Positions 1 through 64,000 of a stretch of 64,000 bases of DNA are shown here, piece by piece (position 1 is the first letter of the stretch; every line of letters begins with the position of its first letter). The stretch covers positions 144,253 to 208,252 of the forward strand of contig NZ_JAAIXZ010000010.1 of the NCBI RefSeq assembly GCF_010894435.1, given 5' to 3'. The notes under the pieces were generated by a model that ran no database searches, was not told the DNA's origin, and saw nothing but the letters and a program-made list of their open reading frames with translations. Position numbers and translations under genes: made by a program. This stretch comes from Pyxidicoccus trucidator (GTDB taxonomy: Bacteria; Myxococcota; Myxococcia; Myxococcales; Myxococcaceae).

Positions 1-456
1 GGCGAAATGGCTCTCGCTATAGGAGATGCCATCGAACCTGGACCTGTCCGCGCCCTCCCACGAAGGCCCCGCCAGCAGGAAGCTGCCGCCGTCGTTCCCG
101 GTAGCCCGGGTGCCGATATAGCTGAAGTTGAAGGTGTAGAGATCGATCAACTGGAACGAGAAGTAGCGATCCTCCGGCGTCATGGGCGGAACGGTGAGCA
201 CCAGAGGCCCTGCCCTGAGATCGGCACAGATGAACGAGTAGGGGGTGTCGGAGTTCGGCGTCACGACGGCCGTGTCCTCCGGGGTGGCTACCCTGGGTAC
301 ATTGCAGATCTGGTTGAACGGGGCCTTGTAGTTCGGATTCTCTGTATCAATGGAGTAGGCGTAGAGCGTGTTGTAATTCTCTGAGAGAGGCCATCCATAC
401 AGGTAGGCATCCTTGACAATGGCACGCGCTTCTTCGGGGGTGGCTGTGATAGGCAT
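1..456 (-). CDS. DUF1254 protein, second tandem copy (partial, 3' end outside window)
   Basis: The minus-strand frame is open from an ATG at 456 to the window edge and gives the first 152 residues of a DUF1254-type protein. It is a near-identical copy of the N-terminal third of the gene at 576-1919: position 1 corresponds to 1464 and I count only about a dozen base differences with no net indel. Both copies share the same GAGGA ribosome site just before the ATG. Function is unknown; proteins with DUF1254 plus DUF1214 are widespread in bacteria. There is no signal peptide. Whether this copy keeps its DUF1214 half cannot be seen. High confidence in the open frame and the duplication. Confidence 0.8.
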   Translation of the reverse strand, partial: MPITATPEEARAIVKDAYLYGWPLSENYNTLYAYSIDTENPNYKAPFNQICNVPRVATPEDTAVVTPNSDTPYSFICADLRAGPLVLTVPPMTPEDRYFSFQLIDLYTFNFSYIGTRATGNDGGSFLLAGPSWEGADRSRFDGISYSESHFA

Positions 457-466
457 TATTTCCTCA
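1..466. repeat. Direct repeat, copy 1 (matches 1464-1929)
   Basis: The first 466 bases repeat 1464-1929 at a constant offset of 1463, from inside the DUF1254 gene through its start codon and ribosome site. Identity stops abruptly after the TTTCCTCA at 459-466. Roughly a dozen substitutions and no indels separate the copies, which indicates a fairly recent tandem gene duplication. Confidence 0.9.
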
Positions 467-575
467 AGTGGGGGTGAAACGTCCGCTGCCATAGGCAGGG
501 GGGACCTCGCGTCCTCGGGATGCACAAGGGGCATCCAGGCCGGGCACATGTCACCGAGCCTCAGTGGAGCGGGAC

Positions 576-1919
576 CTATCTCGCCGAGGTGTCCACTCGC
601 CGCACCGGGGGAGGGGTCCACTCGCCGTCGAGTGCGCTCCGCTCCGGGACGTAGAGCCGCATGCCCATGTAGAACGCTCCATCAGGGGTTGGCAGCCAGT
701 TCGGTTGCAACCCCTCGTTCGGAGCTTCTTTCTGGATGTAGAACGTGATTGAGTCGTCCTCCCCCCGCACGAACGAGTCCAGCATCGGCGAGTTCACCAG
801 ATAGCGATTGATGGGGTTGTCGACGAGCAGCTGGGTCTTGGCGTCATACATGGTGACGGACCAGAACGCCTTGGCCGGCGGGAGCTCGGTCAGGGTGAGC
901 GTGTATTGACTTGTCGAGGCGTCGAGTTTCTGCTCGTTCGCATCCACGCTGTAAACCGGGTAGAGCGCTTCCTCCTTGGAGTTTCCGTAGATGCCGAGCT
1001 TCGCCCCCGCGAAGCGGTACAGGTAGTTGTTGTTGAGGAAGTCCCTCGTGCCGAAGAAATCGCTGGTCTTCAGCTCGCCCGCGTCCACTTGTGCATTGAT
1101 CGCTTCGAATGCCTGCCAGGCATCGGCGATGCCTCCTTCAAAGGCCGCCAGCATTTCGGGGCTCAGGTCGTTCACATCGAACGGCAGGCCGGCGCCAACG
1201 CCGATCCGAGCGAACCGCTCCATCAAGCCCACCTCGGTGGGATTGGTGGGACAGAATTGGAGCATGAAATTGATGTTGCCGAACACCGCGGGTGTCTTGC
1301 CCGGGGCTCCGACGAGGGGGGCCGGCCACTTGATGGAGGGGGGGGAGGGCGGCGGCGGGGTGCCGAGAAACTGGCTCAGGGGCTGGACCTTGTACTGATT
1401 CTGGATTGCCTCGACGTTTGGCAGGTCGTTTGGATTGAAGAGCTGCGTGCGGACGGCCACGAAGGCGAAATGGCTCTCGCTATAGGAGATGCCATCGAAC
1501 CTGGACCTGTCCGCGCCCTCCCACGAAGGCCCCGCCAGCAGGAAGCTGCCGCCGTCGTTCCCGGTAGCCCGGGTGCCGATATAGCTGAAGTTGAAGGTGT
1601 AGAGATCGATCAACTGGAACGAGAAGTAGCGATCCTCCGGCGTCATGGGCGGAGCGGTGAGCACCAGAGGCTCTGCCCTGAGATCGGCCCAGATGAACGA
1701 GTAGGGGGTGTCGGAGTTCGGCGACACGATGGCCGTGTCCTCCGGGGTGAATACCCTGGGTACATTGCAGATCTGGTTGAACGGGGCCTTGTAGTTCGGA
1801 TTCTCCGTATCAATGGAGTAGGCGAAGAGTGTGTTGTAATTCTCTGAGAGAGGCCATCCATACAGGTAGGCATCCTTGACAATGGCACGCGCCTCTTCGG
1901 GGGTGGCTGTGATAGGCAT
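576..1919 (-). CDS. DUF1254/DUF1214 domain protein
   Basis: This gene encodes 447 residues, the usual length for the family. The N-terminal half (about 10-150, with the stretch AYLYGWPLSENYNTL and SNTPY-like SPNSDTPYSF) is DUF1254. The C-terminal part (about 340-430, with KAFWSVTMYD and a closing MGMRLYVPE) is DUF1214. No signal peptide or membrane segment is visible, so it is probably cytoplasmic, unlike many exported family members. A GAGGA ribosome site precedes the ATG. It lies directly upstream of its own partial copy (1-456), 119 bases apart, so the two form a tandem array on the minus strand. The biochemical role of the family is not established. Confidence 0.85.
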   Translation of the reverse strand: MPITATPEEARAIVKDAYLYGWPLSENYNTLFAYSIDTENPNYKAPFNQICNVPRVFTPEDTAIVSPNSDTPYSFIWADLRAEPLVLTAPPMTPEDRYFSFQLIDLYTFNFSYIGTRATGNDGGSFLLAGPSWEGADRSRFDGISYSESHFAFVAVRTQLFNPNDLPNVEAIQNQYKVQPLSQFLGTPPPPSPPSIKWPAPLVGAPGKTPAVFGNINFMLQFCPTNPTEVGLMERFARIGVGAGLPFDVNDLSPEMLAAFEGGIADAWQAFEAINAQVDAGELKTSDFFGTRDFLNNNYLYRFAGAKLGIYGNSKEEALYPVYSVDANEQKLDASTSQYTLTLTELPPAKAFWSVTMYDAKTQLLVDNPINRYLVNSPMLDSFVRGEDDSITFYIQKEAPNEGLQPNWLPTPDGAFYMGMRLYVPERSALDGEWTPPPVRRVDTSAR

Positions 1920-1929
1920 TATTTCCTCA
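1464..1929. repeat. Direct repeat, copy 2 (matches 1-466)
   Basis: Second member of the tandem duplication; it carries the 5' end of the intact DUF1254 gene. Homology ends 10 bases upstream of the start codon, so the two genes share a ribosome site but not a promoter. Confidence 0.9.
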
Positions 1930-2358
1930 GGTTTGCATTTCGTGACGCCTGCTTGACAGGGAGAGGCTCCCCACTCTCTATGCCGAAGTATCAGGAAGTG
2001 GATATGGGACCTTGTACCTATACGGCGGGCGGCTCAGTCCTGGTCCAGCCGGTCCACGAGCCGCACCAGCTCCGCGACCGAGCCCACTCCCAACTTCTGA
2101 ACTTCTGAACGACACGACCGCGGTGCACTTTGACGGTCTTCTCACTGGTGCCGAGCGCATAAGACGGATAGGGGCTGTGTTGAGGGTGGTGGGCTGGTGC
2201 AGAAGGGCCGAGGAGGGCTGATGCCGGGTGCCCCCGGGCTGTGCGCCGGGCCGGTGGGGAGGCCGTGCAGCCCCCTGGAGGCACACGCCGGCCCATGCGG
2301 CCCAAGCCGGGCGTCGGGGGGGAGTGGTGGGGTGCCCTCCCCTCACCAAGGAGACGCC
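1920..2358. other. Gene-free stretch with regulator remnant and kinase leader
   Basis: Apart from the regulator remnant (2027-2156) I see no gene here. 1930-2026 should hold the promoter of the minus-strand DUF1254 gene, and 2157-2358 that of the kinase at 2359. The second half is GC-rich with several short palindromic runs (for example around 2255-2275), but I could not pick out a convincing sigma-70 or sigma-54 promoter. The open frame continuing upstream of 2359 lacks a ribosome site and looks non-coding. Confidence 0.5.
2027..2156 (-). pseudogene. Broken HTH fragment of a FixJ-type response regulator
   Basis: Read on the minus strand, this stretch nearly repeats the last 125 or so bases of the response regulator at 4290-4904, including the HTH core GTSEKTVKVHRGRV and the TGA stop. 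It is inverted relative to that gene. An 8-base tandem duplication (ACTTCTGA at 2093-2100 and again at 2101-2108) shifts the frame in the middle of the recognition helix. The receiver domain is absent; similarity fades at about 2156. It is therefore a dead remnant of a second regulator copy. With the intact gene it forms an inverted repeat bracketing the sensor kinase gene. Confidence 0.8.
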
Positions 2359-4293
2359 ATGTCCCAGACTGCGTTGAAGTTCCTGCTGCCGTGCCTGCTG
2401 CTCACCACCACCACGTTCGCCGCGGGCTCGGCCGATGTGGTGGCCCAAGAGGCGCGTCCAGCCGGAAAGTCCGTGCTCCTGCTCGTCCCCGAGGACACGG
2501 CGCTTCCCGCCATGGCGATGCTCGTCTCCAGTCTCCGCTCCTCCCTGTGGGAGTCCTGGGGCGGCCCGGTCACCGTGGATGTCGAGAGCCTGGATCTGGG
2601 CTGGGCCAGCGGGTCTGAATACAAACGAGCACTGCGTTCCTGGTATCGGGTCAAGTACCGCGAGCGTCGGCCGGATGCACTCGTCACCTTCCGCACCGAC
2701 GCCATCCGCGTGAGCCTGGAGCTGCGCCAGGAGCTGTGGCCGGATATTCCCGTGGTCGCCCTCTCCGAGGAGAAGTGGCTGTGGGAGCAGTCACCTCGCC
2801 CGGAGCGAGTGGTGGGCCAGTGGCTGCATTACAACATGCTGGCCACGGCGGAGCTGGCCCTGCAGCTGATGCCCGGCACGCGGAGGCTGGCGCTCGTCAA
2901 CGGCTCCAGCTCCTGGGAGCAAGCGCAGCAGAAACAGTTCCTGCAAGAGCTGCAGCCCCTGCTGGCGCGGCGGGGGTTGGAGCTCATCGACCTGAGCGGC
3001 CTTCCGCTGGCTGAGATGCTCGAGCGCGTGGGGACCCTGCCGGCCGATACCGCCGTGCTCACGTTCACCTTCATGTCTGATTCCACCGGGAGGCCCTTCG
3101 TGCCGCGCGAGGTCGCGCGCATGCTGCTGGCCGCCAGCAACCGGCCGTGCTTCACCGTCCACGATACCGTCTTGGGCATGGGCTTCGTCGGCGGAGTGCT
3201 CATCAACTATGAGGCCGTCGGCCGACAATTGGGCATGCTCACCGCCCGCATGTTGCGCGGAGAGCAGGTTGGCTTCAGCACGCCCTTGGAGCCGGCGCCC
3301 GTGGACAGCGTGACTGTCGACGCCCGCGCGCTGCAGCGCTGGGGCATTGCCCGCGACAAAGTGCCTCCGGGGGTGCGGATCGCCTTCGAAGAGCCGTCCT
3401 TCTGGGAGCGCTATCGCTGGTATGTCCTGGGCGCCCTCACCATCATCGCCTTGCAGGCGCTGATGACCGGGGTGCTTGTGGTGGAGCGCCGCCGCCGCAT
3501 TCGCGCCCAGGCGGAGCTCAACGAGCGCCACCGCTTGGAGAAGCTCTCGGAGCTGGAGGCGCGCCGCACCCTGGAACAGCTGGCCCACGTCGGCCGGGTG
3601 GCGGCCCTGGGCGAAATGGCCGCCTCGCTGGCCCACGAGCTCAACCAGCCCCTGGCCGCGATCCTCACCAACGCTCAGGCCGCGCGCCGCCTGCTGGATG
3701 CCACCCCAGCGGAGCTGGGCGAGGTGCGAGAAGCCCTCGGGGACATCATCTCCGACGACAAGCGGGCGGGCGAGGTCATCCGCCGCATGCGCACGCTGCT
3801 CAAGAAGGGGGAGCCCCAGTATGAGTTCCACTCCCTGAACGAGCTGGTCCGCGAGATGGCACGCATGGTGGTCAATGACATGCTGCTGCGCGGCGCGGAC
3901 CTGCATCTGGTGCTGACCCCGTCTCTGCCCGCCGTGCGGGGGGATGGCATCCAGCTCCAGCAGGTGGTGCTCAACCTGCTCGTCAATGCCCTGGATGCCA
4001 TGGCCGATGTCCCCGCGGGCCAGCGCCAGGTCTGGGTGCGCACCACCTCCACGGGCCAGGAGCAGGTGGAGCTGAGCGTGCAGGACTCGGGAGGAGGCAT
4101 CGAGCCGTCGCGGCTGCCCCTCATCTTCGAGCCCTTCTACTCCACCAAGGAGCAAGGGCTGGGGATGGGGCTGTCCATCAGCCGCTCCATCGTCGAGGCG
4201 CACGGCGGCCAGCTCCAAGCCGAGAGCCCCCCTGGGCAAGGGGCTCTGTTACGGTGCCTCCTTCCTGCTGCCACCTCGGGTTTGCCGTCATGA
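2359..4293 (+). CDS. Membrane sensor histidine kinase with periplasmic-binding-protein-like sensor
   Basis: 644 residues from the ATG at 2359, chosen because AAGGAGA sits 5 bases upstream and a signal peptide follows (LLPCLLLTTTTFAAG). Residues about 30-345 resemble an ABC-type periplasmic substrate-binding fold. One membrane helix lies at about 353-377 (VLGALTIIALQALMTG), followed by a short coiled coil. The H-box LAHELNQPLA carries the phospho-acceptor His at about 426. The N-box NLLVNALDAM, DSGGG and GLGMGLSIS form an intact ATPase. The layout is DctB/FixL-like. Its stop overlaps the ATG of the FixJ-type regulator (ATGA), so the pair is translationally coupled. The ligand is unknown. Confidence 0.9.
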   Translation: MSQTALKFLLPCLLLTTTTFAAGSADVVAQEARPAGKSVLLLVPEDTALPAMAMLVSSLRSSLWESWGGPVTVDVESLDLGWASGSEYKRALRSWYRVKYRERRPDALVTFRTDAIRVSLELRQELWPDIPVVALSEEKWLWEQSPRPERVVGQWLHYNMLATAELALQLMPGTRRLALVNGSSSWEQAQQKQFLQELQPLLARRGLELIDLSGLPLAEMLERVGTLPADTAVLTFTFMSDSTGRPFVPREVARMLLAASNRPCFTVHDTVLGMGFVGGVLINYEAVGRQLGMLTARMLRGEQVGFSTPLEPAPVDSVTVDARALQRWGIARDKVPPGVRIAFEEPSFWERYRWYVLGALTIIALQALMTGVLVVERRRRIRAQAELNERHRLEKLSELEARRTLEQLAHVGRVAALGEMAASLAHELNQPLAAILTNAQAARRLLDATPAELGEVREALGDIISDDKRAGEVIRRMRTLLKKGEPQYEFHSLNELVREMARMVVNDMLLRGADLHLVLTPSLPAVRGDGIQLQQVVLNLLVNALDAMADVPAGQRQVWVRTTSTGQEQVELSVQDSGGGIEPSRLPLIFEPFYSTKEQGLGMGLSISRSIVEAHGGQLQAESPPGQGALLRCLLPAATSGLPS

Positions 4294-4904
4294 CTCACGC
4301 CCCCGCCACCATCTTCCTCGTGGACGATGACGACTCCATGCTGCGGGGCCTGGGGCGGCTCCTCAAGGCCGCTGGCTATGCCACCCGGCCCTTCGCCTCG
4401 CCCTCGAAGTTCCTCGCACAGCTCCCCGGCGACACGCCGGGTTGCGCCGTGTTGGACCTGCGCATGCCAGGGCTGAACGGGCTGGAGCTGCAGCAGGCCA
4501 TGGCGCGAAGCGACTGCCACCTGCCTGTCATCTTCATCTCTGGCCACGGGGACGTCCCTGCCAGCGTCAAGGCCATGAAGTCCGGAGCCGTGGACTTCCT
4601 CCTGAAGCCCTTTGATGAGCAACAATTGCTCGACGCCATCACCCAAGCCCTGGCGAAGGATGCGGCCGCCCGCGCCGCCCGCGCCGAGGCAAACTCTCTG
4701 CGGACCCGTCATGCCGCCCTCACCCCCCGGGAGCGCGAGGTGTGCGCTCTAGTGTCCCAGGGCCTGCCCAACAAGCTCATCGCAGAGCAGCTCGGCACCA
4801 GTGAGAAGACCGTCAAAGTGCACCGCGGCCGTGTCATTCACAAGTTGGGAGTGGGCTCGGTCGCGGAGCTGGTACGGCTCGTGGACCGGCTGGCTCAGGA
4901 CTGA
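4290..4904 (+). CDS. FixJ/NarL-type response regulator
   Basis: 204 residues: an N-terminal receiver with the acidic pair DDDD near residue 13, phospho-acceptor Asp at about 56 (VLDLRMPG), Thr/Ser switch region FISGHG and the conserved Lys in LLKPFD. A short linker leads to a C-terminal LuxR-type HTH (LTPREREVCALVSQG, GTSEKTVKVHRGRV). It is the cognate regulator of the upstream kinase, whose stop codon its ATG overlaps. Targets cannot be read from the sequence. A broken second copy of its HTH end lies inverted at 2027-2156. Confidence 0.92.
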   Translation: MTHAPATIFLVDDDDSMLRGLGRLLKAAGYATRPFASPSKFLAQLPGDTPGCAVLDLRMPGLNGLELQQAMARSDCHLPVIFISGHGDVPASVKAMKSGAVDFLLKPFDEQQLLDAITQALAKDAAARAARAEANSLRTRHAALTPREREVCALVSQGLPNKLIAEQLGTSEKTVKVHRGRVIHKLGVGSVAELVRLVDRLAQD

Positions 4905-5017
4905 GCCGCCTGCCCAGGGCGCGCTCCCATCAGGTGCGTGGCAGGGGCCTGGGCCTGTTGCTGATCTCGCCTCTTCTGGTCGGACATGACCAGGCGCACG
5001 GCAGGTGGAGGCGCGGC

Positions 5018-5239
5018 ATGAGCAGGGACAGGCAGACGGCGACGGTGCGGGTGCGCGTGATGGTGGAGGTGACGCTCAACGCCAGATGGGGGAGCGACTG
5101 CACCATCGGGCAGGTCCACGACCAGGGAACCAGAGAGGCCGTGGCGCACGTCCAGGGCCGGCTCGCGACTGCCACTGGTGTCCGCGTCCTGGAGGCGACT
5201 GCTTGCGACATGGTGGTCCGCTCGGAGGACAAGCCGTGA
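5018..5239 (+). CDS. Small conserved hypothetical protein
   Basis: 73 residues from the ATG at 5018, preceded by GTGGAG. The protein is mixed alpha/beta-looking (runs such as TVRVRVMVEVTL) with no signal or membrane segment. I do not recognise its family. Its stop TGA overlaps the GTG start of the following Ntn-hydrolase pseudogene, so the two were once translationally coupled and probably belong to one phage-type module. The function is unknown, and with its partner broken it may be decaying. Confidence 0.55.
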   Translation: MSRDRQTATVRVRVMVEVTLNARWGSDCTIGQVHDQGTREAVAHVQGRLATATGVRVLEATACDMVVRSEDKP

Positions 5240-5687
5240 CGTGCATTGCTGGGGCGGTGCACGGTGGCCGCATCTACATCGGCGGAGACAGCGCGGGCGT
5301 AGGCGGGTACGACCTCACCGTCCGGCGAGACGTGAAGGTGTTCCGCAACGGGCCCTTCGTCCTCGGCTTCACCAGCAGCTTCCGCCTGGGCCAGCTCCTG
5401 GCGCATGCCTTCGCCCGCCTCCGGTGCCGAAGAAGCGCGGGGCGCTGGAGCGGTACATGGTGGTGGACTTCGTGGACTCGCTGCGCGCCACGCTGAAGGA
5501 GCGCGGCTGGGCCCGGAACACGCAGGTGAATAACCAGGAGGAGGGCGGACACTTCCTCGTGGGCTTTGCCGGGCGGCTCCTCCACGTCGAGGCAGACTTC
5601 CAGGTGGGCGAGGCCCGGGACGGCTTCGACGCGGTGGGGTGCGGCTCCGAGGCCGCTCGGGGCGCCCTGTTCGCGACGTCGCACTGA
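5236..5687 (+). pseudogene. Ntn-hydrolase (proteasome-like) phage-type gene, frameshifted
   Basis: From a GTG at 5236 the frame reads TCIAGAVHGGRIYIGGDSAG and then VFRNGPFVLGFTSSFRLGQ, the N-terminal signature of proteasome-like Ntn-hydrolases that I associate with actinophages and other phages. At about 5411-5425 the frame breaks. The homologous continuation (RYMVVDFVDSLRATL, GGHFLVGFAGRL, DGFDAVGCGSEAARG) lies in the adjacent frame and stops at 5685-5687, short of the expected C-terminus. A frameshift plus truncation makes a functional product unlikely. The possible catalytic Thr directly after the start is still present. Its phage-like affiliation fits the surrounding accessory DNA. Confidence 0.72.
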
Positions 5688-5695
5688 TGGACGCC

Positions 5696-6112
5696 CTACC
5701 AAACAAGGCGTCCCACCCCACCATGAACGACGAGGCCATCGTCGTTCATGAAGTGCCAGTTCTCGTAAGGACCATCTGGCACGACGAGTTCACGCCCATC
5801 CTCGAATCGCACGCTCAGCGCGCCGTGCCTGCTGGCGAAGGCTGAGAGGATGGGAACACAAAGGAATGCCTCAAGGACGTTGAGGGCGCCAGGCTCTCGT
5901 GGGGAGAACACGTCCGCGACGCCGGACACCTTGACATGAAACTCTCCGTGAATGTCCAAGGTGCTCTGCTTCGGGTCATCGAACCGGAGTCGGGGAAGCC
6001 CCTCGGAGAGAACTTCGACGATGTGGCAGTGCTCGACTGGAACGCGGAAGTGCTTGCCTGCACGTTCGAGCTGACGGGCTTGTGGGGACATAGCGCCACA
6101 GCCTATCCGCAT
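5696..6112 (-). CDS. DUF6188 family protein
   Basis: 138 residues. The pattern LRFDDPKQSTLDIHGEF, then LSVRFEDGRELVVPDG and YENWHF, ending in GGVGRLVW, matches what I recall of DUF6188. These small proteins often occur near toxin and immunity genes and are plausible immunity factors. The ATG at 6112 has GGGG just upstream; an ATG at 6091 is also possible. It is divergent from the Tox-REase-5 gene that starts at 6171, and base composition here is lower in G+C than in the flanking core genes. The role as an immunity protein is inference from the neighbourhood. Confidence 0.65.
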   Translation of the reverse strand: MRIGCGAMSPQARQLERAGKHFRVPVEHCHIVEVLSEGLPRLRFDDPKQSTLDIHGEFHVKVSGVADVFSPREPGALNVLEAFLCVPILSAFASRHGALSVRFEDGRELVVPDGPYENWHFMNDDGLVVHGGVGRLVW

Positions 6113-6170
6113 CTAACCCCCTGCAGTGCGTGTTCCGGGGCAAGCCCAGTGGGGACCGGCGAAGGAGTCG

Positions 6171-6548
6171 ATGTCCCCGCGTGCGCGTCGCTACCAGGAA
6201 CAGATCACAGGACACTCAGCGGACGCTGCATACTGGGTCGGCGGTGTGGGCAAGAACAGCGGAGGCGTGAAGTTCGACGGGTTCAAGGACGGCGTGCTAC
6301 TGGAAGCCAAGGGGCAGGGCTATGCCAACAAGTTCCTGGACGACCTCACGCCCAAAATCTGGTTCGAGAAGTCGGGGGCAAAGGCCCTCATTGAACAAGC
6401 GCAGAGACAGATCAGGGCCGCCAAGCACACGGGCGCAAAAATCCGGTGGCATGTAGCCGAGAGCAAGACGGCGGAGGCGATCAAGGAGTTGTTCAAGGGA
6501 AGAGGCATCCTTGAGATTGACGTCGTATTCACCCCTCCGCTGCCGTAA
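6171..6548 (+). CDS. Tox-REase-5 nuclease toxin domain, stand-alone
   Basis: 125 residues from the ATG at 6171, which has GAAGGAG 4 bases upstream. The sequence ITGHSADAAYWVGG, VKFDGFKDGVLLEAKGQGYA, IRWHVAES and the closing VVFTPPLP fits the restriction-endonuclease-fold toxin family Tox-REase-5. The Asp-Gly...Glu-Ala-Lys (DGFKDGVLLEAK) is the expected catalytic core. Such domains normally form the C-terminal tip of large exported polymorphic toxins; here only the toxin module is present, with no export domain. The Imm52 gene follows 13 bases downstream, so this looks like a detached cassette, either an orphan module or a recombination donor. Nuclease activity is inferred from the family. Confidence 0.78.
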   Translation: MSPRARRYQEQITGHSADAAYWVGGVGKNSGGVKFDGFKDGVLLEAKGQGYANKFLDDLTPKIWFEKSGAKALIEQAQRQIRAAKHTGAKIRWHVAESKTAEAIKELFKGRGILEIDVVFTPPLP

Positions 6549-6561
6549 GGAGCCTTGGAGA

Positions 6562-7278
6562 ATGAACGAGAAATATTATGCGGGTGCTTATTGGGGCGCG
6601 CGAAGGGAGTCCCCGGAGGAATGCGCCCGGCGCTTGGAGATTCTCCTGGTGAGCCTCCCCGCCGTCGATTCATCCTTTGCTCGATGGTTCCGGCCGGGCA
6701 AGTCGCGCAAAGATGCACTGACGCGACCCATCGAGCCTATGCGCGCTGAGTTGGAGAAACTCGTTCGCCGAGGCAAGGACCGCGTATTTGAAGACCTTGG
6801 GTTTCGGCTCAGCGCATGGAATGGTGTGGGTGACGACTACGATGCTAGTGGGTTCGACCTTACGTGCGGCGGCTACACAGATGCAGTGAACAACTTTTGT
6901 TTTTTCCAACTGCCCGGGCGCGGGCCAAACGCGGACCGGGTCGTGACTGCTCCCGTTCTAAGCGGGCTCGTAAAGAGCATGGCGATGGCTTGGGAGCCGG
7001 ATTGCGCTGTTGCGACTTCCTCAGCTCATCGGGACTTGGTGTCGGAAAGTCCCAAGCCAGGAACGTTCGTAGGCTGGGTCATGTACCTGTCAGCCCGGCG
7101 CGGTACGGTGCCACCGCTCCCCGGTCCCGTGCGCATCGAGCCAATCGAGGACAAGGGGACTCTCATCGTCCTGACCCCCGAGCGCTTCACGGCAGCCAAC
7201 CCGGAGCATGTGGCGCTAGCCGAGCGCGTGGGTGAGCTGCTGGCCCGGGCCGGACTCATGCAGCCCGTCACGCCCTGA
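6562..7278 (+). CDS. Imm52 immunity protein
   Basis: 238 residues from the ATG at 6562 (TAAGGAG and GGAG upstream). The opening MNEKYYAGAYWGARRESPEE and later GGYTDAVNNFCFFQLP and FVGWVMYLS match immunity protein 52, the usual partner of Tox-REase-5. It would bind and neutralise the neighbouring nuclease in the cytoplasm. The first half uses more A/T-ending codons (for example AAATATTAT near the start) than the core genes around it, consistent with horizontal acquisition. Confidence 0.8.
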   Translation: MNEKYYAGAYWGARRESPEECARRLEILLVSLPAVDSSFARWFRPGKSRKDALTRPIEPMRAELEKLVRRGKDRVFEDLGFRLSAWNGVGDDYDASGFDLTCGGYTDAVNNFCFFQLPGRGPNADRVVTAPVLSGLVKSMAMAWEPDCAVATSSAHRDLVSESPKPGTFVGWVMYLSARRGTVPPLPGPVRIEPIEDKGTLIVLTPERFTAANPEHVALAERVGELLARAGLMQPVTP

Positions 7279-7616
7279 CCCGCCGTCCGTTCAGCGCGGC
7301 GCTGGCGGGGCCGCATGTGTCCTCGGTGTGCCCTCCAGCGGGGTTGGAGGGGAACATGAGGGAACGGGGTGGGACGGGGCGGGTGGAAGAACCTGAGGAG
7401 AAGCAAGGCGATAGTGGGTAGCAGCGCGTCCTGCTTGGGGTTTGCTATCGCCCTGCCCACGGATTCAAGTCCCGTACTCCTCGCCGATAGACGGGCCAGG
7501 AATCGAGAGGGTCGCTTGGGTCGGTGCGGCCTGGAGGGCAGGCAGGCGGCCACTCGGGCGGGGCCCGGTCTACGTCGCCGCTGCAGTGGCCGGGCACCCT
7601 GATAGCTTCAAGGGCC
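7279..7616. other. Gene-free stretch between toxin cassette and recD2
   Basis: No convincing reading frame. The stretch holds a cluster of nested complementary segments at 7395-7482 (listed separately), and its remainder should include the recD2 promoter. The open frame that continues upstream of the recD2 start has no ribosome site. Confidence 0.5.
7395..7482 (+). ncRNA. Candidate structured RNA with a tRNA-like 3' end
   Basis: GAGGAG (7395-7400) can pair with CTCCTC (7477-7482), enclosing two hairpins. One is GGCGATAG (7407-7414) with CTATCGCC (7445-7452), with AGCAG/CTGCT (7420-7424/7431-7435) nested inside and several possible G-U pairs between them. The other is ACGG (7459-7462) with CCGT (7472-7475) around a loop containing TTCAAGT, which resembles a tRNA T-arm. 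The 88-base whole is not a recognisable tRNA: I find no proper D-arm or anticodon arm. It may be a leader RNA, a decayed tRNA used as an integration site, or chance in GC-rich DNA. Confidence 0.3.
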
Positions 7617-9902
7617 ATGTCCGCCTCCCGTCCTCCCCCGGTCTACGCCGCCGATGCTGGTGGCGCCCTTCCCGCCGCGCGGGACGGGGCTCCGGGGCCT
7701 CGCGAGGCCAACGCCCCTTCGCGTCCTACCACCACCCTGGAGGGGAGCCTCGAGCGCATCACCTTCACCAACGAGGAGGCCGCCTGGAGCGTGGTGCGCG
7801 TGGTGGTCCACGGCCGAAAGGACCCCATCACCGCGGTGGGCAATCTCCTCGGCGCCCAGCCGGGCGAGTCCCTGCGCCTCACCGGCTGGTGGGTGCAGGA
7901 CCGGAAGTACGGAGAGCAGTTCCGCGTCGACTCCTTCGCGACGGTGAAGCCGGCGACGCTGGTGGGCATCGAGAAGTACCTTGGCAGCGGGCTGGTGAAG
8001 GGCGTGGGCCCGGCGATGGCCAAACGCCTGGTGGCGCACTTCGGCCTGGAGACGCTGGAAGTCATCGACTCGAAGCCCGAGCGGCTGGCGGAGGTGAAGG
8101 GCTTCGGGGAGAAGCGCCGCAAGCTCCTGTGCGAGACGTGGGCCGAGCAGCGAGACATCCGTCAGGTGATGGTCTTCCTGCAGTCCCACGAGGTGCCGGC
8201 CAGCTTCGCGGTGAAGGTCTACAAGCAGTACGGCGCCCAATCCATCGAGGTGGTGCAGAACAACCCGTACCGGCTCGCCATCGATGTGTATGGCATCGGC
8301 TTTCGCACCGCCGACCGCATCGCCCAGTCGCTCGGCGTGCCCTCCCACTCGCCCAAGCGCGCCGAGGCGGGGGTGTTGCAGGTGCTCCGCGAGTTCTCCG
8401 AGGACGGCCACCTCTACGCGCCGCGCGACAAGCTCACCGCGCGGACGGTGGAGATGCTGGAGGTGACGCCCGAACTCGTGGAGGCGGCCATCACCCGGCT
8501 CGCCGCCGCCGAGTACCTCGCCGTGGAGGGGGCCAGCGCCCTCGCCCAGCCCCGCCCCGAGGACGCCTGCGAGGCGGTGTACCTGAAGGCCCTGCATGTC
8601 TCGGAGGTGGGCGTCGCCAACCTCCTCAAGGCGCTCGCCGCCTGGCCCGGACGGCCCCTGGAAGTGGACGTCGAGCGGGCCATGGCCTGGTTCGAGGGCC
8701 GCCAGGGCATCTCGCTCGCCCCCGAGCAGAAGGAGGCGGTGCGCCAGGCGATGGTGGCCAAGGTGCTGGTCATCACCGGCGGTCCGGGCACCGGGAAGAC
8801 GACGCTGGTCAATGCCATCCTCTCCATCCTGGAGAAGAAGGGCCGCAAGCTCCTGCTCTCGGCGCCCACCGGGCGTGCGGCCAAGCGGATGGGGGAGGCG
8901 ACAGGGCGCGAGGCGGAGACCATCCACCGGCTGCTCGAGTACAACCCCCGCACCCACGGCTTCCTGAGAGACCGCAACAACCCGCTCGACGCGGACATGC
9001 TGGTGCTCGACGAGGTGTCCATGGTGGACACCGTGCTGATGCTCAATGTGCTCAAGGCGCTGCCGCCCCACTGCCAGCTGCTGCTCGTAGGGGACGTGGA
9101 CCAGCTGCCGAGCGTGGGGCCGGGCAGCGTGCTCCAGGACATCATCGCCTCCGGACACGTGCCGGTGGTGCGGCTGAAGCACATCTTCCGCCAGGCGCAG
9201 GCGAGCCTCATCATCACCAACGCCCACCGCATCAACCAGGGAGAGCTGCCCCAGGTGCCCCCGGCGGACGCGCTGGCCGACTTCTACTTCGTGGAGAAGG
9301 AGGAGCCCGAGGCCATCCTCGCGGCCCTGAAGACGCTGGTGAAGGAGCGGATTCCCCGCCGCTTCGGGTTCCACCCGGTGGACGAGGTGCAGGTGCTCGT
9401 CCCGATGAACCGGGGCCTCATCGGTACCTCGAACCTCAACGCCGTGCTGCAGGAGCACCTGAATCCCTCGGGAGAGGATCTTGCCCGCGGCAGCCGTACG
9501 TTCCGGGTGGGCGACAAGGTGATGCAGGTGCGCAACAACTACGAGCTCGGCGTCTTCAACGGGGACATCGGACGGGTGGAGGCCATCGACAAGGAGGAGC
9601 AGTCGCTGGTGGTGCTCTACGACGGACGGCCGGTGGCGTACTCCTGGTCGGACCTGGACGAGCTGGTGCTGGCCTACGCCACGAGCGTGCACAAGTCGCA
9701 GGGCAGCGAGTACCCGTGCGTGGTGCTGCCCCTGCACACGCAGCACTACATGCTCCTGCAGCGCAACCTGCTCTACACCGGCGTGACGCGCGGGAAGAAG
9801 CTGGTGGTGCTGGTGGGAAGCAAGAAGGCGCTGGGGCTCGCGGTGCGCAACGGGGACACCCAGAAGCGCTTCACGCGGCTCGCCGCGCGGCTGAGGGACT
9901 GA
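7617..9902 (+). CDS. recD2: RecD2-type ATP-dependent DNA helicase
   Basis: 761 residues from the ATG at 7617, the normal RecD2 length. The N-terminal third has a RecD2-specific domain and helix-hairpin-helix elements (GVGPAMAKRLVAHFG, EVKGFGEKRRKL). The helicase core follows: Walker A GGPGTGKTTL near residue 390, DEVSMVD (Walker B), LVGDVDQLPSVGPG (motif III) and the C-terminal VHKSQGSEYP plus YTGVTRGKK (motifs V/VI). It is a 5'-3' SF1B helicase that acts outside RecBCD in most bacteria having it, in repair or recombination. The ribosome site is weak. It stands alone. Confidence 0.95.
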   Translation: MSASRPPPVYAADAGGALPAARDGAPGPREANAPSRPTTTLEGSLERITFTNEEAAWSVVRVVVHGRKDPITAVGNLLGAQPGESLRLTGWWVQDRKYGEQFRVDSFATVKPATLVGIEKYLGSGLVKGVGPAMAKRLVAHFGLETLEVIDSKPERLAEVKGFGEKRRKLLCETWAEQRDIRQVMVFLQSHEVPASFAVKVYKQYGAQSIEVVQNNPYRLAIDVYGIGFRTADRIAQSLGVPSHSPKRAEAGVLQVLREFSEDGHLYAPRDKLTARTVEMLEVTPELVEAAITRLAAAEYLAVEGASALAQPRPEDACEAVYLKALHVSEVGVANLLKALAAWPGRPLEVDVERAMAWFEGRQGISLAPEQKEAVRQAMVAKVLVITGGPGTGKTTLVNAILSILEKKGRKLLLSAPTGRAAKRMGEATGREAETIHRLLEYNPRTHGFLRDRNNPLDADMLVLDEVSMVDTVLMLNVLKALPPHCQLLLVGDVDQLPSVGPGSVLQDIIASGHVPVVRLKHIFRQAQASLIITNAHRINQGELPQVPPADALADFYFVEKEEPEAILAALKTLVKERIPRRFGFHPVDEVQVLVPMNRGLIGTSNLNAVLQEHLNPSGEDLARGSRTFRVGDKVMQVRNNYELGVFNGDIGRVEAIDKEEQSLVVLYDGRPVAYSWSDLDELVLAYATSVHKSQGSEYPCVVLPLHTQHYMLLQRNLLYTGVTRGKKLVVLVGSKKALGLAVRNGDTQKRFTRLAARLRD

Positions 9903-10095
9903 CGCCGGCCGCCCCGAGCGCCTGTCCCAGCAAGCTGGCTGCTCGCCTGCGGTAGGGCGGGGCGCGCGGGACGGCCCTGCCGGGTTCAGAAAGAAAACCT
10001 TCCCCGGTAACCGGGTGGCGGGTTCTGTTACTACCTCCCTAGAGTCGGCGGCGCCGCTCGTCCGACGACTCCTGACCCGCAGCAGGGAGGGCCGT

Positions 10096-11700
10096 GTGTC
10101 CCACGCTGGTGACAAGTCCATCCTGGCCATCGACCTCGGCACGTCGGCCGTGAAGCTCGCCGTGGTCAGCGTGCGAGGGAGAATCCTCGGCGGCGAGGTG
10201 GAGCCGCTGGAGCTGTCCCTGCTTCCCGACGGCGGCGCCGAGCAGGACCCCGAGGCGTGGTGGCGCGCCATCGTCCGGGGCACGCGGCGGCTGCTGGAGT
10301 CCGGGAGCGTCCGCGCGGACGACATCCTCGGCGTCAACTGCAGCTCCCAGTGGTCCGGCACCGTGGCCGTGGACGCGGCGGGCAAGCCCCTGTGTCCCGC
10401 CCTCATCTGGATGGACTCGCGCGGCGCGGCCCTGGTGCGGCGCGCGGCCAACGGCTTCATTCCGATTGAGGGCTACGGCCTCCGCCGCCTGCTCACCTGG
10501 ATTCGCCTGACCGGCGGGGTGCCCAGCCTGTCCGGCAAGGACCCGGTGGGCCACATCCTGTACCTCCAGAGCGCGCACCCCGACATCTACCGGAACACCT
10601 ACAAGTTCCTGGAGCCCAAGGACTGGCTCAACCTGCGGCTGAGCGGCCGCTTCGCCGCCTCGTACGACTCCATCACCCTGCACTGGGTGACGGACAACCG
10701 CGCGTTGAGCCGCGTCGTCTATGACGAGCGCCTGCTGGAGATGACGGGCCTGGAGCGAGAGAAGCTGCCGGACCTGGTGCCCGCCGCCACGGTGCTCGGC
10801 CCGCTGCAGCCGGAGGCCGCGCGGGCGCTGGGACTGCGCGAGGACGTACAGGTGGTGACGGGCGCTCCGGACATCCTCGCCGCCGCCGTGGGCTCGGGCG
10901 CGGTGAGAGATTACGAGCCGCACCTGTGCGTGGGCACGTCGTCGTGGCTGAGCTGCCACGTGCCCTACAAGAAGACGGACCTCTTCCACCAGATGGCCTC
11001 CGTGCCCTCCGCGCTGCCGGGGCGCTACCTGCTGGCCAACGAGCAGGAGTCCGCGGGCATCTGCCTCACCTTCCTCAAGGACAACATCCTCTACGGCCGC
11101 GACACGACGCCCGGAGCCCCCGTGGCGGAGGACGACTCGGCGGAGGTCTACAAGCTGATGGAGCGCCAGGCCGGGAGCGTCCCCGCCGGCAGCGACCAGC
11201 TCATCTTCATGCCGTGGCTCAACGGCGAGCGCAGCCCCGTGGACGACAAGTCGCTGCGCGGTGGCTTCTTCAACCAGTCCCTCAAGACGACGCGAGCCCA
11301 CATGGTGCGCGCGGTGATGGAGGGCGTGGCCTACAACTCGCGCTGGCTGTTCACCTACGTGGAGCAGTTCGTGGGCCGCCGGCTGGACTCGCTGCGCATC
11401 ATCGGCGGCGGCGCGCGCTCTCCGCTGTGGTGCCAGATTCACGCGGACGTGCTGGGCCGCACCATTCAGCAGGTGGACGAGCCCGTGCTGGCCAACGCCC
11501 GGGGCGCCGCGTTCCAGGCGGCGGTGGCGCTGGGGCAGCTCACGGTGGAGGAGATTCCCTCCCTCGTCTCCATCGCCCATACCTATGAACCGGACCCGAA
11601 GAACCGGGCCCTCTACGACGAGCTGTTCCGCGAGTTCGTCAATCTCTACAAGGCCAACAAGGCCATCTTCGCCCGCCTCAACCGCGCGCGGAGCGCCTGA
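10096..11700 (+). CDS. FGGY-family carbohydrate kinase (xylulokinase-like)
   Basis: 534 residues starting at GTG 10096, chosen because AGGGAGG lies 5 bases upstream and [12 protein letters not shown], the first phosphate-binding motif, follows directly. The C-terminal lobe has the adenosine-binding pattern [14 protein letters not shown] and a late [11 protein letters not shown]. The family phosphorylates sugars or polyols with ATP; I cannot tell the substrate (xylulose, glycerol and others are possible). A sphingosine-1-phosphate-lyase-like gene starts 22 bases downstream on the same strand, so the two probably form an operon. This leaves open a substrate linked to lipid turnover rather than sugar catabolism, but that is inference. 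Confidence 0.88.
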
Positions 11701-11722
11701 CGGCACGGAAAGGACCCTTCCC

Positions 11723-13252
<1,530 letters not shown>

Positions 13253-13271
13253 GGCCGTAGGCCGGCTCCCG

Positions 13272-14426
13272 TCAGTGCGGGCGGGCCGCCCATTCCCACG
13301 CGGTGCCCCGGTGGAGCGCCGCGTAGATGTCGTCCCGGAGCGTGTTGCACTCGTCATGCGTCAGCGTGCGGTCCAGGGCGCGCAGCACCACGCGAAGCAG
13401 CACGTTCTTCTGGCCCGGGGAGATGCCCATGCGCTTCACCGCGCTGGGAGGCAGCGCGGAGTAGGGGGTCTCCGAGAGCACGTGCACACCCTCCACCAGC
13501 TCCGCCCGGTCTCCGAGCGCGGCACGCACGACGTCCCCCAGTTCCTCCGGTGTCTGCTCTTCCTCCAGGACCAATGACAAGTCCCGCCGGACCTCCGGCA
13601 TGGAGGACACCGGGCGGTAGGGCTCCAGGTCCAGGAGCTGGGACGCGATTCGCGGGTTCGCCGAGCGCAGCAGGCGGATGTCGTCCAGCCCCTTGCGCAA
13701 CATCAGGATGCGGTCCAACCCCACGCCCATGGCCAGGCCCGTGGTGGTGCGGGTGTCCAGGCCACTCTCTTCGAGCAGGGCGGGGAGCGCGAGGCCGCAC
13801 TCGCCTATCTCCACCCACTCCGTGCCGGCCAGGACATCCACCTGGAGGCCGTCGGTGGTGTACGGGTGGAGGGCCGGGGTCAGCTTCACTTCGCGCCCGG
13901 GAAGCAGCGCACGGACCACGGTGGCAATCATGTCTCGCAGGTCGTCCGGCGTGAGCGGCGGGCCTCGACGGATGCGCCAGAGGTCCATCTGGTGGGGCTC
14001 GCCCGTGTGGAGTCGGTCGATGCAGTCGCGGCGGTAGACCAGCCCGGGGCAGGCGAGCAGCGCGTCCTCGGGCGGTGCCGCGGACAGCCGGCGCAGCAGT
14101 CCCGGAATCATGGCCGAGGTCTGCGAGCGCAGCAGCGCGGTGTCACAGACGTAGCGCGAGTAGCGCGCGTCCCTGGCGGCGCCTCCGGGTGGGTAGTGGA
14201 GCCGGTCGTAGTTGTCGGCGATGGAGACGACAGGGCTCTGCCGGTGGAGGCGCACCTCGCAGCCCCACGTGGAGCGCAGGGACTCCAGCGCGGCGGACAC
14301 GAGCTGCTGCATGGCATGCGGGCCGGCTGCGGAGTCGGTGAGGTCGCGGACGGATAGGGCGCGCCGGAGTTCTTCGGCGCTGAGGATGGAGGTGGATGCG
14401 GAGACAGGAAGGGAGACGGACGACAT
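13272..14426 (-). CDS. srmL: PheS-related ligase with fused FDX-ACB domain (SrmL-like)
   Basis: 384 residues. The first about 280 resemble the class II catalytic core of phenylalanyl-tRNA synthetase alpha subunit, including EPHQMDLWRI, LALPALLEESG and a motif 3 GLAMGVGLDRILML. The last about 90 (from RRDLSLVLEEE to ECNTLRDDIYAALHRG) are the ferredoxin-fold anticodon-binding domain normally found at the end of PheT or mitochondrial PheRS. There is no N-terminal coiled coil. The architecture fits the group annotated as PheS-related mystery ligase (SrmL), whose substrate is unknown. It is not the housekeeping enzyme, which needs PheS and PheT. Convergent with the lyase gene, 19 bases apart. Confidence 0.75.
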   Translation of the reverse strand: MSSVSLPVSASTSILSAEELRRALSVRDLTDSAAGPHAMQQLVSAALESLRSTWGCEVRLHRQSPVVSIADNYDRLHYPPGGAARDARYSRYVCDTALLRSQTSAMIPGLLRRLSAAPPEDALLACPGLVYRRDCIDRLHTGEPHQMDLWRIRRGPPLTPDDLRDMIATVVRALLPGREVKLTPALHPYTTDGLQVDVLAGTEWVEIGECGLALPALLEESGLDTRTTTGLAMGVGLDRILMLRKGLDDIRLLRSANPRIASQLLDLEPYRPVSSMPEVRRDLSLVLEEEQTPEELGDVVRAALGDRAELVEGVHVLSETPYSALPPSAVKRMGISPGQKNVLLRVVLRALDRTLTHDECNTLRDDIYAALHRGTAWEWAARPH

Positions 14427-14740
14427 GGGAAACCTCTCGGTGGATGGCGATGGGACGCATGGGTCTCCGGGACGCCGGGCGGGGAAGCCGCCTTGCGCCG
14501 CCGGCCTTGGATGCCCCCCCGGCGAGTCGGGGAGGGCGTCGCGCCTGACGGCGTTCCACCAACGAGAGGGGCGTGCGCTCAGTCGACGAGCACGGCCTCC
14601 CGACTCCCAAACGGGGCCGGGGGGCGGCTAAATCGACGAGCACTCACCACGAGGTACATGCGGACAGGATTAACGATGTCGGTGCTTCCTGGCAAGAGGG
14701 CCGCCCGAGGAGGTCGACCTTTGACAGGGCCGCGACGCCT
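14427..14740. promoter_or_regulatory. Leader of srmL-like gene with an 11-base direct repeat
   Basis: This 314-base stretch lies between the receiver protein and the PheS-related ligase, both on the minus strand. It contains TCGACGAGCAC twice, at 14583-14593 and 14633-14643, exactly 50 bases apart (about five helical turns). That spacing suggests a regulator binding two sites on one face of the DNA. The start-proximal 150 bases are rich in inverted C/G runs. No open frame here is convincing. Confidence 0.4.
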
Positions 14741-15094
14741 CTACGCGGTGGCCGCGAGCAGCTGGTCGATGTCGACCGGCTTGCGGAGGTAGGCGCGGGC
14801 GTCGAGGACGCTCCGGTGGCTGTCGAGCCGGGGGTCGGCACTCATGACCACCACCGGAATCTGGGCGAAGCGCGCGTCGGCGCGTTGCTCGGTGCGGAAC
14901 TGGAAGCCGTCCTTCACCGGCATCATCAGGTCCAGAAGGATGATGTCCGGGGACAGCCGCATCCGCTCCAACTCGGCGAGCCCCTGGGCGCCATTCTCCG
15001 CGCAGATGACGGTGTGTCCCTCGTCCTCGAGCAACTCCCGGATGGCGTCGCGGATGTAGCGGTCGTCCTCCACGACGAGGATTCGCCGGCTCAT
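14741..15094 (-). CDS. Single-domain response regulator
   Basis: 117 residues, a receiver domain and nothing more. VVEDDR carries the acidic pair, Asp55 in LLDLMMP is the phospho-acceptor, VVMSAD has the switch Ser, and Lys105 in YLRKP is conserved. Its ATG overlaps the stop of the upstream hybrid kinase by 4 bases, so the two are made together. Lacking an output domain, it must act by protein contact, as a phosphate sink, or as a relay from the second kinase module of its partner. Confidence 0.92.
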   Translation of the reverse strand: MSRRILVVEDDRYIRDAIRELLEDEGHTVICAENGAQGLAELERMRLSPDIILLDLMMPVKDGFQFRTEQRADARFAQIPVVVMSADPRLDSHRSVLDARAYLRKPVDIDQLLAATA

Positions 15095-18000
15095 GTCCCG
15101 TCCCTCTGTACGGCCGAGAGACCTTCGGCGAGGGCGCGCGAGGCATCGCGGGGGAGCAGGACCACGAAGCTCGCGCCGCCGCCCGGCGGGCTCTCCACCA
15201 CGATGCTCCCTCCGTGGGCGGCCACGATCCGCTTGGAGATGAAGAGGCCCAGGCCCAGCCCTCCGGCGTTTCGCGAGGCGATGCCGCGGTCGAAGCGCTC
15301 GAAGATGCTCTCGCGCTGGGCTTCGCCTACCCCGGGGCCGTAGTCGCGCACTTCGATGCGCGCCAGCTCCCCCGCCGCCGACAGGCGCACGTCGAGGCGC
15401 GCACCTGGCGCGTACTTCATCGCATTGGAGACGAGGTTCGTCAGCACCTGCTCGAGCCGGGAACCGTCCCAGACGCCCACGAGTCCGGGCGGCGCGTCCA
15501 GCAGGGCCTCGCAGCCCGCCTGCGCGAGCTGCCCGGAGAGGCGCTCCATCATGTCGCGTGCGAGCAGGGTGAGGTCGAGCTTCTTGAAGGTGAGGTCGAA
15601 GGTGCCCGTGCGGATGCGCGCGACGTCGAGGAGGTCGTCGACGAGGCTCGTCAGCCGGTCCACCTGGACCAACGAGACGCGCAGCGCCCTCGCGAGCTTC
15701 TCGGGACTCGGGGCGCGGCCCTCGTCGGGCTTCACGTTCCGCTCGGTCATCTGCAACTGCATCCGCAGCGAGGTGATGGGCGTCTTCAGCTCGTGCGAGG
15801 CGATGGAGAGGAACTCGTCGCGCGCGCCCAGCAGCGATTTCAGCTCCCGCTCCACCCGCTTGAGCCGGGAGATGTCCCGGAAGCTGACGATGGCCTGCCC
15901 TGGCTGAGTGCCGATGGCGGGGACGACGTCGGAGTCCACCACGATGTTGAACCGCCCGGCGGGCGAGTGCCAGACCGCCTCCAGGTCCCGGACCCGCTCA
16001 CCCCGCCGGAGCAAGGCGCCCGGGGTGTCCTCCGGGTCGAGCGGGCCATCGGCATCATCGGTGAGCCGAGAGACCCGGCCGCGCTCCGCGGCGTCGATGT
16101 CGGCGGGAAAGCGCCCGTCGGAGAGCTGCTGGGCGGCCCGGTTCACGAAGGTGAACCGGCCGGAGACCGGGTCGACGAGCAGGGTGGGGATGGGGAGGCG
16201 ATCCAGCACGACCTCGAGCCACCGCTGCTGCCGCGCGAGGTTCTCCGCGCGCGTCTCCTGCTCCGTCACCTGCCTCCGCAAGGCGGCCATGTTGAGCTGG
16301 GCCTGCACCCGGGCCAGGAGCTCCCTCGCGGAGAACGGCTTCGTCAGATAGTCGTCCGCGCCAAGCTCGAGCCCGCTCGCCGTGGCCTCCTCCCCCGCGC
16401 GCGCCGACAGCAGGATGATGGGGACCACGCGCAGCGCGTCGTCCGCCCGAAGCTGCTTCATCAGCTCGATGCCATCCATCACCGGCATCATCACGTCCGA
16501 GAGCACGAGGTCCGGCCGAGCCGCTCGCGCCACACGGAGCGCCTCCGCTCCGTTCGCCACCGCCGTGACTTGATAGCGTCCCTCGAGGAGACGACGGACA
16601 TAGTCACGCATGTCGGCGTTGTCGTCGGCGAGCAGGACCCGCTGGCGGGTGCCAGCCGCCGGGAGCTCCACGGCCTTCGCGGTGGAGGTCGCGGGAGTCC
16701 TGTCCACGCTCCTGCCGTCCTCCACCGATGAAGCCGCCGGAGCCTGATCCGTCAGCCAGCGAAGCGTCTCCTCCACGTAGGCCTCGGGGCGGGTCGCGGT
16801 GGAAGGAGGCCGCTGCGTCCCGGCCAGCGCAGGCGCTGCCATCCAGTAGGCGCTTCCGAGCGGGACGCGAACGAAGAAGGTCGAGCCCTCGCCCTCGACG
16901 CTCCGCACCTCGACCGAGCCGCCATGGAGCTTCGCGAGCTCGTCCACGAGCGCGAGGCCGATGCCGCTGCCCTCGTGGGTGCGCCCCTTCGCCCCCTGCA
17001 CCCGGTGAAAGCGCTGGAACACGCGCCCGAGCTCCCGCTCCGGAATGCCGATGCCCGTGTCCCGCACCGACAGCCGCGCGAACCCGTCCTCCCGCTTGAG
17101 CTCGACCCGGATTTCCCCCTCGTGGGTGAACTTGAACGCGTTCGACACGAGGTTCAGGACAATCTTCTCCCACATCTCGCGGTCCACGAGCACCGGGTCA
17201 CCCAGTGGCTCGGCGTCCACCACGAACCGCATGCCCGCGCGCTCGACGGCGGAGCGGAAGGCGCTCGCGATGTCCCGGGTGAGCGAGGCCAAGTCGGTCG
17301 GCTCGACCGAGGCCTGGGCGCGGCCCGCCTCGATGCGGGAGAAGTCGAGCAGCGCGTTCACCAGCTTGAGGAGCCGCAGCCCATTGCGGTGGACCACCTC
17401 GAGCTCGCCGCGCGCGGCCTCCGGCAGTTCCCCCCGGTGCCCTGCGAGGAGGTCCTCCACCGGCCCGAGCAGCAGCGTGAGCGGCGTGCGGAACTCATGG
17501 CTCACGTTGCTGAAGAAGGCCGTCTTCGCCTGGTCTATCTCCGCGAGCGCCTCGGCCCGGAGTCGCTCGGCTTCGTACGCGCGCGCGTTCCCGAGGGCCG
17601 CGCTGGCCGCCGCCCCCAGCATCTCCAGGAAGGTCCGGTAGGCATCATCGAGGGGGAGTCGCTGGCTCGCCCCGACGACGAGGAAGCCCAGCGGCGCGTC
17701 CAGGCCCGCGACGCGGACTGGTAGCACGAACGACGTCGCCATCGGCTCGGGATACGGTCCCGCGGGGACGGGCCCGAACCGGGACTCCATGTCCGAGATT
17801 TGCTCCGCTCTGCCGCCGCGTGCCGCCTTCAGGAGCGGCCAGCCGGTGCCCGTGTCCGTCCCGGTCAGCTCAATCACTCGCGGCGCGAGCGTGCCTCCGG
17901 CGGGCGTCCGGCAGGTCCCCCGGAGCAAGGCCTGGGTCCCGTCTGGCGTCGTCACGTAGAGGAGCGCGAATGGCAGGTCGAAGGCGTATTCTTCGAGCGA

Positions 18001-18570
18001 CGCGAGGAGCAGGTCGCAGGCCTCGTCAAAGACTGTCGCCATTCCGGCGCGGTCCGAGATGTCCCGCAGCGCCCGCGTGCGCCGCTGGGCGAGCATCGTC
18101 GGGGTCGTCTCGGTCACCGGGTGGAAGAGCCCCGCCACCTTCCCGGACTCGTCGCGGATGGGGCTGAGCGAGAAGGTGAAGAATGTCTCCTCCGGATAGC
18201 CATTGCGCTCGAGGAACATCCGCTGGTTCTCGAGGTAGGTCGTCTCCCCGGCGAGCGCCCGTTCGAAGGGTTCGCCGATGGCTGGCCAGGCAGACGCCCA
18301 GGTGACCCGGTAGTCCTCGCCCATCGCGCGCGGATGCACCGCGCCGCAGACCACGCGGTAGCCGTCGTTGTAGATCTGGTTGTGGCCGTCGCCCCAGATG
18401 ATGTTGATTGGAAAATTCGAGGCGAGGCAGAGGCTCACCGTCGTACGCAGGCTCTGTGGCCACGTCTCGATAGGGCCCAGCGGAGAGCTTGACCAGTCGA
18501 GCGACGCGATGAGCGTCGCCATCTCGCCACCCCCGGCGAGCCATTCGAGTTTCCTCGGCTGGGTGCTCAT
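15091..18570 (-). CDS. Hybrid sensor kinase with two kinase modules and an internal receiver
   Basis: About 1159 residues from the ATG at 18570; a GTG at 18618 is the alternative. Order: PAS-like region (about 45-150), GAF (about 170-330), HisKA with SHEFRTPL (His near 358), ATPase (NLVSNAFKF, GSGIGLAL), receiver (about 640-755, DLVLSDVMMPV), PAS, a second HisKA (ASHELKTPI) and a second ATPase (NLVSNAMKYA, GGLGLGLFI). No membrane helices, so it senses a cytoplasmic cue. Both kinase modules keep their His and ATP-binding motifs. The single receiver encoded immediately downstream is the likely phosphate acceptor. An inverted repeat, TTGTCC/GGACAA at 18587-18605, sits just upstream of the ATG. 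Confidence 0.9.
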   Translation of the reverse strand: MSTQPRKLEWLAGGGEMATLIASLDWSSSPLGPIETWPQSLRTTVSLCLASNFPINIIWGDGHNQIYNDGYRVVCGAVHPRAMGEDYRVTWASAWPAIGEPFERALAGETTYLENQRMFLERNGYPEETFFTFSLSPIRDESGKVAGLFHPVTETTPTMLAQRRTRALRDISDRAGMATVFDEACDLLLASLEEYAFDLPFALLYVTTPDGTQALLRGTCRTPAGGTLAPRVIELTGTDTGTGWPLLKAARGGRAEQISDMESRFGPVPAGPYPEPMATSFVLPVRVAGLDAPLGFLVVGASQRLPLDDAYRTFLEMLGAAASAALGNARAYEAERLRAEALAEIDQAKTAFFSNVSHEFRTPLTLLLGPVEDLLAGHRGELPEAARGELEVVHRNGLRLLKLVNALLDFSRIEAGRAQASVEPTDLASLTRDIASAFRSAVERAGMRFVVDAEPLGDPVLVDREMWEKIVLNLVSNAFKFTHEGEIRVELKREDGFARLSVRDTGIGIPERELGRVFQRFHRVQGAKGRTHEGSGIGLALVDELAKLHGGSVEVRSVEGEGSTFFVRVPLGSAYWMAAPALAGTQRPPSTATRPEAYVEETLRWLTDQAPAASSVEDGRSVDRTPATSTAKAVELPAAGTRQRVLLADDNADMRDYVRRLLEGRYQVTAVANGAEALRVARAARPDLVLSDVMMPVMDGIELMKQLRADDALRVVPIILLSARAGEEATASGLELGADDYLTKPFSARELLARVQAQLNMAALRRQVTEQETRAENLARQQRWLEVVLDRLPIPTLLVDPVSGRFTFVNRAAQQLSDGRFPADIDAAERGRVSRLTDDADGPLDPEDTPGALLRRGERVRDLEAVWHSPAGRFNIVVDSDVVPAIGTQPGQAIVSFRDISRLKRVERELKSLLGARDEFLSIASHELKTPITSLRMQLQMTERNVKPDEGRAPSPEKLARALRVSLVQVDRLTSLVDDLLDVARIRTGTFDLTFKKLDLTLLARDMMERLSGQLAQAGCEALLDAPPGLVGVWDGSRLEQVLTNLVSNAMKYAPGARLDVRLSAAGELARIEVRDYGPGVGEAQRESIFERFDRGIASRNAGGLGLGLFISKRIVAAHGGSIVVESPPGGGASFVVLLPRDASRALAEGLSAVQRDGT

Positions 18571-18586
18571 GCGAAGGGGATAGGTA

Positions 18587-18605
18587 TTGTCCTGCTTCTG
18601 GACAA
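18587..18605. promoter_or_regulatory. Inverted repeat upstream of hybrid kinase
   Basis: Perfect 6-base arms TTGTCC and GGACAA separated by 7 bases, 17 bases upstream of the ATG at 18570. The size and position suit an operator for a dimeric regulator, and would put the real translation start at 18570 rather than the GTG at 18618. A chance palindrome cannot be excluded. Confidence 0.35.
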
Positions 18606-18710
18606 GACAATCACCCACCCGACCCGGGGTTGAACCGTCGCCAAGCTGACGGCTGTGAGCCCCGAGGTCGGCGAGGAGGTGTTGGCCCGGAAACAGCGAG
18701 CCGGATCAGC

Positions 18711-19448
18711 TCAGTCCCGCAGCGTCCGGTGGAACAGGTCCAGCAGCCGCTGCCAGTGCTTCTCGGACGCGTCCTTGTCATACGCGGCCGAGCCCGCCAC
18801 CGCGTAGCCATGGCGCGCGCCCGTGAAGAGCTCGGAGCGGTGCTTGACGCCGGACTCCTTCAGGGACGTCTCCAGCTTCTGGATGGCCTCGGCAGGCATG
18901 GAGCCATCATTGTCCGCATGGCCGAAGTACAGCTCGCCCTTCACCTTGCCGACCAGCCGGTGGGGACTCTCGGGCGCGTCCGTGGCCAGCCGCCCGCCAT
19001 GGGACGAGGCCGCCGCGCCGATGCGGTCCGGGAAGTCCGCCGCCATGCGCACGGCAATGCCGCCGCTCATGCAGTACCCCGCCACGCCCACCTTCTTCCC
19101 CTTCACCTGGGGCTGCCGGCCGAGGAAGTCGAGCTCCGCGGCGGCGTCGACCTCGAGCCGCTCGGGCGTCAGCCCGCCGATGAGCGCGTAGATGCGCTTG
19201 CGGAACACCTCGTCCTCGAAGGAGCCCTGGAGGTCCAGCTTCGACGTATGGCCCTCCCGGTAGAAGACGTTGGGCAGCAGGACGACGTAGCCCTCCTTCG
19301 CGAGCCGGTGCGCCATCTGCTCGAAGACGGGCCGGATTCCAAATGCGTCCGTCAGCAGGATGACCGCGGGCCAGGGGCCATTGCCCTCCGGCTGGAACAG
19401 CTTCGCGTCCATCGTGCCTTCGGGGGTCTTGATGTCGATGTCTTGCAT
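18711..19448 (-). CDS. Dienelactone hydrolase family protein
   Basis: 245 residues from the ATG at 19448. It is an alpha/beta hydrolase of the dienelactone hydrolase family: the nucleophile is Cys in GYCMSGG, an Asp follows in HADNDGSMP, and the catalytic His is in ARHGYAV. No signal peptide. It is the last gene of a minus-strand unit with an antibiotic-biosynthesis-type monooxygenase and an iron-type alcohol dehydrogenase. In chloroaromatic and hydroxyquinol pathways a dienelactone hydrolase and a maleylacetate reductase of the iron-ADH family work in sequence, so an aromatic or quinone degradation role is possible, but the family is broad and substrate is not readable here. Confidence 0.85.
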   Translation of the reverse strand: MQDIDIKTPEGTMDAKLFQPEGNGPWPAVILLTDAFGIRPVFEQMAHRLAKEGYVVLLPNVFYREGHTSKLDLQGSFEDEVFRKRIYALIGGLTPERLEVDAAAELDFLGRQPQVKGKKVGVAGYCMSGGIAVRMAADFPDRIGAAASSHGGRLATDAPESPHRLVGKVKGELYFGHADNDGSMPAEAIQKLETSLKESGVKHRSELFTGARHGYAVAGSAAYDKDASEKHWQRLLDLFHRTLRD

Positions 19449-19474
19449 GGGTCTCCGTGGTTTCCACCAGCAGG

Positions 19475-20641
19475 CTACATCGAACGGGTGGCAATCTCCG
19501 TGAGCTCCGCGTCCGTGAGCACCAGGGGATTGGCCTTCATGCTGCTCGCGGCCTTCGCCTTCGCCACCAGCGCCGGGACTTCCGCCGCCGTCAGTCCATA
19601 ACGCCCGAGGCCCGGCACGCGCAGCGCCGCGCACAGGTCCTCCACCCACGCGAGGGCCTCCTCGGCGCGCGCGTCCGGCCGGCCCGTCAGCAGCACCGCC
19701 ACCTCCTGGAAGCGCGGCACCGCCGGGTGCTCCGGCGCGCGGGCGCGCAGGGCCCGCAGGTTCACGTCCAGCACGGCGGGCAGCAGCGCCGCGCACACCG
19801 CGCCATGCGGCGCCTCGAACATGCCGCCCACCGGCGCCGCGAAGCCATGCACCGCGCCCAGCCCGGAGTTCGCGAGACACAGCCCGCCGAAGAGGCTGGC
19901 CAGCGCCAGGTCCTCGCGAGCCGTCGAGTCCGGCCCGTCCAGCACCGCGCGCCGCAGGGAGCGGGCCGAGCGGCGCAGGCCTTCACGCGCCAGTGAGTCC
20001 GTGAGCGGATTGGCCCTCGCGGAGAGAAAGGGCTCGAGGAGCTGCGACAGCGCATCCAGCCCGCTGGAGGCCAGCACCGCGGCCGGGGCTCCGGTCAGCA
20101 GGTCCGGGTCCACCAGGGCCACACGCGGCAGCATGTGCGGGCTGCGCAGGCTGGCCTTCACCTTCGCTTCCTTCGAGCCCAGCACCGCGTTGCGCGTCAC
20201 CTCCGAGCCCGTGCCCGCGGTGGTGGGAATGGCCACGAAGGGCAGGGAAGGGCGCGTGAGTGGCTTCCCCCGGCCGATGACCTCCAGGTAGTCCAGCGGG
20301 TCGCCGCCATTGGCGGCCAGCGCCGCGATGGCCTTGCCCGCGTCCAGCGCGCTGCCACCCCCAAACGCCACCACCGCGTCACAGCGGGCCTCCAGCGCGG
20401 CGGCCGTTCCTTCCCGTGCAAGCTCCACCGTGGGCTCGCCCTCCACCGGGAAGACACGCACGGGCAGGCCGAGCCGCTCCAGCGCTTCATGCAGCGTCCT
20501 GGCCCGGGAAGGGTCCCTGCCCGTGACGAGCAGCACCCGGCTTCCGCCCAGGCCCCGCACCGCCTCGGGGGCTTCCGAGAGCCGGCCCGGGCCGAAGACG
20601 ATGCGCGTGGCGGTGGCGAACTCGAAGGAGGGGCCGCTCAC
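19475..20641 (-). CDS. Iron-containing alcohol dehydrogenase family protein
   Basis: 388 residues. [12 protein letters not shown] binds the nucleotide, [12 protein letters not shown] is the family signature, and the His-bearing [11 protein letters not shown] and EAPHGAVCA supply metal ligands. The normally conserved DALTHAIE-type motif is altered to [13 protein letters not shown]. The family includes class III alcohol dehydrogenases and maleylacetate reductases; I cannot choose between them by eye. The gap to the upstream ABM gene is a single base and the dienelactone hydrolase follows 26 bases later, so all three are co-transcribed. Confidence 0.87.
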
Positions 20642-20642
20642 G

Positions 20643-20960
20643 TCACCACCCGGCGTCGTCGGGGAAGCGGTTGACGTACTTCCGGCTGGTGCGCGGCTCC
20701 GCCATCATCGGCGCCACCGTGTCGCGCCAGGTGAGGTAGTGGGCCGTCTCCTTGTGCGCCGCCGGAGCCTGCGCCGTCCGGTACACCTCCACGAGCACGA
20801 AGCGTGTCGGGTCCTCGGTGTCCTGGATGACGTCGAAGCGGGTGATGCCGGGTTCCTTCACGCTCTGTCGCGCATTGGCCAGGGTGGCCTCGCGGAACGC
20901 GTCCACGTGCTCCGGCTTCACGTGGACATGGACATGGACGACCAGCAGTGTCTGGGACAT
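20643..20960 (-). CDS. ABM-domain monooxygenase (quinol monooxygenase-like)
   Basis: 105 residues, a single ferredoxin-like antibiotic-biosynthesis-monooxygenase domain. The alternating opening [29 protein letters not shown] and [10 protein letters not shown] are typical of YgiN/LsrG-type proteins that oxidise quinols or isomerise small ligands without a cofactor. It is the first gene of the ABM, Fe-ADH, dienelactone hydrolase operon. A GC-rich hairpin at 20975-21013 lies just upstream. Confidence 0.85.
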
Positions 20961-20974
20961 GCCCCGAAACTACT

Positions 20975-21013
20975 CCGGGCCGGGGCCGCGCGGGTGCACG
21001 GCCTCCGGCCCGG
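20975..21013 (-). terminator. GC-rich hairpin after the lyase-like gene
   Basis: CCGGGCC (20975-20981) pairs with GGCCCGG (21007-21013), and GGCC pairs are possible further in. It lies about 30 bases past the stop of the polysaccharide-lyase-like gene and just before the ABM start, where a terminator is expected. There is no U-tract, so termination would be weak or factor-assisted. Confidence 0.4.
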
Positions 21014-21044
21014 GAACGTTTCGCTGTTCGCTGTCAGGCAGCCG

Positions 21045-22274
21045 CTACGGCGCGGTGACGACCGACGTCGGGCTGAGGACGTCCTGGAGGCTGCGGGCCA
21101 TCAGCCACCCGTCGTGGTAGACGATGCCCGTCTGCGCCACCGTGTCGCTCCGGTACAGGCCCACCTTCAGGTAGTTGAGCTGCCCGGAGAACTGCGTGGC
21201 GATGAAGCGCTTGGGCAGCACGAGCTTCCCGTTGAGGTACAGCTCCACGAAGCCCACGCTGGAGTTCGGCGACCACTTCACGTGGAAGATGAAGTCCTGC
21301 CACTGGCCGCGCACCAGCGGCGTGCGCCAGACAATCACACCCGGGTTGCCACCGATGTTGAGGCGGATCTCCTCGCCGTAGACCAGGAACTCCACCGGCG
21401 GTGAGCCCGAGCTGCCCTCATGGTGCCACTGCGTGAAGAGCTGCCACGTCTTCGCGCTGGGGAAGGTGGAGTCGAACATCGTGCTCCAGCGGTAGTAGTA
21501 CTCCGAGCCCACCGCCTCGCGCGTCATCCGCACCAACTCGTTGCGGTTGCCGCTGGAGTTGATGGGGTCGTCGCCCTGCTTCACCGTGGCCTTGAGGGCG
21601 TAGCGGCCCTGGCGCATCGGCGAGGACACCACGGCCAGCCGGTCCGCGTTCACCATCTGCGTGCTGCTCCACTGCGAGCGGGTGCCCGTCTCGAAGTCAC
21701 CCACCCAGACCACGCTGGCGCCCGTGGGCGGCGGAGTCGTCGGAGGGGGCGTCGTCACGGAGCCGGCGCAGGCGCGTGCCTCGGCGATGCTGGCCCAGTC
21801 GTTGAGGGTGTTGCCGTTGACGGTGATGCGCACCCGGCGCGCGGAGGTGGCCGTGAAGGTGTAGGTCTCCGCCGCCGTCGAGGTGCCGGTGCTCTTACCG
21901 GAGAAGACGGGCGTATAGGTGATGCCGTCCGGGGAGACGGACACCGAGAAGGTGTTGGCGCGGGTGTTGCCGCCGTGCCAGGCGATGGCGATACCGCCGA
22001 CCGTCTTCGTGGCGCCCAGGTCGTAGTCGATCCACGACCCCTTGCCGAGGTTGCTCCACCGGGTGTCGAGCCGGTCGTCCATCGTGTTCGCCGGCACGTT
22101 GCCGTCGTTGCCGCTGGCGAGGACCGAGGCGGCCGTGAGCTGCGTGCAGTTCGTCGCGGTGAGGTCCGCGGCCGAGGATTCCATCGTTTCGGGAGCCTCA
22201 CCCGCTTCGGTGCCGGCGTCGTATGCGCCACAGCCGGCAAGCAGGGTTCCAACCAGCAGGAGGGTCTTCTTCAT
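21045..22274 (-). CDS. Secreted lipoprotein with F5/8C domain and polysaccharide-lyase-like domain
   Basis: 409 residues from the ATG at 22274, chosen because MKKTLLLVGTLLAGCG is a lipoprotein signal with lipobox LAGC; the open frame extending upstream lacks a signal. Residues about 35-165 (SVLASGNDGNVPANTMDD, TRWSNLGKGSWIDYDLG) form an F5/8 type C carbohydrate-binding module. A Pro/Thr linker follows (PPPTTPPPT). The C-terminal 230 residues, with FETGTRSQWSS, FTQWHHEG and HVKWSPNSSVGF, look like the heparin-lyase I-type beta-jelly-roll fold. It probably binds and cleaves an extracellular uronic-acid polysaccharide at the cell surface. The substrate is not determined. Confidence 0.8.
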   Translation of the reverse strand: MKKTLLLVGTLLAGCGAYDAGTEAGEAPETMESSAADLTATNCTQLTAASVLASGNDGNVPANTMDDRLDTRWSNLGKGSWIDYDLGATKTVGGIAIAWHGGNTRANTFSVSVSPDGITYTPVFSGKSTGTSTAAETYTFTATSARRVRITVNGNTLNDWASIAEARACAGSVTTPPPTTPPPTGASVVWVGDFETGTRSQWSSTQMVNADRLAVVSSPMRQGRYALKATVKQGDDPINSSGNRNELVRMTREAVGSEYYYRWSTMFDSTFPSAKTWQLFTQWHHEGSSGSPPVEFLVYGEEIRLNIGGNPGVIVWRTPLVRGQWQDFIFHVKWSPNSSVGFVELYLNGKLVLPKRFIATQFSGQLNYLKVGLYRSDTVAQTGIVYHDGWLMARSLQDVLSPTSVVTAP

Positions 22275-22666
22275 GGGGGCTCTCTGGGGTGAAGACAGAC
22301 GGGGGGTGAAGCCGCGCCGCGGAGAGCAGGCGGGCGGATGTCTGACTTTGTGATTGTGGGTCTTCTCCAAGGACGCGGCGGTGGGCTGCCGCGCTGAGAC
22401 GGGTAACGAGTATCGATGAAATGTATTTCGTACTCAACACATGCTGAACATGCCTGCTTGCTCTACGGAAAAGAGGGCGAGACATGGATGCGCAGGAGGT
22501 GCGTGCAACTTCCGGCCAGCAAACACGGCGTGAAGCCGACAGTCGCACAGCCCCGAGGCGCGAGGCGCGCGGGACTCGCAGGGCGTTAAAACAGCCGGGT
22601 CGCACCGAGAACGCGAGGGCTCGGCGCTCCATCCACACCGCATCATTCTTCGATTGGGAGGTGGCC
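22275..22666. promoter_or_regulatory. Divergent promoter region of lyase-like and AAA-TPR genes
   Basis: 392 bases between two divergent genes. An unusually AT-rich patch around 22410-22465 includes the short palindrome GAAAT-GT-ATTTC (22418-22429) and two ACATG boxes nearby, which makes it the best place for promoters. The open frame from 22484 joins the AAA-TPR gene, but its extra 61 residues are Arg/Ala-rich filler and I take it as non-coding. Confidence 0.4.
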
Positions 22667-24937
22667 ATGGCCCCGTCCTCGGGCATCTGTGTGGCCTGCG
22701 GCGCTCGAATTCCGGTGGGGACTCTCGCGTGTCCCTTCACCCCACCCGGGCCCCCACGGGGCGCACCGGTGCGCAGGTGGGCGACCGGCACCTGTCAGCC
22801 CCCACTTGTCGGACGCGCCGTGCAGCGGGGGCGGCTGCGGTCCTTGGCTGCGGAGGCGCGGCGCGGGCTTGGGCGCGCGGCGTGGCTGGTGGGCGAGGCG
22901 GGCCTGGGCAAGTCGCGGCTGAAGGACGCGCTCGTCGAGGAGCTGGTCGGCGAGGGCTTCGAGGTGTGGGAGGGCAGTGGCGTGGCCCTCCCCGGCACCC
23001 CGGGTGGCCCGTTCCGCGAGCTGCTGGAGGGGACGCGCGCGTTGCAGCCAGCGCCCGGGGTGGGGCGGGTATCCAGCGAGGAGGAGGCGCTGCTCGCGCG
23101 GTTCGTGGAAGGCCGTGAGCGGCAGGGCGTTCCCGCGAGCCTCTCCGCCGAGCGCACCGCGCTGTTGGATGCCCTCTGCCATGCGCTCCTGCCACACCGC
23201 CGTCCACGCCTGCTCATCCTGGAGGACTGGCAGTACGCGGACCCGCTCAGCCATGCGCTCGTCGAGGTGCTGGTCTCTCGCCTCTCGCACACGTCCATGT
23301 TGTTGCTCGCCCTGCAGCGCCCCGGGGGGACGGCGCCGGTGCCGCTGGCGTCCGAGGTGCTCACGTTGGGGCCGCTCTCCGACGACGACTCCAGGTCCCT
23401 GCTGGAGCAGCGCGTGCGTTCGCGGACCGCCATGACACCCCAGGTGCGTGAAGCCCTGTTGCACGCGGGCACCGGACATCCGCTGCACCTGCTGCACGCC
23501 ATCACCCTCCACGAGGAGCACCCCGAAGCGCCGGTGCCGGACTCGGGCGAGGCGGCGCTCTCCGCACGGTTGGAGGGGCTGTCCCCCGAGCAGCGCGAGG
23601 CGCTCCAGGCGGCCTTCGTGCTCGGGCCTTCGTTTCCGCGCCCCGTGCTGGGGGCGCTCGTCGGCGGCTACACGTCGCTCGCGCCGCTGGAGATGGGAGG
23701 GTGGCTTCGGGCCGTCGCGGGGGGGCGGTGCACGTGGGCGCTCGAGCCCGCGGAGGTGTCCCCGGACAGCACCGCCGAGGACACGCAGGCGCTGCATCAC
23801 CGGGCCGCGGAGGCCTATGAGTCCCTGCCCGTGGAGCTGCGGCGCCGGGCCTGCTCGGAGCTCTCCCGGCACTGGCTCGCGGCGGACGTGCCGGAGCGGG
23901 CGCTGCCGCACCTGCTGGAGCTCGCGGGGTGGAACCGCGCGGCGCTGGAGACAGGCTCCGCGCTCGCGGTGTACCGCTTCTCACTGGGCCTGGCGGCGGG
24001 GCTGGAGTCCACCGCGGCGCGGGAATGGCAGCGCGTGCTCTGGGAACGCAAGGGGGATGCGCACCGGCTCGCTGGCGCCCGTGAGGACGCGGAGTCCGCC
24101 TGGCGCACGGCCCGCGCGCTCGACGTGGAGGCGCCGGAGCCCCTGCTGGTGGACCGGGCGCGGAGACTGCAGAAGCTGACCTCGGTGCTGCTCGCGCTCG
24201 GCCGCTTCGACGAGGTGGTTGCGTTGGCGGAGGAGGGCTCGCGCGAGGGGGTGGAGGCCGTGCCCCTGGTGGCCGCGTCGCTGGATGGGCTCGCCTCGCT
24301 CGCGCTCTGTGGGCTGGGGCGCTTCGAGCAGGCCGCTGCGCGGCTGCGCCTCGCGCGGGAGCGGCTGCGGCTGGCCTCTCTGGAGAATGGGCCCTCGCGG
24401 GCCAGCGTGGAGGCCTCCCTGCACCGGGCCATGGGCAATGTGTTGATGGGCCAGGGGCATCCGGAGCAGGCGACCGTGGAGTACCTCGCGGTGCTGCGCT
24501 GGAGCGAGCTCGCCGGGGACACGTGGGAGCACTCCATCGCGCTCTTCAGTCTGGGCAATGCCCACGCGCGCGCGGGAGACCGGGAGCGCGCGACGCACTT
24601 CTTCCAGCTCGCGCTGGACCTCAAGTCGCGCACCGGGGACCGCTGGGGCATGGCGTACACCCACCATGGGCTGGCGCTGCTGCACACGCAGGCGGACGCG
24701 CCGGAGCTGGCGAAGGAGGACGCCGTGCGCGGACTCCAGCTCGCCGCGATGCTGGGGGACCGCAAGCTGAAGTCGCTGCTCCGCTGCGCCCTGGGCCGCG
24801 CGCAGCTTCGGCTGGGGGAGTTGGAGGAGGCCGGGCGACAGCTCCAGCTCGCCGCCCAGGATGCCGCCGCCGTGGGCGCCCGCTCGGAGCAGCTCCAGGC
24901 GGAGGCGGCACTGCGCGCTCTCGACGCACGACGTTGA
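22667..24937 (+). CDS. AAA ATPase with C-terminal TPR repeats
   Basis: 756 residues from the ATG at 22667, set by GGGAGG 5 bases upstream. A small Cys motif near the start (CVACGARIPVGTLAC) may bind zinc. The ATPase follows: Walker A VGEAGLGKSRL near residue 85 and Walker B LLILEDWQYAD. This is the STAND/Orc-like AAA found downstream of serine/threonine kinase domains in myxobacterial multidomain regulators, followed by about 10 TPR-like helical pairs (for example LFSLGNAHARAGDRERATH). Here the kinase domain is missing, so it is a free ATPase-TPR scaffold, probably a signalling switch. Partner and trigger unknown. Confidence 0.82.
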   Translation: MAPSSGICVACGARIPVGTLACPFTPPGPPRGAPVRRWATGTCQPPLVGRAVQRGRLRSLAAEARRGLGRAAWLVGEAGLGKSRLKDALVEELVGEGFEVWEGSGVALPGTPGGPFRELLEGTRALQPAPGVGRVSSEEEALLARFVEGRERQGVPASLSAERTALLDALCHALLPHRRPRLLILEDWQYADPLSHALVEVLVSRLSHTSMLLLALQRPGGTAPVPLASEVLTLGPLSDDDSRSLLEQRVRSRTAMTPQVREALLHAGTGHPLHLLHAITLHEEHPEAPVPDSGEAALSARLEGLSPEQREALQAAFVLGPSFPRPVLGALVGGYTSLAPLEMGGWLRAVAGGRCTWALEPAEVSPDSTAEDTQALHHRAAEAYESLPVELRRRACSELSRHWLAADVPERALPHLLELAGWNRAALETGSALAVYRFSLGLAAGLESTAAREWQRVLWERKGDAHRLAGAREDAESAWRTARALDVEAPEPLLVDRARRLQKLTSVLLALGRFDEVVALAEEGSREGVEAVPLVAASLDGLASLALCGLGRFEQAAARLRLARERLRLASLENGPSRASVEASLHRAMGNVLMGQGHPEQATVEYLAVLRWSELAGDTWEHSIALFSLGNAHARAGDRERATHFFQLALDLKSRTGDRWGMAYTHHGLALLHTQADAPELAKEDAVRGLQLAAMLGDRKLKSLLRCALGRAQLRLGELEEAGRQLQLAAQDAAAVGARSEQLQAEAALRALDARR

Positions 24938-24972
24938 CGGAACCCCGGGCGGGGCCCGAGTGTCCACCTTTC

Positions 24973-25950
24973 GTGCCTGCCCTGGCCCTCTCCCGGCTCC
25001 GTCTCGTCGTGCTGCTGACCTGCTCGCTGGGGCTCCCGTCCGTTGCTCCGGCGGCGCCCGCTCCTGATGCGTTCGAGGCGTACCTGCGTCCCCCGCATCC
25101 ACCCGCCGAGGGCTTTGCTCCCATGCCCGACGGCCAGACGGCTCGCGCGGGGAGCGAGGTCCGCGCGCTGGCTCGTGGCCGGGTGGCGGAGGTGGGGGCC
25201 GACGGGCGCTCCGTGGTGCTGGAGCACCTCTACTACGAGAACCATGCGCTGCTGCGTGCCCGGTCGGAGTACTCGGGGTTGGACGGAGTGGCGCTGCGCC
25301 CGGGGACGCTCGTCACGCGTGGGCAGGTGCTGGGGCGGGTGGGGGAGAAGGCCCGGCCCGCCGTGACGCTGCATTCAGGGCGGCGCCTGTCCGCCGCCGA
25401 GGCCCGGCGCTTCACCGCCCTGCGGGAGCGGCTGCTGCTGCCCGCGGAGGAGCCGTCGCTGCTGCTCATCTCGCACGACGACTTCCAGCTCCGGCTGTAC
25501 GCACGGGGGCGCGAGCTGGCGCGCAAGGAGGTGAGCTTCGGTCAGGCGGCCGGTGCCAAGGAGGTGCGCGGCGACAACCGCACGCCGAAGGGCATGTACT
25601 TCGTCACCCAGAAGCTGCGGGGCGACATCCCCGGGCCGTACTCGGCCTTCTATGGCGGGCACTGGATTCGGGTGAACTATCCGAATCCCTGGGACGCGGA
25701 ACGGGGCGTGGCCTCGGGCTTTGTCGATGCGAAGACGCGCGAGAAGATTGCCCTCGAATGGGCCGCGCGGCGGAACACGGTGGCCTCCACGCGGCTGGGC
25801 AGCGGCATCGGCCTGCACGGTTGGGCGGGGGACTGGACGCTGGCGGAGAGCGGCGGGCGGCTGTCCTGGGGCTGCGTGGTGATGCACAATCCGGACATCG
25901 CGTCGCTGTATGAACGGATTCCGGAGGGGACCATGGTCGTCCTCTTCTAG
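24973..25950 (+). CDS. L,D-transpeptidase with M23-like N-terminal domain
   Basis: About 325 residues from a GTG at 24973; a signal peptide follows (LRLVVLLTCSLGLPSVAPAAP), so export is likely. Residues about 45-130 (GSEVRALARGRVAEVG, VLEHLYYENHALLRA, TLVTRGQVLGRVGE) look like a lysostaphin/M23 fold but without the zinc-binding HxH, so the fold may only bind peptidoglycan. The C-terminal YkuD domain has GIGLHGWAG and SGGRLSWGCVVMHN with the catalytic His and Cys. It should cross-link peptidoglycan or attach proteins to it in the periplasm. No clear ribosome site, so the start is uncertain. Confidence 0.8.
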   Translation: MPALALSRLRLVVLLTCSLGLPSVAPAAPAPDAFEAYLRPPHPPAEGFAPMPDGQTARAGSEVRALARGRVAEVGADGRSVVLEHLYYENHALLRARSEYSGLDGVALRPGTLVTRGQVLGRVGEKARPAVTLHSGRRLSAAEARRFTALRERLLLPAEEPSLLLISHDDFQLRLYARGRELARKEVSFGQAAGAKEVRGDNRTPKGMYFVTQKLRGDIPGPYSAFYGGHWIRVNYPNPWDAERGVASGFVDAKTREKIALEWAARRNTVASTRLGSGIGLHGWAGDWTLAESGGRLSWGCVVMHNPDIASLYERIPEGTMVVLF

Positions 25951-26001
25951 CGACCGAGGAAGCCCTACCGTCTCGGGGGCAAGGCGTGGAATCCTCCGCG
26001 T

Positions 26002-27147
26002 GTGATCGAGATAGAAACCATCGAGGCCTTCGAGCTGCACCTGCGCTCGGGGGCGCACCTGGCCAACGTCGTCATCCAGGGACTGGACCTGCGGAGGTAC
26101 ACCCGGGAGCTGGCCTCCGCCGAGCTTGCCGGCACCGTCTTCCTCGGCTGTGAGCTGGAGAAGGATGCGCTGAGCGCGGCGCTCGCACACGGGGCCATGG
26201 TGTTCCCGCCATTCTCCGGGCTGCCGTACCTGCCCTATCGCGGCGCGGTCTACTCGCCCGAGGAGCTCTATGCGGGTTTCGACCCGGCGCGGCCGGAGAC
26301 GTATGCCGAGACGCCGGATGCCCGCATCTACGCGCACTGGGCCACCCATGGCCGGGGCAGCCCGCCGACGCTGCTGGAGACGCTGTCGCAGCGGCTCCAT
26401 GACCATGCCGTCACCGATGCGATGGAGGACCTGCTCCTCGCGAACGGTGGGGCTCGCAAGGTGGTGGCCATCATGGGCGGCCACTCCATGAAGCGGGGCC
26501 AGCCGGACTACCGCGCCGTGGCGGCGCTGGCTCGCGAGCTGACGCAGCGCGGCTTCTTCATGGTCAGCGGCGGCGGCCCTGGCGCCATGGAGGCCACCCA
26601 CGTCGGCGCCTGGTTCGCCCGGCGCACCGAGGCGGAGCTGGACGCCGCGCTCGCCATGCTCGCGAAGGCTCCCAGCTACACGGACCGCGAGTGGCTGGCC
26701 CGCGCCTTCGAGGTGCGCGGCGCATTCCCCCTGCGTGACGGTGACAGGCCCTACTGCGACAGCCTGGGCATCCCCACGTGGCACTACGGGCACGAGCCGC
26801 CCAATCCCTTCGCCACGTACATCGCCAAGTACTTCGCCAACAGCGTGCGCGAGGACGGTCTGCTCACGATTGCGCGCGGCGGCATCGTCTACGCGCCGGG
26901 CAGCGCGGGCACCATCCAGGAGATCTTCCAGGACGCCTGTCAGAATCACTACAACTCCGTGGGCGTCATCAGCCCGATGATCTTCCTGGGCACCGAGTTC
27001 TGGACGCGCACGCGCCCCGTGTACCCGCTGCTGGCGCTGCTCGCCCAGGGGCAGGAGTACGCGCGCTACCTCATGCTGACGGACTCCCAGGAGGACGTCG
27101 TCCGGGCGCTGGTGGAGTACGACGGGGCGCGGCAAGGGGGCGGGTGA
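26002..27147 (+). CDS. LOG-family (SLOG) nucleotide-processing protein
   Basis: 381 residues from a GTG at 26002. The Rossmann-like core contains VVAIMGGHSMKRG, SGGGPGAMEATHVGAWF and, instead of the usual PGGxGTxxE, the variant YAPGSAGTIQEIFQDA. These are the substrate-binding motifs of LOG phosphoribohydrolases and the wider SLOG class. About 140 extra N-terminal residues (rich in ARPETYAETPDARIY-like sequence) are not part of LOG and I do not recognise them. It could release a base from a nucleoside monophosphate or sense nucleotide signals. It follows the transpeptidase on the same strand by 51 bases. Confidence 0.72.
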   Translation: MIEIETIEAFELHLRSGAHLANVVIQGLDLRRYTRELASAELAGTVFLGCELEKDALSAALAHGAMVFPPFSGLPYLPYRGAVYSPEELYAGFDPARPETYAETPDARIYAHWATHGRGSPPTLLETLSQRLHDHAVTDAMEDLLLANGGARKVVAIMGGHSMKRGQPDYRAVAALARELTQRGFFMVSGGGPGAMEATHVGAWFARRTEAELDAALAMLAKAPSYTDREWLARAFEVRGAFPLRDGDRPYCDSLGIPTWHYGHEPPNPFATYIAKYFANSVREDGLLTIARGGIVYAPGSAGTIQEIFQDACQNHYNSVGVISPMIFLGTEFWTRTRPVYPLLALLAQGQEYARYLMLTDSQEDVVRALVEYDGARQGGG

Positions 27148-27268
27148 CACCTTCCGGCCCGGCCGGTGTTCAGGGACGTGCACGCGCGCCGGGCGTGCCG
27201 ATATGCGCCGCCGCCAGGACCGTTCCACGAGGGGCGGCCCTGGCCGTACCGGCCGAAGGAGGAGTGCC

Positions 27269-27457
27269 ATGTCCCACACCAATCCATTCTTGCTGGGGGC
27301 GGTGTGCGTCGTGCTGGGAGCGCTCCTGTGGATGGTGCCGGCCTGCTGGGGCGGTGCGCGGCCCCAGTCTCCGCGGGGGCCCGCGGCCTCCAAGCCCACC
27401 CGGACCTACGCGAGCGTCGGGTGGCGCCCCGTGCAGGTCCTGCTCGGCGCGAGGTAG
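27269..27457 (+). CDS. Small single-pass membrane protein
   Basis: 62 residues. An excellent ribosome site (AAGGAGGAG) precedes the ATG, and residues about 7-25 (FLLGAVCVVLGALLWMV) form one membrane helix followed by a Pro/Arg-rich tail. I do not recognise a family. It lies between the LOG protein and the HAD gene on the same strand, and its own ribosome site argues for real translation. Confidence 0.55.
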   Translation: MSHTNPFLLGAVCVVLGALLWMVPACWGGARPQSPRGPAASKPTRTYASVGWRPVQVLLGAR

Positions 27458-27532
27458 TCCCGAGGCCGCCGTAGGCCTGTTCCACCGACGCAAGGCCGCG
27501 TATTCTCTGGGCCCCTCGGGAGGAGTCCCCGG

Positions 27533-28216
27533 ATGCGGCCCCGGGCCGTCTTCTTCGACCTGGATGACACGCTGATCGACCGTGCCGGCGCCTTCGCCAG
27601 CTACGTCGAGGACCTCATCGACCGCCACCCGGCCGCGTTCCCCGCGTCCCGCCGGGCCGAGGACGTGGCCGAATTTCACGCGCTCGACGGGCGAGGTTCC
27701 ACCGACCGCACCGTCTTCTGCCGCCGCGTGACGGACACCTTTCCGGCCCTGGCGCTGTCGCCCGAGGAGCTCTGGGACGACATGTCCACACTGCTGCCCA
27801 CCCTGGTCGTTCCCAGCGTGGGAACGCTGGTGCTCGTGGAGGGCCTGCGGAAGCGCGCCCCCGTGGCGGTGGTGTCCAATGGCTCGGGCCGCGTGCAGCG
27901 CGCGAAGCTGGAGCGTGCCTTCCTCACGGCGCACCTTCCGGACGTCTTCCTCTCCGGCGAGGTCGGCGCGGAGAAGCCGGACGCCCGCATCTTCCTCGCG
28001 GCGCTCGCGCGGGTGGACCGTGCTCCCGAGGAGGTGCTCCACGTCGGGGACGACCCGGAGCGGGACATCGTCGGCGCCGCCCGCCTGGGCATGTCCACGT
28101 GCTGGGTCTCCCACGGGCGCCCGTGGCCACAGGGGCTGCCACCGCCCACGTTCACCGTGGAGCGTGTCGTGGGCCAACCCGAGGCGCTTCGCGGGGTGCT
28201 GGCGCGATGGACATGA
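27533..28216 (+). CDS. HAD-superfamily hydrolase
   Basis: 227 residues, ATG with GGGAGGAG upstream. Motif I VFFDLDDTLID has both catalytic Asp, motif II VVSNGSGRV the Ser/Asn, motif III the Lys in AEKPDARIF, and motif IV HVGDDPERDI the acidic pair. An alpha-helical type 1 cap lies between motifs I and II. It is a phosphatase-type enzyme of subfamily IA; the substrate is unknown. Its end overlaps the start of the STM4013-family gene by 10 bases, so it belongs to that operon and may process the same phosphorylated compound. Confidence 0.88.
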   Translation: MRPRAVFFDLDDTLIDRAGAFASYVEDLIDRHPAAFPASRRAEDVAEFHALDGRGSTDRTVFCRRVTDTFPALALSPEELWDDMSTLLPTLVVPSVGTLVLVEGLRKRAPVAVVSNGSGRVQRAKLERAFLTAHLPDVFLSGEVGAEKPDARIFLAALARVDRAPEEVLHVGDDPERDIVGAARLGMSTCWVSHGRPWPQGLPPPTFTVERVVGQPEALRGVLARWT

Positions 28217-29016
28217 ACGCCGTGGTCGGCTCGCACGACCTGCTGTTCCTCACCCTGGATACCCTCCGCTATGACGTGGCCGAGGAGCTGGCCGCCCAGG
28301 GGCGCACGCCCCACCTCACGGCGCTGATGCCCGGGGGCCGCTGGGAGCAGCGCCACTCGCCCGCCAGCTTCACCTACGCCGCGCACCACGCCTTCTTCGC
28401 CGGCTTCCTGCCCACCCCCGTCACGCCCGGCCTCCACCCGCGCCTGTTCGCCATGCGCTTCGAGGGCAGTGAGACAACGGCCCCGGGCACCTGTGTCATC
28501 GACGCGCCGGACCTCGTCACCGGGCTCGCCGGGCGCGGCTACCACACCGTCTGCATCGGCGGCGTCGGCTTCTTCAACAAGCGCAACCCGCTGGGCAGCG
28601 TGCTCCCCGGCCTCTTCGCGGAGAGTCACTGGAGCCGCGAGATGGGCGTGACGGACCCGCGCTCCACGGAGCACCAGGTGGCGCTCGCCGTGAGCCGTCT
28701 GGACGCGCTGCCTCGGGAGCAGCGCGTCTTCCTCTTCATCAACGTGTCCGCGCTGCACCAGCCCAACCGGCACTACCTGCCCGGCGCCACCCAGGACTCG
28801 CGCGCCTCGCATGCCGCGGCGCTGGAGTACGTGGACCGCCAGCTTCCGCCCCTCTTCGCCGCCCTGCGGCGACGGGGGCCCGCCTTCTGCATCGTCTGCT
28901 CGGACCATGGGACGGCCTATGGCGAGGACGGCTATACCGGCCACCGCCTGGGCCACCCCGTCGTGTGGACGGTGCCCTACGCTGAGTTCCCGCTGAATCG
29001 AGACACCGCACCATGA
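28207..29016 (+). CDS. STM4013/SEN3800-family hydrolase
   Basis: 269 residues of the alkaline-phosphatase/sulfatase superfamily. The metal-binding ends are visible as FLTLDTLRYDVAEE near the start, CSDHGTAYGEDG and GHRLGHPVVW near the end. A catalytic Thr in LDTLRYD is likely. It is soluble, with no signal peptide. The name comes from the Salmonella gene STM4013, whose neighbours STM4011, 4012, 4014 and 4015 all have matches here. The family has no assigned reaction. It overlaps the HAD gene upstream and STM4012 downstream (ATGA). Confidence 0.82.
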   Translation: MDMNAVVGSHDLLFLTLDTLRYDVAEELAAQGRTPHLTALMPGGRWEQRHSPASFTYAAHHAFFAGFLPTPVTPGLHPRLFAMRFEGSETTAPGTCVIDAPDLVTGLAGRGYHTVCIGGVGFFNKRNPLGSVLPGLFAESHWSREMGVTDPRSTEHQVALAVSRLDALPREQRVFLFINVSALHQPNRHYLPGATQDSRASHAAALEYVDRQLPPLFAALRRRGPAFCIVCSDHGTAYGEDGYTGHRLGHPVVWTVPYAEFPLNRDTAP

Positions 29017-30329
29017 CGCGCCTGGAGCAGATGCTGGAAGAGACGCCCTACGTGGCGTACCTCTACGGCTACCCGCACAAGACGGCCTACCGGCCCTTCA
29101 CCCCCGCGCTCCCCCTGGAGTCCGTCTGGGCGGAGGAGCGGCGCGACGCGCTGTTCCTCTACCTCCACGTGCCCTTCTGCGAGATGCGCTGCGGCTTCTG
29201 CAACCTCTTCACCGCCGCCGGGCCGAAGCAGGACGTGGTGGACGGGTACCTCGGCGGGCTCGTCCGGGAGACGCGCCGGGTGAAGCAGGCCCTGGGCCCC
29301 GCCACCTTCGCTCGCGCCGCGATTGGCGGCGGCACGCCCACGCTGCTCGACGTGGCCGGCCTCAACACCGTGTTCGACCTCATGGAAGGCGTCATGGGCG
29401 CGGACATGAAGCAGATTCCCGTCTCCGTGGAGGTGTCGCCGGAGACGGTGGACGCGGAGAAGCTCCGCGTGCTGCGCTCGCGCGGCGCGGACCGGGTGAG
29501 CATTGGCGTGCAGAGCTTCATCGAGGCGGAGGTGGCCGCGGTGAAGCGGCCCCAGCAGACCGCGCAGGTGGAGGCCGCGCTGGACCTCATCCGCTCCACC
29601 GGCTTCCCCACGCTGAACATCGACCTCATCTACGGGATGGAGGGGCAGACGGTGGAGAGCTTCCTCTTCTCCCTGCGCGCCGCCCTCCGCTTCAACCCCG
29701 AGGAGCTGTACCTCTATCCGCTCTACGTGCGTCCCCTGACGTTCCTCGGCAAGAAGGCTCGCGCGTGGGACGACCTGCGGCTGTCGCTCTACCGCGCCGG
29801 CCGCGACTTCCTCCTGTCCCAGGGCTACACGCAGGTCTCCATGCGCATGTTCCGCGCGAAGCACGCGCCGGACGCGGGCGGCCCCGTGTACCGCTGCCAG
29901 GAGGACGGCATGGTGGGCCTGGGCTGCGGAGCGCGCTCGTACACAGGCGGCGTGCACTACTCGTCCGAGTACGCGGTGGGCTCGCGCGAGGTGCGCTCCA
30001 TCATCGCCTCCTACAGCGAGCGCACCGAGGCGTCCTTCGGCGAGGTGGGCTACGGCTTCCGGCTGGAAGCGGCGGAGCGGAAGCGGCGGTACATGCTCCT
30101 GTCACTGCTGGCGGATGGCGTGGACCTGGCCACGTACCGTGAGCGCTTCCACTCCGACGCGCTGGCGGACTTCCCCGAATTGGCGGAGCTGGAGGCGCAC
30201 GGGCTGGGACGCCGCGTGGAGGGCGCATTCCGGCTCACCGAGGCGGGCGTGGAGCGCTCGGACCTGATTGGCCCCTGGCTGCACTCGGAAGGGGTGCGCG
30301 AGATGATGCGGGAGTACGCCTGGCGATGA
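29013..30329 (+). CDS. STM4012-family radical SAM protein
   Basis: 438 residues of the HemN/HemW-like radical SAM class. The cluster motif is CEMRCGFC in LYLHVPFCEMRCGFCNLF, followed by GGGTPTLLD (SAM binding) and RVSIGVQSFIEAEV. The C-terminal HemN domain (GFRLEAAERKRRYML) is present. The family groups next to oxygen-independent coproporphyrinogen oxidases but occurs in this distinct gene set, so heme synthesis is not implied. Both ends overlap the neighbouring genes by 4 bases, so it is translated with them. Confidence 0.88.
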   Translation: MTRLEQMLEETPYVAYLYGYPHKTAYRPFTPALPLESVWAEERRDALFLYLHVPFCEMRCGFCNLFTAAGPKQDVVDGYLGGLVRETRRVKQALGPATFARAAIGGGTPTLLDVAGLNTVFDLMEGVMGADMKQIPVSVEVSPETVDAEKLRVLRSRGADRVSIGVQSFIEAEVAAVKRPQQTAQVEAALDLIRSTGFPTLNIDLIYGMEGQTVESFLFSLRAALRFNPEELYLYPLYVRPLTFLGKKARAWDDLRLSLYRAGRDFLLSQGYTQVSMRMFRAKHAPDAGGPVYRCQEDGMVGLGCGARSYTGGVHYSSEYAVGSREVRSIIASYSERTEASFGEVGYGFRLEAAERKRRYMLLSLLADGVDLATYRERFHSDALADFPELAELEAHGLGRRVEGAFRLTEAGVERSDLIGPWLHSEGVREMMREYAWR

Positions 30330-31210
30330 AGCTCACCGTGCTCTACCGGGGCCCGCTGTCCGGCTGCAACTTCGGCTGCGAGTACTGCCCCTTCGGCAAG
30401 TGGAAGCAGAGCGAGGAGGAGCTCGCCAAGGACCGCGCGGACCTGGCGCGGTTCATGGCGTGGGTGGAGTCGCGCAAGGACCTGCGCCTCTCCGTGTTCT
30501 TCACGCCGTGGGGCGAGGCCCTCATCTGGCCCTGGTACCAGGAGGCGCTCGCCCGGCTGACGCACCTGGAGCACGTTGAGCGCGCCGCCGTGCAGACGAA
30601 CCTGTCCTGCACGCTGGACTGGGTGCGGAGCTGCCGCGTGGAGAAGCTGGGCATCTGGGCCACCTTCCATCCCGAGTGGATGAAGCGCCGCCGCTTCGTG
30701 GCCCAGTGCGAGACGCTGTCCTCGCTCGGCGTGCGGCACAGCGCCGGCATGGTGGGCTTCACGCGCTTCGCCGAGGAGGCCGAGGCCCTGCGCGCCGAGC
30801 TGCCCCCGGACACGTACCTGTGGATCAACGCGGTGAAGGACGGGCAGGAGGAGCCGTACACGTCCGAGGACCTCCAGCGCTTCACCCGCGTGGACCCGCT
30901 CTTCCCCGTGAACAACACGCGTCACCCCAGCCTGGGCCGGGCGTGCCGGGGCGGAGAGTCCGTCATCTCCGTGGACGGGGAGGGCACCGCGCGCCGGTGC
31001 CACTTCATCGACGAGCCGATTGGGAACATCTACACGCCGGACTTCGACTCGGCGCTGCGGCCCCGTGCGTGCTCGAAGGCGACGTGCGGGTGCCACATCG
31101 GCTACGTGCACCTGGAGTACCTGGAGCTGGACTGCGTGTTCGGCTCCGGCATCCTGGAGCGCGTGCCCGCGACGCCGCTGTGGAGGTCCGTGCCCGGCTC
31201 ACGGCCCTGA
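30326..31210 (+). CDS. STM4011-family radical SAM protein
   Basis: 294 residues. Cluster motif CNFGCEYC in LSGCNFGCEYCPFGKWK. A second Cys set near the C-terminus (CSKATCGCHIGYVHLE, and CRGGESVISVDGEGTARRC before it) suggests an auxiliary iron-sulfur site like those of SPASM enzymes. It is the last gene of the plus-strand operon. Its final 12 bases overlap the 3' end of the convergent STM4014 gene. It is paired with STM4012, so two different radical SAM reactions are expected on one pathway; the substrate is not known. Confidence 0.85.
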   Translation: MKLTVLYRGPLSGCNFGCEYCPFGKWKQSEEELAKDRADLARFMAWVESRKDLRLSVFFTPWGEALIWPWYQEALARLTHLEHVERAAVQTNLSCTLDWVRSCRVEKLGIWATFHPEWMKRRRFVAQCETLSSLGVRHSAGMVGFTRFAEEAEALRAELPPDTYLWINAVKDGQEEPYTSEDLQRFTRVDPLFPVNNTRHPSLGRACRGGESVISVDGEGTARRCHFIDEPIGNIYTPDFDSALRPRACSKATCGCHIGYVHLEYLELDCVFGSGILERVPATPLWRSVPGSRP

Positions 31211-32353
31211 GGCAGGCGTGCCGAGAGAGCTCAGGGCCTCTCGAATCTCCCACTCGTACACGGTGAGGCCGTCGCGGCGCAGGTTGGGCAGCAGGTCTCC
31301 GAAGGCGTTCGCCTCCAGCACGCGGTGCCCGGTGAAGTGCTCCTCGTACATGAGGTCGATGCCCACGTGCAGGCAGTCGTGTGCGCGCGCCACGGTGCGG
31401 CAGCTCTCCAGGGCATCCGCCAGCTCGTTCGGAGGCACCGCCGCGCGCAATTCGTCCACGTCCCCGCGCCAGCCGCCGAGGTGCAGGTTGGTAATCGGGT
31501 GCCGGCTCTGACGCACCACCGTGAAGGCCGGCTCGCCGCGCACCATCAACACCCGGCAGTCGAAGTAGTCGCCGCCCAGCCGGGCCTTGGGAATCGAGTG
31601 CTCCACCTGGGAGCCCTCGGCCAGGAGGAAGGTGAGCACCTCATCCACCCGCGCGGGCTCGTCGATGCGGCGGACCTTCAGCGAGTTGTACCAGCCCGTC
31701 GCCGCCTGCTCGATGGTGGTGACCAGCGTGTCCCGGGAGCGCCCCAGCCGGAAGATGGCCAGGCATGACGCCGACGAGCCACAGGACAGCTTCACGAATA
31801 CCTCGCGGCAGTCCTGCTCGCGCATCCGCTCGCGCAGCGACTCCGGGTCCGTGACGCCTTCCAGCGGCTCGGGCACGGGCACGCCCAGCGCCGCGTACTT
31901 TCGCGAGGTGACGCGCTTGTCGAAGAGATCCGCGATGCTCGCGGGCGACTGGAGCACCTTCCAGCGCGGGTGCGCCGCGAAGCTGGCTTGCAGCTCCGCC
32001 AGTACCTCGAGGAAGCCCAGGTGGTACTGGCGGGGGCAGAGGATGAGCCCGTGGTCGTACTCCAGCGCGTCCACCTGGGCCGGAGTGACACTGGCGCAGC
32101 CGGCCTCCTGTGCGTCCGGGTAACCTCGCTTGAGCAGGGCCCGCTCCACGTCCCAGCTCTCGCCCGCAGAGTCGATGCGGACCAGCGTCTCCGTGTCCGG
32201 CAGGTCGGCGAGGAGCCCGGGGTTGGCGAGCAGCTCCACCCAGGGCACCACGCGCGCGGCGGGGAGCCCCTGGCGGACCAGCGCCTCCTGGAAGAGGGCA
32301 ACGCGGCGGTTCTCCGCGTTGCCGATGAGGAGGAAGGGAGGCGCGGCCGTCAT
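31199..32353 (-). CDS. STM4014-family ATP-grasp-like protein
   Basis: 384 residues. The C-terminal two thirds have ATP-grasp features: FDKRVTSRKYAALGVPVPEP, VFVKLSCGSSASC, and the metal-binding end VLEANAFGDLLPNL. The N-terminal about 100 residues (LIGNAENRRVALFQEALVRQG) look like a pre-ATP-grasp Rossmann domain. ATP-grasp enzymes join a carboxylate to an amine, so this is the best candidate for a peptide-bond-forming step in the STM4011-4015 set. It is the last gene of the long minus-strand run, 6 bases after the WGR-LRR gene, and overlaps the convergent STM4011 gene by 12 bases at the 3' ends. Confidence 0.82.
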   Translation of the reverse strand: MTAAPPFLLIGNAENRRVALFQEALVRQGLPAARVVPWVELLANPGLLADLPDTETLVRIDSAGESWDVERALLKRGYPDAQEAGCASVTPAQVDALEYDHGLILCPRQYHLGFLEVLAELQASFAAHPRWKVLQSPASIADLFDKRVTSRKYAALGVPVPEPLEGVTDPESLRERMREQDCREVFVKLSCGSSASCLAIFRLGRSRDTLVTTIEQAATGWYNSLKVRRIDEPARVDEVLTFLLAEGSQVEHSIPKARLGGDYFDCRVLMVRGEPAFTVVRQSRHPITNLHLGGWRGDVDELRAAVPPNELADALESCRTVARAHDCLHVGIDLMYEEHFTGHRVLEANAFGDLLPNLRRDGLTVYEWEIREALSSLGTPASGP

Positions 32354-32359
32354 CCGGTG

Positions 32360-33712
32360 CTACTCGCCGACCGCGACGTAGCGGCGGTCGTCGCCCTCGT
32401 CGGAGTCGTCGTGGCGCTGGCGGCCGATGACCACGCCCGCGCACAGCTTCGCCAGCGACTTCGCGACCTTGGCGCTGAGCAGGTTCCGGTCGAGGTCCAG
32501 GTGCTTGAGGTGCTTGAAGGCCGCGGCGTTCGCCAGCATCACCTCCGCGCCCTTGTCCGTGAGCGTGCCCAGGGACAGGTCCAGCGACTCAATCTGCTTG
32601 AGCACCTGCGACTTCGGCAGCGCCGCGACCAGCTCGTTGGTGAACTCGGCGTTGCACAGGCCCAGCTGCCTGAGCTGGGGCAGGCCGGTGGCGTCGAGGA
32701 TGGGCTGGATGGACTTCAGGTCGCCGCCGGCCCCGTACTCCTCGGAGCCGAACCAGACCTCCATCCGCTCCAGCTTCGGCCAGTTCGCGGCGGCGATGGC
32801 CTTCACCGCCGGGCGGGACAAGCCGCCGGACTCCACGATGAACTCTCGCAGCTCCGGCAGGTCGATCTTCCCCATGCTCGCACCGCCGCCACGCAGGTGG
32901 AGCGAGCGGAGCTGGGGAAAAGCCGTGTAGAGCGGAGCGAGGTTCCCCAAGTCCGTCCAGGAGATTTCCATCTCATCCGGGAACACGAAGTCGCCGATGA
33001 ACAGCTTCCGCAGCGCCTTGGGGGCCGCCTTCGTGATGAGCTTGATGAGCGCGCCGTACTCGTTCTCTCCCTCGTTGTCCGCCATGCCCAGGGTCAGCTC
33101 CTGGAGGAAGCGCGCGGAGGGGTGGGCGAGCAGCATCGCCAGCGTCTCGTCGATCTGGAACTCCGGGTCCTCACCGTAGCCGGCGATCGCCACGCGGGCG
33201 CTTCGGATGAAGCCCAGGTGCCACTCCACCGTCAGCGTCTTGCCCCCGAGCATCGACGCGAGGGGCGCACCCAGCAGCACGTCCTGGTGCTTCTTGAGGA
33301 GGGCGGCCACCTTCCGCTTGAGCGCGGTGGCCTCCGCGCCCTTCGCCTGGAGCAGCGCGTGCTGGAGGGCAATCAGCTCGCCACGAGGGTCTCCCTGCGA
33401 CTGGAGCCAGTCACCGTAGACGAGGTAACCGTCCGCCACCTCGGGTGCTCCGAGGATGGCCGCCTCCAGCTCCTTGTTGGCCTTCGGCTTGGGGCTGGCG
33501 TCCGTCGGCTTGACGCGCTTGTAGCCCTTGCCCTCCTTCTCCTGGACCTGCTTGTCGTACGCGGTGCGCGACTCCCACGAGCTCTTGAACTTCTGCGTCT
33601 TTTCCTGGCCCTCCGTGCCGATGCGGCCCCAGCGGGTGGTGAGGACGTCTTCGTCCCGGGTGATTTCCCAGAACTTGTTCGAGCTGCCTTCCTTCATTTC
33701 GAAGCGCGGCAT
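32360..33712 (-). CDS. WGR/TIGR02996/LRR protein (STM4015-like), copy A
   Basis: 450 residues. Residues about 1-60 form a WGR domain (KFWEITRDEDVLTTRWGRIG). Residues about 85-115 match the TIGR02996 repeat-companion domain (YLVYGDWLQSQGDPRGELIAL). The rest is leucine-rich repeats, for example QVLKQIESLDLSLG and FKHLKHLDLDRNLL, ending in YVAVGE. Such proteins are non-enzymatic binders; WGR domains sometimes bind nucleic acid. It is a paralogue of the next gene upstream (33746-35113) with the same domain order and tail. Six bases separate it from the STM4014 gene. Confidence 0.83.
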   Translation of the reverse strand: MPRFEMKEGSSNKFWEITRDEDVLTTRWGRIGTEGQEKTQKFKSSWESRTAYDKQVQEKEGKGYKRVKPTDASPKPKANKELEAAILGAPEVADGYLVYGDWLQSQGDPRGELIALQHALLQAKGAEATALKRKVAALLKKHQDVLLGAPLASMLGGKTLTVEWHLGFIRSARVAIAGYGEDPEFQIDETLAMLLAHPSARFLQELTLGMADNEGENEYGALIKLITKAAPKALRKLFIGDFVFPDEMEISWTDLGNLAPLYTAFPQLRSLHLRGGGASMGKIDLPELREFIVESGGLSRPAVKAIAAANWPKLERMEVWFGSEEYGAGGDLKSIQPILDATGLPQLRQLGLCNAEFTNELVAALPKSQVLKQIESLDLSLGTLTDKGAEVMLANAAAFKHLKHLDLDRNLLSAKVAKSLAKLCAGVVIGRQRHDDSDEGDDRRYVAVGE

Positions 33713-33745
33713 GGTGTGTCCCCCTGAAAAGTGGTGCGGGTGGTG

Positions 33746-35113
33746 CTACTCGCCGACCGCCGCGTAGCGGTAGTCCTCTTCGAACTCGCGCTGGCTGCCC
33801 GCGGCCACGCTGGGGCTCAGCTTCGCCACCAGCTTCTCGCCCTCGTCCGTGAGCGTGTTCTCCGTGAGGTCCAGGTGCTTGAGGTGCGCGAAGGCCGCGG
33901 CGTTCTCCGCGAGGATGCGCGCGCCCGCGTCCGACATCGTGCCCTTGGACAGGTCCAGCTGCTCCAGCTGCTTGAGCACCTTCGACTGGGGCAGCACCTT
34001 GCAGAGCTCGTCCGTGAATTCCGAGTTGCACAGGCCCAGCGACTTGAGCTTCGGCAGGCCCTTGCCGTCGAGGATGGGCTGGATGTCCTCCACCCCGCCC
34101 TCGGCGCCATAGTTGTCGGCGCCGAACCAGACCTCCAGCTTCTCCAGCTTCGGCCACTTCGCGGCGGCGACGGACTTCACCGCCGAGAGGGCCAGGCCGC
34201 CGGTCTCGATGGTGAACTCGCGCAGCTCCGGCAGGTCGACGTTGCCCAGCTCCAGGGAGTGGCCGCGCAGGCGCAGGGAGCGGAGGTTGGGGAGCAGCTT
34301 GTAGAGGGCGGAGATGTCGTGGAGGTGGGACCACGAGATTTCCGTGTCGTCCGGATACTCGAAGTCGCCGATGAACAGGCTCTGGAGCGTCTTCGAGCCG
34401 CCCAGGTCGGTGAGTGCCTCGGTGAGGGAGCTGATGGTGCCTTCGTAGTCATTCTCATCATCGAAGTGCGCCATGCCGATGGTGAGTCCCTGGAGGAACC
34501 GCGCCGAGGGGTGCGCGAGCAGCTCCTTCAACAGCTCGCCGATGTCCCGGTCGGAGTCGTAGTCCTTCTGGCCCACGCGCGCGGTGCGGATGAAGCCCAG
34601 GTGCCACTCCACCGTCAGCTCCTCTTCGTCCAGCGCGTCCGCCAGGTCGCCGAGCAGCGCGGCCTTGCGGCTCTCGAGGAGGGAGGAGACCTGCTTCTTG
34701 AGCTTCGTGGCCTCCTCGCCGCTCGCCTGCATCGCCGCGTGCTGGAGGGCGATGAGCTCGCCGCGCGGGTCGCCCTGGCGCTGCAGCCAGTCGCCGTAGA
34801 CGAGGTATGCGTCCGCGTTGTCCGGGTTGGCGATGATGGTGGCCTCGAGCTCCGGGTTGGACGCGCTCTCGCCGCCCTCGTCACCGTCGGACTCGCCTTC
34901 GTCGCCCTCGCCGGCCAGCTCGTAGCCCTTCTTCTCCTTCTCACGGACGAGCTTCTCGTACTCCTTCTTCGCCGCGGCGGGAGAGTCGAAGGTCTGCGTC
35001 TTCTCCTGGCCGTCCGTGCCGATGCGACCCCAGCGCGTGGTGAAGGTGTTGTCGGCGAGGGTGATCTGCCAGAACTTGCTGGAGCTGCCTTCCTTGAACT
35101 CGTACCGCGGCAT
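33746..35113 (-). CDS. WGR/TIGR02996/LRR protein (STM4015-like), copy B
   Basis: 455 residues from the ATG at 35113, chosen because GGAGGA precedes it and the sequence MPRYEFKEGSSSKFW aligns with the start of copy A. Domain order is WGR, an acidic Glu/Asp/Gly linker (about 75-100), TIGR02996 (YLVYGDWLQRQGDPRGE) and leucine-rich repeats (KLEKLEVWFG, FAHLKHLDLTENTL), ending YAAVGE. It differs from copy A mainly in the linker and several repeats, so the binding surfaces have diverged. It begins 43 bases after the vWA-like gene of the FtsH-type operon, with no hairpin in the gap, so both blocks may share one mRNA. Confidence 0.83.
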   Translation of the reverse strand: MPRYEFKEGSSSKFWQITLADNTFTTRWGRIGTDGQEKTQTFDSPAAAKKEYEKLVREKEKKGYELAGEGDEGESDGDEGGESASNPELEATIIANPDNADAYLVYGDWLQRQGDPRGELIALQHAAMQASGEEATKLKKQVSSLLESRKAALLGDLADALDEEELTVEWHLGFIRTARVGQKDYDSDRDIGELLKELLAHPSARFLQGLTIGMAHFDDENDYEGTISSLTEALTDLGGSKTLQSLFIGDFEYPDDTEISWSHLHDISALYKLLPNLRSLRLRGHSLELGNVDLPELREFTIETGGLALSAVKSVAAAKWPKLEKLEVWFGADNYGAEGGVEDIQPILDGKGLPKLKSLGLCNSEFTDELCKVLPQSKVLKQLEQLDLSKGTMSDAGARILAENAAAFAHLKHLDLTENTLTDEGEKLVAKLSPSVAAGSQREFEEDYRYAAVGE

Positions 35114-35156
35114 GGACGTCCTCCGCGCGCCTTCCTGGCGCGTCCCGGACCGGACG

Positions 35157-36653
35157 CTAGAGAAGCGCCCGCGCAAGCTCAAGCGCCGTGCCAGTCCAGG
35201 CCTCCCATGGGGACTCAGGGGGCTCGGCGGGCCCGGCCGTGGGCCCGGAACGCCCAGGCATTCCGGCCTTGCTTCCCAGGACGCGCACGCGGGGGGAGGG
35301 CCCGCTCAGGTCCAGCAGGTGCAGGCCCAGCCGGGCATCGGCGTCCAGCGCGTCGTGGGGGCCCTGACTGGCCGCGTCCACGAGGAGCACGTCCACCCGG
35401 GCACGCTTCGTGCTCGCGGTGGCCTCGGAGAGGACGGTGTCCAGGTCGGTGGCGGTGAGGACCTCCGCCGTGCCCCGCTCGCGCCACTCGCGCAGCAGCA
35501 ATTCGCACAGGCCGCGCTCCGGCTCCAGGGGGAGCTGTCCCTTGCCGTCCTGGAGGAAGACCACCCGGAAGCGGAGGTCCTCGGCGGTCAGCCACGCGGA
35601 CAGCCGGCGCACGAGGCACAGCACCAGCCCGAGCGCCACCACCACGCGCTGCCAGCGCACGCCCGCGTCCTTCACCCGCGCGTCCGCGAGCTCCGGCAGC
35701 AGGGCGAACGTCACCACTCGCCGCCGCCGCACCGCGACGCTCTCGTCGCGCGTGTAGTAGAGGAGCTCGCCCTCCACGTAGCGCACGTCGAAGAGGTCCA
35801 GGCTCGGCTCGTCCTCCATGTAGACGAGCTCGGAGGTGACGAGGTTCTCCAGGCTGCCCACGTTGGAGACGGACGCGAAGCCTCCCTGCGGGAAGGAGGC
35901 CTCGTCCTCCAGGGTGGTGGGTGTTGGGCCGGAGGAGACCGGACGCGCGCGAAGCTTCGGGGGCAGGGTGCGGGAGAGGGCCTCCGCTGCCTCCACCGCC
36001 TGCTCCAGCGCCATGCGCTGCGCCTTGCCCTGGAGGTGCTCCAGGTTCTCCAGTGTGAAGGCCTCCGTGTCACCGAGGAGTGCCTGGGCTCGACGGGCGG
36101 CGCTGGCCAGGGCCTCGTAGCCTTCGGCCAGCCGCTCCAGCGCGGCGCCGGCTCCGGGCTCGCGAAGGGCCGCGTAGCCGGCGTGCAGCAGCTCCTCGGG
36201 AGGACGGTCCAGCACCCGTCGCGCCAGGGCCGGGCTCAGCGCGGTGCCGGCGTCGTAGCCGAGGCGCGTCAGCACACGGGCGACGAGGAAGGCGACGCCC
36301 CGGGGGCGGAGTGGCTCGGGCAGGCGGGCCAGGGCGGACGACACGGCGTCCAGGTGCGGCTCCGCAGCCAGCCGCGCGAGCACGTGGTCGTCGTAGGCGC
36401 GCACGGCGGCGCGCAGCCGGGGCAGCGTGTCCGGGACGGGCAGGGTGGGGGAGAGCGGGACGCCGGAGACGAGCCGGCCGAGGTCGGAGACCAGGGCCGG
36501 CGGGGGCAAATCGGGTGACTCCGCGAGCGTGGCCAGGAGCCAGGGCACCGCGTGCGTCAGGGCCTCGGGCGTGGGGCCCTCCTGCCGGGCAAGGCACAGC
36601 CCGGCGCACAGCCAGCGCTCCGCGTCCTGGGGTCCTCGCAGCTCCGCGCTCAT
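35157..36653 (-). CDS. vWA-like protein of a FtsH-MoxR ternary system
   Basis: 498 residues. The C-terminal half (from SVSNVGSLENLVTSELVYMED to VLLVDAASQG) resembles the von Willebrand A partners of MoxR ATPases, with the recognisable LDLFDVRYVEGELLYY and VVVALGLVLCLVRRL. The usual metal-binding DxSxS is replaced by a stretch reading FALLPELAD, so the MIDAS is probably not functional. The N-terminal half is helical and Ala/Leu-rich. It is the last gene of the translationally coupled block and lies 7 bases after the MoxR stop. In such systems the ATPase remodels or loads the vWA protein. I infer a scaffold or effector-holding role. Confidence 0.75.
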   Translation of the reverse strand: MSAELRGPQDAERWLCAGLCLARQEGPTPEALTHAVPWLLATLAESPDLPPPALVSDLGRLVSGVPLSPTLPVPDTLPRLRAAVRAYDDHVLARLAAEPHLDAVSSALARLPEPLRPRGVAFLVARVLTRLGYDAGTALSPALARRVLDRPPEELLHAGYAALREPGAGAALERLAEGYEALASAARRAQALLGDTEAFTLENLEHLQGKAQRMALEQAVEAAEALSRTLPPKLRARPVSSGPTPTTLEDEASFPQGGFASVSNVGSLENLVTSELVYMEDEPSLDLFDVRYVEGELLYYTRDESVAVRRRRVVTFALLPELADARVKDAGVRWQRVVVALGLVLCLVRRLSAWLTAEDLRFRVVFLQDGKGQLPLEPERGLCELLLREWRERGTAEVLTATDLDTVLSEATASTKRARVDVLLVDAASQGPHDALDADARLGLHLLDLSGPSPRVRVLGSKAGMPGRSGPTAGPAEPPESPWEAWTGTALELARALL

Positions 36654-36660
36654 GCCTTGC

Positions 36661-37710
36661 TCAGGTGAGGCCCAGCAGCCGGGGCACCTTCTCCTCCAGC
36701 AGGTCTATCTCCTCGCGGCTCTCGCCCAGGTAGGAGAGGAGCTGGAGGTCCTGCCGCTCCACCGCGCCGCCGTGGAAGATCCACGCGCGCGTGCGCAGCA
36801 GCCGGTACAGCTTCACCAGCTTGCGGTCGCTGATGAAGACGCCGTCCTCGCGCGTCAGCGTCTGCACCACCCGGCGGAACTCGCGCAGCAGCTCGTCCCG
36901 GAAGAAGAGGTCCCTGTCGCGCAGCTCCTTCCCGTCCGGGCCCGTCTCGCGCCGCCCCATCATCAGCGTCAGGTAGCGGTGCGCCTTGAGCACGTCGTCC
37001 AGCGAGGCATGCCCCTCCGCCCACGGCTTCTGGTTCATCTCGCGGTAGGTCTGCGAGTCCAGGCCGGAGTCGAGCAGCTCCAGGAAGTAGCGGTCCTGCA
37101 CCGGGCGGCACGCGGCCTTCAGGCAGAAGCGGTCCTTCAGCGCGCCCAGCTCCGCGTGCTCGGGCAGCTCGTTGGTGGCAGCGAAGAGGACCTTGAGTTT
37201 CACCGGCTGCGGCGCGCCGTCCTGGTAGAACTTGCGCTCGTTGATGACCGTCAGCAGCGCGTTGAGGATGGCCGAGCTGGCCTTGAACACCTCGTCCAGG
37301 AACACGAGCTTCGCGGTGGGCAGCTTGCCGCCCTCGCGGCGGATGTAGCGGCCCTGGCGCAGCAGGTTGATGTCGATGGGGCCCAGCACCTCCGACGGCT
37401 CCGTGAAGCGCGTCAGGAGATATTCGAAGTAGTCCTCGTTGGGGATGCGCAGCGCCTCCCGGAACTTCAGCACCAGGTCCGACTTCGCCGTGCCCGGAGG
37501 CCCCACCAGCAGCAGCGGCTCCTGCGCCACCGCCGCCACCGTCATCAGGTCCACCAGGGTCTGCTTGCCCACGAAGTGCCGGCCGAGCGCCACGCGAAAG
37601 CGGTTGAGCCGCTCGCGCAGGGTGTGGGCCTCGCGGGAGAGCGCGTCGAAGGACAGCTCGCTGATGGGGTCGACGGCGGCCGACTCGTCGCGCCGGGGAA
37701 GACTGCTCAT
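36661..37710 (-). CDS. MoxR-family AAA ATPase
   Basis: 349 residues. Walker A VGPPGTAKS at about 69-77, Walker B KLVFLDEVFKAS near 135, FTEPSEVLGPIDI and the sensor 1 AATNELPEHAE are the MoxR/RavA hallmarks. MoxR ATPases act as chaperones with vWA-domain partners, one of which is encoded just downstream. Its ATG overlaps the stop of the 1092-residue gene by 4 bases. Walker motifs look intact, so it should hydrolyse ATP. The ternary system it belongs to also includes an FtsH-like ATPase, so two different AAA machines work together here. Confidence 0.88.
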   Translation of the reverse strand: MSSLPRRDESAAVDPISELSFDALSREAHTLRERLNRFRVALGRHFVGKQTLVDLMTVAAVAQEPLLLVGPPGTAKSDLVLKFREALRIPNEDYFEYLLTRFTEPSEVLGPIDINLLRQGRYIRREGGKLPTAKLVFLDEVFKASSAILNALLTVINERKFYQDGAPQPVKLKVLFAATNELPEHAELGALKDRFCLKAACRPVQDRYFLELLDSGLDSQTYREMNQKPWAEGHASLDDVLKAHRYLTLMMGRRETGPDGKELRDRDLFFRDELLREFRRVVQTLTREDGVFISDRKLVKLYRLLRTRAWIFHGGAVERQDLQLLSYLGESREEIDLLEEKVPRLLGLT

Positions 37711-40700
37711 GTTGTGCGCTCCTCCAGCTCCCGATGGATGCGCCGTCGCACCAGGAATTCGTCCTCGTCCAGCCAGCTCCGCGCGCGCTCACCCGTGCCC
37801 TGGCCCACTTCCACATGGCCCAGCACCAGCGCGTCCGCCAGCTCCACGACGGAGAGGCAGAAGTGGCTGTTCGTGTTGTAGCTGTCCGTCACCGAAGGCA
37901 GTTGCTCCGACAGCCGCGCCAGCCCGGGCATGGCCACCTCCACCGGCGCGTGCGCCAGCGCTCCCGCCAGGCTCCGCGTCAGCGCCAGCCGCTCCGGCAG
38001 GGCGCCCTTCGCGGCGGTCAGCGAGTCGAAGGCCCGGTCGAACACGGGCGCCGCCTCGCCCGCGCGGCCCAGCATCGCCAGTCCCGCGGCCACGCCGAGC
38101 TGCGCCGGCAGCGGCGTCTTCGGCCGGGTGAGGAGCCCCCGCGCCGCGTCCACCAACTCGCCAGCCTCGCGCGACAGGCCCACCCGGCGCAGGCCGCGCA
38201 GGCTCAGCCCGAGGAGGCCCTGGCCCCACGCCGGGGACTCGGGAGGCAGCGCCGCCAGCACCTTGCGCAGGCGGCCCGCCAGCGCCATCGCCCGGTCCGC
38301 ACGGCCGAAGAGCGCCGCCAGCGTGAGCGCGTCGCCCAGCAACAGCCCCTGCGCCTCGCCAGGAAGCCCTTCCAGAGCCCCCACCAGCCGGTCCAGCAGC
38401 GGCAGGGCGCGCGCGGGGGGCAGACGCGGCAGCGTGTCCAGCAGCCCTCCCAGGAGCCGCTGGCGCTCCGGAGCGGCCAGCTTCGGGGCCGTGGCGCGCG
38501 CGGTGAGCGCCTCCACCTCGGCCGCGACCTTGCCCGCATCCTTTATATCCCGCAGGGCTGCGAACTCCTCCCCGCGTAGGTCCCGCGCGCCGCGCCCGAA
38601 GGCCCGTGCCGGGTCCAGCCGCTCGCTGGGCTCCAGCAGCGCGGAGGACTGCCGCAGCCGGTCCACCTTGTACCGCTGGAAGGTGCTCAGCGCGTTCAGC
38701 TCCGCGGCGATGTCCGGAGGCAGCGGCGTCTCCGGAGGCAGCCCCTCCAGCGCCTGCGCCACGCGCGCGCCGTAGGCCCGCGAGAGGAAGCCGTGGATGG
38801 GCTCCGTCACGTCGAGCGCGTCGGTGGCGGTGGTCGCGAGCGCGCGGGCCCGGTCGGCCTGCCCCAGCCGCGCCAGCCCGCAGGCGAAGACGAAGTGGAC
38901 GTACGCCTGGGTGAGCGCGGGCGCGGCCTCGATGGAGGAGCGGCGGCGCGTGGTCCGGGTGAAGCGCTCCAGCATCGCCTCCAGCTGTGCCACCAGCCGT
39001 GGGGCGTGCGTCACGTCGGTGCCGACACGGAGGAAGCGGGGCACGTCCCTAGCCAGCGACAGGCCGCGCTGGAGCATCCCCAGCAGCCGGTCTCCCGCGC
39101 GCGCCAGTCCGAGCGGGTCTCCCCCGGCGAGCCGGTCCAGCGACGCCCGCGCCAGCCACAGCGAGCGCACGTCGAGCGCCACGTCGTGCCGGTCCAGCCA
39201 GCGCTGGAGCGAGGGCACGTCACCGGGCGCCGCGCCCCCGGGCGTGAGCACCGCGCGCACGAGGCTGCTGGTGAGCGCCCGCACGTCGTCGTCCGAAGGC
39301 GTGGCGCGCGCGAGCAGCTCGGCGGCGGAGGGGGCGCCCTCCGTCTCGGCGTCGGCCCAGCGCGAGGCCAGCTCGGTGGCCTCGGGCCCGGCGCTCTCCC
39401 AGACGGCGCGGGTCCAGCACAGGCCCGCGTCGCGCCTGCGTCCGAGCTGTCCATTCAGCTCCGCCATGCGGACCCAGAGCTGCTGCCGCTCCGCCGCGTC
39501 CGCAGGGGCGTCCAGGGAGAGGAAGGACTTCTCCAGCTTCGCCAGCTCCTCCTCGGCGGCGCCGAGCTGCGAGGGCGTGAGCGGAGCCAGCCGCGCGGCC
39601 GGTGTCGCGGTCCTGACGGCGCGTGTGGACGCGCCAGCCGTCGAGGGCGAAGGCTCGGCAGGCTGTGGAGTGGAGCGGCGGTTGCGGCGCGACGTCTTCG
39701 CGTCCTTGTCGTCCTCCTCCTCGGCCTTCTCGGGCTTCGTCGCACCGGCGGACTGCCACTCACCCGCGGCTGCCTCGAAGGCGTCGAAGTCGAACGTCGT
39801 CCCTCGCACCCACGGCACCAGCGCGGCGCTGGCCGTGTCCACCACGTAGTCCACCCAGGCGTCGAGCGGCTGGAAGGCGGACTCGGGCAGGCGCTCGGCG
39901 CGGAAGGCTCCGCCGCCCGTGGGGTGCAGCCACGTCACGGTGTCCCGCTCGGGCGCGAGCAGCGCGCGCAGCCTGTCTCGCCGCACGGGCGGCTCCAGCA
40001 GCCCGTCACACGGCAGGTACAGGTCCGCGAGCTGCGGCAGCGGCGCGTAGGCCATGCCGGACAGCCCCAGCTCCGGAGGCCGCTCCCGTCCCGCCCTGGC
40101 CCGCAGGACGATGCACGGCGCCTCCGGTGGACCGGAGACGGCGAAGCGAAGCTGCGCCAGCAGCGCCTCCGGCAGCGTGTGGACGAGTGATTCCACCTGG
40201 GCCAGCGCGTTGTCGCGCAGCACCCAGAGGCTCGCCGGCTCCGTGCGCGCCGCGCGGGTGAGGCGCAGCGGCACGGCGAGGCGGCCCGGCGCGGGTTGGG
40301 CTTCCCAGTGCTCCGCCGGCTCGGGGAGCCGCAGGTCCGTGAGCTGGTAGAGGTCCGTCCACGGCCCGTCCGGCGCCGTCAGCCAACGGCCGTCTGCCGG
40401 GAGGAGCAGCAGCGTCCCCGGCGCGGCCTGGAGCGTGCGCGCGAGCGGATGCGTCGTTCCCAGCTCCACCCAGATGGAGTGCTGTCCCGGCACCGCGGGC
40501 ACGAAGGCTCGCAGCCCGCCCGTGTGGTCCAGCGCGCCCGTGAGGGTGAAGTACGGAGGCGCCACCGCGCGTAGCAGGGCTCGTTGCGGGGCCGCCTTGC
40601 CGCCACTCGCGAAGCAGACCTCCTGCCGGTCGCAGCCCAGCCGCAGCATCTCGCCCGCCAGGGGCAGCAGCGCGCTGGCTTCCGCCGGCAGGAACAGCAC

Positions 40701-40985
40701 CGGGCCTCCGGGCGCGGCATCGACGGGGACACTGCGCGAGCGGATGAGCTCCGCCCAGCACAGCACCGGGGACGTGGCACCGGCCTCCTTCGTCTCTGTG
40801 CGGACACCGAGTGAGGCCAGTTCCTTGAGCGCGGCCTTCGACAGGGAGACGTCCGGGGTGACGAAGAGCGCACCCTCGGCCGTCCGGCGGTAGCGCGCCG
40901 GTGAAGCCTGGACTTCGGCGGGGACGAGGCCGGAGGTGAGCGCGAGCTGGAGCGCCTCCTCACTGGGAAAGACGAGCGTGGACAT
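37707..40985 (-). CDS. Large unknown protein of the FtsH-MoxR-vWA operon
   Basis: 1092 residues. Residues about 1-400 are mixed alpha/beta without a motif I can name. Residues about 410-460 are a charged low-complexity linker rich in Lys/Glu/Arg, then Pro/Thr. Residues about 460-1092 are almost wholly helical, with Ala/Leu/Arg repeats suggesting TPR-like or HEAT-like solenoids. No signal peptide or membrane helix. The family corresponds, as far as I recall, to one of the uncharacterised X domains of FtsH ternary systems. It overlaps the small upstream gene by 1 base and MoxR by 4. Its size makes it the likely scaffold or target-recognition part. Confidence 0.7.
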   Translation of the reverse strand: MSTLVFPSEEALQLALTSGLVPAEVQASPARYRRTAEGALFVTPDVSLSKAALKELASLGVRTETKEAGATSPVLCWAELIRSRSVPVDAAPGGPVLFLPAEASALLPLAGEMLRLGCDRQEVCFASGGKAAPQRALLRAVAPPYFTLTGALDHTGGLRAFVPAVPGQHSIWVELGTTHPLARTLQAAPGTLLLLPADGRWLTAPDGPWTDLYQLTDLRLPEPAEHWEAQPAPGRLAVPLRLTRAARTEPASLWVLRDNALAQVESLVHTLPEALLAQLRFAVSGPPEAPCIVLRARAGRERPPELGLSGMAYAPLPQLADLYLPCDGLLEPPVRRDRLRALLAPERDTVTWLHPTGGGAFRAERLPESAFQPLDAWVDYVVDTASAALVPWVRGTTFDFDAFEAAAGEWQSAGATKPEKAEEEDDKDAKTSRRNRRSTPQPAEPSPSTAGASTRAVRTATPAARLAPLTPSQLGAAEEELAKLEKSFLSLDAPADAAERQQLWVRMAELNGQLGRRRDAGLCWTRAVWESAGPEATELASRWADAETEGAPSAAELLARATPSDDDVRALTSSLVRAVLTPGGAAPGDVPSLQRWLDRHDVALDVRSLWLARASLDRLAGGDPLGLARAGDRLLGMLQRGLSLARDVPRFLRVGTDVTHAPRLVAQLEAMLERFTRTTRRRSSIEAAPALTQAYVHFVFACGLARLGQADRARALATTATDALDVTEPIHGFLSRAYGARVAQALEGLPPETPLPPDIAAELNALSTFQRYKVDRLRQSSALLEPSERLDPARAFGRGARDLRGEEFAALRDIKDAGKVAAEVEALTARATAPKLAAPERQRLLGGLLDTLPRLPPARALPLLDRLVGALEGLPGEAQGLLLGDALTLAALFGRADRAMALAGRLRKVLAALPPESPAWGQGLLGLSLRGLRRVGLSREAGELVDAARGLLTRPKTPLPAQLGVAAGLAMLGRAGEAAPVFDRAFDSLTAAKGALPERLALTRSLAGALAHAPVEVAMPGLARLSEQLPSVTDSYNTNSHFCLSVVELADALVLGHVEVGQGTGERARSWLDEDEFLVRRRIHRELEERTT

Positions 40986-41251
40986 CAGGCCTTCTGGCCC
41001 ACCTTTCCGGAGACTTCCTCGGCGGAGGACGTGGGCTCCGCGGCTTGCCCGGCCGGAGTGTCGCGCCGGACGATGACGCGGCCCAATTCGGACGCCTTCA
41101 GCGTGCCGCCAGCGATGAGCTTGTCCACGAGGCGGCGGTGCTCCTCCTCGTGCTCCATGGGCAGCGCGTCCGAGTCGCTCTCGTACTGGATGACGACGTC
41201 CTTGCGGCCCGTCGCCGGGTCCACCTGGAGACGGAGGATGAGGCTAGCCAA
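40985..41251 (-). CDS. Small FtsH-system protein with TTG start
   Basis: 88 residues beginning at TTG (41251-41249), the only initiator after an AAGGAG placed 7 bases upstream; no ATG or GTG lies between the stop of the FtsH gene and the conserved body. The start overlaps the end of the FtsH gene by 8 bases, and the stop overlaps the ATG of the next gene (TGATG). The sequence LILRLQVDPATGRKDVVIQY is beta-strand-like and is followed by a helix (EEEHRRLVDKLIAGG) and an acidic tail. It is likely a conserved small partner of the ternary system. Gene finders that ignore TTG would miss it. Confidence 0.68.
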   Translation of the reverse strand: MASLILRLQVDPATGRKDVVIQYESDSDALPMEHEEEHRRLVDKLIAGGTLKASELGRVIVRRDTPAGQAAEPTSSAEEVSGKVGQKA

Positions 41252-43364
41252 GGGCGGGCTCCTTCTTCGGCGCCGCCAGGGCGGGCGCCAGGTGGGTGAA
41301 GGCCTCGCGGTCCAACACCTTGCGTTCGATGAGCAAATCCCGCAGCGCCACGAGGCGCTCCTTCTCGCGGCGGAGGATGTCACGGGCCCGGGCGCGCTGG
41401 ACTTCCAGCACCTCCTGCACCGCGGCCTCCAGCGTGCTACGCGTGGCGTCCGAGAGGGCGTGCCGCTCGGCGTTCCGTCCCGGCGCCTCGAAGCGGCGCA
41501 CCGGCACCCCGTCGCCGCCCATGCCCAGCTCCTCCACCAGCTCGCGGGCCATCTCCGTGGCGCGCTGCAAGTCATGAGCGCTACCCATGGAGAGGTCGTC
41601 CAGCAGCAGCGACTCCGCCTCGCGCCCGCCGAAGAGCATGCAGATGCTGTCGAGCATCTGCCCGCGCGTGACGACGTAGCGGTGCGCCGGGTCCGCGTAC
41701 TGCACGAAGCCGAGCGAGCCCGCCAGGTCCCCGCGAATGCTGATGCGGTCGATGGCGGGCGCATGCGGGCAGAACAGGGCGCACACCGCGTGGCCGGCCT
41801 CGTGCGTGGCCACCACCTTCTCCTCCGCGGGCGTGAGCTCCGGCCGGTCCAGGAAGTCCGAGAGGGCCTTTTCCACGTCCACCGCCTCGGTGGGCGCCTG
41901 CGTGCCGTCGCGCAACCGCCGCCGCGCCAGCGCCCGGCATAGCGCCTGGATGTGGTCGCCGGAGAAGCGCGTGCCGGTGCCCTCCACGAGGTCACCCGTG
42001 CGCTTCACCGCGTAGTCCAGCGCGCGCTCCGTCATCCCCAGGCCCAGCTTCTTGTCGTAGATGGACAGGATGGCGCGCCGGTCCGTGCTGTTGGGGTAGG
42101 GGATGCACAGCTGGAACTCGAAGCGGCCGGGGCGCAGCAGCGCCGGGTCCAGCGACTCCACGAAGTTGGTGGTGCCCACCACGAAGACCAGCTCCTCCTT
42201 GCGGAAGCCGTCCATCTCCGTGAGGAGCTGGTTCACCATGGAGTGCTCCACCCCGGAGCCGGTGAAGGTGCCACGCGCCGCCGCGAAGGAGTCCAGCTCG
42301 TCGAAGACGATGATGCTGGGCGCGGCCTGCCGGGCGCGGACGAAAATCTGCCGGAGGTTCTCCTCGCTCTCGCCCACCCAGCGGCTCTTGAGTTCCGGGC
42401 CGCTCACCACCTGCACCGCCGCACCGAGCGAGGACGCCATCGCCTTGGCGAAGAGCGTCTTGCCCGTGCCCGGAGGACCCCAGAAAATCATCCCGCGCGG
42501 CAGCAGCCCCTCCACGCGCTTCACCGCCTCCGGGTCGTTCAGCGTGTCCTTGTGCGCGAGCAGGTCCAGGATTTCCTGCTGGAGGCGCTGCTTCACCTTG
42601 GCGTACCCGCCGATGTCCGCGTTCAGGTCCATGTCCGGCACGCTGAGGTTGCCGGTGAGCGTGGCCGAGCGGAGCTGGGAGTACGCGGGCCTCGGGTCCG
42701 CCGGGTAGTCCTCGCCGGTAATCGCGCCGAGCAGCCGGCGCAGCCGCACGGCGTTGACGCCGGACACGTGCTTGTAGAGCGCGTACGGCTGGAGGCCCCG
42801 GCCGAACTTGCGGCTCTCGCGCTGGGTGATGAGGTAGCGGAGCCTGTCGCGGCTCACGCCGAGGATGCTCTCCTTGTGCGGGAAGAGGTTCTCGATGACG
42901 CGCGGCACCGGAAAGGACGGGTCCTTGAAGCCCACCCAGACCATCTCCGGGTTCTCGTACAGCAGCGGGATGACTTCCCGCGCCTCGGACGTGAGGCCGC
43001 CGCTGCTGGTGGTGAGCAGATCCAGGTGGGGCAGCACGACGATGCGCTCGCGCACCGCTCCGCGCACCGCGTCCCGGAGCTGGGCGATGAGCGTGGCCAT
43101 CATGCTCGGCGCGGGCATGCCCGGCGGCGGCTCCTGCGCGGTGCGGCCGTCCAGGTAGAGGAACTGCTTGCCGTCCTTCTTCAGCCTGTCCCGCAGGCAC
43201 TTGTAGAAGAAGGGCGTCAGCTCCTTGTCGGCTTCAATCATCACCGGCAGGCCGCGCAGCAGCGCCTCGCCGACGCGCCCCAGCTCCGCCGGGTAGGCGG
43301 CCTCGACGGCGGCGAACGGTGACAGCTCGGTGGGGAGCGTCTCCTCGGGGATGCGCTGGCTCAT
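41244..43364 (-). CDS. Soluble FtsH-like AAA metalloprotease
   Basis: 706 residues without membrane helices, unlike true FtsH. AAA module: WGPPGTGKT at about 295-303, DELDSF at 355-360, RPGRFE arginine-finger region near 411. M41 peptidase: HEAGH at 521-525 and the third-ligand region SMGSAHDLQRAT, so proteolysis looks intact. The first about 240 residues look like a second, degenerate AAA domain: ERIVVLPHLDLL resembles a Walker B and VWVGFKDPSFPVP a sensor 1, but no P-loop is present. It is the central ATPase of the FtsH-MoxR-vWA ternary operon and probably degrades or unfolds a partner or an intruder protein. Confidence 0.85.
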   Translation of the reverse strand: MSQRIPEETLPTELSPFAAVEAAYPAELGRVGEALLRGLPVMIEADKELTPFFYKCLRDRLKKDGKQFLYLDGRTAQEPPPGMPAPSMMATLIAQLRDAVRGAVRERIVVLPHLDLLTTSSGGLTSEAREVIPLLYENPEMVWVGFKDPSFPVPRVIENLFPHKESILGVSRDRLRYLITQRESRKFGRGLQPYALYKHVSGVNAVRLRRLLGAITGEDYPADPRPAYSQLRSATLTGNLSVPDMDLNADIGGYAKVKQRLQQEILDLLAHKDTLNDPEAVKRVEGLLPRGMIFWGPPGTGKTLFAKAMASSLGAAVQVVSGPELKSRWVGESEENLRQIFVRARQAAPSIIVFDELDSFAAARGTFTGSGVEHSMVNQLLTEMDGFRKEELVFVVGTTNFVESLDPALLRPGRFEFQLCIPYPNSTDRRAILSIYDKKLGLGMTERALDYAVKRTGDLVEGTGTRFSGDHIQALCRALARRRLRDGTQAPTEAVDVEKALSDFLDRPELTPAEEKVVATHEAGHAVCALFCPHAPAIDRISIRGDLAGSLGFVQYADPAHRYVVTRGQMLDSICMLFGGREAESLLLDDLSMGSAHDLQRATEMARELVEELGMGGDGVPVRRFEAPGRNAERHALSDATRSTLEAAVQEVLEVQRARARDILRREKERLVALRDLLIERKVLDREAFTHLAPALAAPKKEPALG

Positions 43365-43927
43365 ACCCGCACCTTGATGGTGAGCGAGCCGGTGGCCGCG
43401 TCCTCGTGAATCTCCTCCACCGTGCCGAGCTGCCTGGCGCGGACCTTGAGCGCCTCGGCTGTCACCTTGTTCGACACGGTGTCGAGCTCGGACTTGAGGT
43501 CGCGGAGCCGTCCTTCGAGGCGGCGGGTGAGCTGCTCGCGCAGGCGCTCCGAGGCGTCCTTCGCCTCGTCCTCCAACCGGGAGCGCGCCTTCTGCCGCGC
43601 CTGGACCTCCGCCTCCTTCATGTCATCCGGTCGGGCGACGGTGACCTCCCCCTTCGCCTTCAGCTCCACCTCGGCCTCCTCGGAGAGGGTGACGCTGACG
43701 TCGCCGGTGGTGACGTCCACGGCGATGCGGACGCCGTCCGACTCGGTGCGGAGGGCCACGTCGCCTTCACGCGTGAAGCCCCGGCCCGCCAGCTCCTCCG
43801 CGAGCAGCCCGGCCAGCTCCTCGCGGGACAGCAGGGGGAGCAGCTCCAGCTTGGAGCAGATGCCGTCCTCGGCCTGCACCACGCGGTTGAGGGACTCTGA
43901 GACGGAGACACGGTAGGCGCGGCTCAT
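43361..43927 (-). CDS. Unknown protein of the FtsH-MoxR-vWA operon (coiled-coil)
   Basis: 188 residues from the ATG at 43927. N-terminal half: SRAYRVSVSESLNRVVQAED, then AGLLAEELAGRGF and a beta-rich segment. The C-terminal half is a long charged helix (SRLEDEAKDASERLREQLTRR, RDLKSELDTVSNKVTAEAL) ending in a beta strand (SLTIKVRV). I recall it as one of the X families of FtsH ternary systems. It overlaps the upstream gene by 4 bases and the FtsH gene by 4 bases. The strong heptad pattern implies oligomerisation or docking to an ATPase. No enzymatic motif. Confidence 0.72.
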   Translation of the reverse strand: MSRAYRVSVSESLNRVVQAEDGICSKLELLPLLSREELAGLLAEELAGRGFTREGDVALRTESDGVRIAVDVTTGDVSVTLSEEAEVELKAKGEVTVARPDDMKEAEVQARQKARSRLEDEAKDASERLREQLTRRLEGRLRDLKSELDTVSNKVTAEALKVRARQLGTVEEIHEDAATGSLTIKVRV

Positions 43928-45012
43928 GGGGCGCTCTCGGAGGAAGGAGGGGGAAGGGTAGCTGGAAATCCGCTGGCGGTCGTGAGCGACGAGGACAGCT
44001 CCCGCTCCAGGTCCGCGGCGCGGCGGAAGCCGGCCTCGCCGAAGGGACTCCACTCGGACAGCAGGAGCTGGGCGGCCTCGTAGCCGTCGTCGAAGAAGCG
44101 CACGGCGCGGTGCTCCGCGTCCCAGCGCGTGAGTCTGCCGAGGACTCGGAAGAAGGCCCCCGACGCGCGGGCGGCCGTGGCCCGCACGCCCAGGGAGGTG
44201 GTCAGGGACAGGCCCTCCACCCAGCGCGACGCGGGCTGCTCCAGCAGGGGACGCCCGGCCTCCAGCAGGAAGCCGGCGAGGTCCCTGCGTCCAGCGGAGT
44301 CCACGGCGTCGAGGAAGGAGGACAGCACGGCTTCCTGCGTGGCGCCCAGGTTCACCAGGTCCGAGGGGTCGAAGAGGAAGCGCTTGGACTCCTCCACGCG
44401 ACGCCAGCGGTGCGCGAGGTCGGCTTGCAGGGCCTCCAGCAGCCAGGCCCCGTTCGCGAGCAGCGGAGCGAAGGCCTCGGCGGTGAGCTTCGGGGGCGTT
44501 GTCCCGAGCAGCTCCGGGTAGCCGAGCCAGCAGAGGACGGAGCGCCGGAAGAGGGCCTGGGCGCCCACGGACTTCGCGCACGGCGTGCCGGCGACGAGGC
44601 GGCAGCAGAGGTAGAGGAACAGCTCGTCGGCGACGGTGGGCGTCCCCTCGACGTCGAGCGACTTGCACCCGTGCTTCACCAGCGGCTGCTCCAGGAGCCA
44701 CCGCAGGGCGTGGAAGCTCAGCGGGGAGAAGTGGAGCGCGGGCGGCGGGTGCCGCTCCCAGAGCCGGCTGGAGCGCTCCTGCGCGCCGTCGAGGTGGCGC
44801 CGCTTCCGCCAGCCACCGCAGCGGGCGAGGGCCAGGACGGCGCCCTTGGAGAGGGTGTCGCGCAGGGCGTGCATCGCGCCGGGGCTGAGGCGCTCGGGGA
44901 CGGTGAGGTGGCGGTCTCGGAGGAGGTCCTCGACGGGGGCGTACTGCCCCAGGCCCATGATGGCGCGGGCGAGCGTGAGCAGCTCGTGCTCGGTCGTGGA
45001 GACGCGAATCAT
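43924..45012 (-). CDS. Unknown helical protein of the FtsH-MoxR-vWA operon
   Basis: 362 residues from the ATG at 45012, which overlaps the stop of the radical SAM gene (ATGA). It is alpha-helical throughout, with blocks such as HFSPLSFHALRWLLEQPLVKHG and LFLYLCCRLVAG and a Ser/Pro tail. No motif or signal peptide is recognisable, but it is always between the radical SAM and coiled-coil genes in this arrangement and is coupled to both. It is probably another core component of the ternary system. Confidence 0.65.
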   Translation of the reverse strand: MIRVSTTEHELLTLARAIMGLGQYAPVEDLLRDRHLTVPERLSPGAMHALRDTLSKGAVLALARCGGWRKRRHLDGAQERSSRLWERHPPPALHFSPLSFHALRWLLEQPLVKHGCKSLDVEGTPTVADELFLYLCCRLVAGTPCAKSVGAQALFRRSVLCWLGYPELLGTTPPKLTAEAFAPLLANGAWLLEALQADLAHRWRRVEESKRFLFDPSDLVNLGATQEAVLSSFLDAVDSAGRRDLAGFLLEAGRPLLEQPASRWVEGLSLTTSLGVRATAARASGAFFRVLGRLTRWDAEHRAVRFFDDGYEAAQLLLSEWSPFGEAGFRRAADLERELSSSLTTASGFPATLPPPSSESAP

Positions 45013-45626
45013 GGGCGGAGCCGGTTGGCGAGCTCGGGCCAGCCGTTGATGATGAGCTTCCCCTCGACGAGGTGCATCTCCGCCGTGTTGGGCGAAGTGA
45101 ATCGCGGCTCGTCCGGCGAGTAGCGCCCGGTGAGGAAGTGCATGACCTGGTTGAGCGAGCCAATCCACCGGCGGCGCGACTCCGGCTGGTCCCTCTCGTA
45201 GCGGCCGTCCACCAGCAGGTCCAGCGTGGCGAGCAGCCGCTCCACCTCGGGTCGGGCCTGGGCCTTCAGTTCCGCGAGCGTGTAGCCACTGAAGACCATG
45301 ACGCTCAGGCCCGCCGCGCGGACGCGCTCGCACAGGTCGGCGAGGGACGCGGCCTGGGAGAAGGGCTCGCCGCCGAGGATGGAGACGCCTTCGATGCCGG
45401 GGGTGGCCAGGACGTGGGCCGCGAGGGACTCCACGGACATGACGGTGCCGCGCTCGAAGGCGAACATCTCCGGGTTGCAGCAGCCCGGGCAGCGCAGGGC
45501 ACAGCCCTGGACCCACAGCGAGAAGCGCACTCCCGGCCCTTCCGCCTCAGTGCGCGGGACGACCTGCGCCACCCGGAGCACCGGGCCGCTGTCGGGAGGA
45601 GGGGAGGTGGCTTCGGCCGTGGGCAT
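45009..45626 (-). CDS. NrdG-like radical SAM protein, first gene of the operon
   Basis: 205 residues. Cluster motif CALRCPGC in SLWVQGCALRCPGCCNPE; ILGGEPFSQ binds SAM. This is the short radical SAM fold of glycyl-radical activases such as NrdG and PflA. No ribonucleotide reductase or other glycyl-radical enzyme is encoded nearby, so its target is presumably a component of this system. It is the first gene of the eleven-gene minus-strand run and its stop overlaps the next start. FtsH ternary systems have been reported to include a radical SAM gene, which supports a shared function. Confidence 0.85.
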   Translation of the reverse strand: MPTAEATSPPPDSGPVLRVAQVVPRTEAEGPGVRFSLWVQGCALRCPGCCNPEMFAFERGTVMSVESLAAHVLATPGIEGVSILGGEPFSQAASLADLCERVRAAGLSVMVFSGYTLAELKAQARPEVERLLATLDLLVDGRYERDQPESRRRWIGSLNQVMHFLTGRYSPDEPRFTSPNTAEMHLVEGKLIINGWPELANRLRP

Positions 45627-45746
45627 GGGCGTCGCCGCAGCATGCCAGGAGCGATGCGGTCCGGGGAGGGCGGTGTGCCTTCTGGAGCCCGGGAAACGCC
45701 GGATGGCGGGGAGGGACGCCGCGCCCGGGTGGGAGGACGCCTGCCT

Positions 45747-45765
45747 GGCTGGTGGAGTACCAGCC
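45747..45765 (-). terminator. Hairpin after the PilZ gene, upstream of the long operon
   Basis: A perfect palindrome GGCTGGT-GGAGT-ACCAGCC, 7-base arms with a 5-base loop. It lies about 40 bases past the PilZ stop and 121 bases upstream of the radical SAM start, so it could be a PilZ terminator or an operator for the operon. No U-tract follows it, which leaves both readings open. Confidence 0.4.
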
Positions 45766-45803
45766 TCCGGTGTCCTCGTCGGGGCTACTCCGCGCGCAGG
45801 GCC

Positions 45804-46157
45804 TCAGGAGTCCAGCGCGTCGGGAACGAGCAGCGGCTGAAGCCGCGTCAGCATGGTGGGCGGTCCGTCCAGGAAGGCCAGCCCCACTTCGTAGCGGGCG
45901 ACGGCTCCGGGGGGAAGCTTCGTCACCCACACCACGTGCGCGGTGCACTCCAGCGAGTTGCCATCCGACAGGAAGAGCTCCAGCTCCAGCTGGCTGTCCT
46001 GGGCATGGAATTCGTCGGAGTAGATGCGGGCACCGCCCCGGCTGATGTCCTGCACCTGCTGCTTCGCACCAAACCGCAGCCGCGCCGGCCGCGAATACAG
46101 CGGAGCCTGGAGGCGCGGATACGAACGACGATCAACCTGCGCATGTGAGGTGGGCAT
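45804..46157 (-). CDS. PilZ domain protein
   Basis: 117 residues. RRSYPRLQAPLYSR supplies the RxxxR and DISRGGARIYSD the D/NxSxxG of the cyclic-di-GMP-binding PilZ fold, with strands EYEVGLAF-type (YEVGLAFLDG) closing the barrel. Both motifs are intact, so c-di-GMP binding is expected. The protein has no further domain and must act by contacting another protein, perhaps in motility or export. It sits alone on the minus strand upstream of the ternary-system operon. Confidence 0.85.
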   Translation of the reverse strand: MPTSHAQVDRRSYPRLQAPLYSRPARLRFGAKQQVQDISRGGARIYSDEFHAQDSQLELELFLSDGNSLECTAHVVWVTKLPPGAVARYEVGLAFLDGPPTMLTRLQPLLVPDALDS

Positions 46158-46348
46158 GGACGGAAATGATGGCCGGATGTCTTCCGTGCCGACTCATTTC
46201 TGAGAACCCGATAGTCAGATTCGGAACGCGGGTGAGACCTGTGATGACCGCCCGACATTGCTCCTGCCCCGTCAGGTAGCTTGTGCGTCGGGACCCAGGT
46301 TGACGCTCCGCTGGCGACGCGCCGACGTTCGATGACGGCGCGAGCCCT

Positions 46349-47053
46349 TCACCGCGACGTACGGTCCGCGTCGCGCGGGGGAGGTCCTTCCGACGGTGAG
46401 AGGGCCGGGTGTCCCCGCGTGGCCCTGTCGTGGCCGCCCGGGATTCGCGACGTGCCCATGCATCGGTCCACCCAGGAGTTGGTGATGCCGAAGTTCTTGT
46501 CGGGACAGACGAAGTGGTGCGCCAGGTGGTACGCACGCAGGCGCCGGCCCAGCGCGGTGCGCGGCCTGCGGGCGTGCGAGAAGTAGTGCGTGTAGTCGTA
46601 GGCGAGGTACGCCGAAACGATTCCGCAGAAGCACGGCACGGTGAGCCAGGGCGCATGGAATGCCCAGAGCACGGCGCTGACAACCACCGCTATCGGTATG
46701 CTCGCACCCAGCGGCATCACCAGCCGCTCCGTGTCGTCCGGATGCCGGTGGTGGTAGCCGTGCAGAATCTCGTGAAACCGCCGGCTCCGCCGCCCCCGCC
46801 CTTCCCAGTGGAAGATGAACCGGTGCAGCCCATACTCCATGCCCATCCACACGAAGACACCGAGGATGAAGCCACCGAGCAGCGCGAGCCAGGTCGTCAC
46901 CTTCGCATGGATTGACCAGCCGCCGAGCCCGAGCACCACCGGCCCCCAGAAGAGAAGCGGCGTGCGGGGGTGCACTTTCGAGCAGGACTCGAGGAAGTCG
47001 TTCTCGAAAAGGCGGGCGCGCGTGTGCCTGACAGGGGCGAGTTTCATCCCCAT
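46349..47053 (-). CDS. Fatty-acid 2-hydroxylase-like membrane enzyme
   Basis: 234 residues with two hydrophobic segments (LFWGPVVLGLGGW, LALLGGFILGVFVWMG) and a further pair later. The His clusters HRFIFHW, HGYHHRHPDD, YDYTHYFSHAR and AYHLAHHF match the fatty-acid hydroxylase (FA2H/Scs7) superfamily that binds two irons. The expected reaction is 2-hydroxylation of fatty acids, as in hydroxylated ceramides. With the sphingosine-phosphate-lyase-like gene at 11723 it points to sphingolipid metabolism, though the genes are 33 kb apart. Starts at 47053 and 47047 are both possible. The last 30 residues look like a poorly conserved tail. Confidence 0.82.
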   Translation of the reverse strand: MGMKLAPVRHTRARLFENDFLESCSKVHPRTPLLFWGPVVLGLGGWSIHAKVTTWLALLGGFILGVFVWMGMEYGLHRFIFHWEGRGRRSRRFHEILHGYHHRHPDDTERLVMPLGASIPIAVVVSAVLWAFHAPWLTVPCFCGIVSAYLAYDYTHYFSHARRPRTALGRRLRAYHLAHHFVCPDKNFGITNSWVDRCMGTSRIPGGHDRATRGHPALSPSEGPPPRDADRTSR

Positions 47054-47093
47054 GTAGGTACTGAGCGGGCACGCTGGGGCCTACTGTCCGCGA

Positions 47094-47116
47094 GGGCCCC
47101 TCGATGTACGGGGCCC
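47094..47116. promoter_or_regulatory. Inverted repeat in a divergent promoter region
   Basis: Perfect arms GGGCCCC and GGGGCCC around a 9-base loop, in the 157-base divergent gap between the hydroxylase (start 47053, minus) and the GFA-like gene (start 47211, plus). A shared operator is a reasonable reading; a chance GC palindrome is the alternative. Confidence 0.35.
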
Positions 47117-47210
47117 GATACGAGGATTGAGGGTTCGAGGCGTCGACGTACGCGTTGTCCTCGGCCAGCTTTCCGCCCTCGAAGCGGGAAATGGAGGAGA
47201 ATGCGATGTC

Positions 47211-47750
47211 ATGACACGGACCACTCAACTCGGCTGCGTTTGCGGGCAGGTCAATCTCGAGGTGGAGGGAGCGCCGATTGTCAGCGCCGAGTGCTATTGC
47301 AATAGCTGCCGTGCGGCCGGCGCCAGGATACAGACTCTTCCCGCGGCCCCGCCGTTTCTGGACACAAACGGCGGGACGCGCTTCGTTCTCTACCGCAAGG
47401 ACCGCGTCCGCTTCCTCGAGGGCACCGACGACCTCAAGGAGCTCCGCCTCACGCCCGAGGCGAAGACCCGCCGGGTCGTCGCCACCTGTTGCAACACGCC
47501 GGTCTTCCTTGAGTTCAGCAACGGCCACTGGCTCAGTCTCTATGGCTGCCTTTGGTCGGTGGGAACGCTGCCCCCGCTCGAACTGCGGACGATGACAAGT
47601 GACCTTCCGGCCGGCTCGGTGCTTCCCGATGACGTCCCGAACGGCAAGCGGCAGTCGGTCTCATTCTTCGTCAAGCTCCTCGGCGCGTGGATTGCGATGG
47701 GGTTCCGAAGTCCGAAGCTCGCCTTCGTCAAGGGGGAGCTCCGTGTCTGA
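47211..47750 (+). CDS. GFA-like small protein (DUF6151 family)
   Basis: 179 residues from the ATG at 47211. The N-terminal GCVCGQVNLEVEG and AECYCNSCRAAG have the Cys pattern of glutathione-dependent formaldehyde-activating-type zinc folds, and a later CCNTPVFLEFSNG adds Cys residues. I recall the group as DUF6151. Zinc binding is likely; the substrate is unknown. A second partially hydrophobic region (VKLLGAWIAMGF) follows. Translated 55 bases before a methyltransferase gene, the two may be co-transcribed. Confidence 0.72.
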   Translation: MTRTTQLGCVCGQVNLEVEGAPIVSAECYCNSCRAAGARIQTLPAAPPFLDTNGGTRFVLYRKDRVRFLEGTDDLKELRLTPEAKTRRVVATCCNTPVFLEFSNGHWLSLYGCLWSVGTLPPLELRTMTSDLPAGSVLPDDVPNGKRQSVSFFVKLLGAWIAMGFRSPKLAFVKGELRV

Positions 47751-47805
47751 CACCGATGGCGAGCTCGGACGAGGGTCGGACAAACCGGCGCGGCTGAGGT
47801 GACCC

Positions 47806-48732
47806 ATGCCGAGCGAACGACCCAGCCGCACCGCGACGAAGATTGCTGGCTTCATGCTGCTGCTGGACTCCGTGCCCCGGCTCGCGCCCGTGCTGCCCTC
47901 GGGCGCGGCGGCAGCGGCGGAGGCCATCCTGCGCGCGTCCGGTGCGGTCCGGCGATTGGACGTCGAGCTGCTGCGCACGCGCCTGACGGTGCGGTTCTAT
48001 GAAGTCACCGAAAGCCTTCTCGGGCGGGGGCAACTCCTATGGTTCGGGGTGCGCAAGCGCTGGATGAGTGAGGTCGTCGAGCAGGCCATCGCCGAGGGAG
48101 CGCGACAGGTGCTCGTGGTCGGCGCCGGGTTCGACCCCCTGGCCGTGAGCGTGGCCCGTCGTCATCCGGACGTGACGTGTGTCGAGGTGGATGCCCCGGC
48201 TACGGCAGAGCCCAAGCGCGCCGGCATCCAGGGTGGGGGGCTCGCGCGTCCGAACCATGTCGTCCTCGCGGCGGACCTCGCGACAACGTCGCTGGAGGCG
48301 GTCCTGGGGGCGGCGGATTGGCGCGCAGACGTCCGGAGCGTCGTCGTGGCCGAGGGGCTCCTCATGTACCTGGCGCCCGCGCAGGTCTCCGCGTTCTTCG
48401 CCCAGGTGCGCGCCTGCACCTGCCCTGGAAGTCGGCTGGCCTTCAGCTCCATGGATTCGGATGAGGAAGGCCAGCCACGGCTGCTCGTTGCCGGGCGCCT
48501 GCTCGGGCGGGCCATCAGGTCCGCGCTCCGGCTCGCAGGCGAACCCCTTCGGTGGGGAATCGCTCCCTCCGCGGTCCCTGCGTTTCTCACCGCGGCCGGG
48601 TACCGCGTCCTGGACCAGCCAACCCCGCGGAGGCTCCGTGAGCGCTTTCTCACGCCCCACGGGCTCGACGAGGAGCCGCTCGCGCCGTACGAGCATCTCG
48701 TGCTCGCCGAGGTCCCTGACAGCGCCGGCTGA
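47806..48732 (+). CDS. LCM-type class I methyltransferase
   Basis: 308 residues with GAGGTGA before the ATG. VLVVGAGFDPLAV is the SAM-binding glycine loop, CVEVDAP its acidic end, and VVVAEGLLMYLAPAQV the post-motif. The fold resembles the leucine carboxyl methyltransferase/PPM family, which O-methylates small molecules or polyketide intermediates. The N-terminal about 100 residues are helical. No signal peptide. The substrate cannot be read; in myxobacteria such enzymes often tailor secondary metabolites, but no biosynthetic cluster is adjacent. Confidence 0.82.
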   Translation: MPSERPSRTATKIAGFMLLLDSVPRLAPVLPSGAAAAAEAILRASGAVRRLDVELLRTRLTVRFYEVTESLLGRGQLLWFGVRKRWMSEVVEQAIAEGARQVLVVGAGFDPLAVSVARRHPDVTCVEVDAPATAEPKRAGIQGGGLARPNHVVLAADLATTSLEAVLGAADWRADVRSVVVAEGLLMYLAPAQVSAFFAQVRACTCPGSRLAFSSMDSDEEGQPRLLVAGRLLGRAIRSALRLAGEPLRWGIAPSAVPAFLTAAGYRVLDQPTPRRLRERFLTPHGLDEEPLAPYEHLVLAEVPDSAG

Positions 48733-48862
48733 GCGTCTGAAGCAAGGCCTCGATGGTTTCAGTCTCGGTCACACCGGGAGGATTCTGTCCCCGCCCCGGG
48801 CTCCATCCGGGCATAAGCTGGATTCCCATCTAAACGCCACTCTCCTGGGTTTGGGGTACAGC

Positions 48863-51223
48863 ATGAGAATCCCGTTGGCATGTGCGGTCTTGTTGGTTGC
48901 AGCGCCGGTGCTCGCGCAGTTGGACGTGCAGCGAAACCTCGAGCGCATCGTCGCGGAGCGGTCCGCGTTCCCTTCCGGCACGCGGGTGCTGAGCGTGCAG
49001 GTGCGGGACGCGCGTGTCGTGGTGGAGCTCAGCTCCGACGCCGTCGCGCGGGGGCTCGGTGACGAGCAGGCTGACGAGATGACGCGTGAGCTGCTCGCGG
49101 GCCTGGACTTCTTCAGCGAGCTTCGCGAGCTCGAAATCCTCGTCGACGGCCAGCCGCTCTGGAAGTACCTGCCGGCGTCCTCGGCGCCCCCGGCCGCCGA
49201 CGCGCGCAGCCTCGCCCCCGCTCAGACGCCCGTGGACGCACTCTCGCTGGAGCTCCAGGGCAGGAAGATTGCCCTGCACCCCAGCCACGGGAGCTACTGG
49301 GACGCCACCAACCGGCGCTGGGTCCGTGCGCAGCGCACGTTCACCGGCCCCAACCCCGCGACGCGGCTTCCCTCTGACTGGACGGGCAGCCGCTACACCC
49401 CCAGCGACGAGTACTTCTGGAACCGTGGCCTCCAGTGGGGCTCCATCTACGAGGACGACATCACCATCCACGTGATGCGCTTCATGAAGGAATACCTGGA
49501 GTCCTCCGGCGCGCAGGTGTTCGTCACGCGCGAGCTCTCCGACGACGCGGGCCTCTATGACTACAGCCGCTTCGGCTATCCGAACGCGGCCTTCCCCCTG
49601 CCGAAGATGCAGGTCGCCGCGAAGTACCACCTCGAGGAGCACGGGGTCCCGCGCTGGGTCTGGGATGAGCCGAGCCTGCTCGACCAACGCGACAAGGACA
49701 TCCGGGCCCGGCCGTACTACGCGAACCACGTCGGGGCGGACCTCTCCATCAGCCTCCACACCAACGCCTTCGGGGAGGGCCAGGCCCGGGGCACGGAGAC
49801 CTACTGGTACACGGCGAAGTATCCGCACCTGGAGGCGAGCGCGAAGCGCTTCGCCGCCGCGCTGAACGAGGGCGCGGTGAAGTCCATTCGCGAGTACTTC
49901 GACGACGGCTACGGCCGCCAGGCCTATGTGAATCCCTACCCGGCGGGTGGCGTCCCCGAGTGGCCCTACTACGCGCCCTATCCGGCCCCCTTCGATTACG
50001 GCGGCTATTCCCGGTGGAACGACCGTGGGGTGAAGACCTCCAACTTCGGTGAGATTCGCGAGGCGCAGATGCCGGCGGCGCTCATCGAGCTGGCCTTCCA
50101 CGACAGCTGGAAGTGGTATCCGGACAACCTCTTCCTCCAGGACCCCATCTTCCAGGCGACGTCGGCCTGGGGCCTGTACGAGGGCGTCTGCCGCTACTTC
50201 GACATCCTCCCCAGGCCGCGCCTCGCCTCGAAGCTCGTGGCAGGCACGGTGCCGGCCCTGGTCGGCCCCGGCCAGGCGCTCAGCGCGTCGGTGACGTTCC
50301 AGAACGAGGGCATGACGTGGAACTGGGGCCGCCGCTGGATGAACGGCGCGTACGCGGCCTACACCGTGTGGCAGCTGCGCGTCCTGGAGGGACAGCCGGA
50401 GTTCTCCGCGCCCGAGCGCATCTCCATCGACGAGACGGACATCCTGCACCCGGGGGACACCCGGACGTTCGACGTTCCGCTCGTGGCACCCGCGGTGAGC
50501 GGCCTGTACCCGCTCCGGTTGACGATGACCAAGGCGGACGCGCGCGGTGGGGACTTCGGAGAGGAATTCGCGGCGCTGGTGCGAGTGGATGCGGACCCTC
50601 CGGCAATCTCTGTCTCCTCGCCTCGGCTGGAGACCCATCCCTACGGCACGCAGCGCATCGAGTTCAGCGCCGAGGACGCGTGGAGCGGCGTCGCGGAGCT
50701 GACGGCCACGCTCGACGGTGCGCCGGTCACCTCCGGTGAGGAGGTCGTCGGGCTGATGCCGGGGGAGCACACCCTGGTCGTCTCCGCCAGGGATGGGCTG
50801 GGCAACGCCACCACCGTCACGCGCACCTTCACGGTGGTGAACACCTCCGGGCTGGTGACGGGTGGTGGCTGGGCGAGGCTCGCGCGGAAGAAGGCCACCT
50901 TCGGCGTGGCGGCGCTGATGGCGCCGGGCACCTTCCAGCCGGTGGGTCACTTCACCTTCCATGACCACGACCTCCAGCTGTCGCTGCACAGCGCACAGCT
51001 GCAGGCCTTCGGCCTGTCGGAGGGCACGGCCACGCTCTTCGGCACGTGCACCGTGAACCACAAGCCCGGGCACTGGTTCCGGCTCGAGCTGACGGAGGGC
51101 CGTGGAGGGAAGGGCGGGTCCATCCGGCTCGTGCTCGACACCGGCTACCGCCTCGACGCGCCGTTGGAGGGCGGCAACATCACCCTGCTGTCGATGGAGG
51201 AGTCATACCCGGGGAGCAGGTAG
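48863..51223 (+). CDS. Secreted GerMN-amidase_3 protein with C-terminal beta domains
   Basis: 786 residues from the ATG at 48863; the signal peptide IPLACAVLLVAAPVLAQ sets the start. Residues about 25-100 look like a GerMN domain (VLSVQVRDARVVVEL). Residues about 130-430 are an N-acetylmuramoyl-L-alanine amidase: zinc site in LHPSHGSYWD, SISLHTNAF and PAALIELAFHD. Next come Ig-like/CARDB-type segments (SASVTFQNEGMTWNWG and SGVAELTATLDGAP), and finally a terminal GGGWARLARKKATFG/HFTFHDHDLQLSLHS domain resembling the post-COAP-1 fold. It should cut peptidoglycan stems in the envelope, possibly during predation or sporulation; that role is inference. Confidence 0.8.
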   Translation: MRIPLACAVLLVAAPVLAQLDVQRNLERIVAERSAFPSGTRVLSVQVRDARVVVELSSDAVARGLGDEQADEMTRELLAGLDFFSELRELEILVDGQPLWKYLPASSAPPAADARSLAPAQTPVDALSLELQGRKIALHPSHGSYWDATNRRWVRAQRTFTGPNPATRLPSDWTGSRYTPSDEYFWNRGLQWGSIYEDDITIHVMRFMKEYLESSGAQVFVTRELSDDAGLYDYSRFGYPNAAFPLPKMQVAAKYHLEEHGVPRWVWDEPSLLDQRDKDIRARPYYANHVGADLSISLHTNAFGEGQARGTETYWYTAKYPHLEASAKRFAAALNEGAVKSIREYFDDGYGRQAYVNPYPAGGVPEWPYYAPYPAPFDYGGYSRWNDRGVKTSNFGEIREAQMPAALIELAFHDSWKWYPDNLFLQDPIFQATSAWGLYEGVCRYFDILPRPRLASKLVAGTVPALVGPGQALSASVTFQNEGMTWNWGRRWMNGAYAAYTVWQLRVLEGQPEFSAPERISIDETDILHPGDTRTFDVPLVAPAVSGLYPLRLTMTKADARGGDFGEEFAALVRVDADPPAISVSSPRLETHPYGTQRIEFSAEDAWSGVAELTATLDGAPVTSGEEVVGLMPGEHTLVVSARDGLGNATTVTRTFTVVNTSGLVTGGGWARLARKKATFGVAALMAPGTFQPVGHFTFHDHDLQLSLHSAQLQAFGLSEGTATLFGTCTVNHKPGHWFRLELTEGRGGKGGSIRLVLDTGYRLDAPLEGGNITLLSMEESYPGSR

Positions 51224-51309
51224 GAGCGCGCACCCCGCGAAATGGATGAGAGGCTTTGACCATGAGCGCCGCCCCCCCTCCTTGCGGCGGGTGGGGCGGG
51301 GCCGTCTCA

Positions 51310-51340
51310 GCCCCAGCCCTCTATGCTCGCTGGCTGGGGC
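51310..51340. terminator. Terminator-like hairpin between convergent genes
   Basis: GCCCCAGCC (51310-51318) and GGCTGGGGC (51332-51340) form a perfect 9-base stem with a 13-base loop, lying between the convergent amidase (ends 51223) and the beta-propeller lipoprotein (ends 51363). No U-tract follows, so it may be a bidirectional, factor-assisted terminator. Confidence 0.45.
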
Positions 51341-51362
51341 AGGGGAGGGGCATCCAACCTGG

Positions 51363-53123
51363 CTACGGATCGAGGCGGTTGGGGCGCCAGAGCTGCACGT
51401 CCGAGCGGCTCCCGGCGCGCACCACCGTGGCCAGCACGGGCTGACCGCGCGCATCCACCACGAGGGCGTCCCGCCCGACCAGGACGTCCGCGCCCGCGCG
51501 CGACACCGCGCCCAGCGACGTCCACCCCGAGCTGGAGGCACGCCACACCTGGACCTTCGCGGAGTCGCCGGCCTCCGTCCACGCCAACACCGGGTGGCCC
51601 TGTCCGTCCAACTCCATCGCGAGCGAGGGAGCCGAGGCGGGCGGCGCGGCCACCGCGGTCAGGGGCCCGACCCGCGCCCACGCGCCATCGACGAGCCGGT
51701 GGACGAACACCCGGCTTCCGCCGTCATCCGCTTCACGCCAGGCCACGACGGGCCGTCCGGACGCGTCCACGCGCACCGTGGGCTCTCCACTGAAGCCGCG
51801 GGTCGGAAGGCTGGCCCCGAGCTGCGTCCACGCCCTCCCATTCCAGCGGCTCACGACGAGGTGGCCGTGTCCATTCAAGGCCGCCACCACCGGGCGGCCC
51901 TCCGCGTCCACGGCGAGGGCGGGAAGGCTCAAGCCCTTCACGTCCTGGAGGTCGCTTTCCAGAGAGGGGATGTCGACGGTGCCGCTGTCGTCCGAGCCCA
52001 GGATGGCGATGTAGTCCGGGGTGTCCGAGACATTCGGATACACGCAGGCGACCAGGCCGGGGCCCTGGGGTCCCATCGCGGCCGCGGGCTGGAGGCAATA
52101 GAAGATGTAGTCGTCCAGGTAGGTGCCGGAGGGCGTGAAGTAGTGGATGTCGAGTCGCTCCCCGCCCACCTCGAGAAGGTCCACGAGCAGGACGCGGTCT
52201 CCCGCCCCCATGGCGAAGGCCACGGCCAGCACCTGGGAGCCGCCCACGTCCTCCAACTCCGTCCACTCCCGGTCCGTCCAGCGCCAGCTTCGGAGCTGGT
52301 GTGAACCGGTGGGGCTGTTCGCGGCGCGGAAGGCCACCGCGGGCCGGCCCGCGCCATCGAGCTGGAGAAGGGGAAGCTGCGCGTAGGGCCCATAGAAGCC
52401 CGGCGCCGGCACGACTCCATGCGCGGCGAGCCAGCGCGGGACGGAGAAGGCCCACGGCGCGGGAGGCACCAGCGCGTTGCCCACCGCATCCGTCAGGCCC
52501 GCCGCCAGGGTCACCTCGACACGCGCCGGGGGCCGAAGCGGTTGCGCCGGGGTCAGCGTCAGCGTGCGGCCGTCCTGCGACAGGCCGAGCGTCGCGGCCA
52601 CGGGCTGTCCGTCCACGAGCAGCGTCAGGGCGTCCGGGGTGACGCTGGAGGGCAGGAGGGGCTCGGAGAAGTCCACCCGGACGAGGCTGCCCGTGGCGGC
52701 CTCCCCGCCGGGCGCGGGTGAGCGCTCCATGAGGGACGGCGGCGTGTGGTCCACCACCACGGTTTGCGCGGCGCTGCGGACCTGCGCGGCGCCACAGGTG
52801 GCCCGGCCCTGGAGGGAGTAGGTGCCATCCTCCACGGACGTCGTGTCCCACGCGTAGGTGTACGGCGGGGGGAGCTCCGCCAGCACCAGGCCGTCACGCA
52901 GCAGCTGCACCTTCTCCGCCTGCCCGGAGACCGTGAGCGCCACGGACACCTCACCCCGCGTGGTCACCGGCTCCGAAGGCGCGGCGAGTGTCACGGCGAG
53001 GCCCGTGGCGTCACAGCCGGAAGGCGGTGGGGGGGGAGGTGTCGGCGCGGGGGACGGTCCAGAGCCACCGCTACAGGCGATAAGGAGGAACAGGCACAGC
53101 GGCGGCAGGTTCTTGGGGGGCAT
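51363..53123 (-). CDS. Secreted lipoprotein with Ig-like and beta-propeller-like repeats
   Basis: 586 residues from the ATG at 53123; NLPPLCLFLLIACSGG is a lipoprotein signal with a Cys in the lipobox LIAC. After a Pro-rich linker (APTPPPPPPSG), an Ig-like domain (SVALTVSGQAEKVQLLRDG) and a SbsA-type big domain (LTLLVDGQPVAATLGLS) follow. The C-terminal 350 residues are repeats built on patterns such as WRWTDREWTEL, SRWNGRAWTQLG and QVWRASSSGWTSLG, each with AGRPVVA-like loops, consistent with a multi-bladed propeller. It probably sits in the outer membrane as a binding protein. Function is unknown. Confidence 0.72.
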   Translation of the reverse strand: MPPKNLPPLCLFLLIACSGGSGPSPAPTPPPPPPSGCDATGLAVTLAAPSEPVTTRGEVSVALTVSGQAEKVQLLRDGLVLAELPPPYTYAWDTTSVEDGTYSLQGRATCGAAQVRSAAQTVVVDHTPPSLMERSPAPGGEAATGSLVRVDFSEPLLPSSVTPDALTLLVDGQPVAATLGLSQDGRTLTLTPAQPLRPPARVEVTLAAGLTDAVGNALVPPAPWAFSVPRWLAAHGVVPAPGFYGPYAQLPLLQLDGAGRPAVAFRAANSPTGSHQLRSWRWTDREWTELEDVGGSQVLAVAFAMGAGDRVLLVDLLEVGGERLDIHYFTPSGTYLDDYIFYCLQPAAAMGPQGPGLVACVYPNVSDTPDYIAILGSDDSGTVDIPSLESDLQDVKGLSLPALAVDAEGRPVVAALNGHGHLVVSRWNGRAWTQLGASLPTRGFSGEPTVRVDASGRPVVAWREADDGGSRVFVHRLVDGAWARVGPLTAVAAPPASAPSLAMELDGQGHPVLAWTEAGDSAKVQVWRASSSGWTSLGAVSRAGADVLVGRDALVVDARGQPVLATVVRAGSRSDVQLWRPNRLDP

Positions 53124-53254
53124 GGGCGGTGGGGCTGGAGCGTTCACGGAAGGAACGCCCCCTCCATGACGGCGTCGCACGAAAACGACCTGCTTCGACC
53201 GTTCCGCACTGATTCACGGCTTGGACGAGTCCAGCTCGTGATTGAAGTCGGCGT

Positions 53255-54085
53255 TCAGTGCACCGCGCGGTCGATTTCCACCGACTTCTCGATGTCCCGG
53301 TCGATGATTCGCACGCCGCATGGTCCGTACGGACCCGTGCTCTTGCACCACTCCTTTCCATCCTCGATGGCGAAGAGGTGATAGCGGCCGGGCGGGAGCT
53401 CGAGCTCGAAGTCTCCGTCTTCATCTGACTGCACGCGCGCGACGACGTCACCCGCCGAGAGGCCCGGCCCTGCCCCGCGGACGACGACCTCGCGCCGCAC
53501 CTTTTGCTGCTTACAGCTGGGCCCGGGGCCGTGGCCGGGCGAAGGCATGCAGTCGCCGACGAGCAGGCGCACCTCACCGCGCAGCACGAACCGGGCCTCG
53601 GGAGCTACCGTGGGCGCTGGAAGAAAGCGCAGGCTCGACATGAGCCCGTCGATCTCTTCGACGGAAATCTCGGTGTCGAAAACAGTCTCGGTCACGAACC
53701 GGATGTTGAGCAGGTCCCCACGGGGGTTCTTCACGTAGTAGGAGCGCTCCGTCGGCGTCTGCACCTGCAAGGCAGGTTGCGTGTCGATGGTGACCTCGGC
53801 CACCTGGTACGTCGGAGGCGGTCTGTTCCGGAGCCGATCGAGCGTGCCGTCCGCGTCAGCTACGACGCTCACTCCGCCCGCGCCCCGCGACGACCGACCA
53901 TTTGCGTCCGCGCGCGAGACCGAGAACCCCAGCGAGCCCGGACTCTCGCGGCTCGTCCAGTTCCTGGGCAGGCGGCCGGAGATGAGGAACTGCTCGGAAC
54001 GGAATGACGTGGACCGCCATGCGAGCCCGGCACCGATGGCAGCAGCCACCGCGAGGATGACGACCACGATTTTCACACGCTTCAT
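53255..54085 (-). CDS. Membrane-anchored hypothetical protein with carboxypeptidase-like C-terminus
   Basis: 276 residues. One N-terminal membrane helix (VKIVVVILAVAAAIGAGLAW) keeps the rest outside the cytoplasm. The middle (ESPGSLGFSVSRAD, VAEVTIDTQPALQV) is unrecognised. The last about 90 residues (ARVQSDEDGDFELELPPGRY, HLFAIEDGKEWCK) look like a carboxypeptidase-regulatory-like beta domain. Its ATG overlaps the stop of a 34-residue lipoprotein gene, so the two are coupled. No enzymatic motif. Confidence 0.65.
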   Translation of the reverse strand: MKRVKIVVVILAVAAAIGAGLAWRSTSFRSEQFLISGRLPRNWTSRESPGSLGFSVSRADANGRSSRGAGGVSVVADADGTLDRLRNRPPPTYQVAEVTIDTQPALQVQTPTERSYYVKNPRGDLLNIRFVTETVFDTEISVEEIDGLMSSLRFLPAPTVAPEARFVLRGEVRLLVGDCMPSPGHGPGPSCKQQKVRREVVVRGAGPGLSAGDVVARVQSDEDGDFELELPPGRYHLFAIEDGKEWCKSTGPYGPCGVRIIDRDIEKSVEIDRAVH

Positions 54086-54186
54086 GGTGCGGCCTCGGGG
54101 GCCCGACGCGAGGAGACGAAGCCACCAGCGTCACGGGCCTTGCATCCGCTCAGCGCGACACACAGGAGAAGAAGGGCGATTCGCAC
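54082..54186 (-). CDS. Very small lipoprotein (34 residues)
   Basis: From a GTG at 54186 the frame reads RIALLLLCVALSGC, a compact lipoprotein signal with lipobox LSGC, then a short Arg/Ala tail ending in RRAPEAAP. The stop overlaps the ATG of the next membrane-protein gene (ATGA), which argues that it is translated. Only about 20 residues remain after lipidation, so it could act as a small anchor or entericidin-like peptide. No strong ribosome site is visible before the GTG. Confidence 0.5.
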   Translation of the reverse strand: MRIALLLLCVALSGCKARDAGGFVSSRRAPEAAP

Positions 54187-54290
54187 GGGACGCAGGATAG
54201 GAAATTCCCCACGCGGTCGCTCGCCTCCTGACGTCCAACGCTGGAGTGGGGCGCACGGGGCGCCCCAGCCCAGGTCCCCCCCTGAGACTG

Positions 54291-54857
54291 CTACTGCACC
54301 GTCACCTGGTCCGAGTACTGGGTATAGGTGTTGATGGAGGCGGCGGTGTACTTGAACAGGCCGCTCTGCTGGCCGTTCGTCGTCTCCCAGTAGCGGTACC
54401 AGCCAATCATCTCGTTGTAGATGTTGAGGATGGGGTCATTGTAGTACTCGGACATCGCGTAGCCGCCCAGGGTGGAGGTGTGCCAGGCGCGGTAGCCCAT
54501 CTCCTTGGTAATCGTCACCATCCACGCGCCGCCGTGGTTGAAGCCGGTGGTGGAGACGGCGGTGACGTCCTCGCAGTCATAGGGCGCGTAGGTGTTGTAG
54601 AAGGCCTCCGAGCACACCGCGATGACCTGCACCGAGGTCAGGTTCGGCGCGGGGCCGAGCTGGTGGACGCGGCCCGGCTGCGCCTCGGGCGCCTTCGTCT
54701 CCGGCGTCACGCGCATCCCGTTCTTGCTCACGTGGAGCTCCGACATCGCCGGCTGGCTCTCCGGCTGGGCCTCCTCGACGCCCTCCACCTCACCGCCACA
54801 CGCCAGCTGACCGACCACGAGCAGACCCGCCCCCACCAGACGCACAGTGTTCTTCAC
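54291..54857 (-). CDS. Secreted lipoprotein, unknown
   Basis: 188 residues from the GTG at 54857, chosen because AAGGGG lies 6 bases upstream and VRLVGAGLLVVGQLACGG is a lipoprotein signal (lipobox QLAC). The mature part has conserved-looking aromatic stretches (SEAFYNTYAPYDCEDVT, MGYRAWHTSTLGG, MIGWYRYWETTNG) and two Cys that may pair. I do not recognise the family. It is divergent from the NarL-type regulator at 55051. Confidence 0.68.
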   Translation of the reverse strand: MKNTVRLVGAGLLVVGQLACGGEVEGVEEAQPESQPAMSELHVSKNGMRVTPETKAPEAQPGRVHQLGPAPNLTSVQVIAVCSEAFYNTYAPYDCEDVTAVSTTGFNHGGAWMVTITKEMGYRAWHTSTLGGYAMSEYYNDPILNIYNEMIGWYRYWETTNGQQSGLFKYTAASINTYTQYSDQVTVQ

Positions 54858-55050
54858 GATGAACCCCTTTTGACAGTCCAGCCGCGTGCAAAGGCACACA
54901 AGACAGACAAAAACGCTCTCGGAACGAGAGACGCCAGGGATGATGACAAGATGACTCTTGCGTGAGTACCCCGTGAACGCGGGGTTGCCGGGCCCGTCGC
55001 TGCCCTGGCAGGCGTCCGCTACAGTGCGCGCTCAAGCGCGGGAGGGGTTC

Positions 55051-55707
55051 GTGGAAGCGATGGAATCGGGACTCGTCGTCGAGGACATGCCGGATGCCCA
55101 GGGCTGGTTGAAGGCCGTGCTGATGGCGTCCTTTCCAGACATCCGCGTCGAGGTGGTGGGGAGCGTGCAGGAGGCCCTCACCCGCCTGAACGGGGCGCCT
55201 TCCCCGTCCATTGCCCTGGTGGACCTGGGACTGCCGGATGGCTCGGGGCTCGACGTGCTGCGCAAGCTCAAGGAGCGTCACCCGGGCACGCTGCGCATCG
55301 TCACCACCATCTTCGACGGTGACCAGCAGCTCTTCTCCGCGCTGCGCGCCGGGGCCCAGGGCTACGTGCTCAAGGACCAGTCGCGCGAGCACCTCGTGCA
55401 GCTGCTCCAGGGGATTGTCGCGGGCAACCCGCCGCTCTCCCCGTCCATCGCCCGCAGGCTGCTCGGCTTCTTCTCCGGGCCGGCCCCGGAGTCACCCGAC
55501 GAGGTGCTCACTCCGCGCGAGGTGGAGGTCCTCACCCTGCTCTCCAAGGGCATCACCATCGCCGGCGCGGCGGACGCGCTCTCACTGAGCCGGCACACGG
55601 TGGGCGGCTACGTGAAGGACCTCTACCGCAAGCTCAACGTCTCCACCCGGGCCGAGGCCACGCTGGAGGCCGCCCGCCGGGGCCTCGTGAATGTCGACGG
55701 CTACTGA
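55051..55707 (+). CDS. NarL-type response regulator
   Basis: 218 residues from a GTG at 55051, chosen because GGAGG sits 5 bases upstream; an ATG at 55060 is less well placed. Receiver: LVVEDMP acidic pair, Asp58 in LVDLGLPDG, Lys in YVLKDQ. The C-terminal HTH contains LTPREVEVLTLLSKG and LSRHTVGGYVKDLYRKL. Its 3' end overlaps by 7 bases the 3' end of the convergent kinase gene at 55701-57914. The two form a tail-to-tail two-component pair, which is unusual since such pairs are normally in one operon. Confidence 0.9.
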   Translation: MEAMESGLVVEDMPDAQGWLKAVLMASFPDIRVEVVGSVQEALTRLNGAPSPSIALVDLGLPDGSGLDVLRKLKERHPGTLRIVTTIFDGDQQLFSALRAGAQGYVLKDQSREHLVQLLQGIVAGNPPLSPSIARRLLGFFSGPAPESPDEVLTPREVEVLTLLSKGITIAGAADALSLSRHTVGGYVKDLYRKLNVSTRAEATLEAARRGLVNVDGY

Positions 55708-57914
55708 GCCCGCGCGAGCGCGACGGGCGTGGCCCCCTCCAGCGGAACGTCCACCTCCACCCGGCAGCCCCGCGCCCCCTGCTCCCACCGCGCCGAGCCC
55801 CCGAGGTCGGCGGCCCGCTGCTGGACGACGCGCGTGCCCACGCCCGGACCCCAGCGCTCCGGCTCTCCGGCACCGGCGGCGCCATCGTCCTCCACCGACA
55901 GCTCCAGCCTGTCCACCCCCAGGGCGACGCGCACCGTGATGTGCCGCGCCCGGGCATGCTTGATGGCGTTGGTGATGGCCTCGCGCAGGATGCGGCCCAC
56001 ATTGGTGCGCTGGCGAGCGCTGACGGCGAGCCCCTCCGGCAGCTCCTCGGCGGTGAGCCACTCCAGGCGGAAGCCCACCGTGTCCGCGCGGGCCTGGGCC
56101 TCGGAGCGCCAGTCCGCCACGGCCTCGGCCAGCGAGCAGGGCGCGGCCTCCAGGGCGTCCAGCACGTCGCGCATGTCCCGCACCGCCGAGCGGGCGAGCT
56201 GCTCGCCCTCGCCACCGCTGGTGATGTACACGAGCGAGAGGAGCTTGGCGCCCAGGTCATCGTGGAGGTCGCGCATGATGCGGCCGCGCTCGGCCAGCGC
56301 CCCCTGCTCGCGCTCCCGCTGGGCCTCCAGCGCGCGCCGGCCCATGCCGACGAGGACCTCGGCGGCGGTGACGTCCTCGCGGCGGAAGAGCCTGCTGCCC
56401 CGCGCCGGGTGGCGCAGCGTGACGACGTGCCCGGGCCGCAACGCCGGAACCGTGAGCGTCAGGCCGTCCTGGGCCACGCGGACCCCGGGCGCCGTGCCTT
56501 GAGTCTCGAGCAACTCCAGGGGCGCGAACTCGCCCCGCAGCACGGCGTGCCACTGCGCCCGCAGCGTGTCCTCGCGGGTGGTGGAGAAGAGCGCGAGCAT
56601 CCACTGCCCGAAGCGATTCTCCCGGTCGTTGCTGGCCTTGCGCTGCCACCAGGACCACACCCCCTGGCGCAGCGGGAAGTAGACCCAGCCCACCAGCGCC
56701 AGGGACAGTCCGAGCGCGCCCACCTGCGAGAGGCGCAGCCAGGCGGCCAGCGCGAAGTCGAACAGGATGACCGCGAGCCCGCCGAGGAACCAGCTCCACG
56801 CCTGGAACCACCACCGGTCCAGCTCGAAGAGGCGGTAGCGGGTGATGCCCAGGGCGATGCCCGCGAACATGAAGAGGAAGACGGCGAACATCAGCCCCTG
56901 GCTCGCGGGCAGCGGCACCCCCAGCGCGCTGGGAATGAGGACGAAGCCCGCGAAGAGGCAGGTGCCCAGGTAGATGGAGAGCAGGAACCACTTGAGCGCC
57001 GCGCGCTCCGCGGGTCGTCCCCGCGTGCCCCACCACTGCACGAAGGCCAGCGCGAAGGTGGTGGAGAAGAGGCCGAGCACGAAGGCAGGCAGCCCGCTCA
57101 GGTCCGGCGCCCACTGGAAGAAGAAGGCCAGGTACCCCACCGCCGTGAGCGCGTAGAGCACCCGCGGCAGCACGGGCCGCCGGCCCAGGCGGCGCGGGTA
57201 GCACCCGAGCAGCGCCGCGAGTGCCCCGGTGAAGAGCAGGGCGCCGTACTGGTTCAGCGAGGAGAGGCGCAGGAAGAGCCCGCCGTCGAGGACGAGCTCG
57301 CGCGTGCTGTAGACGGCGGCGGCGCTGGAGAAGAGCAGGAAGCCGAGGCCGGAGAGGGTGAAGTGGCGGGCGGGCCAGTCCGTGACGCGGAAGGCCAGCA
57401 CTCCCGCGGCCAGCAGGAAGCCCATGGCGCCCACCGCCACCTGCCACCAGAACAGGACGGGCAGCTCCGTCAGGTGCCGGGGGCGGTGGGTGAGCGTCCT
57501 GCGCCCGCCCTCGGCCAGCTCCACCTCCAGCGTCCCCTTCGCCAGGAGCCCGGCGAGGGCCGACTGGCGCGCCATGAAGCCGTTGTAGCGCGCCCACGTC
57601 CCGAGCTGGTCCGGCTCCTCCACCAGCAGGTCCGCGTCGAGGGCAATGGCCCCCGCAGGCGTGAGGGCCGCGCGCAGCACGTCTCCGGGGGCCACCCGGC
57701 CCTGGTTGGGTGAGTCCGGTGCCACCTCGAGCACCCGCAGCCCCTCCGCCGTGTCGGCGGCGAGCCGCAGGCCGAGCACGGGGGCGCGCAGGGCAAAATG
57801 CACGGCCCCTCCGGCGCAGAGCGCCACGAGGAGGGCGGCGGCGGCCATCAGGCGTTGCGGTGAGAGCCTCATCCAGGCCCAGGCAGCACCTGCTCCAGGA
57901 GACGAATCGGGCAT
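55701..57914 (-). CDS. NarL-type membrane sensor kinase
   Basis: 737 residues. A first membrane helix (LMAAAALLVALCAGGAVHFA) is followed by an extracytoplasmic region with PDZ-like features (LRVLEVAPDSPNQGRVAPGD), then about seven membrane helices (for example LLFTGALAALLGC, GLGFLLFSSAAAV). The cytoplasmic part has a HisKA_3 site, MRDLHDDLGAKLLSL, with His phospho-acceptor, and a HATPase end GAAGAGEPERWGPGVGTR. It is the partner of the convergent regulator at 55051. The PDZ-like fold in the sensor region may read a misfolded or exported protein; that is inference. An ATG at 57872 is the alternative start. Confidence 0.85.
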   Translation of the reverse strand: MPDSSPGAGAAWAWMRLSPQRLMAAAALLVALCAGGAVHFALRAPVLGLRLAADTAEGLRVLEVAPDSPNQGRVAPGDVLRAALTPAGAIALDADLLVEEPDQLGTWARYNGFMARQSALAGLLAKGTLEVELAEGGRRTLTHRPRHLTELPVLFWWQVAVGAMGFLLAAGVLAFRVTDWPARHFTLSGLGFLLFSSAAAVYSTRELVLDGGLFLRLSSLNQYGALLFTGALAALLGCYPRRLGRRPVLPRVLYALTAVGYLAFFFQWAPDLSGLPAFVLGLFSTTFALAFVQWWGTRGRPAERAALKWFLLSIYLGTCLFAGFVLIPSALGVPLPASQGLMFAVFLFMFAGIALGITRYRLFELDRWWFQAWSWFLGGLAVILFDFALAAWLRLSQVGALGLSLALVGWVYFPLRQGVWSWWQRKASNDRENRFGQWMLALFSTTREDTLRAQWHAVLRGEFAPLELLETQGTAPGVRVAQDGLTLTVPALRPGHVVTLRHPARGSRLFRREDVTAAEVLVGMGRRALEAQREREQGALAERGRIMRDLHDDLGAKLLSLVYITSGGEGEQLARSAVRDMRDVLDALEAAPCSLAEAVADWRSEAQARADTVGFRLEWLTAEELPEGLAVSARQRTNVGRILREAITNAIKHARARHITVRVALGVDRLELSVEDDGAAGAGEPERWGPGVGTRVVQQRAADLGGSARWEQGARGCRVEVDVPLEGATPVALARAQ

Positions 57915-58023
57915 GGGGGCCGCGTCATATCAGTGGCGTGCATCCGCTCGCACGGCCTCGCGGGGGCGTTCTGGCCGGACACGAAGAGCCGCGGAGGCGG
58001 CCAGTCCCTCCAGCGCAGCGGTG

Positions 58024-58365
58024 CTACTTCTTCGTCCCCTCGGGCTTGTGCGCCTGCATCCGCTCACCCGTGGCGAAGAACACACCGCCAGCCAGGTGAT
58101 GGATGGGGCGGTATTCGTCTCCGGCGCTGAAGTCCCACCCACCGTCCTTCCACACCGAGTCCTCGACCCAGGCCGCGACGACCTCGGCGATGAACAGGTC
58201 GTACTTGCGCTGGACGTCCGGCTCGGACAGCACGCGGCACTCCAGCCACCCCACGCAGCCCTCCACGAGCGGCGCTTGCACGCGGGAGGCGGGAGCGGCC
58301 CTCAGCCCCGCCGCCGCCCACTCGCGGCCACCGGCCGCCTCGTCCAGCCTGCTCGCTCGCCTGGA
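58024..58365 (-). pseudogene. C-terminal fragment of a flavin-reductase-family protein
   Basis: About 113 codons in the minus strand, ending at the TAG at 58024, read APLVEGCVGWLECRVLSE, KYDLFIAEVVAAWV and HHLAGGVFFATGERM, matching the second half of flavin reductase (DIM6/NTAB) proteins. The FMN-binding N-terminal half, about 100 residues, is absent, and no start codon with a ribosome site precedes the fragment. A plus-strand gene begins only 50 bases away. It is a truncated relic. Confidence 0.7.
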
Positions 58366-58416
58366 GGCCGGACTGGCAGAGGCGGGAAGGGGAGGCTGGT
58401 GGTAGAAGGACGCGGG

Positions 58417-60321
58417 ATGAGCGCTTCCGACGCGCTGGTGCGCTCCGTCGCACTCGTGCGCACTCAAAGTGATGCCGAGGATGCCGCCGCCGAGGCCGAG
58501 CGGCGGCTCCTCGCATTGCTCGATGAAATCTCCACGCTCGACCTGGAGGTGGAGACCCTGGCCTCGGAGCTGGCCGCGTTCTCCGCGCGCTACGAGCGGG
58601 AGCTGTCGGCCGCCTTCGCCTGCCTCGAGCGGCGTGAGCGTCTGGTCCGGCGGCTCCAGGCCCTGCAGGACGAGCTGGCGCGGCTCGACGCCGAGCTGCG
58701 CACGCCGAAGGCGTCCGGCCGCAAGTCGCGCAAGCCCGCGCGCTCGCCTCGGGCCGTGCGGGAAGCGGCGGAAGAAGAGTCGGAAGGCGAGCGTCCCTGG
58801 ACGCCCGGAGCCACGCTCGACGACGACGTGCCCGAGCCGCTCTCGCCCCCTCCCGACCTCGCGTCCGAGGCGCAGACCCTCAAGCGGCTCTATCGCAGGC
58901 TCGCGCGACTGCTCCACCCGGACCTCGCCCGGACGGAGGAGGAGCGGCAGCGGCTCCACCAGTTGATGGTCCAGGTCAACCTCGCCTTCGAGAAGGGGGA
59001 CCGGACCGCGCTGGAGCTCTTCCTCGTTCGCGTGGACCGGGGCGAGCTGCTCGACACGGCGGTGTCCGTGGACGAGCGGCTCACCCACCTGGAGAAGCGC
59101 ATCGCCGCCCTGGCACCCGTGCGCCGCTCGCTGCTCGCGGACCTCGGCCGCCTGCGCGAGTCGTCCACCTTCCGTCTCCATGCCGAATGGACGGGGCTCC
59201 AGGAGCTGGGCCGCGACTACTTCCAGGAGACCCTCACCGAGCTTGCCGAGGACGCCGAGCGCACGATGCGCGACGCCCTGGCGCGCATGGGCCGGCTGGA
59301 CCGGGCGGCCCGGGAGCTGACCGCGTTGAAGCAATCGCTCACCGAAGCGAAGCCCGAAGGGGCGGTGCGCACCTTCGACCCCATTCTCGAGAGCCCCCTC
59401 GTGCGCAAGGGCGCGGAGCGTCTCGAGCGCCAACGGGCGTCGTCCGAGGCCCGCACGCTCGCGCAGACGCTGGAGGAGGCGGTGGAGCAGGCCCCGTGGG
59501 AGGCCACGCTGGTGTTGATGGCCTTCTTCGTCGAGCGCGCGGGGCGTCCTCCCGACGCGCTCGCGAACCGGGAGGGCTGGGCCGAGCGCTACGCCGCCAT
59601 GGCCGCGGCGTGGCCGGAAGCCCCGTCCTTCGAGGAACTCCTCACCCGGCTGCCGCCTCCGCTCGAGCTCGGGCTCCGCTCCCAGGGGGGGAAGGTGCGC
59701 TTCGGGCTCCAGCTCAAGTCGGTCGGGTTGCTCGCCGGTGTGCCCATTGCGCTCGAGCGCCACACCGTCGCGACGCTGGCGCAGCGGGTGCTCGCGCACC
59801 TCGGCCCGCGCGAGCAGTGCAAGGGCTGTGGCGCGGACGTCTTCCTCGTCCACCTGCTGCGCACCCGGGGCCTGGACGAGCTCAACGGCCTGGTGTGCCC
59901 GGCCTGCGGCCACGTCGGCAGGAGCTACTTCCTCTTCAACTGGTCCGAGGGCCAGGAGGCGCTCCTGCCCTTCGCCCTGAAGGTCGGCCTCGTCGACGAG
60001 GTGGTGGTGAAGCTCGCGGGCAAGGGCATTGCCTTCCAGCTCCTGCCCGTGTCGCGTGAGGCGCTGAGAGTGGGAGCGCTCAAGCAGCTCTTCACGGACC
60101 TGTACCTCAAGCCGTACGGCATCGCGGCGGAGCACGCGGACCTGGTGGTGAAGGAGGGGGCCCGCGCGCTGAAGGACGAGGCCCGAGTCAATGCGCCCGT
60201 GCTGACGCTCGGTATCCGCAAGGCGGACCGGGGCTCGCTCGCGTCCGAGCTGGCCGAGGGCGAGCGGGAGCTGGTAGCGCTCCTGCGCTCGCGAATCGAG
60301 CGCCGCTTCCGACCGGGCTAG
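58417..60321 (+). CDS. J-domain-like coiled-coil protein with zinc ribbon
   Basis: 634 residues from the ATG at 58417 with GAAGGA upstream. Residues about 25-95 are coiled coil, 100-145 a low-complexity linker, and 150-200 a J-domain-like helix pair containing RRLARLLHPDLAR with the HPD motif. After a long helical region, a C4 zinc ribbon (CKGCGADVF, CPACGHVGR) lies at about 470-500. It may recruit Hsp70/DnaK to an unknown client, but it has no Gly/Phe region or DnaJ-type zinc centre. The family is unknown to me. Confidence 0.75.
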   Translation: MSASDALVRSVALVRTQSDAEDAAAEAERRLLALLDEISTLDLEVETLASELAAFSARYERELSAAFACLERRERLVRRLQALQDELARLDAELRTPKASGRKSRKPARSPRAVREAAEEESEGERPWTPGATLDDDVPEPLSPPPDLASEAQTLKRLYRRLARLLHPDLARTEEERQRLHQLMVQVNLAFEKGDRTALELFLVRVDRGELLDTAVSVDERLTHLEKRIAALAPVRRSLLADLGRLRESSTFRLHAEWTGLQELGRDYFQETLTELAEDAERTMRDALARMGRLDRAARELTALKQSLTEAKPEGAVRTFDPILESPLVRKGAERLERQRASSEARTLAQTLEEAVEQAPWEATLVLMAFFVERAGRPPDALANREGWAERYAAMAAAWPEAPSFEELLTRLPPPLELGLRSQGGKVRFGLQLKSVGLLAGVPIALERHTVATLAQRVLAHLGPREQCKGCGADVFLVHLLRTRGLDELNGLVCPACGHVGRSYFLFNWSEGQEALLPFALKVGLVDEVVVKLAGKGIAFQLLPVSREALRVGALKQLFTDLYLKPYGIAAEHADLVVKEGARALKDEARVNAPVLTLGIRKADRGSLASELAEGERELVALLRSRIERRFRPG

Positions 60322-60367
60322 TATCCGAGGCGGCTGGCGCACCAGCCTCCTCAAGGGGGAGCACATC

Positions 60368-61141
60368 ATGAAGCGGTTGCAGGACAAGGTCGCGGTCATC
60401 ACCGGCGGCGGTAGTGGCATCGGAGCGGCGACGGCCGCGCTCTTCGTCCAGGAGGGCGCCCGGGTGGTGGTGGTGGGCCGGAACGCGGAGAAGCTCCGCA
60501 AGACGGTGCAGGCCATCAACCACGAGAACGTCAGCTACTCCGTGGCGGATGTCTCCCAGGTCGAGGACACCCAGCGCTACCTCCGTGAGGCGGTGGAGCG
60601 CCACGGTGGGCTCGACATCCTGGTGAGCAACGCGGGCATCCAGGGGGAGTTCCGCCCCATCTCCGACATCTCCGTGGAGTCCTTCGACTCGGTGATGGCC
60701 ATCAACGTGCGCGGTACGTGGCTGGCCATCAAGTACGCGTTCCCCGAAATGCAGAAGCGCGGCGGCGGAAGCATCATCCTCACCTCCTCGGCGGGAGGCC
60801 TCGGTGGGATGGGGGTCTCCTCGCCGTACGTGACCAGCAAGCACGCCGTCGTGGGAATCGCGCGCGCGGCCGCCATCGACGGTGCGCCCCACCGCATCCG
60901 GGTCAACGCGGTGTGCCCTGGCCCCGTCGACAACGACATGATGACGAATGTGGAGCAGATGATGGGGCCCGGCAAAGAGGCCGAGATTCGGGCCTGGGTC
61001 GCCGGGCGCGTGCCCCTCAAGCGCTTCGCCTCCAACGAGGAGGTCGCCCGGCTGAACCTCTTCCTCGCCAGCGAGGACAGCGGCTACTGCACCGGCGGCG
61101 CCTACCCCGTGGACGGCGGCTGGTCCTCCAGCCTGCCCTGA
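60368..61141 (+). CDS. Short-chain dehydrogenase/reductase
   Basis: 257 residues with AAGGGGGAG before the ATG. VITGGGSGIGAATAA binds the nucleotide, LVSNAGIQG is the structural motif, and the catalytic set is Ser (LTSSAGG) with Tyr-Lys in YVTSKHAV. ARVVVVGRNAEK indicates NADP preference through the Arg. A PVDGGWSSS end is typical. The substrate cannot be assigned. A hairpin follows its stop. Confidence 0.9.
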   Translation: MKRLQDKVAVITGGGSGIGAATAALFVQEGARVVVVGRNAEKLRKTVQAINHENVSYSVADVSQVEDTQRYLREAVERHGGLDILVSNAGIQGEFRPISDISVESFDSVMAINVRGTWLAIKYAFPEMQKRGGGSIILTSSAGGLGGMGVSSPYVTSKHAVVGIARAAAIDGAPHRIRVNAVCPGPVDNDMMTNVEQMMGPGKEAEIRAWVAGRVPLKRFASNEEVARLNLFLASEDSGYCTGGAYPVDGGWSSSLP

Positions 61142-61183
61142 GCAGCGCGGAGTGGGTGGCGCCGCAGCACCTCCTGCTCCCCG

Positions 61184-61210
61184 CCCGTCACTGGATTGGC
61201 CGGTGGCGGG
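61184..61210. terminator. Hairpin between convergent SDR and lipoprotein genes
   Basis: CCCGTCACTGG (61184-61194) pairs with CCGGTGGCGGG (61200-61210) in an 11-base stem with two G-U pairs and a 5-base loop. It lies between the SDR stop (61141) and the convergent lipoprotein stop (61228), so it could serve both. No U-tract is present. Confidence 0.5.
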
Positions 61211-61227
61211 CAGGGTAGGGGGCTGCG

Positions 61228-61845
61228 TCAGTAGGGGACGTTGAGGGTGGTGAAGGTCGGCGGCGTGGTGCTGGTGAAGAAGTTCACGAACGTCGCGACG
61301 TAGTAGTTGCCCCCCAGGCCCTGGAGGGTGCCCGACTTGTAGCCCTGCACCTTCAGCGTCGTGCCATCGGCTTGGATGGAGACTCCGCCCGAGGTGATCT
61401 GCCCGTAGGGGTAGTCACCGCGGATGTCCGCGCTGCGCACCGTGGACAGGGTCGCCGGGTCCACGTGCCTGAGACCCAGGTAGGTGGGCGAAGAGCCGCT
61501 GTAGGTCCCCTTCAGCGTGAACGCGACCGCGAGCCCCAGGGCGTTTCCCTTCATCGACAGCTTGGGCTCGGAGCCGTAGGAGGTCCCCATTACCGTCGAG
61601 ACGTCCGCGGGATGGGGGCAGCCCTCGCCGCCGTTGCGGGTGAGGATGACATTGTAGGTCGGCGGCGCCGGGAGGGTCTGGATGGCGTTGAGCGTGAAGT
61701 CGCAGCCCTGCGACGACGCCGTCGCGGGAATCACGACGGCTGCGGACTGCCGCGCCAGTTCCTCGCCTTCCACCTGCTCCGGTCCACCACAGGCGGCAAG
61801 AGTCAGGACAGAACCCAGACACATCACACGCGAGAGCTTGTTCAT
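61228..61845 (-). CDS. Secreted lipoprotein, unknown
   Basis: 205 residues. Signal MNKLSRVMCLGSVLTLAACG with lipobox LAAC. The mature part has two Cys that may form a disulfide (SSQGCDFTLNAI and GGEGCPHPAD) and beta-rich sequence (SIQADGTTLKVQGYKSG). I do not recognise a family. It stands 36 bases after the stop of the upstream hypothetical gene on the same strand. Confidence 0.68.
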   Translation of the reverse strand: MNKLSRVMCLGSVLTLAACGGPEQVEGEELARQSAAVVIPATASSQGCDFTLNAIQTLPAPPTYNVILTRNGGEGCPHPADVSTVMGTSYGSEPKLSMKGNALGLAVAFTLKGTYSGSSPTYLGLRHVDPATLSTVRSADIRGDYPYGQITSGGVSIQADGTTLKVQGYKSGTLQGLGGNYYVATFVNFFTSTTPPTFTTLNVPY

Positions 61846-61881
61846 TTGCGGAATGCCTTTCAGGGAAGAGCCATCACCCTA

Positions 61882-62763
61882 TCAAGACAGACCTGGTGGG
61901 CCAACGAGGATGTCCTTCCATTCGCCATAGCCCTCCGCGGGTGCGCCGCTCTTCAGGAACCTGCGCACGTCGGAGTCGAACTCCAGCAAGATGCTGCCCA
62001 CGGACTGGCTCAGCCAGTCTTCGTCGCTGCAGGCCAGCAGGCTCCCGGCGGCCTGGAGCGCCGGAGTCCCCTGCTTGACGGCGAGAATGACAGACAACTG
62101 GTGACTCTCCGCGCCTGGCATCTGACGTTGCGCGAGGGCCTTCAGGCGCCAGCGTGCCCCTGTAACTCCGAGCACCTCCGTCTGAGCGCACCTCCGGACC
62201 GCTTCGGAGATGAGAGGGCCCACGCCCTCCTTGCCGTAGCGCTCCACCGCGACCTCCGCCGTCAGTCGCGCGGTGGGCAGTGGCACCCAGAGCCCCACCT
62301 TCTTCAGCGTGTCGAGCTGGAGCGAGCCGCTCAATTCCTTGCGCGCCTTCACCTCCGCGCCCTGCTCCGGCAACAGCTTGAGCACGCGAAAGGCGTCTGG
62401 ACTCTCCACTTCGGTGCTGAACTCCACGAGGCACTCGATGCGCGAGAAGCCCTGGCCCCTCATCGGGAACAGCGTCAGGGAAATGTCGACCTGCCACAGC
62501 GAGTACCCATCAGGACAGGGCACCTCCAGACCCCGGTACGGCGTCACCGTCAGCTCGCGATGAAACGACACCAGCTCCGCGGTGGCCTGCTTGCGCAGCT
62601 CGATGAAGTACTCCCCCAGGTGCGTGCCATCGCACAGGGCGGCGGACCGCGTGCTCAGCCGAAACGCGTCATGCACGGCCTCATCCCATCGCGGCAGGGA
62701 ACCCACCGGAGGATGGACCTCCAGGAAGCGTTCGAGCGCCTCGCTCATCAGCTCATGGGACAT
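61882..62763 (-). CDS. Hypothetical cytoplasmic protein
   Basis: 293 residues, no signal peptide or membrane segment. Alpha/beta sequence with no motif known to me; the beta-rich middle (SLWQVDISLTLFPM, GFSRIECLVEFST) is suggestive of a binding fold. The ATG at 62763 precedes MSHELMSEALERFLEVHPP. Its neighbours upstream are a block of membrane proteins on the same strand, but the 46-base gap and lack of overlap leave the link unclear. Confidence 0.6.
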   Translation of the reverse strand: MSHELMSEALERFLEVHPPVGSLPRWDEAVHDAFRLSTRSAALCDGTHLGEYFIELRKQATAELVSFHRELTVTPYRGLEVPCPDGYSLWQVDISLTLFPMRGQGFSRIECLVEFSTEVESPDAFRVLKLLPEQGAEVKARKELSGSLQLDTLKKVGLWVPLPTARLTAEVAVERYGKEGVGPLISEAVRRCAQTEVLGVTGARWRLKALAQRQMPGAESHQLSVILAVKQGTPALQAAGSLLACSDEDWLSQSVGSILLEFDSDVRRFLKSGAPAEGYGEWKDILVGPPGLS

Positions 62764-62809
62764 GGGGCTCCTCGCCGCGTCTCGTGGCCTGCCAGGACGC
62801 CCGGAGCGG

Positions 62810-63574
62810 TCATCCGGTCTTCCTTCGCACCAGCGTCGCTCCTCCGTCCACCGCCGACTTCAGAGCCCCACGAATCGCATCCTGCGCCCGACCCGCGAGC
62901 CGCAGCTCCAGCTTCACCAGCACCGGCACATCGGCCCGGCACTTCGGGCAGCGTGAGGCCTCCTTGCGAATGGACGCGCCGCACCCCGCCGGGCACGGCC
63001 GACGCGAGCGCCCCTCCAGCCGCCGCGCGAACAGCCCCGCCACCACGCACCCCACGGTGAAGACAATCACCAGCGCCAGGGCCAGCGGAGCAAACAAGAT
63101 GGCCGCCGCCGCCACGGCCAGGGCCACGAAGTCCTCCATGCGCAGCAGCCAGCGGTAGGGGTGGGCCAGGTCGGTCTCCAGATTTCCCACGCTGTCCTGC
63201 AGCCGCTGCCGCATCGAATAGGTCGCCACGGCGATGCCCGCGCCCACCGCGCCCACGGCCCACGGGGGGAGCTGCTCCGTTTGCACCCCCATCGAGGCCA
63301 TTGCCACCACCGCGCCGCTCGCGGCGCTCAGGCTGAACTGTGCCAGCCCCAGGAACAGGCGCAGGTCCGCGTCCCGCTGCGTGTACATCTCGAAGGCCAG
63401 CAGGGCGACGAAGGTCCCCATCGCCTCGGGAGTGGCCATCCACGCCATCTCAGGCGGCAGCGCCACGTAGTGGAAGTGCGAGGCCGCCGCCACCAGCAGC
63501 AGGCTGGCCCCGGCGCGCGTCCCGGACGCACTGCTCAGTCCGATGAGCTGGGAAAGGATTGCGAAGGAAATCAT
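62810..63574 (-). CDS. DUF4126-like membrane protein with zinc ribbon
   Basis: 254 residues. Several membrane segments (LGLAQFSLSAASGAVVAM, VALAVAAAAILFAPLALA) with the opening LSQLIGLSSASGTRAGASLL resembling DUF4126. A C-terminal zinc-ribbon-like set CPAGCGASI and CPKCRAD follows the membrane part. Its start lies 3 bases after the stop of the next upstream gene, so they form an operon. Function is unknown. Confidence 0.68.
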   Translation of the reverse strand: MISFAILSQLIGLSSASGTRAGASLLLVAAASHFHYVALPPEMAWMATPEAMGTFVALLAFEMYTQRDADLRLFLGLAQFSLSAASGAVVAMASMGVQTEQLPPWAVGAVGAGIAVATYSMRQRLQDSVGNLETDLAHPYRWLLRMEDFVALAVAAAAILFAPLALALVIVFTVGCVVAGLFARRLEGRSRRPCPAGCGASIRKEASRCPKCRADVPVLVKLELRLAGRAQDAIRGALKSAVDGGATLVRRKTG

Positions 63575-63577
63575 GGC

Positions 63578-64000
63578 TCAGCCTCCCACCAGGCTGGAGA
63601 GGAGCCCACGCAGCACCCCGAGCTTCTCGAACAGCCACCACAGCAACATCACCGAGCCGACCGTGAAGACCAGCAGCGACGTCAGGAACCCCACCAGCAG
63701 CACCACCTCCCACCGCGCCATTGGGATTCCGCGCGCCTCGCGCTCCGTCTGCCACGCCAGGTAGCGGCGCGCGAAGATGCCCGCGGCGGCGACCTGGCCC
63801 GTGCTCAGCACCACCTTGGCCAGCGCTCCGACGGCGGGGATGAAGGTGAGCACCTCGCCCAGGAGGATGGCCGCCGCCACGAAGCAGCCCGCCGCCAGCC
63901 GCAGCGTCAGCTGTGAGACCTGCCTGCGCTGCGGCGTGAGCAGCTGCAGCGCCGGCTTCACCATCGTCACGCGAATCCACAGCAGCGCCGCCACGAGCAG
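63578..64000 (-). CDS. Membrane protein, 5' end possibly outside window
   Basis: At least 138 residues, with three hydrophobic segments (FVAAAILLGEVLTFIPAVG, EVVLLVGFLTSLLVFTVGSV, MLLWWLFEKLGVLRGLL). The frame is open to the window edge; a GTG at 63994 could be the start, but a longer protein is likely. It is co-transcribed with the DUF4126-like gene. No family recognised. Confidence 0.55.
   Translation of the reverse strand: MLVAALLWIRVTMVKPALQLLTPQRRQVSQLTLRLAAGCFVAAAILLGEVLTFIPAVGALAKVVLSTGQVAAAGIFARRYLAWQTEREARGIPMARWEVVLLVGFLTSLLVFTVGSVMLLWWLFEKLGVLRGLLSSLVGG

Follow-up and report, generated by a model that had tools for sequence, protein, structure and literature searches.

A predicted role of the STM4011–STM4014 enzymes in modifying the C-terminal tail of STM4015-type LRR proteins

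The enzymes STM4011 to STM4014 of Pyxidicoccus trucidator rather likely constitute a protein-modification machine, the substrate of which would be the C-terminal tail of STM4015-type LRR proteins, including paralogues that are not linked to the enzyme genes. Taken together, the observations favour the LRR protein as the substrate, either of a protein modification or of a synthesis carried out on a protein scaffold. The initial annotation of this DNA described a small-molecule or peptide-maturation pathway with no visible precursor. The maturation-type reading was borne out, while the statement on the precursor is probably wrong, because the tail of the neighbouring LRR proteins is conserved, largely follows the enzyme genes and ends in Glu. 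The missing precursor is thus probably a large LRR protein rather than a small peptide. A finding that the enzymes serve protein modification with a known substrate had been named as evidence against the annotated pathway, and the present reading comes close to it, as protein modification is favoured and the substrate is a predicted one.

The function of the STM4011–STM4015 families was not found in the literature searched, and a seven-residue candidate substrate site makes it testable. If the proposal is correct, the absence of a precursor peptide from STM4011–STM4015 operons would be explained, and C-terminal protein chemistry of the kind known from LysW, RimK and pearlins would extend to large LRR proteins and be paired with two radical SAM enzymes. 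It is conceivable, though doubtful, that bacteria from many phyla equip folded LRR proteins, scattered and diversified paralogues included, with a group made by radical SAM enzymes on the C-terminal Glu, so as to arm or load these proteins. The product or cofactor would then belong to a new, protein-bound class, with the whole repeat protein as the leader and the seven-residue tail as a common address.

Gene content of the locus and the search for a small precursor

The window is the whole stretch of 64,000 nucleotides that was analysed (contig NZ_JAAIXZ010000010.1), and positions are given within it. The genes of the locus were established directly. On the plus strand, an HAD-IA hydrolase (27533–28216; Pfam PF13419/PF00702), which appears to be an optional partner, overlaps by 10 bases the start of STM4013, an alkaline-phosphatase-superfamily hydrolase or transferase (28207–29016; NF038075, E 6.7e-132). 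It is followed by STM4012, a HemN-like radical SAM enzyme with a HemN_C domain (29013–30329; NF006067, E 2e-182), and by the radical SAM enzyme STM4011 (30326–31210; NF038073, E 1.8e-117). On the minus strand lies STM4014, a predicted RimK/LysX-like ATP-grasp ligase (31199–32353; NF038074, E 6.7e-114). STM4011, STM4012, STM4013 and STM4014 all exceeded the curated cut-offs of their families, in agreement with the two radical SAM enzymes, the hydrolase and the ATP-grasp protein noticed initially, and the HAD phosphatase was likewise recovered. The family names STM4011–STM4015 derive from Salmonella locus numbers.

Next to STM4014, also on the minus strand, family and domain matches identify an STM4015-like protein with WGR, TIGR02996 and LRR domains (32360–33712), the first predicted substrate. 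The second predicted substrate, of the same domain composition, is encoded at 33746–35113 on the minus strand. The two proteins share 57% identity across the compared body, and a solved relative of the first is 2ra8 (E 6.1e-42). Against the STM4015 family NF038076 they gave E 2.9e-71 and 1.1e-67, and remain homologous although their scores (239.9 and 228.1 bits) miss the cut-off of 275 bits, which was reached in none of 195 Myxococcota genomes. The initial annotation grouped the genes that it named within 28207–32353; they do adjoin, but the HAD gene, save for its 10-base overlap, and the WGR-LRR gene lie outside that range. It recorded a single WGR-LRR protein as a binder. This protein is present, whereas a role as binder only is probably wrong and the second WGR-LRR gene was omitted.

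The absence of a small precursor gene was confirmed. Between 27533 and 35113 there are only gaps of 6 bases (32354–32359) and 33 bases (33713–33745), so that each short ORF listed in a scan of this interval overlaps a long gene. The 385 bases free of long genes that precede the HAD gene (27148–27532) were also considered as the site of a small precursor and rejected; among the loci compared, the few short ORFs there match only the closest relatives (locus L048, plus L050 for one minus-strand frame), and do so in several frames simultaneously, as expected from plain DNA similarity.

The STM4011–STM4015 genes stand in one operon in the six annotated operon records, none of which contains a protease, release enzyme or exporter gene inside the operon. 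The HAD homologue was found in eight of 80 loci, comprising six Myxococcus/Pyxidicoccus-like records and two from Planctomycetota; these neighbour counts were made with targeted HMMs, as all-frame ORF clustering was dominated by antisense frames. In Salmonella, an HAD protein from a different subfamily is placed after STM4011, and in a Bacteroides plasmid record HAD is fused to STM4011. No copy of the Salmonella operon was detected by megablast among 20,395 E. coli records.

The conserved tail of STM4015-type proteins and its distribution

Both WGR-LRR neighbours terminate in R-Y-x-A-V-G-E-COOH. Direct reading of the DNA gives RYVAVGE for the first (32363–32383, minus strand), the terminal Glu being the predicted modification site, and the second ends in RYAAVGE (33749–33769, minus strand). 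Conservation of the tail, in the general form R-Y/F-x-A/S-V-G/S/A-E-COOH, was observed directly in Myxococcota, Actinomycetota, Cyanobacteria, Deinococcota, Chloroflexota and Planctomycetota. Of 135 unique STM4015 ORFs, taken from many phyla, 132 end in Glu, 127 have Arg at position −7 and 129 have Tyr or Phe at position −6. Most of these ORFs were collected via STM4011 or STM4013 and are thereby enzyme-linked by selection. The most fixed position of the tail is the one adjoining the stop codon, and the residues immediately ahead of the tail are weakly conserved. Summed across its seven positions the tail holds 21.1 bits of information (112 ORFs); the C-termini of STM4011, STM4013 and STM4014 hold 6.1 (104 ORFs), 6.6 (89) and 6.5 bits (95), and that of STM4012 holds 17.2 bits (105). 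In 50 pairs of same-locus paralogues, the median is 54% identity in the body, with five of seven residues identical in the tail and two of 14 in the linker. The tail is missing in four of the 135 ORFs (L048, L067, L072 and L118) and in one cyanobacterial copy (L244).

In Myxococcota, co-occurrence of the tail with the enzyme genes was likewise observed directly. A strict DNA pattern of the tail matched 69 of 195 genomes, of which 64 were kept, the sole matches in the other five ending in TGG or starting with a Ser codon. The pattern was present in 57 of 61 genomes with over-cut-off STM4011 and in seven of 134 without it, in a set of related genomes for which Fisher values exaggerate independence, and where the 57 were counted by DNA pattern rather than each read in frame. 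The four pattern-negative genomes with STM4011 carry close variants, namely HYAAVGE (two), RYTSIAE and RYSVLGE. Reading covered five of the seven pattern-positive genomes without over-cut-off STM4011 (G175 and G188 were left out). One, G153, has a true LRR tail, and in G009, G065, G100 and G101 the in-frame stretch ahead of the pattern is only 27–81 residues long and gave no match to STM4015. In Cyanobacteria, STM4015 exceeded its cut-off in four of 292 genomes and STM4011 did so in the same four; in Pseudomonadota, STM4015 passed in one of 398, the chosen centre itself.

Several LRR paralogues occur per genome, and tail-bearing copies are dispersed. The own genome (12.67 Mb) has three matches to the pattern, all of them at STM4015 relatives and one out of frame, and the reversed pattern used as control gave no match. 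Of 20 chosen stretches without STM4011–4014, 19 contain a tail-bearing ORF matching the STM4015 HMM, including a weak match in L206 (E 8e-9), and the sole exception is the C5 copy from the own genome.

It is highly improbable that the tail serves LRR proteins at large as a degradation or sorting signal, independently of the enzymes. Such a signal could account for genomes G015 and G153, which carry the tail without over-cut-off STM4011, STM4013 or STM4014. G015 (93% complete) has the tail FYVSVSE and no match to any of the three. G153 (89% complete), searched for the same three enzymes, bears RYVAVGE (C645) together with STM4011 (53.8 bits) and STM4014, both under cut-off, and has no STM4013 match. 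Nevertheless, tail and enzyme genes go together in Myxococcota, as do STM4015 and STM4011 in Cyanobacteria, and the genes share a single operon in the six records. Moreover, LRR relatives in several genomes without over-cut-off STM4011 have no tail (G148, G153 C448, G156 and G066, and more weakly G070 and G186). Tail-less STM4015 relatives also occur in the enzyme-bearing genomes G117 (C12) and G118 (C10).

Predicted activities of the enzymes and the proposed chemistry

Assignment of STM4014 as an ATP-grasp enzyme is supported by profile search and a confident predicted model (pLDDT 93.9), its ATP-grasp nature being invisible to a Pfam scan, which returned no family. Its top sequence relatives are, in order, LysX (1uc8/1uc9/3vpd), a biotin carboxylase and RimK, with E only 0.0044 against rimK_fam. 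Within the model, the fold is established, with ArgX in complex with LysW, Glu and ADP (3vpb) as the best match (Z 23.7, rmsd 2.7, 270 aligned) and RimK (7qys) less than one Z unit below (Z 23.0, rmsd 2.8, 276 aligned). D-Ala ligases, inositol kinases and glutathione synthetase also score Z 19–21, so that the fold alone leaves the substrate unfixed. LysW-type carriers receive their load at the gamma-carboxylate of their C-terminal Glu (PMC9303977, PMC10433800). The terminal Glu of the LRR tail is the kind of residue acted on by LysX/ArgX, and the tail is therefore a candidate substrate of STM4014.

The enzymes might instead yield a free small molecule, with STM4015 as its receptor or docking platform and the tail as a docking address that recruits the LRR protein to the enzymes and is itself left unmodified. 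We regard this as unlikely. Ligand binding is common for LRR domains, several LRR paralogues are present per genome, and almost every tail stops at the same place with a free carboxylate that a docking pocket could read; yet the nearest relatives of STM4014 work on protein C-termini, and the residue adjoining the stop codon is the most fixed, as for a reaction site. Of the alternatives, it lies nearest to the initial annotation.

The fold of STM4011 is also established in its predicted model (pLDDT 89.4), with BlsE (7vob, Z 16.7), SkfB (6efn, Z 15.8) and SuiB (5v1s, Z 14.7) as best matches; solved structures matching it include the RiPP maturases SkfB, SuiB, EpeE and PqqE. In its Cys-rich C-terminal extension, where Cys 207, 225, 249, 254 and 256 are invariant among 24 aligned sequences, an auxiliary Fe-S cluster is predicted. 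Structure prediction of STM4011 had been proposed initially as a check for such a cluster; it gave a maturase-like fold, and a cluster itself would not be seen in such a model. STM4012 contains PF04055 and PF06969, and its closest solved relatives are HemN (1olt, 1.2e-28) and the methyltransferase NocN (9p2u, 2.7e-22).

The maturase-like fold of STM4011, together with the graspetide ligases PsnB and MdnC among the Foldseek matches of STM4014, would suit a RiPP-like route. Tyr and Arg of the tail would be cross-linked or oxidised by the radical SAM enzymes, STM4014 would close a graspetide-like ring on Glu, and the cleaved tail would be the product. We consider this route quite improbable, as the tails of the 135 ORFs hold no invariant Ser, Thr or Lys for ring closure, Tyr at −6 is swapped for Ser or Asn in some members, and protease and exporter genes are absent from the operon in the six annotated records.

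The best solved relatives of STM4013 are nucleotide pyrophosphatase/phosphodiesterases and sulfatases. All 90 sequences have Thr at the nucleophile position, and none has the Cys or Ser of FGly-type sulfatases; the checked Asp and His residues are likewise retained throughout, save that one sequence lacks the last His (89 of 90). It is barely credible that STM4011 is an anSME-like relative of sulfatase maturases that activates STM4013, the remainder being incidental. Although anSMEcpe ranks second in the Foldseek list for STM4011 and STM4013 is sulfatase-like, sulfatase maturases convert Cys or Ser, in place of which STM4013 has Thr. Activation of this type was rejected on the invariant Thr; it would also leave STM4014, STM4012 and the tail unexplained.

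Under the favoured reading, modification of the tail, STM4014 would most likely use ATP to activate a carboxylate on the terminal Glu and attach an amine (an amino acid or similar) to it through an amide bond, in the manner of LysX/ArgX with LysW and of RimK at the C-terminus of S6. STM4011 and STM4012 would subsequently alter the added group, residues of the tail, or both. STM4013 may remove or transfer a phospho or similar group, assisted by the HAD protein in some lineages. The LRR body would serve as a folded, large leader bearing the tail, and the LRR protein may itself be the end product in modified form, or else a scaffold that is used repeatedly. From these comparisons we infer that there is a tail modification in the first place and that Glu is its attachment point, and likewise the amine, the sequence of steps and the eventual role. 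Against this reading stand the two genomes with a tail but without the machinery, the tail-less STM4015 relatives in enzyme-bearing genomes or loci, the absence from STM4014 of the GSWGR motif of the LysW ligases, and the lack of a protease or release enzyme in the operon of the six annotated records.

Comparison with known systems

The literature searched contained no description of STM4011–STM4014 acting on the C-terminal Glu of LRR proteins. One close parallel is LysW with LysX/ArgX, where, as here, an ATP-grasp ligase of RimK/LysX fold adjoins a (here candidate) carrier ending in hydrophobic-Gly/Ser/Ala-Glu-COOH. The LysW tail is EDWGE and is read by the GSWGR motif of the ligase, as stated in PMC10433800. 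LysW is small and binds Zn, whereas the candidate carrier here is an LRR protein whose length ranges from about 280 to several hundred residues, with the tail RYxAVGE in place of EDWGE and no Zn-binding Cys domain. STM4014 differs from LysX/ArgX in having no GSWGR, with GSSAS (192–196) aligned to the GS of LysX, and in being accompanied by two radical SAM enzymes and an alkaline-phosphatase-family protein.

RimK shares the ligase fold with STM4014 and targets the C-terminus of a folded protein, S6 (PMC10092738), whereas the predicted substrate here is an LRR protein. RimK is not known to have radical SAM partners. In pearlins (TglA/TglB, 3-thiaglutamate), chemistry takes place on a residue joined to the C-terminus of a protein scaffold, as described in PMC9303977, and the chemistry proposed here is likewise placed at a scaffold C-terminus. 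Pearlins, however, use a PEARL aminoacyl-tRNA ligase and a small scaffold peptide, neither of which was found among the operon proteins scanned. The SPASM/twitch radical SAM maturases of RiPPs (SkfB, SuiB, PqqE) resemble STM4011 in fold and in the Cys-rich C-terminal extension, but the small precursor is absent here, and family and Pfam scans detected no leader-binding domain in STM4011.

PADLOC gave weak partial matches only for the seven proteins scanned, namely STM4012 to PDC-M51A (1.9e-8) and the second LRR protein to WGR_XIII (8.4e-7). In addition, a set of ivWA, bpMoxR and fvmX7 adjoins the LRR genes, resembling the FtsH ternary conflict systems, in which a radical SAM protein is predicted to modify a peptide effector (Kaur et al., 2020; PMC7159879). 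The set was found in none of the six annotated operon records, and the operon neighbour in D. taeanensis has an ordinary VWA domain only. ivWA lies within 1.7 kb of an STM4015 match in 25 of the 42 family genomes that bear it, all 25 from two genera.

The STM4011-STM4015 gene set and its C-terminal tail

In the 12.67-Mb, GC-rich myxobacterial genome from which the window derives, the STM genes lie within 27533-35113. The HAD hydrolase, STM4013, STM4012 and STM4011 genes are on the + strand with overlapping ends, and STM4014 and two STM4015-like WGR-LRR genes are on the - strand, convergent with STM4011. A single operon, arranged 4015 (one or two copies)-4014-4013-4012-4011, unites the five families in the Salmonella, two Deinococcus, Streptomyces, Methylobacterium and Paenibacillus plasmid records. 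A Bacteroides finegoldii plasmid record (L042:7733-9691) holds 4015, 4014, a short 4013 piece that continues into the 4012 end, and 4011 fused to a HAD hydrolase; most of STM4013 and STM4012 appears to have been lost by deletion. A scan of genome contigs with STM4013 gave at least 569 confirmed relatives. Among the best 80 of these loci, some of which are truncated at contig ends, STM4011 was present in 71, STM4012 in 74, STM4013 in 80, STM4014 in 68 and STM4015 in 66, and all five occurred together in 62.

The two window WGR-LRR proteins are 57% identical in their bodies and agree at 1 of 14 linker residues; their C-termini are nearly identical (RYVAVGE and RYAAVGE). STM4015 ORFs were gathered from the window and 121 loci (L007-L127) using an HMM made from a varied set of 12 sequences of the family. 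The terminal residue is Glu in 132 of 135 unique closed ORFs (Asp, Gly and Tyr in the other three), preceded by Arg at -7 (127/135), Tyr/Phe at -6 (129/135), Ala/Ser at -4 (115/135), Val/Leu/Ile at -3 (127/135) and Gly/Ser/Ala/Thr at -2 (122/135). Upstream residues in these 135 ORFs carry low information and are frequently acidic, and four ORFs (one each from L048, L067, L072 and L118) have no real tail. Over seven C-terminal positions, STM4015 holds 21.1 bits versus 17.2 for STM4012 and about 6 each for STM4011, STM4013 and STM4014 from these loci. Distant members retain Glu in a looser shape, for instance MNAMYTE in Salmonella, YYPMITE in Bacteroides and RYPSLTE in Paenibacillus. In the solved relative 2ra8 (B. 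fragilis; chain of 362 residues), YPMITE ends at residue 354, and the following eight residues may be a tag.

Distribution of the tail and the enzymes across genomes

A DNA pattern for the tail has exactly three matches in the own genome (reversed control, 0), two being the window LRR genes. The third, RFVSVGE on contig C5 (L190:7564-8271, 7895-8125), lies beside an STM4015-relative LRR fragment in a different frame, so that this copy is either decayed or affected by a sequencing error. Of 195 Myxococcota genomes, 61 have an over-cut-off STM4011, and 57 of these contain the filtered pattern, versus 7 of the 134 without (Fisher p 3e-36, overstated because these genomes are related). The four pattern-negative STM4011 genomes have variants, namely HYAAVGE (G117, G118), RYTSIAE (G152) and RYSVLGE (G146). 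Among genomes without an over-cut-off STM4011, the LRR relatives in G148, G153 (contig C448), G156, G066, G070 and G186 had no tail on reading. The tail is present in G015 (FYVSVSE) and on contig C645 of G153 (RYVAVGE), where searches covering STM4011, STM4013 and STM4014 gave no STM4013 and no over-cut-off STM4014; both cases stand as exceptions. Of 292 cyanobacterial genomes, 4 have an STM4015 above the cut-off, one of them the search centre. STM4011 is likewise above its cut-off in the same four, and all four have tail-bearing copies. One extra STM4015 paralogue in one of them (G724), lying between STM4012 and STM4011 (L244:1027-2286), is without the tail.

Twenty stretches, eight shortened by contig ends, were chosen (not at random) from genomes with multiple pattern or LRR matches. 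A tail-ending ORF matching the STM4015 HMM was present in 19, and no STM4011-4014 gene was found in the 20; their genomes have one over-cut-off STM4011 apiece. Eight dispersed tail proteins matched STM4015 (8/8), WGR (2/8) and TIGR02996 (5/8), the last lying just or well below its cut-off in the L203 and L204 proteins. Since tail-bearing LRRs lie away from the single STM4011 set, the tail behaves like an address read by machinery that works in trans, and we infer that the same STM enzymes act on the distant copies.

Enzyme relatives and a predicted modification

STM4014 has no Pfam match. Its profile found LysX chains first (1uc8, 1uc9, 3vpd), with RimK also in the six best (E 4e-5 to 5e-4). 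The top alignment of the STM4014 model (mean pLDDT 93.9) is with the ArgX complex containing LysW and Glu (Z 23.7, rmsd 2.7, 270 residues), tied with RimK (Z 23.0) and followed by LysX (Z 22.6), bifunctional LysX/ArgX with LysW-gamma-AAA (Z 22.0), and glutathione synthetase, inositol kinases and D-Ala ligases (Z 19-21). Asp265, Arg267, Arg281, Thr288 and Asn289 are invariant in 35 family members and identical at the aligned LysX residues. The STM4011 model (pLDDT 89.4) matches BlsE (Z 16.7), SkfB (Z 15.8) and SuiB (Z 14.7). The initial annotation had proposed predicting this structure in search of an auxiliary cluster; five C-terminal Cys that are invariant in 24 sequences are consistent with such a predicted cluster. 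STM4012 is HemN-like and a relative of the methyltransferase NocN. STM4013 keeps the Asp and His of the expected metal site and has an invariant Thr at the nucleophile position, with residue roles assigned as in its superfamily; it probably works as a phosphatase, phosphodiesterase or transferase and not as a formylglycine sulfatase. Three phage-filed records (H19-H21), two of them very short and unannotated, hold STM4013 homologues and may represent DNA of the Salmonella host or of a plasmid.

The amino-group carrier pathway, according to the pathway passages of PMC9303977, activates a C-terminal Glu at its gamma-carboxylate and couples this to an amine. The LysW C-terminus is EDWGE, which is read by GSWGR of ArgX (PMC10433800, in part), and RimK adds Glu onto the RpsF (S6) C-terminus (PMC10092738, in part). 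By analogy, STM4014 would attach an amine at the terminal STM4015 Glu; completing the group would then fall to STM4013 together with the radical SAM enzymes. Membership in the LysW/LysX system itself was rejected: unlike that system, STM4014 has no GSWGR, and STM4015 has neither the EDWGE tail nor the Zn-Cys domain. The modified LRR may be the end product rather than a scaffold, a reading favoured by the dispersed paralogues and by the absence of a protease gene inside the operon in six annotated records.

Neighbouring genes and earlier records

Directly beside the window LRR genes, ivWA, bpMoxR and fvmX7 family matches (35157-40985, - strand) correspond to the FtsH ternary conflict system in the relevant passages of Kaur et al. 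(PMC7159879). Among the matches listed, ivWA lies at most 1.7 kb from an STM4015 match in 25 of 42 ivWA-bearing family genomes (91 searched), all 25 from two genera. The link is optional, since STM4011 is present and ivWA absent throughout genus g6 (16 genomes).

No publication describing the set was found among open-licence papers. In the parts consulted, STM4013.S is only an entry in a Salmonella sigma-54 binding-site table (PMC3844500) and STM4015 only one in a Salmonella positive-selection table (PMC2784778); the five families are absent from the ATP-grasp passages of PMC4431377, PMC8939145 and PMC7794033.

A DUF6745 protein and a conserved protein of ~100 residues accompany the operon in 36 and 37, respectively, of the best 80 loci (for example, L039:4186-5650, L040:4518-5843 and L046:10818-12139). 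The DUF6745 C-terminus is conserved as Y-x-P-x-x-E/Q-T/A (41 ORFs). Upstream of the HAD gene, a SLOG-family protein (26002-27147, + strand), nucleotide-nucleosidase/LOG-like, scores under family cut-offs, and one ORF (24523-25950, + strand) encodes both an L,D-transpeptidase domain and a stretch resembling peptidase M23 that falls just short of its cut-off.
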